DNA of 32,839 nt from an uncultured Erysipelotrichaceae bacterium (GTDB lineage: Bacteria; Bacillota_I; Bacilli_A; RFN20; CAG-826). Location of the stretch: NCBI GenBank assembly GCA_900314585.1, contig OMVV01000012.1, positions 1 through 32,839 of the forward strand. The letters run 5' to 3'. The notes under the pieces are model-generated. The model did not search any database. It worked only from the letters and a program-made list of their open reading frames with translations, and had not been told where the DNA came from. The translations under genes and the position numbers were made by a program. This document shows, piece by piece, positions 1-32,839 of this stretch. Each line of letters opens with the position of its first letter. Position 1 is the stretch's first letter.

Positions 1-25
1 TGATGGGTACCCAGTTTCCTAGACA
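1..25. repeat. Left terminal inverted repeat of the IS
   Basis: Positions 6-25 match the reverse complement of 1461-1480 at 16 of 20 bases, with perfect blocks GGTACCC and CCTAGACA. The outermost TGA is also shared. Confidence 0.85.
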
Positions 26-50
26 CTAAATGTTTGTTAACTGGATTATA

Positions 51-914
51 TCATAAGGCCAACATGGATGCTTCCCTAAACTTAGATGGAGGCATCCATT
101 TTGTTTTGCTTTTAATCCGATTGTTATTGTAATAATCAATATAGTCCGCAACTGCTTTTTTAAACTGATTGAATGTTTTGAATTCTGATTCGTGACCATA
201 AAACATTTCGTTTTTCATCACTCCAAAGAAAGATTCCATTATGCAGTTATCAATACAGTTTCCTTTTCTAGACATTGATTGAATAATACCTTTTTCCTTA
301 AGTCTTTGTTGGTAATAGTTATGTTGATATTGCCAACCCATATCACTATGAAAGATTAGTCCTTCTAGATCAGGATATTTTATAAAAGCTTCATCTAACA
401 TTCGCTTGGTTTGTTCTAGATTTGGAGATAATGATAAATCCCACGCAACAACATCTCCCATTCCCATATCAATGATCGGAGATAGATAACATTTACCAAA
501 TGCACAGTTAAATTGAGAAACATCTGTTGTCCATTTTTCATTCGGCTTGTTGGCTACGAAGTTTCTATTAATAAGATTCTCAGCTATATGACCGACCTCA
601 CCGATATAAGAATGATACTTTTGTTTCTTTTTAACCGCTCTTAGACCTAATTTGGTCATTAATCGGAGAACTTTCTTATGATTGATTAAATAACCGCGAT
701 TACGAAGTTCCGCTGTTATTCTTTTGAAGCCATATCTTTGTTTATTTTCATAGAAAATATTCTGGATTAAATCCATTATTTCTTTGTTTTTAATATCTTT
801 ATCAGGCTTATTGAGCTCAAAATAATATGTTGCTCTAGGAAGAGAAGCCGCTTTGAGTAATTTAGAAAGCTTCCATTTCTTATGTATGGATAATAACTCG
901 TTAATTACTTTTGC
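51..914 (-). CDS. IS3-family transposase OrfB (DDE integrase), made by -1 frameshift
   Basis: Catalytic half of the transposase, which cuts and joins the IS ends. The rve integrase core is visible, with the DDE acids in WTTDVSQF, FHSDMGWQY and NCIMESFFG. The first ATG in this frame (776) leaves out an HTH_21-like stretch (HKKWKLSKLLKAASLPRATY) that is open upstream and runs back into the end of orfA. OrfB is therefore probably made only as an OrfAB fusion by a -1 shift in the A-rich run at 909-920 (frame-0 codons GCG AAA AAG CAA AAG). The run is GAAAAAG, one base short of the classical A6G heptamer, so the exact slip point is uncertain; the boundary given is the start of the shifted frame. 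Confidence 0.85.
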   Translation of the reverse strand, partial: AKVINELLSIHKKWKLSKLLKAASLPRATYYFELNKPDKDIKNKEIMDLIQNIFYENKQRYGFKRITAELRNRGYLINHKKVLRLMTKLGLRAVKKKQKYHSYIGEVGHIAENLINRNFVANKPNEKWTTDVSQFNCAFGKCYLSPIIDMGMGDVVAWDLSLSPNLEQTKRMLDEAFIKYPDLEGLIFHSDMGWQYQHNYYQQRLKEKGIIQSMSRKGNCIDNCIMESFFGVMKNEMFYGHESEFKTFNQFKKAVADYIDYYNNNRIKSKTKWMPPSKFREASMLAL

Positions 915-1438
915 TTTTTCGCCCTGGCTTCCGCGGCTTCCCTCTTTGAGACCAAGGCATCGAGTTTTTTTAAGTACTCATTCTCCATTTCTAAGTATTC
1001 ATTTCTTTCTTTTAGAAGCTTTAATTCTTCTTGTTCAGAAACGGATAACTTAGTTTTCTTAGTTTTCTTTTTCATAACGATTTGTTTAGTTGGTCTACCT
1101 TTTTTACATTGTAAACCATCCATACCTTTTTCGTTATATCTTCTTACCCATTGGCAAAGCTGACCTGAACCGATATGGGCATTTTTAGCTACAAAAGTGA
1201 TAGAATTGCCAGCTAAAACCTTTGCCACTAATTCAAAACGTTGTTCAGGTGTCCAATTTTTGTTGAACGAGGAATGTTTTAAGCCATCAATGCCAAGATC
1301 ATCATAGTTTTTGACCCATTCTCTTACGTGATGCATAAATATTATGTGCTGATTCCTAGTTTTTCCGGGTGTCGGAATATATTCGCCATTTTTATACTTG
1401 CTGACGCATTCAAGTTTGAATTCCCATGAATATTTCAT
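905..1438 (-). CDS. IS3-family transposase OrfA (DNA-binding HTH subunit)
   Basis: 177 residues, close to OrfA of IS150-type elements. Two helix-turn-helix segments lie at about residues 1-55 and 60-110 (the second around QLCQWVRRYNEKGMDGL). A lysine-rich linker and a heptad leucine/glutamate coiled coil (about 130-165) follow, as expected for OrfA multimerisation. It binds the terminal repeats and supplies the N-terminal part of the OrfAB fusion. The ATG lies 47 bp inside the right end. The stop (905-907) overlaps the shifted orfB frame. Confidence 0.88.
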   Translation of the reverse strand: MKYSWEFKLECVSKYKNGEYIPTPGKTRNQHIIFMHHVREWVKNYDDLGIDGLKHSSFNKNWTPEQRFELVAKVLAGNSITFVAKNAHIGSGQLCQWVRRYNEKGMDGLQCKKGRPTKQIVMKKKTKKTKLSVSEQEELKLLKERNEYLEMENEYLKKLDALVSKREAAEARAKKQK

Positions 1439-1460
1439 AGAAAAAGTACCCCTTTCCTAA

Positions 1461-1485
1461 TGTCTAGGATTTGGGGTACCTTTCA
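1461..1485. repeat. Right terminal inverted repeat of the IS
   Basis: Contains TGTCTAGG and GGGTACC, the complements of the left repeat, and ends TTTCA. It lies 28 bp before the -10 box of the SRP RNA gene. Confidence 0.85.
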
Positions 1486-1509
1486 GACCTTTAATGGTCC
1501 TTTTCTTTT

Positions 1510-1518
1510 TGCTATAAT
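1510..1518 (+). promoter_or_regulatory. Extended -10 promoter of ffs
   Basis: TGC-TATAAT at 1510-1518. A start six bases later, at G1525, coincides with the first base of the closing stem of the SRP RNA. No good -35 is seen at 1490-1495 (TTTAAT). Confidence 0.75.
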
Positions 1519-1524
1519 TGTATC

Positions 1525-1604
1525 GCCATCGCGATAATTTAGTGCGAACCAGGTCAGGATAGGAATATAGCAGCCTTAAGCAATTTAAGTTATGTGCGAT
1601 GGTT
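1525..1604 (+). ncRNA. ffs: Signal recognition particle RNA, small (4.5S-type)
   Basis: The conserved domain IV core is visible at 1552-1575: GGTCAGG, then ATA-GGAA-TAT (GGAA tetraloop at 1562-1565 closed by three pairs), then AGCAGCC. These are the residues bound by the Ffh M domain. The ends close with CCATCGC (1526-1532) against GCGATGG (1596-1602), with further pairing of ATAA with TTAT and TGC with GCA. About 80 nt with no Alu domain, unlike the long B. subtilis scRNA but like mollicutes and many other bacteria. It forms the SRP with Ffh and targets membrane proteins. Linkage to tadA is also seen in B. subtilis. The 3' end is approximate. Confidence 0.92.
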
Positions 1605-1616
1605 TAATTTATCGTT

Positions 1617-2072
1617 ATGAATCTTGATGAAAAATATATGAGAATTGCTCTAAAAGAAGCGCAAAAAGCGATTATTTTTGACGAAGTTCCAGTTGGAGCA
1701 ATCATTGTAAAAGATGACAAGATTATCGCAAGAGCGTTCAATAAAAGAGAGACGACAAACGACCCAACAAGTCACGCGGAAGTCAACGCAATTCGTAAGG
1801 CGTGTAAGAAGTTAAATTCATGGAGACTTGAAGGCGCGACTATCTATGTCACCGTCGAGCCATGTTCAATGTGCGCCGGCACTTTGTTACAATGTCGAAT
1901 TGGCCGAATCGTCTATGGAGCGAAAGATCCAAAAGGCGGAGCAATCGAATCATCTCTTAAACTTTTTGAGGCCAAAAATATTAATCATCACCCGCAAATT
2001 TTAGGTGGAGTTCTAGAGCAAGAATGTTCATCAATCATCTCGAATTACTTTAAAAGTAAAAGAGTTAAATAA
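1617..2072 (+). CDS. tadA: tRNA-specific adenosine deaminase TadA
   Basis: Deaminates A34 to inosine in tRNA-Arg(ACG), allowing wobble reading of CGN codons. This is an essential zinc enzyme of the cytidine deaminase fold. The zinc/catalytic motif H53-A-E55 and P82-C-S-M-C86 are both present, and the length (151 aa) is normal. The ATG lies only 13 nt after the end of ffs and has no Shine-Dalgarno. It may be read through from the ffs promoter, or from a weak extended -10 (TGG-TTTAAT, 1600-1608) hidden in the 3' stem of the RNA. Start choice rests on the usual N-terminus (MRIALKEA within 15 residues). Confidence 0.95.
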   Translation: MNLDEKYMRIALKEAQKAIIFDEVPVGAIIVKDDKIIARAFNKRETTNDPTSHAEVNAIRKACKKLNSWRLEGATIYVTVEPCSMCAGTLLQCRIGRIVYGAKDPKGGAIESSLKLFEAKNINHHPQILGGVLEQECSSIISNYFKSKRVK

Positions 2073-2094
2073 TCTTTATACACTGTATTAGATT

Positions 2095-2103
2095 TGATAT
2101 ACT
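2095..2103 (+). promoter_or_regulatory. Extended -10 promoter of the P-type ATPase operon
   Basis: TGA-TATACT at 2095-2103, with a weak -35 (TTTATA, 2075-2080) at 17 bp. The predicted start near 2110 gives a leader of about 27 nt, with no obvious Shine-Dalgarno before the ATG at 2137. Confidence 0.5.
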
Positions 2104-2136
2104 TTATTCGAAAAGTTTACTTTTAAAGCCAAGTAT

Positions 2137-4626
2137 ATGCATAAGAATAGTAGCATCGAAAGAAAAATAGATAACGTCGAACATTTTAATTCGGACTTAA
2201 ATGTTGGTCTTACCGATGAGCAAGTTCAATCTCGTATCGACGATAATCTAGTTAATCGAATTCCAAAGCACGTTTCGAAATCATATTTCCGTATCTTTTA
2301 CGATAACGTAGTTAACTTTTTTAATATTTTTCTTTTTGCGATCGCTGCATTCATGATCGTTGCCGGCGTTCCTTTTACAAGTTTCGCTTTCTTGGTCATT
2401 GTTGTTATAAATATTGGTATCGGATTATTCCAAGATATTAAAGCCCGTCGCTTAACTGATAAGTTAAGAGTGGTTTCTTATCCAATTGTTACAGTTTTAA
2501 GAAACGGTCGAGAAATTCAAATTCCTGCGAACGAACTTGTTTTATCTGATATTGCAATTCTTACCTTAGGAAATCAAATTGTCGCAGACGGAACGATTAT
2601 GGATGGCATGGTAGAGGTTAACGAATCAATCCTTACCGGTGAATCCGCGAACGTTAAAAAGTTACTTGGAAGTGAAGTCTTGTCTGGTTCGTTTGTTACC
2701 TCTGGAAAAGCCAAGTATCGAATCGATCACTTAGGTAAAGCTAATTACGCTGAAAAGTTGCAAGCATCTGCGCGTTACTTTAAAAAACCAAAATCAGAAA
2801 TTCTTAAAACCCTTAATTTTATATTTAAAATAATCTCAGTTGTCGTTTTGGTCTTAGTTACTGCATTAACAATTACATATATCGTTAAAGGTAGTCTTAA
2901 TCCTGCTAATCGATTAGATTTCGCTAAACACGTTGGTCAAATTGGTGGTTCATCCGTTGCGATGATTCCATCAGGCATGTATCTTTTAACATCTCTTACT
3001 TTAGCGGTTGGTGCAGTTCGACTCGCCAATAGAGGAATGCTTGTTCAAGAACTTTATTGTATTGAGTCATTAGCAAGAGCCGATGTTTTATGTCTTGATA
3101 AGACCGGAACAATTACTGATGGTTCGATGAGTGTTCATGATTTGATTACTTTTGGCGTTAGCAATGACGAACTTGAAAATATCCTTCACACCTTAGTGGA
3201 AGCAACTGGCGACACAAACGTCACTGCTCTTGCTATTAAAGACGCATATGTCTCTAAAGAAACCCTTCCATATTTCTCATCATTACCATTTAACTCGGAA
3301 AGAAAAATCTCGGCCGTCATGTTGAAAGATGGTCGTTCAATTGTTGTTGGTGCAAGAGAGTTTGTCCCACATCGTGATCGAGATTTTGATCGTCGCTCAG
3401 AAGAAATTGAATCACAAGGATATCGTGTTCTTGCTATTGGTGTTTACAAACAAGTCGTAACACCAGAAACCAATCTTGATGAATGTAAGATGATTGGTAT
3501 TTTAGTCCTTGAAGACCACATTAGAGATGACGCGATTTCTAACATCAAATGGTTTAAAGAAAATGGCGTCAAAATTCGCATTATTTCCGGCGATTCCCCG
3601 ATATCTGTCAGTGCAATTGCTAACCGTGTTGGTGTTGATAATGCTGATAAATTTATCTCGCTAGAAGGCATGTCTCTTGACGAAGTTAAGTCTATCGCAA
3701 ATGACTATGTTGTCTTTGGTCGAGTCTCTCCAGAACAAAAGCAAACGATCATCGAATCACTTAAAGAAGCAGGCCATGTTGTAGCGATGACTGGTGATGG
3801 TGTTAACGACATCTTAGCCCTCAAAGTTGCCGACTGTTCAATCGCGATGGGTTCTGGTTCAGATGCTGCTAAAAACGTTGCGCATCTTGTTTCAATTAAT
3901 TCCAATTTCTCAGCGTTACCTGATGTTGTCGCAGAAGGTCGCCGAGTTGTTAATAACTTACAAAGAACATGTTCACTCTTCTTGGTTAAAACTATGTTCG
4001 CGGTTTTGTTTACTTTGCTTTCCGTTATTATCATGTGGTCTTCACCAAATAGCAATGCTCCATTCCAATATCCATTCACTCCTAACAATATGTATGTTTG
4101 GGAACTCTTGACGATTGGTATTGGCTCATTGTTCTTATCTTTGCAACCAAACAACGAACGTTTGAAACCAGGCTTCTTAAACAACATTCTTACTAGATCC
4201 GTTCCTGCCGCACTAACACAGGTGCTTGCGTGCGTTGTGTTTTTCATCGCCGCATTCGCTACCGCCGGTACATTCATTGATTTTGAAACCGCGAAGACAA
4301 TGGCGGTCATTACATTCAGTGTTGGAAGTTTCATCGTCTTGTTTAGAATCTGCATGCCATTTGATATTTACCGTGTCGCTTTAGTTATTGGCTTAGTTAT
4401 CATCGGCGTCATCTTCTTTATGATCGACATCTTTGTATTCTATCCAAACCTCCAAGGCACCGGATTCTTTGATATTAATTATCAATCGATCAATTCCACT
4501 AACTGGTGGTTATTATTGGTCGTTATTATTAGCTCTGTATTTGTCTACATGGGCTTAGAAACTATCTTCGTACGAATCTATGATTCGTTTATCAGACAAA
4601 AACATGAAATAAGGAGTTTAGATTAA
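2137..4626 (+). CDS. CtpE-like cation-transporting P-type ATPase
   Basis: Membrane cation pump of 829 residues. Domains in order: N-terminal cytosolic segment, first membrane pair (about 55-95), actuator domain with TGES (167-170), second membrane pair (about 228-300), phosphorylation site DKTGT (Asp321), nucleotide-binding domain, hinge GDGVND (553-558), and a C-terminal bundle of about six helices (about 610-810). The stretch before the phospho-Asp (RGMLVQELYCIESLARAD) resembles mycobacterial CtpE, a calcium-uptake ATPase, more than heavy-metal pumps. The helix-4 motif reads IPSGM (277-281), where CtpE and P2 pumps usually have PEG, so the ion-binding Glu is replaced by Ser. Substrate is therefore uncertain. 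Its stop overlaps the psuG start (TAATG), and the psuG Shine-Dalgarno lies inside this gene. Confidence 0.85.
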   Translation: MHKNSSIERKIDNVEHFNSDLNVGLTDEQVQSRIDDNLVNRIPKHVSKSYFRIFYDNVVNFFNIFLFAIAAFMIVAGVPFTSFAFLVIVVINIGIGLFQDIKARRLTDKLRVVSYPIVTVLRNGREIQIPANELVLSDIAILTLGNQIVADGTIMDGMVEVNESILTGESANVKKLLGSEVLSGSFVTSGKAKYRIDHLGKANYAEKLQASARYFKKPKSEILKTLNFIFKIISVVVLVLVTALTITYIVKGSLNPANRLDFAKHVGQIGGSSVAMIPSGMYLLTSLTLAVGAVRLANRGMLVQELYCIESLARADVLCLDKTGTITDGSMSVHDLITFGVSNDELENILHTLVEATGDTNVTALAIKDAYVSKETLPYFSSLPFNSERKISAVMLKDGRSIVVGAREFVPHRDRDFDRRSEEIESQGYRVLAIGVYKQVVTPETNLDECKMIGILVLEDHIRDDAISNIKWFKENGVKIRIISGDSPISVSAIANRVGVDNADKFISLEGMSLDEVKSIANDYVVFGRVSPEQKQTIIESLKEAGHVVAMTGDGVNDILALKVADCSIAMGSGSDAAKNVAHLVSINSNFSALPDVVAEGRRVVNNLQRTCSLFLVKTMFAVLFTLLSVIIMWSSPNSNAPFQYPFTPNNMYVWELLTIGIGSLFLSLQPNNERLKPGFLNNILTRSVPAALTQVLACVVFFIAAFATAGTFIDFETAKTMAVITFSVGSFIVLFRICMPFDIYRVALVIGLVIIGVIFFMIDIFVFYPNLQGTGFFDINYQSINSTNWWLLLVVIISSVFVYMGLETIFVRIYDSFIRQKHEIRSLD

Positions 4627-5525
4627 TGAAAATTTCAAAAGAAGTTCAAGAGGCTTTAAGAAGCAACAAAGCTGTTGTCGCATTAGAATCGACAATCATC
4701 TCACACGGTATGCCATATCCAAAGAACGTTGAAACCGCTCTTAGAGTGGAAAAGGTTATTCGTGATCATGGTGCAGTTCCTGCCACTATCGGCATTATCG
4801 ATGGCGAACCAGTTATTGGTATGTCACCAGAAGAAATCGAACAATTTGGCAAACGTAAAGGCGTTGCTAAAGCATCTCGTAGAGATCTTCCAATTATCTA
4901 TGCGAAGAAGATGTGGGGTGCAACAACAGTTGCTGCCACAATGATCTTAGCTGCCCAAGCTGGTATCGAAGTCTTCGTTACTGGCGGCGTTGGCGGGGCC
5001 CATCGTGGAGCGCAAAACAATTTCGACATCTCAGCAGACTTAGAAGAACTTGGTAAAACCAACGTCACAGTTGTTTCAGCGGGCGTTAAAGCTATCTTAG
5101 ATTTAAACCTCACCTTAGAAATATTAGAAACTAAAGGCGTTCCAGTCCTTTCGTATGGAACTGATGAATTTGCTGATTTCTATACCAGACACTCAGGCAT
5201 CAAGATGGAGAATGTTGTTAACTCTCCAGTTGAAGTCGCCAAAATCATTAAAGCAAAGCGCGATAACAAGCTTGATGGAGGTATTTTAGTCGCTAATCCA
5301 ATTCCAGAAGAATACGCAATGGATCCAGTTGTCATTAATTCTGCTATCGATAAAGCCTTAAAAATGGCTGATGAAGCCGGAGTTAAAGGAAAAGACATCA
5401 CTCCGTTCTTACTTAAAACAATCGTCGAACTTACTGGTGGAGATTCCTTAGAATCTAACATCCGTTTAGTCCTTAATAATGCTGCATTAGGAGCAGAAAT
5501 CGCTAAAGAAATAACAAAGTTATGA
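4626..5525 (+). CDS. psuG: Pseudouridine-5'-phosphate glycosidase
   Basis: Reversibly splits pseudouridine 5'-phosphate into uracil and ribose 5-phosphate, breaking the C-C glycosidic bond. Full length (299 aa). Family signatures are ALESTIISHGMPYP (Glu21), the TGGVGGAHRGA metal/phosphate region, SAGVK (Lys155, the likely Schiff-base lysine by comparison with E. coli YeiN) and LSYGTDEFADFY. AAGGAG precedes the start by a good distance, inside the ATPase gene. No pseudouridine kinase (PsuK) lies in the window, although the usual partner is adjacent or fused. The stop is TGA and overlaps the next start as ATGA. Confidence 0.95.
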   Translation: MKISKEVQEALRSNKAVVALESTIISHGMPYPKNVETALRVEKVIRDHGAVPATIGIIDGEPVIGMSPEEIEQFGKRKGVAKASRRDLPIIYAKKMWGATTVAATMILAAQAGIEVFVTGGVGGAHRGAQNNFDISADLEELGKTNVTVVSAGVKAILDLNLTLEILETKGVPVLSYGTDEFADFYTRHSGIKMENVVNSPVEVAKIIKAKRDNKLDGGILVANPIPEEYAMDPVVINSAIDKALKMADEAGVKGKDITPFLLKTIVELTGGDSLESNIRLVLNNAALGAEIAKEITKL

Positions 5526-6049
5526 AAATAGAAGCCGCATATCAGGAATCTCTAAAAAAATTAATCAAAGAGAAACCACTTGATGAAATCAATGTGATTA
5601 TGCTTTGCGAACACGCGAATAGTAATCGTCAAACTTTTTACTATCACTTTAGAGACATATCTGATGTTGTTGAATCTATCTTCTTAAAAGCGAAAGTTGG
5701 TTACGCAAAGAAACTACTCGACTATGAGCAGATTCTTAAAGAAATGATTAATTATATTAATAACAACTATAATTTCGTTTCTAAAATCAACAAAAGTTAT
5801 TCCCAAGAGAAACTATATTCATTCTTGTTCTCGTATTTCTATGCTCGTATCGGTGGATTACTCAAAAACCATCTTGCTAACGGTAATGAAATCACAAGAT
5901 ACATGTCGACATTATCTGCTCATGAATTAGTGTTTTGGATCGGAAATAAGCGCAAAGAGAAGACTCCAGCGTTAATCAAAAGACTTAATACTGTATTCAT
6001 TTATTTTGTTAATCAATATCAATCGGATTTGAAGAGAAACATATTCTAA
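5522..6049 (+). CDS. TetR/AcrR-family transcriptional regulator
   Basis: 175 residues. The N-terminal TetR helix-turn-helix sits at about 10-55 (ending SNRQTFYYHFRDISDVVESIF, the typical YYHF recognition helix end). The C-terminal half is helical and divergent and would be the ligand/dimer domain; no ligand can be named. It sits between psuG and an iron alcohol dehydrogenase, overlapping both (ATGA with psuG, TAATG with the dehydrogenase). Translation is therefore coupled and it probably autoregulates this operon. DhaS-like TetR proteins often control alcohol or aldehyde metabolism; this is context only. Confidence 0.88.
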   Translation: MKIEAAYQESLKKLIKEKPLDEINVIMLCEHANSNRQTFYYHFRDISDVVESIFLKAKVGYAKKLLDYEQILKEMINYINNNYNFVSKINKSYSQEKLYSFLFSYFYARIGGLLKNHLANGNEITRYMSTLSAHELVFWIGNKRKEKTPALIKRLNTVFIYFVNQYQSDLKRNIF

Positions 6050-7218
6050 TGAAAGACTTTAATTTCGTATCTCCAACTCGAATTCATTTCGGCAAAAACG
6101 CGATGAACTTTTTGAGTGAAGAAATCAAAAATAAATACAAAAAAGTCTTACTTGTTTATGGTCAAAACTCGATCAAAAAGATTGGTGTCTATGATGCAGT
6201 AATTTCGCAATTATCATCAGCAAACGTCGAGTATTTTGAGATTTCTGGTGTTCGTCCAAACCCTGAAATTTCTAAAGTAAAAGAAGGTTTAAAGCTTGTT
6301 CGTGAAAACAACATAGATTTGATTCTTGCTGTTGGTGGTGGTTCAGTTATAGACACCGCAAAATCTATTGCTGCTTCTTTTTATTATGATGGCGATCCAT
6401 TCGATTTAAATCTTCATAAAGTTAAACCGGAAAAAGCATTACCTCTTGGAGTAGTTCTCACTATTTCTGCATCAGGATCTGAGTTATCTGATTCATGTGT
6501 TGTGATGAATGACAGCACTAAAGTTAAACAAGGATTTAATTCCGATGTCGTTCGACCAGCATTTGCAATTATGAATCCTGAATATACATACTCAGTTAGC
6601 AAGTATCAAACCGCTTGTGGAATCGTTGATATTATTTCTCACTCGCTCGAAAGATATTTTTCACCAAGTGAGAATCTCGAAGTTTCTGATTCGCTCGCAT
6701 TGTCGATTATGAAAGATACGATCGAAGCCGGAAAAGTCGCGATTAAAGATCCAAATAACTATGATGCTAGAGCAGCACTAATGCTATTAGGAGCATATTC
6801 ACATAATGGATTAACTTCGTTAGGCAAAGAAAAACAAATGCCAATCCATAAAATGGAACACGCTTTAAGTGCATATGATATTCGCATTGCTCACGGAGCA
6901 GGATTATCAATCCTCATCCCAGCCTGGATGGAAGCATCTTATAAAAATGATGTAGATAAATTTGTTAGATTCACCAAAGAAATTTTTAGTGTCGAAGAGA
7001 AAAATAAAATAAATACTGCTTTAAAAGGCATCGCATTATTGAGAGAATATTTTCAGTCAATAGGAATGTCTATTAGCTTAAAAGAAGTGGAATTATCATC
7101 TAAAGATATCCCTTCGTTAGTGGAAATGATGTTTGCTGACACACGTATGATTGGTCAAAAATCGATCAATCCACTATCTAAAGAAGATGTCGAAGAGATG
7201 CTTCAATCCATCTTATAG
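6049..7218 (+). CDS. Iron-containing alcohol dehydrogenase (butanol dehydrogenase-like)
   Basis: NAD(P)H-dependent reduction of an aldehyde or ketone to an alcohol. Full-length group III dehydrogenase (389 aa): the N-terminal nucleotide-binding domain has GGGSVIDTAKSIA, and the C-terminal helical domain carries metal ligands Asp194, His198, His267 and His282 (VDIISHS, MPIHKMEH, RIAHGAGLS). The start FVSPTRIHFGKNA is typical of the YqhD/BDH branch. It is translationally coupled to the TetR gene. The physiological substrate cannot be read from sequence; detoxification of a short aldehyde would fit a TetR-linked gene. Confidence 0.92.
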   Translation: MKDFNFVSPTRIHFGKNAMNFLSEEIKNKYKKVLLVYGQNSIKKIGVYDAVISQLSSANVEYFEISGVRPNPEISKVKEGLKLVRENNIDLILAVGGGSVIDTAKSIAASFYYDGDPFDLNLHKVKPEKALPLGVVLTISASGSELSDSCVVMNDSTKVKQGFNSDVVRPAFAIMNPEYTYSVSKYQTACGIVDIISHSLERYFSPSENLEVSDSLALSIMKDTIEAGKVAIKDPNNYDARAALMLLGAYSHNGLTSLGKEKQMPIHKMEHALSAYDIRIAHGAGLSILIPAWMEASYKNDVDKFVRFTKEIFSVEEKNKINTALKGIALLREYFQSIGMSISLKEVELSSKDIPSLVEMMFADTRMIGQKSINPLSKEDVEEMLQSIL

Positions 7219-7227
7219 GAGGCTATT

Positions 7228-8364
7228 ATGAAAAAAGAAGATGTCGCTAGTTTAGTTATCTATCTAATTATGATTGCTGCAGCAGTCATTGTTGGTTTAA
7301 CAGCAGTCAAAGGGGTATTCCAATCACATTATCATATTGATCTGGTTTCATACGCTTTTGCGCTTATCGTTATTTTCGTTGGACTACTCTTTAACATTAT
7401 TATGTTAGAAGCATTCCATGCATTGGGCGCAAAAATTGGTGGTTACCGCATCGTATCATTCAATGTTCTTGGTTTATGTTTTTATAAGAAAGAAGGTAAA
7501 TGGAAATTTGGTTTTAAAGATTTCGATGGTTTAACTGGCGAAACTAAAGTTGTTCCAAAGAATGAAAAATCAAAATTAACTCCATATATCTGGTTACCAG
7601 TTTTAATGTATTTTGTTGAACTTGTTGGTTGTATTGTTATTTACACATTATCAGAAGATAAAAACCTTAGTTTTGATTCCCCGCTTCACTGGTTAAGCGT
7701 CGCTGCAGTGTTATGGATTATTATTTCCTCAATGATTGCTCTATATAATTTAGTGCCAATCAAACTCGATTCAATGACCGATGGTTATCGTTTAACCTTA
7801 ATCGCTAAGAAAGAAAACATTGAAGCCTACAACGAACTATTAAGAATCGAAGAATGCCAAATGGAAGGCAAACCAATCGGCGAAGTCAAGATCTTCCCAC
7901 AAATCACCGAGTTCACCGCGAGTATCAACTTAATTTCAGTTTACGAAGAATTAAATAACGCTCACTATGATCGTGCCGAAGAATTAATCGACATGATTAT
8001 CGTTGATCCAAAGAAGGTTTCAACTCAAACATATAATCGTTTATTAGCCCAAAAACTTTATATCAAAATCATGACTCTTCCTTTGGAAGAAGTTAAAGAA
8101 TATTACGACAAGCAAATCAATGATTCTGTTCGTAAGTTCATCGCAAACGACCTATCAATGGAATCCTTAAGAGCCTATATTCTTATCGCTGGTCTTCTTG
8201 ATGATTCTAATGGTGAAATCGAATTCGCTAAATCTCGTAAAGAACGCGCATTAAAACGAAGCGTTCCATCTAGAGTAGCTATCGAACAAAAACTTTATGA
8301 AGAAGCATTAAACAAAGTTTACGAAGCTCATCCAGATTGGAAAGAAGAGAAAAATAAAAAATAA
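7228..8364 (+). CDS. Membrane protein resembling a degenerate M50 (site-2) protease, with helical C-terminal domain
   Basis: 378 residues with about four membrane segments (8-28, 40-68, 112-133, 153-175) and a soluble helical tail (190-378) that may be TPR-like. Two short motifs recall M50 intramembrane proteases. L60-E-A-F-H64 followed by ALGAKIGGYR stands where HExxH-(A)LGA-K-x-GxR is expected, with the first zinc His replaced by Leu. N174-LVPIKLD followed by TDG (184-186) recalls the NxxPxxxxDG motif. If the match is right, the protein has lost a zinc ligand and is probably a non-catalytic homologue. A strong Shine-Dalgarno (AGGAGG) lies at the end of the dehydrogenase gene, and the gene ends at a terminator. 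Function unknown. Confidence 0.6.
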   Translation: MKKEDVASLVIYLIMIAAAVIVGLTAVKGVFQSHYHIDLVSYAFALIVIFVGLLFNIIMLEAFHALGAKIGGYRIVSFNVLGLCFYKKEGKWKFGFKDFDGLTGETKVVPKNEKSKLTPYIWLPVLMYFVELVGCIVIYTLSEDKNLSFDSPLHWLSVAAVLWIIISSMIALYNLVPIKLDSMTDGYRLTLIAKKENIEAYNELLRIEECQMEGKPIGEVKIFPQITEFTASINLISVYEELNNAHYDRAEELIDMIIVDPKKVSTQTYNRLLAQKLYIKIMTLPLEEVKEYYDKQINDSVRKFIANDLSMESLRAYILIAGLLDDSNGEIEFAKSRKERALKRSVPSRVAIEQKLYEEALNKVYEAHPDWKEEKNKK

Positions 8365-8373
8365 GCAAAAGAA

Positions 8374-8406
8374 AACATCGCCAGATTAAACGGCGATGTT
8401 TTTTTC
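8374..8406. terminator. Rho-independent terminator, probably bidirectional
   Basis: Perfect 9-bp stem AACATCGCC (8374-8382) / GGCGATGTT (8392-8400) with a T run after it, and an A-rich run before it that would serve the leftward gene ending at 8408. Confidence 0.88.
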
Positions 8407-8407
8407 A

Positions 8408-8731
8408 TTAATCCTTTTCTTCGTATCTAGAATTATCTTCGGGTGGATAGTCTTCCGAAATTACATTTTTAGGCAAGACTTGTGGAGAACCTTTCTTTAC
8501 GAAATGTTCGCCTTCCTTAAGATGATTAGAGACCGAAGATTTTTCGTCTAGGAAATCCGCAACATCAAAATCTAGGATTCTACATAATTTCTTAACATCG
8601 CTTGGTTGAGCAACATATCCCGCACGAAGCTTTTTAATTAAGCCGAAGTGAGCGTGATATTTTTGTAAGAACTTATGCTCTGTTAATCCATAGGATTTAA
8701 CAAGATATTCAAATTTCTCTAAGACGGTCAT
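8408..8731 (-). CDS. Small helix-turn-helix protein, unknown role
   Basis: 107 residues. The N-terminal 60 or so look like a lambda-repressor/XRE-type fold: helices around LEKFEYLVKSYGL, a turn (EHKFLQKYHAHFGLIKKLRAG) and SDVKKLCRILDFDVADFL, the usual end of such domains. The C-terminal tail is acidic and probably disordered (PPEDNSRYEEKD). The gene starts 7 bp after the mscL stop on the same strand, so it is very likely co-transcribed with mscL and may be coupled to it. Target not known. It ends at the shared terminator at 8374-8406. Confidence 0.6.
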   Translation of the reverse strand: MTVLEKFEYLVKSYGLTEHKFLQKYHAHFGLIKKLRAGYVAQPSDVKKLCRILDFDVADFLDEKSSVSNHLKEGEHFVKKGSPQVLPKNVISEDYPPEDNSRYEEKD

Positions 8732-8738
8732 AGACTAT

Positions 8739-9395
8739 TTATTTCTTCTTTTCAGCAAGAAGATCACGAATTTGTGTTAATAATTCTTCAGTAGTTGGAG
8801 CAGGAACACCTGGTTCTGGTGGTACTGGTCTTTCTTCTGGGTGCTTCTTGTAATATTCTTCAAGGGCTTTTGCTTTGATAGCTTCATTCTTTCTTTGAAT
8901 GGAGTTAGCAACTTTGACAATGATGAATAAGACAATCGCAATGATAATAAAGCTGATGAATGCGGTTAATAATGCACCCCAGTCAATAACAGCGGCTCCG
9001 TTGAAAACGAATAAACCACCATGGGCAGTGTAGTTATCGCTAAGTTTGCCACTTCCGTAGATCAATGCTTGACCAGCATCATCGATACCAGCAGCTTGAC
9101 CAATTTGAAGCGCAACAGCGTCATAATCGCCTTTGGCGAATGTTTGACCAACACCATCAAGACCCTTTTGAGCATCATTTAAAGCTGGTAAAACTGTAAC
9201 CAAACCTTTTAAGCCGCCTGGGACGCCCCATGTAGCAACATTCATCAACATATTAACGAATGCGTTAACGATTGCTGAGAAGGCGCCGCCAATAACAACA
9301 CCAACAGCAAGCATGAAGGCATTTCCGCGATTGATGAATTCTTTAAATTCAGCAAAGAATCCTTTTACTTTTTTAGCTTTCTTTTCTTTTGCCAT
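8739..9395 (-). CDS. mscL: Large-conductance mechanosensitive channel MscL, long-loop form
   Basis: Tension-gated pore that releases solutes on osmotic downshock. N-terminal helix and TM1 (about 13-52: FKEFINRGNAFMLAVGVVIG, with the glycine-rich pore lining), TM2 at about 139-163, and the conserved C-terminal helix TTEELLTQIRDLLAEKK. The outer loop between TM1 and TM2 is about 85 residues, against roughly 25-30 in E. coli MscL, giving 218 instead of about 136 residues. A proline-rich linker (190-200) precedes the C-terminal helix. Good Shine-Dalgarno (GGAGGA, 9405-9410). Confidence 0.88.
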   Translation of the reverse strand: MAKEKKAKKVKGFFAEFKEFINRGNAFMLAVGVVIGGAFSAIVNAFVNMLMNVATWGVPGGLKGLVTVLPALNDAQKGLDGVGQTFAKGDYDAVALQIGQAAGIDDAGQALIYGSGKLSDNYTAHGGLFVFNGAAVIDWGALLTAFISFIIIAIVLFIIVKVANSIQRKNEAIKAKALEEYYKKHPEERPVPPEPGVPAPTTEELLTQIRDLLAEKKK

Positions 9396-9404
9396 TTATT
9401 TTTA

Positions 9405-9423
9405 TCCTCCGAGAGTGATTATA
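9405..9423 (-). promoter_or_regulatory. mscL promoter -10 and Shine-Dalgarno
   Basis: On the minus strand TATAAT (9423-9418), then after six bases the predicted start at 9411, immediately followed by GGAGGA (9410-9405) and the ATG at 9395. The 5' leader is only about 16 nt. No convincing -35. Confidence 0.6.
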
Positions 9424-9460
9424 ATTCAAAATCAAAATAAATTAAATAAATAATATATTT

Positions 9461-9469
9461 TGGTATAAT
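9461..9469 (+). promoter_or_regulatory. Extended -10 promoter of degV
   Basis: TGG-TATAAT at 9461-9469. The predicted start near 9476 leaves a short leader carrying GGAG (9480-9483), nine bases before the ATG at 9492. Confidence 0.7.
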
Positions 9470-9491
9470 GTCACATATTGGAGAAAAAAAT

Positions 9492-10343
9492 ATGAGTAAA
9501 ATCAAAATTGTTGGAGATTCCACTCTCGACTTATCTAAAGAATTATATGAAAAATATGATATGGATATCGTTCCATTAAACGTAAGCTTTGGTCAAGAAA
9601 CGTTTAAGGATGGTGTTTCTATTACCCGCGATCAACTCTATAAAGATGTTGAAAAATATAAATCATTACCAGCCACTTCTGCTCCAGGTCCACAAGTTTT
9701 CGAAGAAGTTTTCAGAAAATGGTTAGACCAAGGATATGAAGTCATTTATATTGGCATTGGTTCGACACTATCCACCGCTTTCCAAAGTGCGAATATTGCC
9801 AAGAACTCAATCGATAGTGACAAGATTTATCTTGTTGATAGTAAAAACCTTTCTTCAGGTTCTGGCTTACTCGCATTAAAGGCTGGCAAGCTTATTAAAG
9901 AAGGCAAAAGCGCGGCAGAAATCGTCAAAATCTTGGAAAAAGATGTTCCAAATGTTGTCGCTCAATTTAACGTTGAAACCCTCGATTATTTACATAAAGG
10001 TGGACGTTGCTCTGGCACCGCTAAAGTCTTAGGACACTTATTACATATCCGCCCACACATCTTAGTGAAAGACGGAAAACTTATCGTTTATAAAAAACCA
10101 CGTGGCAATATGAAAGTTGCCATTGAAGGACAAATCGAAGAGCTTAAAAACGCTCTTCCAAATGTCCAAATGGACAACATCATGATTACCGATTCTGGTG
10201 TCACTCCTGAAATTAGAGATTACTTTGTAAAACAAGTCTCAAAATATGTTGATCCAAAAATAATTAGACCCACTCCAGCAGGATGCGTCATCGCATCTCA
10301 CTGTGGACCTGGAACAATCGGATTACTGTTCATTAAAGACTAA
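9492..10343 (+). CDS. DegV-family fatty-acid-binding protein
   Basis: 283 residues, full length for DegV/FakB-type proteins, which bind a single fatty acid and in Gram-positives present it to the kinase FakA for phosphorylation. Visible signatures: IVGDSTLDLSKEL at the N-terminus, LPATSAPGPQVFEEVF, IGSTLSTAFQSA, and the C-terminal HCGPGTIGLLF. The ATG at 9492 was chosen because it has a Shine-Dalgarno. The in-frame ATG at 9468 lies on the -10 box, upstream of the predicted transcript start. Whether it works with a FakA cannot be seen here. Monocistronic between its own promoter and terminator. Confidence 0.92.
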   Translation: MSKIKIVGDSTLDLSKELYEKYDMDIVPLNVSFGQETFKDGVSITRDQLYKDVEKYKSLPATSAPGPQVFEEVFRKWLDQGYEVIYIGIGSTLSTAFQSANIAKNSIDSDKIYLVDSKNLSSGSGLLALKAGKLIKEGKSAAEIVKILEKDVPNVVAQFNVETLDYLHKGGRCSGTAKVLGHLLHIRPHILVKDGKLIVYKKPRGNMKVAIEGQIEELKNALPNVQMDNIMITDSGVTPEIRDYFVKQVSKYVDPKIIRPTPAGCVIASHCGPGTIGLLFIKD

Positions 10344-10347
10344 AGAA

Positions 10348-10370
10348 AAAAGGCTTTAAGCCTTTTCTTT
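10348..10370. terminator. Bidirectional terminator between degV and pmbA
   Basis: Stem AAAAGGC (10348-10354) / GCCTTTT (10360-10366) with loop TTTAA. T-rich after it on the plus strand, and a six-T run on the minus strand, so it can stop both convergent genes. Confidence 0.85.
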
Positions 10371-11702
10371 TTACTTACCTGTTATCGACATCTTTTTGAT
10401 GAGGATTGATGGGCAGGTTGTTGATGTTGATATAACCAGTTTGGAATTGTTTCCAACATCTTTAACGTTCATGAATACATTTAAGATGTTATCCGCAACA
10501 GTGATTAAAGATAACGGTTCTGCCAACTTACCATCATGGATCATAAATCCCGCTGATTGAAGTGAGAAGTTGCCACTTCTTTGATTCATGCCTGCGTGCA
10601 TACCTTGAAGGTCGTTGATATAGACACCTTCTTTGATGCCAGCAATCAATTCCTCTTCGCTCTTACGACCAGGTTTAACAAAGATTTGATTTAGTTTAGC
10701 GATTGTCTTTCCGCCAACATTTACTCCGTTACCGGTCGGTTCGACACCAGCCTTCTTCGCAGTTTCAAGAGTGTACAAATATGTTTTTAATACACCTTTT
10801 TTGATAATGTCACGTTTTTCAATCGCAACACCTTCATCATCAAAATAATCAAAGAAAATATTTTTCGCTAAGCCATTTTCTATGACATTAAGCTTCTTTG
10901 AAGCTACTTGAGTATCTAACTTACCAATAAAGTAAGATGATTTCTTTTCAACTTCTTCGTAATCGATTGGATTAAGGAAGAACTTAAGAAGAATAGATGC
11001 AGTTTCTGGATTGAGGATAACTGGATACTTTTTAGATTTACATTGGACCGAACCAAGTTTTTGAAGTGCGTCTTCTGCAACTTCTTTAACAAATTCATCT
11101 GGATTGAATTCGTTTGGATCCATAGACGCAAACACCTTAAAACCGGTGCGGATTTCTTCACTATCTTTTGCACTTATTTGAGCATAGTATGTGTATGTTC
11201 CGCTCTTAGCTTTTAGTTTTAATCCATAGGTATTCGCAAGCGTTGTTTCACCTACTTCTTTTTCAAAACCAATTGTGACAACTTCACTGATTCGTTTATC
11301 GTAGGCGAACAACTTCTTTTCAATATCTAAACATGTCTTAATTGCGTCGGAGATTTTCATGTCTTCAATTGTTTTGTTATAGACATTTTTCTTGTGATAT
11401 TTTTTGCTGCCTTTAAAGATAATTCCTTGTTCTTCTTTTTCAATTAATTTTGCAGTGTTTTTAATTGATTCAACGAGGAATTGCGCGGTATTTTTATCAA
11501 TTTGTTCAGTTGAAGCGGCACCGAATTTGCCGTTAATAATGCCACGCGCATCAATCGAAATATCTTCATGTTCGTTATAAGAATCTATCTCACCATGAAA
11601 AATAGAAAATGAGGTTGAAACGCCATGGGAATAAGATAAATCAGCAGCTTCAAAACCATTTGCTTTTGCGAGTTCAAAAAACTTCTTTTCATTTACTCTC
11701 AT
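10371..11702 (-). CDS. pmbA: TldE/PmbA-type subunit of the TldD-TldE metalloprotease
   Basis: 443 residues, PmbA/TldD modulator-of-gyrase family. It lacks the HExxxH motif and is the structural partner subunit. In E. coli the TldD-TldE heterodimer digests unfolded peptides, matures microcin B17 and degrades the antitoxin CcdA. Signatures: RGIINGKFGAASTEQ near the N-terminus, YTLETAKKAGVEPTGNG, and the C-terminal GMNQRSGNFSLQSAGFMI. The start overlaps the tldD stop as ATGA, so the two subunits are translationally coupled. It ends at the shared terminator with degV. Confidence 0.9.
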   Translation of the reverse strand: MRVNEKKFFELAKANGFEAADLSYSHGVSTSFSIFHGEIDSYNEHEDISIDARGIINGKFGAASTEQIDKNTAQFLVESIKNTAKLIEKEEQGIIFKGSKKYHKKNVYNKTIEDMKISDAIKTCLDIEKKLFAYDKRISEVVTIGFEKEVGETTLANTYGLKLKAKSGTYTYYAQISAKDSEEIRTGFKVFASMDPNEFNPDEFVKEVAEDALQKLGSVQCKSKKYPVILNPETASILLKFFLNPIDYEEVEKKSSYFIGKLDTQVASKKLNVIENGLAKNIFFDYFDDEGVAIEKRDIIKKGVLKTYLYTLETAKKAGVEPTGNGVNVGGKTIAKLNQIFVKPGRKSEEELIAGIKEGVYINDLQGMHAGMNQRSGNFSLQSAGFMIHDGKLAEPLSLITVADNILNVFMNVKDVGNNSKLVISTSTTCPSILIKKMSITGK

Positions 11703-13096
11703 TTAAGTTCTCCTCCATTTCCACCAACAGTGATTTCGCTAATTCTTAAAGTTGGTTGACCAACGTCGACTGGGATGTGTCCGCTAGCAGCACCACACAT
11801 ACCTTGAGCGCGTTTTAAATCATTACCAACCATATCGATTTTCATCAGGATGTCTTTGCCTTGGCCAATAAGGGAAGCACCACGAACCGGTTCACAAACT
11901 TTTCCATCACGGATGATATAAGCTTCACTACAAGCAAAGTTAAATTCACCAGTCGTAGGATTGACGCTTCCGCCACCAAGTGATTTTGCATATAAACCTA
12001 ACTTAGTGGCCTTGATGATATCTTCTGGATCACTTGTGCCGTTGTCGATATATGTGTTTGACATTCTCGAAGTTGGTTCAAACTTATATGATTGTCTACG
12101 ACAAGCACCATTACCAACTTCATTCATTCTTCTACCATTGAAATCATCAATTAAGTAAGAAGTTAAAATACCGTCTTTAATTAAGACGTTACGTTGAGTT
12201 TTGTTGCCTTCGTCATCAATATTATTGGAACCCCAACCATTGATAATTGTGCCATCATCAATTGCGCTCACCAAAGGTGAAGCGATTTGTTGGCCTTGTT
12301 TTCCAGAGAAAACCGAGATGTTTTTGGAAACAACTGACGCTTCAAGTGGGTGACCACAAGCTTCGTGGAACAAAACTCCACCGAAACCATTGCCGATAAC
12401 AACCGGCATCTTGCCACTTGGACATTCTTTTGCGCCTAACATAGTTATAGCTTGTTTAGCAGCAGTCTTTCCAAGTTCAACTGGATCGACACTGTTCTTG
12501 AAGAACTCATAACCCGCAGCGGCTCCTGGAGCAGCATAACCGGTTTCAATTTTTTCACCCTCACCAGCGATGCATTGGAAACCAATTCTCGCACGTTCGA
12601 TTTCATCTTTAAATGCGAAACCTTTGGAGTTATAGATCCAGACGTTTCGTTTTGAAATACCAATCGATGAGTATGTGCGAATGACACGCTTATCATATTC
12701 GGCCATTGCCTTAACACCTTTCTTAAGATAATCGACGATTTCTTTCTTATCGACACTTTCAAAAGGAATTTCGACAGGAGTTACGTTTTTAATTTTTTTA
12801 TTTTTTAAAGAGGTTACGAACACAGATTGTTTTTCAAAAAATGAGTTCGATAACGACTTAGCTAAATCGATTAAACCTTTTCGAGAAACATTATTCGTGT
12901 AGCCATAAACGGAACGGAATTTATAAAGGAGTCTGATCCCTGCTCCATATGTTTTATTGATCGATGCATTTTCGACTTTTCCGTTATCGATTGAAATGCC
13001 GCTTGAGAGCTTTTCTTCGATAAATATTTCAGCGAAATCTGCACCAGTTGCTAAACCGCAATTTAGAACTTCAATAGCTAATTTTTTTGAAATCAT
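11699..13096 (-). CDS. tldD: Metalloprotease subunit TldD
   Basis: 465 residues. The catalytic subunit carries the zinc motif HEACGH (His244, Glu245, His249) within GVLFHEACGHPLEAS, and the conserved C-terminal run MCGAASGHIPVDVGQP. The N-terminal part contains the usual GAGIRLLY motif. The start is preceded by AGGAGG at normal distance. The neighbour pmbA supplies the second subunit. No microcin, lasso or toxin-antitoxin gene is visible in the window, so the substrate is probably housekeeping peptides. Confidence 0.93.
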   Translation of the reverse strand: MISKKLAIEVLNCGLATGADFAEIFIEEKLSSGISIDNGKVENASINKTYGAGIRLLYKFRSVYGYTNNVSRKGLIDLAKSLSNSFFEKQSVFVTSLKNKKIKNVTPVEIPFESVDKKEIVDYLKKGVKAMAEYDKRVIRTYSSIGISKRNVWIYNSKGFAFKDEIERARIGFQCIAGEGEKIETGYAAPGAAAGYEFFKNSVDPVELGKTAAKQAITMLGAKECPSGKMPVVIGNGFGGVLFHEACGHPLEASVVSKNISVFSGKQGQQIASPLVSAIDDGTIINGWGSNNIDDEGNKTQRNVLIKDGILTSYLIDDFNGRRMNEVGNGACRRQSYKFEPTSRMSNTYIDNGTSDPEDIIKATKLGLYAKSLGGGSVNPTTGEFNFACSEAYIIRDGKVCEPVRGASLIGQGKDILMKIDMVGNDLKRAQGMCGAASGHIPVDVGQPTLRISEITVGGNGGELK

Positions 13097-13134
13097 AAAA
13101 TCCTCCTAATTTGATTAAATAATCGAGATTTGAC

Positions 13135-13161
13135 GAAAAATCCGCGATATTCACGGATTAT
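13135..13161 (-). terminator. Rho-independent terminator of pfkA
   Basis: On the minus strand AATCCG ... CGGATT (13159-13154 / 13144-13139) followed by a T run. The stem overlaps the pfkA stop codon. It separates pfkA from tldD. Confidence 0.7.
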
Positions 13162-14123
13162 CTATTTACTAATTTAATGGCATCGAGTAGCTCGTGATTT
13201 GCTTTTCTTTGCATCTGGAGAGCATCATCGATTTTGTAACGAACAATCTTGCCATTTTTTAGACCAAGGCAGATGCTTGATTCGCCATCAAGAATTGCCT
13301 TAACAGCTTCGATGCCAAAGCGAGTCGCTTCAATTCTATCTTTGCTTGTTGGTGAGCCACCTCTTTGTAAATGACCAAGAATTTCTGCTCTTGTTTCAAT
13401 ACCAGTTTGTTCGGTAACTTTCTTAACGAATTCAAAGATGTTTGGATATACCTTTTCCGAGACGATAACTAATGAGTGTTTCTTCTTACCACCCTTGAGT
13501 GATTTTAGTTTAGCGAAAACATTTTCATCACTAATTGGATCATCTGGAGTAATAATCATTTCAGCACCTTCAGCGATGCCAGAGTATAGAGCAAGATCGC
13601 CGCATTTGTTACCCATAACCTCAATGAATGTGCAACGTTGATGTGATGTTGTTGTGTCACGAAGCTTATCGACACATTCACAAATGGTGTTACAACATGT
13701 ATCAAAACCAATTGTGTATTCAGTTGAGGCAATATCATTATCGATTGTGCCAGGGACACCTACGGTGTTGATACCTTTATGCGCTAATTCTCTCGCACCA
13801 CGATAAGTTCCATCACCGCCGATGACAATTAACGAATCAATTCCGAAGTCATGGAGTTGTTTTATTGCCATTTCTTGAATTGCGTCTTCTTTGAAGGCCG
13901 GAAGTCTTGCGCTTCGTAAAATTGTTCCGCCTCGATTGATGATGTCGGAAACGAAGTTACGATCGACTTGTTCGATCTTACCTTCAACTAAACCTTTGTA
14001 GCCGTCATAGACTACAAACATGTCGCATCCAGATTTAATTCCTGAACGGACGACCGCTCTTACACAAGCGTTCATTCCTGGGGCGTCACCACCAGATGTT
14101 AGGACTGCAATTTTCTTACTCAT
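13158..14123 (-). CDS. pfkA: ATP-dependent 6-phosphofructokinase
   Basis: Phosphorylates fructose 6-phosphate to fructose 1,6-bisphosphate, the committed step of glycolysis. 321 residues, normal for bacterial PfkA. GGDAPGMNA at the start binds ATP. GGDGT and PGTIDND are the ATP-type versions (PPi enzymes have GGDD and PKTIDND). TIDND carries the catalytic Asp. HLQRGGSP carries the sugar-phosphate His and Arg. One oddity is EVMGN (Asn172) where EVMGR is usual. The start is fixed by homology (MSKKIAVLTSGGD), has no Shine-Dalgarno, and lies six bases after a -10 box, so the mRNA is probably leaderless. Confidence 0.95.
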   Translation of the reverse strand: MSKKIAVLTSGGDAPGMNACVRAVVRSGIKSGCDMFVVYDGYKGLVEGKIEQVDRNFVSDIINRGGTILRSARLPAFKEDAIQEMAIKQLHDFGIDSLIVIGGDGTYRGARELAHKGINTVGVPGTIDNDIASTEYTIGFDTCCNTICECVDKLRDTTTSHQRCTFIEVMGNKCGDLALYSGIAEGAEMIITPDDPISDENVFAKLKSLKGGKKKHSLVIVSEKVYPNIFEFVKKVTEQTGIETRAEILGHLQRGGSPTSKDRIEATRFGIEAVKAILDGESSICLGLKNGKIVRYKIDDALQMQRKANHELLDAIKLVNR

Positions 14124-14129
14124 GCAATT

Positions 14130-14138
14130 ATTATTGCA
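14130..14138 (-). promoter_or_regulatory. Extended -10 promoter of pfkA giving a leaderless mRNA
   Basis: On the minus strand TGC-AATAAT (14138-14130), six bases, then the ATG at 14123. The region is also a small inverted repeat (GCAAT-TATT-ATTGC, 14124-14137), which could be an operator or chance. Confidence 0.6.
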
Positions 14139-14216
14139 AATTAAAAAGCTGAATTAAATACTTAATTTGATTATTTTTAGAGAATTTTTCTAGATTGATA
14201 TTTTTTAATATCGCCC

Positions 14217-14245
14217 TTGATTTTCTTGGCTATGATTGATAAGAT
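14217..14245 (+). promoter_or_regulatory. rpmE promoter
   Basis: TTGATT (14217-14222), 17-bp spacer, TAAGAT (14240-14245) with an extended TGA before it. Predicted start near 14252. Confidence 0.7.
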
Positions 14246-14251
14246 TTCACT

Positions 14252-14301
14252 TACAAACTTTCTTTAGGACCCTAGAGGCCTAAGGCGGAAGGAGTTAAAA
14301 A
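14252..14301 (+). promoter_or_regulatory. rpmE leader hairpin, candidate L31 autoregulatory element
   Basis: A 50-nt leader. TTAGG-A-CC (14264-14271) pairs with GGCCTAA (14277-14283) around a CTAGA loop, with one bulged A. The hairpin ends three bases before a strong Shine-Dalgarno (GGAAGGAG, 14287-14294). Leaders for L31 autoregulation are known in several phyla, including Firmicutes. Assignment to that class is inference. Confidence 0.5.
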
Positions 14302-14505
14302 ATGAAAAAAGGAATTCACCCAGAAACCCACAAAGTCAAAGTCACTTGTGTCTCTTGTGGAGCGACATTTGAAACAACATCAACTAAGAAAGACATTCAC
14401 GTTGATACTTGCTCAAACTGCCATCCATTCTATACTGGTAAACAAAGATTCGTTCAATCTGATGGACGTGTCGACCGCTTCAATAAAAAATACGGTCTTA
14501 AATAA
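14302..14505 (+). CDS. rpmE: 50S ribosomal protein L31, zinc-binding type
   Basis: 67 residues, complete. The zinc ribbon uses CVSC (residues 16-19) and CSNC (37-40), so this is the zinc-containing C+ form and not the zinc-free paralogue. The end [17 protein letters not shown] is typical. L31 bridges the two ribosomal subunits. Monocistronic between its own promoter and a perfect terminator, with a strong Shine-Dalgarno and a structured leader. Confidence 0.97.
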
Positions 14506-14514
14506 GTTAGAAAT

Positions 14515-14539
14515 ACCCATCGAAAGGTGGGTTTTTTCT
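14515..14539 (+). terminator. Rho-independent terminator of rpmE
   Basis: Stem ACCCATC (14515-14521) / GGTGGGT (14526-14532) with a GAAA tetraloop (14522-14525) and a T run. Confidence 0.93.
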
Positions 14540-14577
14540 TGAAATATACCTCACATCTTTATTTTATAAAGGATAAG

Positions 14578-14586
14578 TGGTATTAT
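14578..14586 (+). promoter_or_regulatory. Extended -10 promoter of the endonuclease gene
   Basis: TGG-TATTAT at 14578-14586. The predicted start near 14593 leaves a 16-nt leader with GAGG (14597-14600). Confidence 0.6.
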
Positions 14587-14608
14587 TACTCTACTCGAGG
14601 TTCGATGT

Positions 14609-15475
14609 ATGAAAAAAGTTAAATATTCTCTTCTAAGTATCGCTGCAATCAGCCTTCTTTTGACTGGTTGTAATTCTTCTAGTGGTGGAGGAAAAAAGCA
14701 TCCAAGCCACTCTAGCGACACAAGCGAAGGGCCAACAACAACTGGATCGGATCCAACCACCGAACCAGGACCATCATCAACCTCTGAATCCCCTTCTCCA
14801 TATATTCCTGAAGGATATTATGATGCGTGTGAAGGTTTATCTGGCAACGCTCTTGAAGCAAAGCTAAAAGCTATCAACCCTGCTAAAGCCCCAAACTATT
14901 CTTGGTCTAGATTCGAAGCAGAAGATGAAGCTCTCGATGATCCAAACTCAATTTTGTCTTTATACACAAGACACAATATTGGAAAGAAAAATCACTGTGG
15001 TGATTATTCCTGGGATACATGGAACCGCGAACACATTTGGACTAAAACGGCGTTCCCTGCTAGTGATGAAGACAATCACAACATCTTCGCTTGCGAAGGG
15101 CAAATTAACCAAGTGCGTAGTAACTACAAATTTGCGGAGGGCGGCAGTATCGTTACTGTCCATGGCCACCAAACCGATTGTCGTTTTTCGGGTTCCACAT
15201 TCGAACCATGCGATGAAGCGAAAGGTGAAGTTGCTCGCGCAGTCATGTATGGCGCGGTTATGTACGGCTACACGATGACCCAAGAAATTCAATCATTTGA
15301 ACTTGCTCTTAAATGGCATCTTCAACATCCAAATACAACTCGCGATACTGTTCGCAACCAAAGAGTCTACCTTTTACAAGGTAACCGCAACCCATTTGTT
15401 GATCATCCAGAATACGCTTGCCGTATTTGGGGTGAGAAAAACTCAGCAACCAAGTCACTTTGTGGCATTAATTAA
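14609..15475 (+). CDS. Endonuclease I-family extracellular nuclease, lipoprotein-anchored
   Basis: 288 residues. Signal peptide with lipobox LTGC (Cys21), so the protein is lipid-anchored on the outer face of the membrane. A Ser/Thr/Pro/Gly-rich spacer (22-66) lifts the nuclease off the surface. The catalytic domain (about 67-288) has NREHIW (139-144, with the likely general-base His142 of the beta-beta-alpha-metal fold) and NQVRSNYKF. Relatives include Vibrio EndA/Dns and Bacillus Bsn, which cut DNA or RNA to give nucleotides for uptake. Several cysteines in the domain could form disulphides. An alternative ATG at 14605 is in another frame. Confidence 0.88.
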   Translation: MKKVKYSLLSIAAISLLLTGCNSSSGGGKKHPSHSSDTSEGPTTTGSDPTTEPGPSSTSESPSPYIPEGYYDACEGLSGNALEAKLKAINPAKAPNYSWSRFEAEDEALDDPNSILSLYTRHNIGKKNHCGDYSWDTWNREHIWTKTAFPASDEDNHNIFACEGQINQVRSNYKFAEGGSIVTVHGHQTDCRFSGSTFEPCDEAKGEVARAVMYGAVMYGYTMTQEIQSFELALKWHLQHPNTTRDTVRNQRVYLLQGNRNPFVDHPEYACRIWGEKNSATKSLCGIN

Positions 15476-15513
15476 TTTAAAATTAATTTTATTCAGAACT
15501 GGGAGTCCCTCAT

Positions 15514-17088
15514 ATGAAAAACAAGTTCTATATTACAACACCTATTTACTACCCAAGCGCGGAAGCGCATATTGGGCACGCTTATTGCACGACAATGTGC
15601 GATATTTTAGCCCGCTATAAAAGAATGCGCGGAGTCGAAACATATTTTTTGACCGGCACCGATGAACACGGCGAAAAGATTCAAAAGAAAGCCGCCGAAG
15701 CTGGTGTTACTCCACAACAATATGTTGATGACATCGCTGCAAAATTTAAAAATCTTTGGAAAGCGATGAAGATTTCAAATGATGACTTCATTCGCACTAC
15801 TGAAGAAAGGCACACTAAAGTTGTTCAAAACATCTTTTCAAAGTTATATAAAAACGAAGACATTTACCTTGGTAAATATGAAGGATGGTATTGTACACCA
15901 TGTGAATCTTTCTGGACCGACACCCAAGTTGGTGAAGATCACCTTTGCCCAGATTGTGGCCGTCCAGTTCATAAAGACACCGAAGAATGTTATTTCTTCA
16001 AAACTCAAAAATACTTACCTTCCTTATTAAAGTATTACGATGAAAATCCAAAGTTCATTACTCCTGTCGCTCGTAAGAACGAAATGTTAAATACATTTAT
16101 CAAACCGGGTCTAGATGATCTTTCAATTTCTAGAACCACATTTGATTGGGGAATCCCTGTTAAAGAAAATAATCGCCACGTCATGTATGTTTGGCTTGAT
16201 GCCTTATGCAATTACATTACCGCATTAGGCTATGACACAGAACATCACGAACTCTTTGATAAGTTCTGGGGTGAAGATTCAGAAATCGTCCATGTCGTTG
16301 GAGCGGATATCACTAGATTCCACACCATCTACTGGCCAATGTTTTTACAAGGCTTAGGACTTAGACTTCCTGACCGTGTTTTTGTCCACGGATTACTTGA
16401 TCTCAATGGTGAAAAAATGTCCAAATCCAGAGGCAATGTCGTTTCACCAATCCCGCTAATTGAACGTTATGGAGTTGACACTGTTAGATGGTTCCTCGCT
16501 AAAGAATTTTCGTTCGGTAGTGATGGACGTTTTTCACCTGAACTTTTTGCCGAACGAATTAACGTCGATTTAGCGAACAATTTTGGTAACCTTGTCAACC
16601 GCACAACCGCGATGATAAACAAGTATTTTGGAGGCAAGGTTCCGGCTCTATCAAATCCAGGTGAAAAAGAGAAGTTTATCGAGGATTTGACGGGAAAAAC
16701 AGTAAGAAAGTACGAAGCTTTAATGGATGATTTACAACCAACAGAAGCCTTCGATGAAGTCATCAATTTACTTAACTCAACCAACAAATATATCGAGGAA
16801 TCTCAACCATGGGTTTTATCCAAAGAAAATCGTGTTGAAGAACTCGGTAATGTTATGGCGGTTTTAGTTAACTCAATCATCACTTGTACAAAGCTTCTTT
16901 CTCCAGCGTTAGTTGAAACTCAAGACAAGGTTTTTGCAATGTTTGGATTAAGTAAAGAACAACAACAATACGATTATGTAAATAAGTTCTGTGTTTATGA
17001 AGGAAATGTGGTCTCAAAAGGCGAACCACTATTCCCAAGATTAGATGTAAAAATCGAAACAGATTTTATTAATTCAATTTCTCATTAG
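15514..17088 (+). CDS. metG: Methionyl-tRNA synthetase
   Basis: Charges tRNA-Met with methionine. 524 residues. Class I signatures HIGH (19-22) and KMSKS (301-305). The connective peptide holds one Cys4 zinc knuckle (Cys127, Cys130, Cys145, Cys148). The anticodon-binding helical domain follows (about 370-500), and the protein ends there, so the C-terminal EMAP-II-like tRNA-binding domain of longer MetRS forms is absent. GGGAG precedes the ATG. The stop overlaps the stop of the convergent DUF3810 gene by 4 nt, with no separate terminator seen. Confidence 0.96.
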   Translation: MKNKFYITTPIYYPSAEAHIGHAYCTTMCDILARYKRMRGVETYFLTGTDEHGEKIQKKAAEAGVTPQQYVDDIAAKFKNLWKAMKISNDDFIRTTEERHTKVVQNIFSKLYKNEDIYLGKYEGWYCTPCESFWTDTQVGEDHLCPDCGRPVHKDTEECYFFKTQKYLPSLLKYYDENPKFITPVARKNEMLNTFIKPGLDDLSISRTTFDWGIPVKENNRHVMYVWLDALCNYITALGYDTEHHELFDKFWGEDSEIVHVVGADITRFHTIYWPMFLQGLGLRLPDRVFVHGLLDLNGEKMSKSRGNVVSPIPLIERYGVDTVRWFLAKEFSFGSDGRFSPELFAERINVDLANNFGNLVNRTTAMINKYFGGKVPALSNPGEKEKFIEDLTGKTVRKYEALMDDLQPTEAFDEVINLLNSTNKYIEESQPWVLSKENRVEELGNVMAVLVNSIITCTKLLSPALVETQDKVFAMFGLSKEQQQYDYVNKFCVYEGNVVSKGEPLFPRLDVKIETDFINSISH

Positions 17089-18239
17089 TTCTTATTAAAA
17101 TAGAACCACATATATAGAGCCTGATAACGTGAATACGAATGTACAACGTATTCTGTTTCAGTATGGATAACATCGATATCATCTGTGTAGGAAATTGTGC
17201 CTACATCATTGTTGAATTTTAAATACAAATCGTTGAACCAATCCGAGATCTTGTCAAAGACAGCGTGTTTTTCCCAATAATCATTTTCGTATGCATTGTT
17301 GTAATAAATATTTGGATTAACCATGTCATAAAAATCATTAAGATCTTGTTTGTTGTTGGTTGCTAAAACCAAAGAACCAAGTGACCAAATTGTTTCATTA
17401 AATCCAGAGAAGCGAATGTATGGATCTTCGCTATTGATACACATGTATGCCGCAACTAAGTTAGCATCTTCTTCAGGCATAGCGCCTTTGGCGTGTGCTA
17501 ATTCATGTGCGATTGTGAATGGAAGTGCGGCGTCAGGGGTTAAGATATTGTAGTTACCTTCACCGGTTGGAGCGAACGAAACACCTGATATAGATAATGC
17601 TCTATAAAGCCAACCTGTATATAACATTGGTTTTGCTGTTGGGGTGTAACTATGGAAATAATCTGAATCTAGTTTTTCATATTCCTTTTTAAGATTCTCA
17701 ATTAATTGAGTTCTGTCGTAAGGCATTATCAAAGAACCGTCTTCACGATATTGCATCTGCGCTGCGCATTCATTAAATTCATCCATGAACTTAAAACAGA
17801 TTTCTCGATAGTCTTTTGGATTCTCAATTAATTGATGATGAAGAGGAATATCGACAGGATCACGAGCATATTCCATTCCAGCGGTAGCTTGATAAGTCAC
17901 TCCAATCGATAAAGCAATAATCGCTAAGCGAAGGAGCATGTGATAACTCTTTTTAATTCCGGTTTTCTTCGTGTTGATGATAAAGAAAACGACGAACGCA
18001 ATTGCATATACGATTGTTCCGTATACAAATAGTTCAAAGAACGAGAACGGGAACGCGGATGAGATATGACCGAAGATATAGAAATAGAATCTAACAAAAG
18101 TTCGACTATATCCTTCACAAAAAGACTGCGAAAGCCTAAGAAGTAATAAAATTACTAGGATCAATAAAAGCGAACCCAAAATAATAAGTTTTGAGAATAG
18201 ATGTTTATCGATTTTTATTCCTGTTTTCGCTTTCTTCAT
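17085..18239 (-). CDS. DUF3810-type membrane zinc metalloprotease (putative)
   Basis: 384 residues. Three predicted membrane helices (about 18-40, 57-85, 98-115) precede a large domain with the zinc motif HELAH (His245, Glu246, His249) in AHELAHAKG. A downstream EEDANLVAAYMC is the probable third-ligand helix (Glu). This is the arrangement of DUF3810 proteins. The substrate is unknown; the domain probably lies outside the membrane. The ATG at 18239 is preferred over the in-frame TTG at 18254, because the TTG lies at and upstream of the -10 box, six bases before the ATG, leaving no leader. Confidence 0.75.
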   Translation of the reverse strand: MKKAKTGIKIDKHLFSKLIILGSLLLILVILLLLRLSQSFCEGYSRTFVRFYFYIFGHISSAFPFSFFELFVYGTIVYAIAFVVFFIINTKKTGIKKSYHMLLRLAIIALSIGVTYQATAGMEYARDPVDIPLHHQLIENPKDYREICFKFMDEFNECAAQMQYREDGSLIMPYDRTQLIENLKKEYEKLDSDYFHSYTPTAKPMLYTGWLYRALSISGVSFAPTGEGNYNILTPDAALPFTIAHELAHAKGAMPEEDANLVAAYMCINSEDPYIRFSGFNETIWSLGSLVLATNNKQDLNDFYDMVNPNIYYNNAYENDYWEKHAVFDKISDWFNDLYLKFNNDVGTISYTDDIDVIHTETEYVVHSYSRYQALYMWFYFNKN

Positions 18240-18245
18240 ATTTGT

Positions 18246-18251
18246 ATAATA
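18246..18251 (-). promoter_or_regulatory. -10 box of the DUF3810 gene, leaderless
   Basis: TATTAT on the minus strand at 18251-18246, exactly six bases before the ATG at 18239. No Shine-Dalgarno. Confidence 0.55.
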
Positions 18252-18347
18252 CAAAATTTTTCACTCCCTTAAACACATTTTCTAGATAACACGATAAAAG
18301 AAGTGAAGTTAATAGATATTATCGTTATACGATTTCACACATTATTA

Positions 18348-18356
18348 TGTTATTCT
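18348..18356 (+). promoter_or_regulatory. Extended -10 promoter of the hydrolase gene, leaderless
   Basis: TGT-TATTCT at 18348-18356, six bases before the ATG at 18363. Upstream, ATCGT-TAT-ACGAT (18321-18333) is a perfect small inverted repeat, and TATCGTTAT occurs at 18320-18328 and again at 18356-18364. These could be operator elements. Confidence 0.55.
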
Positions 18357-18362
18357 ATCGTT

Positions 18363-19292
18363 ATGGGATTTATAAAACTTCCGTTATCAATTGCAGTTGC
18401 TTCGATGGCTCACGGAGACTCTAAGTTTAATGATTCACATCGAACCTATGGTCATATCAATAATAAAAAAGATTTGAACTACTGTTCAGATGGCGAAAAA
18501 GAGCACTGCTTAGATATTTTGACTAACCCCAACAAATCGAACAGAATTGCTTTGTTTTACATTCATGGTGGAGCCTACGTTTATGGCTATAAAGAAGATA
18601 GTCGCATTTTCACTTCGTGGTTTGTCGATAAAGGTTTCACTGTTATTCCAATCAACTATCGACTTGCTAGAAAAGATGGAAGCATTTCAATAATGGATCA
18701 AGTCAAAGATGCAGTCGAAGCTTTAAAATTCGTCGTTGAAAATGCAGTTCACTATGGAGTTAGTTTAAAGAACCTGTTCTTAATGGGCGATTCTGCGGGC
18801 GGTCATATCTGTTTAATGCTCGACATTTTGTCTAAGAGCGAAGAAGCAAGAAAATATTATCAATTAGAAGATTTTCCAAAAGTTGAAATCAAAGGTGTCG
18901 CACTAAATTCGCCTATGTACGACTACATGCTCGTGAGAGCAGCCGCGAAAGAAGTCTTATCTAAACGTAGTCGTCGTTGGATGCTTTCAAAACAATATCT
19001 TGATGATGAGTTCATAAATAAAAATAATCCTCGTTATTATTTCAAAAACGGTTTTAAACCATCTCCATTATTTGCATCAACATCATATTATGATTATTTC
19101 AATAATCAATCGCAAAGACTCAAGAAAGATTGTGATGCATTAGGCATCAATATTGATTATCTTTTTGAGGCCAGTCCTGACAAGAGTATTGGTCACATAT
19201 ATAACCACTTCCATTTTGAAGATGAAGAAGGAAAAAGATGTAATAACATGATGGTGGATTTCTTTATTAGGAATTCCAAAGTTGATAAATAG
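18363..19292 (+). CDS. Alpha/beta hydrolase, HSL/esterase type
   Basis: 309 residues. Oxyanion-hole motif HGGA (68-71) and nucleophile elbow GDSAGG (Ser144), with a C-terminal His in SIGHIYNHFHF, as in hormone-sensitive-lipase-like carboxylesterases (alpha/beta hydrolase fold 3). It would hydrolyse short acyl esters; the real substrate is not visible. No signal peptide is evident, though residues 1-15 are hydrophobic. ATG 18363 was chosen over the in-frame GTG at 18303 because the -10 box lies between them. The short gap to the decarboxylase (26 bp, no terminator) allows read-through. Confidence 0.82.
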   Translation: MGFIKLPLSIAVASMAHGDSKFNDSHRTYGHINNKKDLNYCSDGEKEHCLDILTNPNKSNRIALFYIHGGAYVYGYKEDSRIFTSWFVDKGFTVIPINYRLARKDGSISIMDQVKDAVEALKFVVENAVHYGVSLKNLFLMGDSAGGHICLMLDILSKSEEARKYYQLEDFPKVEIKGVALNSPMYDYMLVRAAAKEVLSKRSRRWMLSKQYLDDEFINKNNPRYYFKNGFKPSPLFASTSYYDYFNNQSQRLKKDCDALGINIDYLFEASPDKSIGHIYNHFHFEDEEGKRCNNMMVDFFIRNSKVDK

Positions 19293-19299
19293 ATTTTTA

Positions 19300-19305
19300 T
19301 ATAAT
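19300..19305 (+). promoter_or_regulatory. -10 box of the polyamine genes
   Basis: TATAAT at 19300-19305. The predicted start near 19312 gives a leader of only about 7 nt before the ATG at 19319, with no Shine-Dalgarno. A TTGATA at 19282 is too close (12 bp) to be a -35. Confidence 0.5.
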
Positions 19306-19318
19306 AAAATTTTGAATT

Positions 19319-21946
19319 ATGAGTAAGCTTGATCAGAACAAAACACCGTATTTAGACGCTTTAAAAAAATACGTTTCAAAAGACGTTCTTCCATTAGATG
19401 TCCCTGGACACCATATGGGAAATGTCGCTAATAAATTTAAATCATTTATTGGCGAACAACTTTATCGTTGTGATATTAACGCTCCAATTGGAATGGATAA
19501 TTTAGCTAATCCAACTGGAGTTCTAAAAGAAGCAGAAAAGTTAATGGCAGATTTTTGTCATGCTGACGATGCATTCTTTTTAATCAATGGTACGAGTAGC
19601 GGAATTCTTGCAATGATTATGGCTACTTGCCACGCTAATCAGAAGATTATTATTCCGAGAAACGTTCATAAATCGATCGTTTCCGCTTTAATTCTTTCTG
19701 GCGCATCTCCTGTTTACATCATGCCAAAGCTTGATGCCGAACTTGAAATCGCTAACCAACCATCAGTTGATGATTACATCAATGCGATGCATAGATATCC
19801 AACCGCTAGAGCTGTATTTGTTATTAACCCAACCTACTTTGGTGCGGTTGGTGATTTAAAACGAATTGTCAAGGAAGCTCATAAACGCGGAATGGTTGTT
19901 CTTGTTGATGAAGCCCATGGTGCTCACTATTACTTTGATAAACAAGGACCAGTTTCTGCAATGGATGCTGGAGCAGATATGTCTTCTGTCTCATTCCACA
20001 AAACCGGTGGAAGCTTAACTCAGTCCAGCGTTCTTCTTCTTAAATCAAAAGTTATCGATAAAGCGATTGTTCAAAAGACAATCAATATCTTGAATACAAC
20101 CTCTCCATCCACTATTTTGATGGCCTCACTTGATGCAGCTCGTCAATATGTTGCAACCAATGGTGAACAAAACATGAAAAGGGTTCATGAACTAAGCAAA
20201 TATGCTCGTGAACAAATTGCAAAGATCAAAGGCTTTGTTCCATGTAATAAAGATCACTTCATTGAAAGAGGTTGCTACGATTATGATGAGACAAAACTCG
20301 TCATTAAATTAGACCATCTTGATATCAATGGTTTTGAACTTTATCGTCTTTTAAAAGAGAAGTATGAAATCCAAGTTGAACTCGCTGAAACATATGTCAT
20401 TATGGGCATCTTGGCGATCGGTTCAGACAAAGCACAAATTACAAGATTTATTCGAGCTTTGCGCGATGTTTCGAAAAATCACTATCACAAAAATCTCGAT
20501 TATCAACGTCACGCTTTCGGGGTGGATTTTCCATTCCAGATTTGTCGTCCACGTGTTGCATATCACGCTCCTGGAAAGATCGTTCCACTTGGCGATGCAG
20601 TCAATGCAATCTCCAAGGAATCAATCATGATTTATCCACCAGGAATTCCATTAATTGTTCCAGGTGAAGTTTTCACAAAAGACTTAGTAAATCGTATTGA
20701 AGAATATAAGAAACTTGGTGTCACCATATTATCTGATTATGGTGCAACAAAAGTTAATGTTATCGACACTGATAATTGGTCTAGATTCGGTTCTTACCGT
20801 AACAAATTAAGCGATTATCTTGTTAAACGTATCACCACTCCTCGAGCGGATGGATTTAGAATGCCATTTGAAGGTGATAAGCATAGTGGCACAATCATTC
20901 TTCTTCCATATCGAAAAGATACTTGGAGAAACGGTGCTAAACCAGCTCTTGAATGTTTCAAAAAAGTTATTACTTCAATTGCGAAGTATGAACCTGTCTA
21001 TGTTGGCATCGATCCAACAATCTATAACAAGGTTTATAAGGAATTCAGTGATATTAAAAACGTTTTCCCAATTCGTATTAAATATAACGACTCCTGGGCC
21101 AGAGACAATTGTCCTATCTTTGTCACCAGCGAAAATCAAATGCGTGTGGTCGACTTTAGATTTAATGCCTGGGGCGGTGAAGTTGATGGGCTTTATTCCA
21201 ACTACAAAGATGATGACTTATTAACTAAAAGGTTATCCAAACACTTTGGAGTGGAACGCTATTATCTTGATGACTTTGTTTTAGAAGGTGGCTCTATTCA
21301 CGTTGATGGAGAAGGAACATGCATAGTTACAAAAGCATGTCTTCTTTCCAAAGGAAGAAACCCACATCTTAACCAATTAGAAATCGAAGAAACCTTGAAG
21401 GTTTATCTTAATGTTTCCAAAGTTATCTGGTTAGATAATGGCATTTATGAAGACGAAACAAATGAACACGTTGACAATATGGCTTGTTTCATTGAACCAG
21501 GCGTTGTTGCTTTAGCGTGGACAAACGATAAGAGTGATCCTCAATATAAATTCTCACAAGCTGCGTACAAGGTTTTAACAAGCAGTGAAGATGCTAAGGG
21601 AAGAAAACTTAAAGTTATCAAAATAAAACTTCCTAAACCTTTATATATGAATAAGAATGAGGCCAAAGGAATTAAAGTTGGCCGATATGATGCAAAGCCT
21701 AGACCAGAAGGTTCACGTCTTGCTGCCTCATATATCAACTTCTATCAAGGTGAAAAATTCGTTATTCTTCCAGGCTTTGGAGTGCCAGAAGATAAACTCG
21801 CAAAAGAACAATTAAAGAAACTTTATCCTAACAAGGATATCATCCAGATTAACACTCGAGAAATCCTTTTAGGCGGTGGTAATATTCACTGTATTACAAT
21901 GCAAATTCCATATAACAAGGAGTTTAAAAACAAAAATGAAAATTAA
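19319..21946 (+). CDS. Fused arginine decarboxylase - agmatine deiminase
   Basis: 875 residues with two complete enzymes. Residues 1 to about 490 are a PLP-dependent Orn/Lys/Arg decarboxylase of the short SpeA/YaaO type. It shows PGHHMGN, the DEAHGAH cofactor aspartate, SVSFHKTGG with the PLP lysine Lys228, and the C-terminal YPPGIP (439-444). Residues about 505-875 are a full agmatine deiminase (about 370 aa, normal size): DGFRMPFEGDKHSG, WARDNCP (593-599), ETNEHVDN (His717) and GGGNIHC with nucleophile Cys858. Arginine would go to agmatine and then N-carbamoylputrescine in one chain. The next, overlapping gene completes the route to putrescine, which supports arginine rather than lysine or ornithine as substrate. 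No frameshift or stop at the junction. Confidence 0.93.
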   Translation: MSKLDQNKTPYLDALKKYVSKDVLPLDVPGHHMGNVANKFKSFIGEQLYRCDINAPIGMDNLANPTGVLKEAEKLMADFCHADDAFFLINGTSSGILAMIMATCHANQKIIIPRNVHKSIVSALILSGASPVYIMPKLDAELEIANQPSVDDYINAMHRYPTARAVFVINPTYFGAVGDLKRIVKEAHKRGMVVLVDEAHGAHYYFDKQGPVSAMDAGADMSSVSFHKTGGSLTQSSVLLLKSKVIDKAIVQKTINILNTTSPSTILMASLDAARQYVATNGEQNMKRVHELSKYAREQIAKIKGFVPCNKDHFIERGCYDYDETKLVIKLDHLDINGFELYRLLKEKYEIQVELAETYVIMGILAIGSDKAQITRFIRALRDVSKNHYHKNLDYQRHAFGVDFPFQICRPRVAYHAPGKIVPLGDAVNAISKESIMIYPPGIPLIVPGEVFTKDLVNRIEEYKKLGVTILSDYGATKVNVIDTDNWSRFGSYRNKLSDYLVKRITTPRADGFRMPFEGDKHSGTIILLPYRKDTWRNGAKPALECFKKVITSIAKYEPVYVGIDPTIYNKVYKEFSDIKNVFPIRIKYNDSWARDNCPIFVTSENQMRVVDFRFNAWGGEVDGLYSNYKDDDLLTKRLSKHFGVERYYLDDFVLEGGSIHVDGEGTCIVTKACLLSKGRNPHLNQLEIEETLKVYLNVSKVIWLDNGIYEDETNEHVDNMACFIEPGVVALAWTNDKSDPQYKFSQAAYKVLTSSEDAKGRKLKVIKIKLPKPLYMNKNEAKGIKVGRYDAKPRPEGSRLAASYINFYQGEKFVILPGFGVPEDKLAKEQLKKLYPNKDIIQINTREILLGGGNIHCITMQIPYNKEFKNKNEN

Positions 21947-22805
21947 AGTCGCGATTACACAGATGAGTTGTTCATCAAACTATGAAGAAAACATTAAGAA
22001 AGCTGATGCGATGGTTGAAAAATGCGCCAAAGCAGGGGCGAACATCATTCTTCTTCAAGAATTATTTGAAAATTTATATTTTTGCCAAGTCGAAGACTAT
22101 GCGAAATTTGATTTAGCGGAAGTTAGATCTTCCTCAAAAACAATTAAACACTTCCAAGAAGTTGCGAAGAAATATAATGTCGTTCTTCCAATTTCTTTCT
22201 TTGAAAAATCAGGCGCTAACTACTTTAATTCATTAGTGGTTATCGATGCTGATGGAAAAGATTTAGGTTTATATCGTAAAACCCATATTCCAACCGGACA
22301 ATGTTATGAAGAAAAATTTTATTTTTCTCCAGGCGATACAGGCTTTAAAGTTTTCAAAACGAAGTTTGGCAAAGTCGGTATCGGCATTTGTTGGGATCAG
22401 TGGTTCCCAGAAACTGCTCGTATCTTAGCTCTTAAGGGCGCACAAATCCTTTTATACCCAACCGCGATTGGTTCTGAACCAGTTTTAGTTAGAGATTCCA
22501 TGCCACACTGGAGAAACACGATGTGTGGTCATGCTGCCGCAAACATCATCCCTGTTTGTGCCTCTAACCGTGTGGGTGAAGAAAAAGCTCCTGGCTCAAG
22601 CATGGTTTTCCAAGGTTATTCTTTCATTGCCGATCCTCATGGTGAAGTTGTTGAAGAACTTAACCGCACCGAAGAAGGATTTAGAATCCACGAATTTAAT
22701 TTAAGTGAAATCGATAAAGAAAGAGTGGGCTGGGGAGTCTTTAGAGATCGCCGCCCTGAAGCGTATAAAGAAATCGTTGGTTTCGCAAAAGACATAGATG
22801 AATAA
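21936..22805 (+). CDS. aguB: N-carbamoylputrescine amidase
   Basis: Nitrilase-superfamily enzyme of 289 residues that hydrolyses N-carbamoylputrescine to putrescine, ammonia and CO2. The catalytic triad is visible: Glu42 (LLQELFENLYF), Lys115 (YRKTHIP) and Cys152 (GICWDQWFPE). The last motif and the YEEKFYFSPGD stretch are typical of AguB rather than other amidases. The start at 21936 follows AAGGAG (21917-21922) and overlaps the fusion gene by 11 bp, so the two are coupled. An in-frame upstream ATG at 21876 would add residues unlike the family and was rejected. Confidence 0.95.
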   Translation: MKIKVAITQMSCSSNYEENIKKADAMVEKCAKAGANIILLQELFENLYFCQVEDYAKFDLAEVRSSSKTIKHFQEVAKKYNVVLPISFFEKSGANYFNSLVVIDADGKDLGLYRKTHIPTGQCYEEKFYFSPGDTGFKVFKTKFGKVGIGICWDQWFPETARILALKGAQILLYPTAIGSEPVLVRDSMPHWRNTMCGHAAANIIPVCASNRVGEEKAPGSSMVFQGYSFIADPHGEVVEELNRTEEGFRIHEFNLSEIDKERVGWGVFRDRRPEAYKEIVGFAKDIDE

Positions 22806-23718
22806 AAACGATCGAAAAAAAGAATTCCACACCGGAAAAGTTAATCCCAATTCAATCAAAGAATTTGTTGTTCATGAAGAATGTGAACTATTAGATTTTT
22901 TACTATCAAAATATCCAAAATTATCGAGAAATGCCGTGAAATCTTTACTTTCCAATCACCAAGTTGGTGTCAATGGAGCGCCGGTTTCCCAATATAATTT
23001 ATTGCTCACAAAAGAAGATATAGTCATCGTTTCGAAAATGAGAATTTCCAAGAAAGTTAGGAATAATTTACCTATCATTTTCGAGGACAATGATTTGATC
23101 GTAATTAATAAACCAAGCGGACTTTTATCGATTGCTTCTGATCGCGAAAAAGGTCGTACTGCTTATCGAATGGTTAATGATTATGTTCAGCAAAAAGATA
23201 AGCACAACCGCATCTATGTTGTTCACCGCCTTGATGAAGATACCTCAGGAGTTTTAGTGTTTGCGAAAAATCCGAAAATCAAAGACGCTCTTCAGAAGAA
23301 TTGGAATGATATTGTTTTGAAACGTGGTTACTATGCCATTGTCGAAGGAAATATGGAGAAAGATGAAGATACTTTCGTTGATTATCTCCAAGAAAATTCT
23401 TTGAACTTAATGTATGTAACAAAAGATCACAAAAACGGAAAGAAGTGCGTCACTCATTACAAGCTTATCCGCAAGAACAAATACTATTCCTTATTAGATG
23501 TCGATATTGATTCGGGTCGTAAAAACCAAATCCGTGTTCAACTCGGCCATCGTAATCACTATGTGATTGGTGATGATAAGTATGGTGAACCAGCTAATCC
23601 TCTTAAACGTTTAGGGCTTCATGCCTATTGCTTAAAATTCGTGAATCCATTAAGCAAGAAGACAATGACATTCAACGCTCCAATTCCACCAGAATTTAAC
23701 AAATTGTTTGATAAATAA
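22798..23718 (+). CDS. RluA-family pseudouridine synthase
   Basis: 306 residues. An N-terminal S4 RNA-binding domain (about 28-82: LLDFLLSKYPKLSRNAVKSL) precedes the RluA catalytic domain with HRLDEDTSG (catalytic Asp146) and GRKNQIRVQLGH. It isomerises uridine to pseudouridine in 23S rRNA or tRNA; the RluD-type layout suggests rRNA, but the site cannot be assigned. It overlaps the amidase gene by 8 bp, so it is expressed with the polyamine genes, and ends at a strong terminator. Confidence 0.92.
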   Translation: MNKNDRKKEFHTGKVNPNSIKEFVVHEECELLDFLLSKYPKLSRNAVKSLLSNHQVGVNGAPVSQYNLLLTKEDIVIVSKMRISKKVRNNLPIIFEDNDLIVINKPSGLLSIASDREKGRTAYRMVNDYVQQKDKHNRIYVVHRLDEDTSGVLVFAKNPKIKDALQKNWNDIVLKRGYYAIVEGNMEKDEDTFVDYLQENSLNLMYVTKDHKNGKKCVTHYKLIRKNKYYSLLDVDIDSGRKNQIRVQLGHRNHYVIGDDKYGEPANPLKRLGLHAYCLKFVNPLSKKTMTFNAPIPPEFNKLFDK

Positions 23719-23734
23719 ATTATTGTCGATTTTA

Positions 23735-23770
23735 AAAAGTGTGTGCTTTGTTGCGCACGCTTTTAATTTT
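23735..23770 (+). terminator. Rho-independent terminator after the polyamine/RluA operon
   Basis: 12-bp stem AAAAGTGTGTGC (23735-23746) / GCGCACGCTTTT (23753-23764) with two G-T pairs and a TTTGTT loop, followed by a T-rich stretch. Confidence 0.9.
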
Positions 23771-23774
23771 CGGT

Positions 23775-23780
23775 TATAAT
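23775..23780 (+). promoter_or_regulatory. -10 box of the DUF1538/PII operon, leaderless
   Basis: TATAAT at 23775-23780, seven bases before the GTG start at 23788. It directly follows the preceding terminator. Confidence 0.6.
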
Positions 23781-23787
23781 TATCTAC

Positions 23788-25365
23788 GTGTTTTTAGAGT
23801 CGTTAGTTAAACTAAAAGAATCATTCCTATCTACCCTTCCTGTTGTTGTGGTAGTTCTTTTATTAAATTTCATCCCAGGAATTGGCTTTGATTTAACTAC
23901 TACTCAACTCGTTATCTTTGGCATTTCAGCCGCATTAGTCGTTGTTGGTATGTGGCTATTCAATGTTGGCGCCGATTCATCAATGCATAAGATGGGTGAA
24001 CTTGTAGGTTCATCTTTAACAAGGAAGCAAAGCATGGTTTTGCTTGTTGTTATCTTCTTCTTATTTGGCGTGTTTATTACAGTTGCCGAACCAGATTTAT
24101 CAGTTCTCGCTAATCAAGTTCCAACCATCCCAAGCTTCTTATTAATCGGGTTAATTAGCTTTGGTGTTGGAGCATTTATCGTTATCGGCGCATTAAGAAT
24201 TCTTTTTAAAAGGAACCTAAAGGTTTGGTTATTAGGATTCTATGGATTAATGTTCGCATTGTGCTTATTAATCGACAAATCTTATATTCCACTATCTTTA
24301 GATAGTGGCGGTGTTACAACTGGCCCAATCACTGTTCCGTTTATTCTTGCGGTTGGTGTTGGTATCGCTACATCACGCGCAGGTAATAAATCAACATCTG
24401 ATTCCTTTGGTCTTGTTGCATTTGCTTCAATCGGACCAATCTTAATGGTGCTCATTTTGGCATTGGTGTTTAGAGATAACTTAACTTACGATTTCCAAAT
24501 CAATTCATTGATTGATCCAAATAGTCCTGAATCCGCAGCCGGCTTTAACGGAGCAACTGTTGGTAACGCATTTCTTAGGGCCCTTCTTCCACATGGTTCT
24601 GAATATGGCGCTTTACTAAGTGTGACCATATCCTTATCACCAATCTTATTATTCTTTGTTGTGTACGAACTTATCTTTATTAAATTATCTTCAAGAACTA
24701 TGTTCTCGATTATATTTGGTATCGGCGTTTCCTATGTTGGCTTGATCTTATTTATGACCGCTGTCAGCGCTGGATTCTTACCAATCGGTCAAAAATTAGG
24801 TCTCGAACTTGCTCAAGGTGAACTCTGGATCTTGGTTCTTGTTGGAGCGTTCTTAGGTATCGTTGCAGTATTTGCCGAACCAGCTGTTCACGTTTTAACA
24901 AACCAAATGACAGAAATCAGTGATGGTTCAATTAGTAGAGTCACCGTTGTTCTCGCATTAGCGTTTGGCAATGGTGTCGCAATCGTCTTATCTGTATTAA
25001 GAATTTATTTCGGTGTTGACTTCAGTTTGTTATACATCGTTGTGCCAGGTTACATTTTGGCATTTGCATTATCATTTGCTGTTCCAGACATTTACACTGC
25101 AATGGCGTTTGACTCTGGCGGTGTTGTCTCTGGTCCAATGAACACGACTTTCATATTACCGTTTGCGATTGGTGCGTGTTATTCCTTCTGGGGTAACGAC
25201 CTTATTATGACCAATGCTTTTGGCACGATTGCAGTGGTCGCATTAATGCCGCTTATCATGATTCAACTTATCGGTTTAAGTGCATCAATAAAAATACGTG
25301 CTCAATACCGAATTGCTCGCAATCGTATTCGTGAAGAATTCGATGATCAAATCATTCATTTTTAG
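23788..25365 (+). CDS. DUF1538 membrane protein with tandem duplication (putative transporter)
   Basis: 525 residues, almost wholly membrane helices (about 12-14). Two parallel halves can be seen. AEPDLSVLANQ (100-110) with LDSGGVTTGP (171-180) is repeated as AEPAVHVLTNQ (363-373) with FDSGGVVSGP (441-450), at similar spacing. The polar DSGG motifs inside hydrophobic helices look like substrate or ion sites. The fold and the two downstream PII-like genes suggest a regulated transporter; the substrate is unknown. GTG start with no Shine-Dalgarno, placed by the -10 box. The stop overlaps the AGGAGG of the next gene. Confidence 0.82.
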   Translation: MFLESLVKLKESFLSTLPVVVVVLLLNFIPGIGFDLTTTQLVIFGISAALVVVGMWLFNVGADSSMHKMGELVGSSLTRKQSMVLLVVIFFLFGVFITVAEPDLSVLANQVPTIPSFLLIGLISFGVGAFIVIGALRILFKRNLKVWLLGFYGLMFALCLLIDKSYIPLSLDSGGVTTGPITVPFILAVGVGIATSRAGNKSTSDSFGLVAFASIGPILMVLILALVFRDNLTYDFQINSLIDPNSPESAAGFNGATVGNAFLRALLPHGSEYGALLSVTISLSPILLFFVVYELIFIKLSSRTMFSIIFGIGVSYVGLILFMTAVSAGFLPIGQKLGLELAQGELWILVLVGAFLGIVAVFAEPAVHVLTNQMTEISDGSISRVTVVLALAFGNGVAIVLSVLRIYFGVDFSLLYIVVPGYILAFALSFAVPDIYTAMAFDSGGVVSGPMNTTFILPFAIGACYSFWGNDLIMTNAFGTIAVVALMPLIMIQLIGLSASIKIRAQYRIARNRIREEFDDQIIHF

Positions 25366-25374
25366 GAGGAACTT

Positions 25375-25818
25375 ATGGCTGAGAAAGAAACAAAAAAATC
25401 TCAAAAATCTTCGCAAAAATCGAATTTTGTGCCTTTTGAAAAAGAATATGTGCTTCGTCCACTTAAGCTCTTTTTCATCATCGTTCCAGCTGGTCAAGCC
25501 AACGCGATCGTTTCTCGTTTAAATGAGTTTGATATTGCTTGTAGTTTCATCTTTTCTGGCGAAGGAAATGCCAAGTATGCGATGGGCAATAAAGAAAAAG
25601 GTGTTTTCGATTACAAGAAGCAAATTGTTATGGCGGCTATTCGCGAAGACAAAGTTGAATTTATTAAGCGTAAACTCGAAGAACGTTTTGCAGTCTCAAG
25701 AGCGGCTCGCGGTTTCGCGTTCTCAATTAACATTACCTCTGTTGCAGGTGTTTCAATTTACAAATTTTTAACAAATACAAGAAAGGTTACAAAGGTGGCT
25801 AAACATGGCAGAAAGTAA
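25375..25818 (+). CDS. PII-like signalling protein, divergent, with basic N-terminal tail
   Basis: 147 residues. A Lys/Ser-rich tail (1-25) leads into a ferredoxin-like PII fold (about 29-135): strand LKLFFIIVPAGQANAIVSRL, a loop GEGNAKYAMGNKEKGVFDYK (62-81) in the T-loop position, then KKQIVMAAIRED. The canonical B-loop (GTxxHARG) is missing, so nucleotide binding may differ from classical PII. PII proteins are trimers that gate transporters and enzymes. The AGGAGG before the ATG overlaps the stop of the DUF1538 gene. It overlaps the next PII-like gene by 14 bp, which suggests the two are made together and might mix in one trimer. Confidence 0.7.
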   Translation: MAEKETKKSQKSSQKSNFVPFEKEYVLRPLKLFFIIVPAGQANAIVSRLNEFDIACSFIFSGEGNAKYAMGNKEKGVFDYKKQIVMAAIREDKVEFIKRKLEERFAVSRAARGFAFSINITSVAGVSIYKFLTNTRKVTKVAKHGRK

Positions 25819-26122
25819 AAAATCATTAATCGTTTGCATCATCAATAACGGATTCTCTGATCTAGTTATGGATGCTGCAGTCAAATGTGGAGCGAAAGGT
25901 GGAACAACCTTCCACGCTAGAGGAACTGGAAACAAGGATATTGAAAAATTCTTTGGTATCACCATTTCCCCAGAAAAAGAAGTCGTCTTAATTGTTGTCG
26001 ATGAACAAATCAAAGACGATGTCGTTTTAGCAATATATCAAGATGCTGGCTTAGACACTAAAGGACAAGGCATCATTTTCACCTTACCTGTCGAAGATTT
26101 TGTTAATTACAAAAAGAAATAA
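25805..26122 (+). CDS. PII-like signalling protein with B-loop
   Basis: 105 residues, close to the size of GlnB/GlnK. GAKGGTTFHARGTG (29-42) is the ATP-binding B-loop, and the following EKFFGITISPEKEVVLIVV strand is typical of the non-GlnB PII-like proteins of Firmicutes. A canonical long T-loop with the uridylylated tyrosine is not present. It would sense a nucleotide or metabolite and act on the DUF1538 membrane protein encoded upstream; this is inference from operon structure. Shine-Dalgarno-like AAAGGTGG lies before the ATG, inside the first PII gene. It ends at a terminator. Confidence 0.8.
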   Translation: MAESKKSLIVCIINNGFSDLVMDAAVKCGAKGGTTFHARGTGNKDIEKFFGITISPEKEVVLIVVDEQIKDDVVLAIYQDAGLDTKGQGIIFTLPVEDFVNYKKK

Positions 26123-26139
26123 AAGTTCGATGAGTTCTT

Positions 26140-26175
26140 AAAAACGGGCACAAGCGTGTTCGTTTTTATTTTTTC
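26140..26175 (+). terminator. Rho-independent terminator of the DUF1538/PII operon
   Basis: 12-bp stem AAAAACGGGCAC (26140-26151) / GTGTTCGTTTTT (26156-26167) with an AAGC loop, followed by T-rich sequence. Confidence 0.88.
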
Positions 26176-26188
26176 ACAACTTTAGTTA

Positions 26189-26197
26189 TGTTAGAAT
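26189..26197 (+). promoter_or_regulatory. Extended -10 promoter of yfhO, leaderless
   Basis: TGT-TAGAAT at 26189-26197, seven bases before the ATG at 26205, no Shine-Dalgarno. Confidence 0.6.
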
Positions 26198-26204
26198 AAA
26201 CTCC

Positions 26205-29200
26205 ATGAAAACGTTCGCAGAAGAAAGACATGCTATAAGCATCAAGTTTCGTGAGAAATTTGCATTTTTGTTTGATAAGCATTCTTTGTTTTACCATGTC
26301 CTTCTTTTAATTCTGGTTGGACTTGGTTTCTTCGCGTACGCGTTATTGACCGAAAGATTCACTACCCCATTTAGTGGTGACTATTCAATGCAATATATTG
26401 CGTTTGAATATAACTTCTATGATGATTGGTGGACGTTCTTTAAGACTGGTCAGTTCCCATTTTATGATTCAAATACCTTCCTAGGTGCTGATAATGTTAT
26501 CTCAAACACCTATTACGGATTATTTTCCCCTTATACATTCCCGATTTTATTCTTTCCAAGAAGTTTTGTTCCACATGCAATGGCATTAGTGACAATCGCT
26601 AAGCTTGTTGTTGGAGCGTTGCTCTTTAGACTCTATCTCAAATACATGGGCGTTTCAGAAAGTAGCGCGAGAATTTTCTCAATCGCATATGCCTTCATGG
26701 GATGGACCGCATATTACTTATGGTTTAACAACTTTGCTGAAGTTTTATCATTCTTCCCGCTTGTCTTATTTGGCATTGAAAAGATCATTCGTCAAAAACA
26801 AATGTGGGCGTGTTCGCTCGGTTTCTTCTTGATGGGTTTAGGAAACTATTTCTTCCTTCTCACATTTGGTATTTTTGGAGTCGTCTATGCCCTCTTCAGA
26901 TTTTGCCAAACTGTAAAGGAAAGAGGCGGCTGGAAAAACTATAAAGAACACGCGATTGTTTTGGGATTAGGAATCGCCGGTTTTGCTATTGGATATTTAT
27001 TGTCTGCCGCAGTCGTTTTCCCTGCAGTTTTAGGTTCTTTTGGCATTTCACGTGCGTCTACAAGTTCAAAATATTTTGCCCTTTTAAAACAGGCAATTGA
27101 TGGCAAAGATCTAAAGCAATTATTTAGGATTGTTTTCACCTATTGGCATCCAAATGTAATCAGTGGTGCAGAACCAAGCAATTACTTCTTTGAATTCACA
27201 TTCCCACTAGCATCATATTTCTATCCAACCTTATCTGACCGTTATGTCAATATCGTTGGTTATTCTTCTTTTGAAAATGCTGGTAGTTCAATCTTCTTCT
27301 TTACCCCATGCATCATTATGTTTGGTGGTTGTTTATATCGATCCTACATGAACAAAAAAGTTTCGCACTTTATTGCGATTGGTTTATGTGTCCTCTGCCT
27401 ATTTGTTCCGTTCTTCTATTTCCTCTCTGGAGCGTTCACAAATAACTATGGCCGTTGGGAAATTATCGTTCCAACGCTTGGTTTAATGTATATTGCTCTT
27501 AACTTTGATCATCGAAACGAAATTCCTAGACCAGTAATCATTATCTCTGCCATTGTCGCGATGGTTGGAATGATTATGACCTATGTCTTAGCTTTAAAGA
27601 TGATCGAACTTTATGGTTATGAAGAAGGCGTTCGCACCAGCAACTATATCATGTCGCTTTATGATGACGATCAAATTGCAGTTGTTTGGTATGAAATCAT
27701 TCTCTGCAGTTTAGAAACAATTCTTATCTGTGGTTATTGGAAGAAAGTCTATTTAGCCAAGATTATCAAAGTTTTCATTATTGGTGAAGCTATCATCATG
27801 GGTAATGTTGTTGCGAACATGCATTATCTCCAAAGCATCGACACTGATGTTAACAGTGGACTTGAACCACTGTCTCATCAAGTCGCATTGATCGATAGAG
27901 TTAATAAAGAAGACCCAACATTCTTTAGAATGTATTCTTCAGTTGCCGATGACGCTCACGTCAATATTCCACAAGCTGATAACTATAATGGTTTAACAAC
28001 CTTCCATACTTTCTATAACAACCAAGTCGATGACTTCGTTCATATGATGGACATGATGACTTGGGATGAATCGTGGTCAGCTCACTATCTTTATAAGCAT
28101 CAATACCTCGAATCATTCTTAGGTGTGAAATATTACTTAACTCGCGATAGTGACACTAAATATTACAACCCAGATCACGTTTACGAACCAAACGTTCCAC
28201 TTAACTATTCGCTTTATATTAAAGATGAAGAAAATGGTTATCGCATTTATAAAAATGACCACCACATTAATTTTGGTATAGCTTACGACACTCTTTACTA
28301 CAAGCATCGTGATGCTGAAACTCCAAAATACAATGCTTTCTATAATCCAAGTGAAAGTTCTGTTCGTGCGTACTTACGTAACGAAGAAGTTCTTTTTAAA
28401 GGCGCAATCTTAAATGATGAAGATTTAGTGGAAGTTGCTTCAGCCTATCCAGAGAAATTTAATGTGATTGATGAAGTTCCAAAACTTCAAATGGCCACTC
28501 AAACGATGAGACGCGAAGGAATTTATGCTCCATATAACATCAATAGCGAAGGCGAAAAAGAATATTATTATCTCGATCCAGAAAATCCAACTCACGCTAT
28601 CAAAGATGAATTTTTAGTGACTGATACTAAAGATAAATCTATTCCCGTTAACGCTTATCAAATTGTTTACAAACCATTTGTTGGCAAGGTTTTCCCACAT
28701 AGTGCGAAAGGTTCTTATTTTGTAATTGATTACCCAATTCGCACTCCATGGAATAACTACAATGCTTGCGTGTGGTTAATCGATGAACAAGGCAAAACAA
28801 TCACCTTTGACGAAGTCAGAAATACTTTATCTGATGGTCGTTTTGTTGGCCGCGCTCTTTATTCATCAGTCCCAGTTTCAAAGATTATTATTTGTCCAAT
28901 GTCTGATGAATTCTATGACCGACAATCATTAACTTATTACTATGAAGGCTACACCACCGTTGAGAAGAGACTTGATAAAGCTGCTGATAACGGAATCTAT
29001 GATTTTACAAGAAATGGTAATAGATTCACGTTTAAAACAAGCTATGACAGCGAGAAATTCTTTGTTAGCCAATTAGCTTACACAGAAGGCTGGAAAGTTA
29101 AAGCTACATCCGCTACCGGTGAAGTTTCATATCCAAAGGTTTATAACGCTCAAGGCGGATTTGCCGGCTTTGTCGCACCTCGTGGTGAAACAACATATGA

Positions 29201-29345
29201 AATTACCTATATGACTCCAGGTCTAACAAAATGGGCATTAGTAAGTGCAGCTGCCTTCCTTGGTTTAGGTGCATCAATTGCTATTCCAATAATTGTTAAA
29301 AGAAAAAGAGAGGACAAATCCTCTCCTACAACTTCTTCTAATTAA
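26205..29345 (+). CDS. YfhO-family polytopic membrane protein (GT-C-like glycosyltransferase)
   Basis: 1046 residues. A short cytosolic N-terminus is followed by about 12-13 membrane helices (30-560). The first outer loop carries FSGDYSMQY and an acidic stretch, the place of the catalytic Asp in GT-C enzymes. Next are a large outer domain (about 570-1010) and one last helix (about 1017-1037) with a basic tail. YfhO proteins in Firmicutes modify teichoic-acid-type polymers with sugars supplied on lipid carriers; the sugar and acceptor here are not known. The last codons carry, on the other strand, the terminator of the leftward operon, and the stop overlaps rsmI by 8 bp. Confidence 0.85.
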   Translation: MKTFAEERHAISIKFREKFAFLFDKHSLFYHVLLLILVGLGFFAYALLTERFTTPFSGDYSMQYIAFEYNFYDDWWTFFKTGQFPFYDSNTFLGADNVISNTYYGLFSPYTFPILFFPRSFVPHAMALVTIAKLVVGALLFRLYLKYMGVSESSARIFSIAYAFMGWTAYYLWFNNFAEVLSFFPLVLFGIEKIIRQKQMWACSLGFFLMGLGNYFFLLTFGIFGVVYALFRFCQTVKERGGWKNYKEHAIVLGLGIAGFAIGYLLSAAVVFPAVLGSFGISRASTSSKYFALLKQAIDGKDLKQLFRIVFTYWHPNVISGAEPSNYFFEFTFPLASYFYPTLSDRYVNIVGYSSFENAGSSIFFFTPCIIMFGGCLYRSYMNKKVSHFIAIGLCVLCLFVPFFYFLSGAFTNNYGRWEIIVPTLGLMYIALNFDHRNEIPRPVIIISAIVAMVGMIMTYVLALKMIELYGYEEGVRTSNYIMSLYDDDQIAVVWYEIILCSLETILICGYWKKVYLAKIIKVFIIGEAIIMGNVVANMHYLQSIDTDVNSGLEPLSHQVALIDRVNKEDPTFFRMYSSVADDAHVNIPQADNYNGLTTFHTFYNNQVDDFVHMMDMMTWDESWSAHYLYKHQYLESFLGVKYYLTRDSDTKYYNPDHVYEPNVPLNYSLYIKDEENGYRIYKNDHHINFGIAYDTLYYKHRDAETPKYNAFYNPSESSVRAYLRNEEVLFKGAILNDEDLVEVASAYPEKFNVIDEVPKLQMATQTMRREGIYAPYNINSEGEKEYYYLDPENPTHAIKDEFLVTDTKDKSIPVNAYQIVYKPFVGKVFPHSAKGSYFVIDYPIRTPWNNYNACVWLIDEQGKTITFDEVRNTLSDGRFVGRALYSSVPVSKIIICPMSDEFYDRQSLTYYYEGYTTVEKRLDKAADNGIYDFTRNGNRFTFKTSYDSEKFFVSQLAYTEGWKVKATSATGEVSYPKVYNAQGGFAGFVAPRGETTYEITYMTPGLTKWALVSAAAFLGLGASIAIPIIVKRKREDKSSPTTSSN
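29298..29325 (-). terminator. Terminator of the recR-rsmI operon, embedded in the yfhO coding end
   Basis: On the minus strand GAGAGGA (29325-29319), loop TTTG, TCCTCTC (29314-29308), then TTTTTCTTTT. It begins 13 nt after the rsmI stop and lies wholly inside yfhO. There is no good T run in the yfhO direction. Confidence 0.85.
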
Positions 29346-30186
29346 TGTGATATATCTTATAGATATAGTTCTTATTTAGGTTGGTCGTCTCGGCCACCTT
29401 TTTTATTGCGTCTTTCGTAGATAATCCCATATTGACCAGATTTTTTACCATTTGAATTATTTCATCATTATTGATGTCTGGTTTTATTTCACCTAATGAA
29501 CCTTCGACGATAATGACCATCTCACCTTTCAAGGTCTCTGGATCAAGTTTTGAAAGTTCTTCAAGACCCCCACGAATAAACTCTTCGTGTTTCTTTGTGA
29601 GCTCTCTAGCGATACAAGCTTTACGATTACCAAGAATCACAAACATATCGTTAAGAGTTTTTTGAATTCGATGTGGTGCTTCGTAGAAGATAAGTGTTTC
29701 ATTTCTATCTGCAAGCTTTCTTAATTCTTCAAGCCTTACGGATGATTTTGCATCCAAGAATCCATGGAAATAGAAATGATCTTCACATAGTCCTGAACTA
29801 GTTAATGCATTTAACGCGGCGTTAGGACCAGAAATTGTTGTGACATTAATATCGTTTTGAAGAGCGAGTTTCACTAAACGTGAACCTGGATCAGAAATGC
29901 ATGGATAACCAGCATCTGACATATACGCAACTTTCTTTCCTGATAGGATTTGTTTAATAACTTCTGCAGAGGCAGATACTTCGTTATGTTCTCTTAGGGA
30001 CACTAGTGGTTTTGACAATCCAAGCATCTTTAAAAGCTTTCCGCTAACACGAGTATCTTCACAAGCGACCAAGTCGACTTCTTTTAATACCTCAATTGTG
30101 CGTGGGGAAACTTCATTCATGTTACCGATTGGAGTGGCAACTAAATAAAGAAGTGGTTTTTTTGAATCGAAATTTAGTGATCTCAT
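29338..30186 (-). CDS. rsmI: 16S rRNA (cytidine-1402 2'-O) methyltransferase RsmI
   Basis: 282 residues, tetrapyrrole-methylase fold, uses S-adenosylmethionine to methylate the ribose of C1402 in the decoding centre. Signatures: LYLVATPIGNMNEVSPR, VACEDTR, SDAGYPCISDPG and SGPNAALNALTSSGL, all in normal order. The C-terminus (about 240-282) is the small HTH-like RsmI_HTH segment (NMGLSTKDAIKKVAETTNL). The start overlaps the ricT stop (ATGA), making it the last gene of the leftward operon. The same gene order end (ricT...rsmI) occurs in B. subtilis. Confidence 0.95.
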   Translation of the reverse strand: MRSLNFDSKKPLLYLVATPIGNMNEVSPRTIEVLKEVDLVACEDTRVSGKLLKMLGLSKPLVSLREHNEVSASAEVIKQILSGKKVAYMSDAGYPCISDPGSRLVKLALQNDINVTTISGPNAALNALTSSGLCEDHFYFHGFLDAKSSVRLEELRKLADRNETLIFYEAPHRIQKTLNDMFVILGNRKACIARELTKKHEEFIRGGLEELSKLDPETLKGEMVIIVEGSLGEIKPDINNDEIIQMVKNLVNMGLSTKDAIKKVAETTNLNKNYIYKIYHIN

Positions 30187-30998
30187 TTCTTAATTGGTGC
30201 GTAGTCTTTTAAATCGGCAAGTGAGACGAATCTAATATCATCTTCACTTTCAAGTTTGACTGTACGTGATAATAAGTTAAGTCCAGTAATTTTGAAGACT
30301 TTGTCTTCAGCTTTATATAATTCCCCGATACGAGGGAAGTCTTTTTTCATTTCGGTGTAGGCATCATCTTCATAAAGAAGGCAGCAAATAAGCTTTCCAC
30401 AATGTCCGCTTAATTTCGGGATATTTAATGAAAGCATTTGGTTCTTCGCTCTATTAATAGAGATACCTTCCATATTGGTTAGGAATGATGAACAACAAAG
30501 CGGAAGACCACATAAACCAATTCCACCAATCATCTTCGCTTTATCGCGGCTACCAACTTGACGTAATTCGATACGACAATGGAAGCGATACGCTAAAACT
30601 TTAAGTAAATCACGGAAGTCAACGCGGTCATCGGCAACATAAGCAATTGTTAACTTTGTTCCATCGAGAGCGTATTCCGCATCAATTGGTCGCATTTCAA
30701 GGCCGAGTTTATTGATTTCTTCCATCGAAATACGCATTGCTTCTTTAGCGCGTTTCTTGTTTTCTTCGAAAAGTAAAATATCGTCTTCGGTTGCGCGACG
30801 AATAACTGGTTTAAGTTCTAGTGAGGAGGAATATTTTTCAATTTCAACTGGTAAAGAGGCAACTTCACCAACTTGAAGCCCACGAATTGATTCAGCAACA
30901 ATCTTATCGCCAACATTTAAATCATCGATGTCAGTACCAAAATAATATGCCTTTCCAGAGCTAGTGAATTTTATTCCTACAAAATATTTAATTTCCAT
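30183..30998 (-). CDS. ricT: PSP1-domain protein RicT (YaaT)
   Basis: 271 residues. In B. subtilis RicT joins RicA and RicF in an iron-sulphur complex that assists RNase Y in mRNA maturation. Cys-rich signature GIGLCGLPLCCSSFL, then RAKNQMLSLNIPKLSGHCGKLICCLLYE, the standard PSP1 core. N-terminal beta-rich part about 1-90. The stop overlaps rsmI (ATGA), and its start abuts the holB stop by one base. No ricA or ricF is in the window. Confidence 0.94.
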   Translation of the reverse strand: MEIKYFVGIKFTSSGKAYYFGTDIDDLNVGDKIVAESIRGLQVGEVASLPVEIEKYSSSLELKPVIRRATEDDILLFEENKKRAKEAMRISMEEINKLGLEMRPIDAEYALDGTKLTIAYVADDRVDFRDLLKVLAYRFHCRIELRQVGSRDKAKMIGGIGLCGLPLCCSSFLTNMEGISINRAKNQMLSLNIPKLSGHCGKLICCLLYEDDAYTEMKKDFPRIGELYKAEDKVFKITGLNLLSRTVKLESEDDIRFVSLADLKDYAPIKK

Positions 30999-31984
30999 TA
31001 GTTTGCCTCCCTAGTAATTTCGTATACGATATGATCAAGCAAGAGAGCAACGTTTACGTTGAGATCTAGCTTGCTTAATCCAGATAAGATCATTAGTAAC
31101 GATTTATCGATATGAGTTAAGTGAGTTAATAATTCTCGTAATATATTATCATAACTTTTCAATGTTATGTCTCCATTTACAGATAAATTAAGGAGATTCT
31201 TAAAAATTTCTGCGAGCATTTTTAGATATAGTCTAGCGATTTGAGTGTTTCCCTTTATTGCTGGAATGATTAATCTTTGGCAAGTAAACACCGCATCATC
31301 AGGTGAGATTAGAATCGCATTTAGTTGATCATCAAGAGCTTGTTTTGCGACTTTATATTCTTCGCTTTCTGAGACAGTTTTTATCATTTCTGCATCGTTA
31401 TAAAAACCACTTAAAATCTCGGCATCTTCATCCAAAACACCGGCAATTCTCGAATTATTTATGATTTCTTGTCGATCAATTTCTCTGAAGCGGAGGACCT
31501 GAGTTCTTGAGATAATTGTTGGCAAAACTTTGCTTTCATTTTCAGTAGTAAGGAACGCGAAAACATTTCTGCCAGGTTCTTCCAAAAACTTTAATAATGC
31601 ATTGACCGCAACTGTGGTCATATTCTCCACTAAATTGATGACGTAAATCATGATTCCTTTTTCTTCAAGGGCGGTGCGATCGAAACTTCCGATAATCTTT
31701 TGGACATCTTCTTTTTTGATCCTGCCATCACCGCCATCAAAGATAATTAAATCTGGATAGTTACCTTCGTCCACTCTTAAGCAAGTGATACATTTTTCAC
31801 AAGCAAGCGGATTAGAATCATCACAGATTAGTGACTTAGCTAAAAACATCGCTGTTTCTTTAAGTGGCATACCAATTGAGCCACTCAAAAGATAAGCATG
31901 AGATAATTTGTTATCCTGCTTCGCGTTTATAAATGTTTTATAAATGATCGGCTGATATTTTTCTAAGTAACTTGCTATTTGCAT
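30998..31984 (-). CDS. holB: DNA polymerase III delta' subunit
   Basis: 328 residues, clamp-loader subunit. The AAA+ N-terminal domain has the P-loop position degenerate (SGSIGMPLKET, no GK-T/S), as is normal for delta', which does not hydrolyse ATP. The zinc knuckle uses Cys54, Cys62, Cys65 and Cys68. ALLKFLEEPG and ISRTQVLRF (SRC-like motif) follow. It overlaps tmk by 10 bp. In B. subtilis darA (a c-di-AMP-binding PII-like protein) and yaaR lie between tmk and holB; both are absent here. Confidence 0.93.
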   Translation of the reverse strand: MQIASYLEKYQPIIYKTFINAKQDNKLSHAYLLSGSIGMPLKETAMFLAKSLICDDSNPLACEKCITCLRVDEGNYPDLIIFDGGDGRIKKEDVQKIIGSFDRTALEEKGIMIYVINLVENMTTVAVNALLKFLEEPGRNVFAFLTTENESKVLPTIISRTQVLRFREIDRQEIINNSRIAGVLDEDAEILSGFYNDAEMIKTVSESEEYKVAKQALDDQLNAILISPDDAVFTCQRLIIPAIKGNTQIARLYLKMLAEIFKNLLNLSVNGDITLKSYDNILRELLTHLTHIDKSLLMILSGLSKLDLNVNVALLLDHIVYEITREAN

Positions 31985-32601
31985 TCTTTGAGTTTTTCTT
32001 TGATTGCCGCATAAGCATCTTTGACGACTTCATCAAATGGCTTCGAGGCATCTAATATGACAAATCGATCCGGGAAACGTTTCGCTAAATCTAAGAAGGT
32101 TTGACGAACTGAATCATGGAAATCGATTTTTTCTAAATCTAATCTATTAACTTCACGACCTTTGTTGGCAGCAATTCTTGCTAAACCAATACGTGGATCA
32201 ATATCGAATAACAAAGTTAATTCTGGATAAAAACCATCTGTTGCATATTGGTTTAAGGCTAAAATCTTATCGATTCCAAGTCCACGTGCGCCACCTTGGT
32301 AGGCGAGCGAGGAATCTAAGAAACGATCAGAAATAATAATCTTGCCCGCTTTTGAAAGTGGCCATACTTTTTCAACAAGATGTTGTCTACGACTTGCCGC
32401 ATAAAGTAATGCTTCAGTCATTGGATCCATTTTAGTGTTTTCTTTATCCAAGATAACGTTACGAATTTGTTCGGCGATTGGAGTGCCGCCAGGTTCTCTA
32501 GTTAAAACAACCTCGTAGCCTTCTTTTTCTAAAAGTTTAGTAACTTCATTGGTAACGGATGATTTGCCGCTTCCTTCTGGTCCTTCGATTGTAACAAACA
32601 T
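31975..32601 (-). CDS. tmk: Thymidylate kinase
   Basis: 208 residues, phosphorylates dTMP to dTDP. P-loop GPEGSGKS (7-14), dTMP-binding TREPGG, and DRFLDSSLAYQGGARGLG with the DR(Y/F/H) motif. Length is normal. Shine-Dalgarno-like AGAGGT precedes the ATG, close after the recR stop (11 bp), so it is expressed in the recR operon. It overlaps holB by 10 bp. Confidence 0.96.
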   Translation of the reverse strand: MFVTIEGPEGSGKSSVTNEVTKLLEKEGYEVVLTREPGGTPIAEQIRNVILDKENTKMDPMTEALLYAASRRQHLVEKVWPLSKAGKIIISDRFLDSSLAYQGGARGLGIDKILALNQYATDGFYPELTLLFDIDPRIGLARIAANKGREVNRLDLEKIDFHDSVRQTFLDLAKRFPDRFVILDASKPFDEVVKDAYAAIKEKLKECK

Positions 32602-32612
32602 AGTTTTTACCT

Positions 32613-32839
32613 CTAAATTTTCTTTCTTCCTTCGAGGGCTTTGGAAAGTGTGAGTGAATCCGCGTACTCAAGATGTCCGCCCATAGGTAGACCATAGGCT
32701 AAACGAGTAACGCTGATATGTTCTTTTTCCAAAATTCTCGCTAAATATAAAGCGGTTGTTTCACCTTCAGTAGTTGGATTGGTCGCAATGATAACTTCGT
32801 TAACATTGTTTTCTTTGATTCTCTTTTGTAAGGAAACAA
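32613..32839 (-). CDS. recR: Recombination protein RecR, C-terminal part (cut by window edge)
   Basis: The last 75 codons are present, read leftward from the window end, with stop TAG at 32613-32615. The Toprim-domain end is clear: [20 protein letters not shown], then [20 protein letters not shown] and the typical ALEGR tail. RecR works with RecO/RecF in loading RecA at gaps. The N-terminal zinc finger lies outside the window. Upstream neighbours would be expected to be ebfC and dnaX, as in other Bacilli. Confidence 0.95.

What the first reader, a model, noticed from the sequence alone, without database searches (positions are those of the whole stretch)
19319..22805. Arginine decarboxylase fused to agmatine deiminase, followed by the amidase: a full putrescine route in two ORFs
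Seen: one uninterrupted 875-residue frame has the PLP lysine motif (Lys228) and decarboxylase C-terminus, then at about 505-875 a complete agmatine deiminase with His717 and nucleophile Cys858. The next ORF overlaps by 11 bp and has the Glu42/Lys115/Cys152 triad of N-carbamoylputrescine amidase. Known: the three activities convert arginine to putrescine in three steps, normally by separate proteins. Inference: the fusion passes agmatine directly between sites and commits arginine to polyamine synthesis rather than to the carbamoyl-phosphate (energy) branch, since no putrescine carbamoyltransferase is nearby.
Basis: partly seen in the sequence, partly recalled or inferred. Interest (0 to 1): 0.75.

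Follow-up and report, generated by a model that had tools for sequence, protein, structure and literature searches.

The report
Fused arginine-to-carbamoylputrescine enzyme
A gut bacterium with a very small genome carries the first two enzymes that turn arginine into the polyamine putrescine joined as one protein, with the third enzyme encoded right behind it; the join is real and shared by dozens of related species, and no earlier description turned up, though each enzyme by itself is ordinary.

Summary
ORF 19319-21946 (875 aa) joins a short ("ancestral form") Orn/Lys/Arg decarboxylase to a full agmatine deiminase. The next ORF (21936-22805) is N-carbamoylputrescine amidase. It is not an assembly error: 68 of 279 genomes of the order have the full-length fusion, two more occur in another family of the class, and 52 of 52 distinct full-length fusions read here keep both active sites. 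The linker is always 30-32 residues. Some relatives have the genes side by side but unfused; one origin of the fusion is not rejected. The decarboxylase substrate was not assayed, but context points to arginine: of 26 related genomes that I picked, the 15 with agmatine deiminase lack an agmatinase-family gene, and the 11 with decarboxylase but no detected deiminase all have one. In the window's genome no agmatinase, AR-fold ornithine decarboxylase, SpeD, NspC or recognised putrescine carbamoyltransferase was found, so this operon looks like its only putrescine route. Direct passing of agmatine between the sites is untested. Nearest published relative: the Fusobacterium ornithine decarboxylase-arginase fusion, whose second half is reported as probably inactive. 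New variant of a known kind.

The parts
19282..19310 (+). promoter-like TTGATA-17-TAAAAT ending 8 bases before the ATG, so the transcript may be leaderless
   Evidence: consensus scan; 19 such sites in the region against a mean of 26.7 in shuffles, so weak by itself; similar boxes directly before the ATG in near relatives L003 and L004, read by eye
19319..21946 (+). fused CDS, 875 aa: short-form decarboxylase (most likely of arginine) joined to agmatine deiminase
19319..20740 (+). decarboxylase part, residues 1-474 (OKR_DC_1, OKR_DC_1_C); PLP lysine 228 at 20000-20002
20741..20833 (+). linker, residues 475-505, predicted helix 494-503; 30-32 residues in 52 of 52 distinct full-length fusions read
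20834..21910 (+). agmatine deiminase part, residues 506-864; Asp596, Glu656, His717, Asp719, Cys858 (Cys codon 21890-21892)
21936..22805 (+). N-carbamoylputrescine amidase (aguB), 289 aa, Glu42/Lys115/Cys152; overlaps the fusion by 11 bp
22798..23718 (+). RluA-family pseudouridine synthase, overlapping aguB by 8 bp; probably the last gene of the operon (inferred)
23735..23764 (+). terminator-like hairpin (12 pairs) after rluA
   Evidence: consensus scan only

Best explanation
The 875-residue protein is a bifunctional enzyme. Its N-terminal PLP domain decarboxylates arginine to agmatine; its C-terminal domain deiminates agmatine to N-carbamoylputrescine and ammonia. The separate amidase made from the overlapping next gene hydrolyses that to putrescine, ammonia and CO2. 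In this small-genome Bacilli lineage (no argH found, so arginine is probably imported) the operon is the only recognised source of putrescine, which looks like the end-product polyamine. The fusion most likely arose by joining neighbouring genes of an operon of the kind still seen in relatives; covalent joining keeps the two activities at 1:1. Shown here: domains, intact catalytic residues, conservation, gene order, which partner enzymes were and were not found. Inferred: substrates, activity, physiology, direction of the fusion event.
For: Family models over cut-off for deiminase and amidase. K228, E450, D596, E656, H717, D719, C858 identical in 52 of 52 distinct full-length fusions and E/K/C in 77 of 77 distinct amidases, so all three sites are under selection. 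An amidase match follows the fusion in each fetched locus whose contig reaches that far (in L025 the match stops at residue 239). Partner split among 26 genomes that I picked: deiminase-bearing 0 of 15 with a ureohydrolase-family gene, decarboxylase-only 11 of 11; in 5 of those 11 it lies within about 80 bases of the decarboxylase match (positions), and the two that I classified are agmatinases (TIGR01230 over cut-off). Unfused neighbouring genes in L073, L074, L076 and L125-L129. One origin of the fusion not rejected (p-AU 0.47 and 0.32). The Streptococcus enzyme SP_0916 prefers arginine (PMC7531197, passages). No match in the own genome for PF00491 (70), PF02675 (71), PF02784 (89), nspC (29), arcA (39) and argH (76).
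Against: No assay. No NCBIfam decarboxylase model reaches its cut-off; the best is ornithine decarboxylase PRK13578 (80 of 794 bits), with arginine decarboxylase PRK15029 at 76 of 1167, all long-form models. Short-form decarboxylases include ODC, LDC and O/LDC, and in one published case neighbours misled (LDC beside SpeD/SpeE; PMC8503589, passages). On the tree the window's decarboxylase clade is apart from both the Fusobacterium ODC type and the Streptococcus type, so the tree does not decide the substrate. One relative, L028 (G241), has its fusion frame broken by an apparent frameshift inside the deiminase part near a contig end. A PF01564 (spermidine synthase-type) match over the Pfam cut-off exists in the own genome (52 bits, positions 16-112 of 186); no NCBIfam model recognises its 359-aa ORF, but a spermidine branch is not strictly excluded. 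Residues about 21-70 of the model are poor. Most genomes are MAGs; absences could be gaps.
Confidence: 0.86

Rival explanations
1. The decarboxylase half prefers lysine or ornithine, and the deiminase half acts on agmatine from outside.
For: Ancestral-form ODC, LDC and O/LDC exist (PMC8503589, passages); the Fusobacterium fusion is an ODC; the best, though far sub-threshold, NCBIfam decarboxylase match is an ODC model.
Against: In the 26 genomes that I picked, the decarboxylase is accompanied either by an agmatinase-family gene or by a deiminase, never both and never neither. The Bacilli short forms tested in PMC8503589 section 7 were ADCs. The own genome gave no argH and no AR-fold ODC.
Confidence: 0.06
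2. One half has lost catalysis and only scaffolds or regulates the other, as reported for the arginase-like half of the Fusobacterium fusion.
For: Published precedent (PMC8503589 section 10 passages).
Against: The listed catalytic residues of both halves are invariant in 52 of 52 full-length fusions; domain conservation is equal, 0.74 and 0.75, against 0.61 in the linker (28 fusions); the own genome shows no clear second copy of either enzyme, only one weak partial match (28% over residues 74-213, E 5e-5).
Confidence: 0.04
3. The fusion channels agmatine from the decarboxylase site to the deiminase site.
For: Linker length fixed at 30-32 residues in 52 of 52 full-length fusions, with a predicted helix.
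Against: No measurement and no coordinates of active-site distance here; fixed linkers also serve stoichiometry or folding; oligomeric state unknown.
Confidence: 0.15
4. The operon serves mainly acid resistance or nitrogen supply (two ammonia, two CO2 per arginine, putrescine exported) rather than polyamine synthesis.
For: No SpeD in 26 of 26 genomes and no nspC in the own genome, so no spermidine route was recognised.
Against: No antiporter identified in the operon; antiporters were not searched genome-wide. Putrescine alone can be the cell's polyamine.
Confidence: 0.2
5. Assembly or binning artefact.
For: Most records are MAGs; the G010 copy (another family, 74% complete) nests among family f1 copies and may be transfer or misbinning.
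Against: Same junction in 52 distinct full-length proteins from many separate assemblies.
Confidence: 0.01

Closest known systems
Fusobacterium nucleatum ornithine decarboxylase-arginase-like fusion (PMC8503589)
   Same: short-form AAT-fold decarboxylase fused at its C-terminus to an enzyme of arginine/agmatine metabolism
   Different: second domain there is arginase/agmatinase-like and reported as probably inactive; here it is an agmatine deiminase (PAD_porph) with its catalytic residues; a different bacterial phylum
Ancestral-form arginine decarboxylase SpeA (B. subtilis, S. pneumoniae SP_0916)
   Same: short form without the REC wing, PLP lysine motif, OKR_DC_1 and OKR_DC_1_C
   Different: known ones are free-standing; 39-40% identical to the Streptococcus gallolyticus and S. 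henryi homologues (L035, L036)
Agmatine deiminase AguA/AIH (Arabidopsis 3h7c, E. faecalis 2jer)
   Same: TIGR03380 over cut-off; TM-score 0.94 to 3h7c on the target's length
   Different: known ones are separate proteins
Lachnospiraceae/Streptococcus/Roseburia polyamine clusters (L032-L036, L039)
   Same: decarboxylase, deiminase and amidase genes in one cluster
   Different: separate genes, with three further genes between or after them (clusters 14-16; I take these as a spermidine branch, inferred and not scanned)
SpeD1-SpeD2 fusions (PMC10407285) and SpeD-aminopropyltransferase fusions (PMC6356823), both seen as passages
   Same: fusions of polyamine enzymes
   Different: other enzymes and other steps

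Membership tests
Ancestral-form AAT-fold arginine decarboxylase (aADC) | PLP lysine in SxHK motif, OKR_DC_1 and OKR_DC_1_C domains, no REC wing | tested here: met
   K228 in 52 of 52; the domain starts at residue 9, leaving no room for a wing
Ancestral-form AAT-fold arginine decarboxylase (aADC) | arginine is the preferred substrate | not testable with these tools
   context only: agmatinase-family gene or deiminase alongside in 26 of 26 picked genomes; no NCBIfam decarboxylase model passes its cut-off
Agmatine deiminase (TIGR03380) | score over curated cut-off | tested here: met
   454.4 against 381.8 bits
Agmatine deiminase (TIGR03380) | catalytic Cys, His, Asp and Glu residues | tested here: met
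   D596, E656, H717, D719, C858 in 52 of 52; that these are the catalytic positions is recalled, from no call
N-carbamoylputrescine amidase (TIGR03381) | score over cut-off and Glu-Lys-Cys triad | tested here: met
   420.5 against 410.25 bits; triad in 77 of 77
Fusobacterium decarboxylase-arginase fusion | C-terminal arginase/agmatinase-like domain | tested here: not met
   C-terminal domain is PAD_porph; no PF00491 match in the own genome
Agmatine deiminase fermentation system (AgDI) | putrescine carbamoyltransferase (TIGR04384) | tested here: not met
   the only carbamoyltransferase found scores 234 against 500 bits and sits elsewhere in the genome
Agmatine deiminase fermentation system (AgDI) | carbamate kinase and agmatine/putrescine antiporter | not tested
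   not searched genome-wide; none in the operon

The most novel reading that the evidence does not exclude
The fusion is a dedicated N-carbamoylputrescine synthase that hands agmatine from one site to the other, fixed once in a lineage of minimal-genome gut Bacilli that use the agmatine deiminase route instead of agmatinase and stop at putrescine; it would be the first such two-step enzyme of the agmatine route.
Probability: 0.15. Interest if true: 0.65.

Novelty: new variant of a known kind. Interest (0 to 1): 0.45.

Why it matters
It is a widespread fusion of two consecutive polyamine enzymes with both active sites kept, not found in print in the library searched, and accompanied in the phylogeny by its unfused operon form and by relatives that carry agmatinase. 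That makes the question of what enzyme fusion buys (channelling, stoichiometry, or a smaller genome) directly testable by comparing natural fused and unfused orthologues. It also gives a simple marker of putrescine production from arginine in poorly cultured gut Bacilli.

Tried and rejected
Artefact: rejected, same junction in 52 distinct full-length proteins. Putrescine carbamoyltransferase elsewhere in the genome: the one carbamoyltransferase found lies next to a YgeY-type hydrolase, below the cut-off of each model it matched. Spermidine synthase: the PF01564 match in the own genome is over the Pfam cut-off (52 bits) but covers 97 of 186 positions, and its 359-aa ORF has no NCBIfam match at 1e-15; not counted as a spermidine synthase, not excluded either. 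YaaO-type paralogue: rejected, the genome has one clear homologue, about 10 kb from tmk and paired with deiminase and amidase. Fission instead of fusion for the unfused neighbours: not excluded. The g44 decarboxylases carry a tail like the fusion linker. In the decarboxylase tree they fall outside the f1 fusion clade; in the deiminase tree they group with f27 and f2 deiminases, where the neighbours are not one clade, so adjacency was gained or lost more than once. Riboswitch: the only Rfam match in the window is the SRP RNA at 1518-1615. Plasmid and phage collections: no record covers 80% of the fusion in one place. Literature: no decarboxylase-deiminase fusion found in the listings (open-licence PMC only, no preprints); of the listed papers I opened passages or sections of PMC8503589, PMC10407285, PMC7531197 and PMC6356823 only. 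Searches gave nothing of use.

Limits on counts: in the class search only the two best candidates per genome were scored, so a deiminase in G372 or G459 may have been missed; the other nine decarboxylase-only genomes had all first-look candidates scored. Related genomes are not independent, so the 0 of 15 against 11 of 11 split is not a probability. Besides the 68 full-length fusions there are five incomplete ones: G107, G117, G120 and G242 cut by contig ends, G241 (L028) with an apparent frameshift. flags 1-2 stop codons in some full-length rows; in the nine of these that I fetched (L054, L059, L061, L062, L065, L066, L067, L075, L082) one open frame holds both domains; the rest were not fetched under those handles. 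One search prints 68 fused rows, but many are the same locus fetched twice; searches use distinct proteins. My first motif count (K 48, H 40, C 51 of 52; amidases 48 of 91) came from too narrow patterns; the alignment gives 52 of 52 and 77 of 77. Trees: near-duplicates were dropped by hand before (62 and 60 rows kept). Loci fetched but not analysed: L089, L090, L097-L100, L102.
Full report
What is there. The frame at 19319-21946 encodes 875 residues without interruption. Residues 9-325 and 404-455 match the major and C-terminal domains of Orn/Lys/Arg decarboxylases and 514-864 match PAD_porph; NCBIfam calls the second part agmatine deiminase over its curated cut-off, while no decarboxylase model reaches its cut-off on the first part. 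The predicted model (41-row alignment, mean pLDDT 86.4, pTM 0.76; residues about 21-70 poor) matches Arabidopsis agmatine deiminase 3h7c with TM-score 0.94 on the target's length, and for the first part lysine, arginine and ornithine decarboxylases. The next gene, 21936-22805, overlaps by 11 bp and is N-carbamoylputrescine amidase over cut-off. A pseudouridine synthase gene overlaps that by 8 bp, and a terminator-like hairpin follows.

Where it lives. The window lies in a 1.04-Mb, 93% complete genome. A genus-mate, G099 (L050), has the same fusion and amidase identities as locus L010, which is Candidatus Fiminaster equi. A paper passage gives that genus as GTDB UBA3207, order RFN20, family CAG-826 (PMC8957277; passage only). 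So the host is most likely of that genus; this is inference. Record titles of relatives name goat reticulum, sheep and buffalo rumen and horse faeces, among others.

How common it is. In the order search 140 of 279 genomes match; by my count of the listed rows 68 have the fusion full length (67 in the window's family f1, one, G010, in f2). Four more are cut by contig ends, and one, G241 (L028), is broken by an apparent frameshift inside the deiminase part near its contig end. Two further full-length copies are in family f23. No other full-length copy outside the families just named appeared in the 395-genome class search or the 392-genome phylum search (these overlap), nor in plasmid or phage records. 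In genus g19 and others only the decarboxylase is found.

Both halves are kept. In 52 of 52 distinct full-length fusions read here, K228, E450, D596, E656, H717, D719 and C858 are identical, as are Glu/Lys/Cys in 77 of 77 distinct amidases. Mean column identity in 28 fusions is 0.74 (decarboxylase), 0.75 (deiminase) and 0.61 (linker). The stretch between the two domains is 30, 31 or 32 residues in all 52 (27, 18 and 7) and holds a predicted helix.

Origin. In family f27 and genus g44 decarboxylase, deiminase and amidase genes stand side by side, the first two overlapping, but are not fused; the g44 decarboxylase ends in a tail like the fusion linker, and its deiminase starts in another frame about 20 bases before the decarboxylase stop. 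In the decarboxylase tree, fused and neighbouring forms together make one clade (99/95), and the f1 fusions plus G010's one clade (100/99); f23 is unresolved. In the deiminase tree the fusions fall in three lines of unresolved order, and the unfused neighbours are not one clade, with f2's stand-alone deiminases among them. One origin for the fusions is not rejected for either half (p-AU 0.47 and 0.32), nor is it shown. G010's copy nests among f1 copies: transfer or misbinning.

Substrate. This was not assayed. The best evidence is partner choice. Of 26 genomes that I picked from the hits, the 15 with a deiminase (nine fused, five neighbouring, one separate) gave no ureohydrolase-family match, and the 11 with decarboxylase but no detected deiminase all gave one. 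In five of those 11 it lies within about 80 bases of the decarboxylase match (positions), and the two that I classified are agmatinases over cut-off. Two alternative ways to use agmatine, never together, is what an arginine decarboxylase predicts. Published support: the four enzymes of Table 2 of PMC8503589 (two Bacilli, one Fusobacteria, one archaeon) prefer arginine, and the authors suggest that Bacilli may have only ADC (sections 7 and 8); SP_0916 prefers arginine (PMC7531197 passages). Against: the family also holds ODC and LDC, context misled once, the best sub-threshold NCBIfam match of the decarboxylase half is an ODC model, and the tree does not place the window clade with either known type.

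Metabolic setting. In the own genome no match was found for agmatinase/arginase, AR-fold decarboxylase (absent in 8 of 9 fusion genomes, present in G417), SpeD, nspC, arginine deiminase or argH. A partial PF01564 match exists, of unclear function. The one carbamoyltransferase is not a recognised putrescine type. So the operon is the only putrescine route recognised, arginine is probably imported, and putrescine is probably the end product. Absences rest on a 93% complete genome. Antiporters and carbamate kinase were not searched.

Comparison. Nearest published is the Fusobacterium ODC-arginase-like fusion, whose arginase half is called unlikely to be active (PMC8503589 section 10 passages). 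The present fusion differs in second domain, in keeping both active sites, and in lineage. No report of a decarboxylase-deiminase fusion was found; that library has no preprints and few subscription papers. Verdict: a real, conserved, probably undescribed fusion; each enzyme is ordinary; new variant of a known kind.

Noticed in passing
window 23788-25365: A single 525-aa protein with two DUF1538 domains, like the UmpA and UmpB antiporter subunits joined in one chain (below both cut-offs), followed by a 147-aa ORF with no Pfam match and a P-II-like protein.
   Followed up: no
L096 (G000:C7:15000-31000), about 5465-12464: A run of genes with serine ammonia-lyase, carbamoyltransferase, YgeY-type hydrolase, two PLP-lyase-like genes and a xanthine-dehydrogenase-like FAD subunit, resembling anaerobic purine/YgeWXY clusters (the resemblance is recalled). 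Only this genome's run was scanned; a carbamoyltransferase match is in 7 of 14 genomes checked, split in one, G202.
   Followed up: partly
window 19282-19318 and relatives L003, L004: Promoter-like boxes sit directly before the ATG with no ribosome-binding site seen by eye, suggesting a leaderless mRNA for the fusion gene.
   Followed up: partly
window 22798-23718: The RluA-family gene overlaps the amidase gene and a homologue lies downstream in many relatives (cluster 2, 24 loci); no link to polyamines known to me.
   Followed up: no
window 8739-9395: A 218-aa protein with two separate stretches matching the mechanosensitive channel MscL, longer than the 123-position model.
   Followed up: no
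L101 (G202:C53): One fusion-bearing relative, G202, also has an arginine deiminase just under the arcA cut-off (484 of 489 bits) but over that of PRK01388; the other 13 of 14 checked genomes have no arcA match.
   Followed up: no
L028, about 3792-3846: In this relative the deiminase part continues in another frame after residue about 637 of the fusion, near the contig end: a real break or a sequencing error.
   Followed up: no

Follow-up and report, generated by a model that had tools for sequence, protein, structure and literature searches.

The three-gene operon at positions 23788-26122 of the window (the whole stretch of 32,839 nucleotides analysed here) probably encodes a monovalent cation/proton antiporter controlled by PII proteins. 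Its genes are read in the order DUF1538, gene A, gene B, with a terminator on either side, and the layout given in the preliminary description was confirmed for the open reading frames, both terminators and the 14-nt overlap of the two small genes (25805-25818). The features are as follows.

23735..23764, + strand: intrinsic terminator 5' of the operon (12-pair stem and T run; fold -20.1 kcal/mol, shuffle z -5.4)
23775..23780, + strand: TATAAT, candidate -10 element, 7 nt 5' of the GTG start of the DUF1538 gene, read directly
23788..25365, + strand: DUF1538 two-domain membrane protein (UmpA-UmpB-like, fused), 525 aa, with PF07556 twice and UmpA/UmpB as nearest NCBIfam models
25375..25818, + strand: gene A, degenerate protein of predicted PII fold, 147 aa (predicted structure, Foldseek, hhalign to the B family)
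25805..26122, + strand: gene B, PII protein, 105 aa (PF00543 and residue map)
26139..26168, + strand: intrinsic terminator 3' of the operon (13-pair stem and T run; shuffle z -4.5)

The TATAAT likely serves as the -10 element of a leaderless DUF1538 mRNA, although no -35 element was detected for it. A YfhO-family membrane protein gene lies immediately 3' of the operon (window 26205-29345) and has a TAGAAT element 7 nt before its start (window 26192-26207), as TATAAT stands before DUF1538 (23775-23790); since a gap of 7 nt leaves no room for a Shine-Dalgarno site, both mRNAs are likely leaderless. A similar-looking YfhO-like gene appears after the trio in several genus-mates (e.g., L016, L018, and L019). 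No riboswitch or other RNA was found at the operon, the sole Rfam match in the window being the SRP RNA at 1518-1615.

We favour regulation of a transporter by PII proteins, because both small proteins have a predicted PII fold and because the linkage of such genes to DUF1538 is nearly universal. The fold had been proposed for both proteins, and it stands; neither of the two outcomes named beforehand as refuting, a lack of recurring linkage or of a PII fold, was observed. Gene B matches the Pfam family P-II (PF00543) with 38.1 bits, the cut-off being 25, as do 71 of the 72 members of its family. Gene A of the window has no Pfam match, but 7 of its 21 relatives match P-II on their own, and two independent routes, profile comparison and predicted structure, assign its product to the PII fold. 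In the first, hhalign relates the A family to the B family with 99.1% probability (E 7e-19). In the second, the AlphaFold model (pLDDT 86.7, from an 81-sequence alignment) shows a ferredoxin-like order of beta-alpha-beta-beta-alpha-beta followed by a C-terminal helix, and the solved structures ranked top by Foldseek are the PII or PII-like proteins GlnK, CPII, SbtB, and PotN (probability 1.00). This helix carries a family motif, YxFLxN, and then a basic tail.

The two proteins differ in what they retain of the canonical ligand pocket (numbering follows E. coli GlnB). The B family keeps G27, T29, and K58 in 72/72 members, G35 in 70/72, and G89 in 67/72, with G87 also kept; it lacks Tyr51, does not conserve Q39, E62, K90, R101, or R103, and has a T-loop about five residues shorter than that of E. 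coli GlnB. The A family keeps G35, G89, and K58 (74/81), without G27 and T29. The window's gene A reads GEGNAKYA where its relatives read GxGTAxxE, and by this comparison it is degenerate even within its own family. Tyr51, the site of uridylylation, and Q39, K90, R101, and R103 are absent or not conserved in both families, and the alignments indicate that the canonical residues for ATP and 2-oxoglutarate are largely missing from both. Some motif assignments of the preliminary description have to be revised. The segment GTTFHARGTG of gene B, taken there for the PII B-loop, is strand beta-2 and the start of the T-loop according to the residue alignment to GlnB, and the B-loop equivalent is LDTKGQGIIF. 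The product of gene A was described as PII-like, with a basic tail and without a B-loop: fold and tail hold, and its B-loop equivalent is SRAARGFAF.

The transporter itself is matched twice by PF07556 (E 6.6e-111, 369.1 bits, above the cut-off), and its two halves share 29% identity (E 1e-19). The expectation of about 525 residues rich in membrane helices was borne out: the predicted structure (pLDDT 92.7, pTM 0.92) has, in our own reading of the model's helix list, seven transmembrane helices in each half, of which two are interrupted at the AEP and DSGG motifs. These motifs recur in each half as described earlier (AEPDLSVLANQ and AEPAVHVLTNQ; DSGGVTTGP and DSGGVVSGP), but the repeats had been called parallel, and the odd number of helices per half, together with a bias of lysines and arginines in the predicted loops (14 inside versus 3 outside), argues against that topology and makes the halves probably inverted repeats. 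Four acidic residues at the AEP and DSGG helix breaks, E101, D172, E364, and D442, are invariant in 89 sequences (an alignment built without four plasmid-derived rows), and their predicted placement fits cation/H+ exchange. The C-terminal tail, predicted to be cytoplasmic, ends in DDQIIHF, with the family pattern D-x-x-II-x-F. Neither search of the PDB found a relative of the DUF1538 protein: the best profile match was an unrelated protein (E 0.45), and the fold search gave no match at E <= 0.001 (best E 0.027, probability <=0.30), the solved SbtA being likewise unmatched at that threshold.

The substrate of this family had been called undescribed, which does not hold, because one member, UmpAB of Halomonas zhaodongensis, is a reported antiporter. 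UmpAB is a heterodimer of two DUF1538 proteins; E. coli KNabc that carries it becomes tolerant of salt and alkali, and in everted vesicles it catalyses Na+(Li+,K+)/H+ antiport in a pH-dependent manner (PMC5484666). DUF1538 is also among the genome features linked to growth pH (PMC13255231). UmpAB shares with the window protein its two DUF1538 units, seven transmembrane helices per unit, and conserved acidic residues; it differs in being encoded by two separate genes, with no PII protein reported, whereas in the window protein the two units are fused into one polypeptide. The latter scores below the cut-offs of both equivalog models (142.8 against 490 for NF041627 and 116.6 against 500 for NF041628), and sequence comparison makes it a distant relative of UmpAB. 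The antiport assignment comes from one laboratory and a distant relative. The DUF1538 protein of the window might instead carry a substrate other than Na+, K+, or H+, such as a nitrogen or carbon compound or bicarbonate, with the PII pair gating uptake as GlnK gates AmtB or SbtB binds SbtA. The known transporter partners of PII proteins are indeed nutrient transporters (PMC8352866; PMC3831643), and the low equivalog scores leave room for a change of substrate. We nevertheless consider this unlikely, because the sole tested member of the family is an antiporter of Na+, Li+, and K+ against H+ (PMC5484666), and because the loci read, with their varying flanks, show no obvious nutrient-metabolism gene next to the operon.

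A neighbourhood survey, proposed with the preliminary description, showed the linkage of DUF1538 to PII genes to be recurrent. All of the approximately 143 DUF1538 loci examined have neighbouring PII genes, nearly always in the order DUF1538-A-B, although some loci were counted from two collections and loci were picked by score, a bias from which the genome-wide counts are free. The order holds in 30/30 loci of relatives; on genome contigs the trio is present in 79 of 80 loci, the remaining contig ending after A; a phylum-wide draw added 26 further DUF1538 loci, all with PII genes; and so have six plasmid loci and one contig labelled as phage. At the genome level, the B subfamily occurs in 94 of the 95 DUF1538 carriers among 392 Bacillota genomes drawn evenly, the exception (G223) showing a weak fragment only. 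Among 72,556 plasmid records, the nine that carry DUF1538 are the same nine that carry B's PII subfamily. The flanking genes differ among the loci of relatives while the trio persists, which rules out chance neighbours. In Alphaproteobacteria (Chelativorans, Methylocystis), separate umpA and umpB genes are accompanied by one PII gene, so that the principle does not depend on a pair. Departures from the usual layout include L148, with three PII genes after DUF1538, and L149 (2537-4888), where split umpB/umpA-like genes come after three PII genes, so that the usual order is inverted and the number of PII genes differs. No relative of B was confirmed in viral contigs; L143 (OR847559.1), from wastewater and labelled as a Listeria phage, carries DUF1538 twice along with one PII gene and is probably a bacterial chromosome mislabelled as phage. 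Among the open full texts searched, no paper was found that links DUF1538 with PII genes; the linkage seems unreported there, and an earlier description may exist elsewhere.

Canonical PII proteins have many targets, and the pair could be the sensor of a wider circuit of carbon, nitrogen, or energy metabolism, with DUF1538 as one client or merely co-transcribed. Four genomes that are 96-99% complete (G076, G232, G244, and G247) retain A and B, with no DUF1538 match anywhere, and their orphan pairs have stayed at the same place, next to and after the RluA pseudouridine synthase gene (L144 4321-5041, L145 4636-5356, L146 4343-5054, and L147 4371-5092). These genomes make a second target possible, or else the pair is decaying in them. 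The A-tail motif is eroded in the orphan pairs and the A branches are long, as if the main target were gone, and apart from these four, every genome examined that has the B subfamily also has DUF1538. We therefore find a wider circuit rather improbable and return to the transporter as the main target.

The two PII proteins had been proposed to form a mixed or a competing sensor, and the evidence favours the former. At least 20 of the loci examined encode A and B as a single fused chain. A phylogenetic tree of PII domains separates those in first position from those in second position (support 97/89) and nests some fusions within a clade of separate genes (99/91), with the qualifications that few columns limit its resolution and that some first-position domains of fusions fall between both groups. 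This topology suggests that the pair is old and was fused more than once, i.e., that A and B are, on these phylogenetic grounds, ancient paralogues repeatedly fused. Together with the fixed gene order and the overlap or short spacing of the two genes, these independent fusions argue for joint action. Separate homotrimers of A and of B competing for the transporter would be in keeping with the strong difference between the two proteins in pocket residues and tails, but the constant gene order, the overlapping or closely spaced reading frames, and the recurrent fusions make such competition improbable.

The genomic context of DarA had suggested another role. In the window, tmk and holB overlap directly; darA is absent between them, as the preliminary description noted, and this had been seen as a reason to look for an alternative sensor. 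It is no evidence for replacement, since DarA occurs in 30/95 Bacillota genomes with DUF1538 versus 65/297 without it and is missing throughout the window's family, with or without DUF1538; this distribution speaks against replacement of DarA by the PII pair. That the pair took over from DarA/PstA as c-di-AMP receptor, coupling c-di-AMP to cation transport, is very improbable: the window's genome (93% complete) encodes a diadenylate cyclase and has no match to DarA (PF06153), and the best PDB profile matches of the A family are DarA/PstA, at non-significant values (E 0.09-0.25), but DUF1538 genomes do not avoid DarA and no tested member of A matches PF06153.

How might a PII pair control the antiporter? 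A and B would assemble into a single hetero-oligomer that acts from the cytoplasmic side of the DUF1538 transporter. B may be the sensor of a small anionic or nucleotide ligand, because it keeps positions on the adenine side and for anion binding (G27, T29, G35, K58, G87, and G89), and A may be a degenerate adaptor, having lost G27 and T29 and kept the conserved YxFLxN helix, which may dock on the DxQIIxF tail of the transporter. The tail motif of the transporter is found in 88/88 loci with the strict A-tail motif versus 38/59 loci without it; these counts use loose patterns and ignore shared ancestry, and the association is suggestive of docking. Ligand binding would then move the short T-loop or shift the docking, such that cation/H+ exchange is inhibited or released, and the balance of Na+, K+, and pH would be coupled to a metabolic signal; GlnK-AmtB and SbtB-SbtA serve as models for this scheme. 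Inhibition by the pair seems likelier than obligate activation, given that UmpAB functions in E. coli with no PII gene cloned alongside it.

The recurrence of the trio in Bacillota, and of a version with one sensor in Alphaproteobacteria, points to what appears to be a widespread and undescribed switch from a small-molecule signal to ion exchange. In its most specific form, which we put forward tentatively and would not yet bet on, this would be a widespread module in which a PII pair that is obligately heteromeric, with B as sensor and A as adaptor, gates a cation/proton antiporter without solved relative, responding to a ligand other than the combination of ATP and 2-oxoglutarate and setting ion and pH balance by a metabolite signal. 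If a PII pair does act on an antiporter of this family, PII control would reach the homeostasis of ions and pH in many Bacillota of gut and rumen, the genes annotated "P-II family nitrogen regulator" beside DUF1538 would be explained, and the DUF1538 family would gain a testable regulator.

PII proteins that have been studied in detail link nutrient status to enzymes and to nutrient transporters, for ammonium and bicarbonate, and in our leading reading the trio would extend this theme of PII-regulated transporters to the DUF1538 family. Four known systems invite comparison. First, SbtA-SbtB likewise has a PII-fold gene placed after the gene of its transporter, and its reported AMP-type ligand pocket and docking of a cytoplasmic PII trimer on the transporter are features predicted here; it differs in a transporter unrelated by fold search and in having one PII protein, not two. 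Second, AmtB-GlnK shares a PII gene beside a transporter and direct gating, which is proposed here, but no Amt was found in the window's genome (93% complete) and this, with the canonical residues missing from A and B (Tyr51, Q39, K90, R101, and R103 being absent or not conserved), excludes a canonical GlnK-AmtB system. Third, DarA/PstA shares the PII-like fold and its occurrence in Gram-positives, whereas A and B lack a PF06153 match and are distributed independently of it. Fourth, the closest known paired system is NifI1/NifI2, two adjacent and unlike PII genes whose products act together on nitrogenase and are both required (PMC9765008); there, the target is an enzyme and the signal is 2-oxoglutarate, and the passages cited mention no fusion, whereas the pair described here is repeatedly fused and would act on a membrane transporter.
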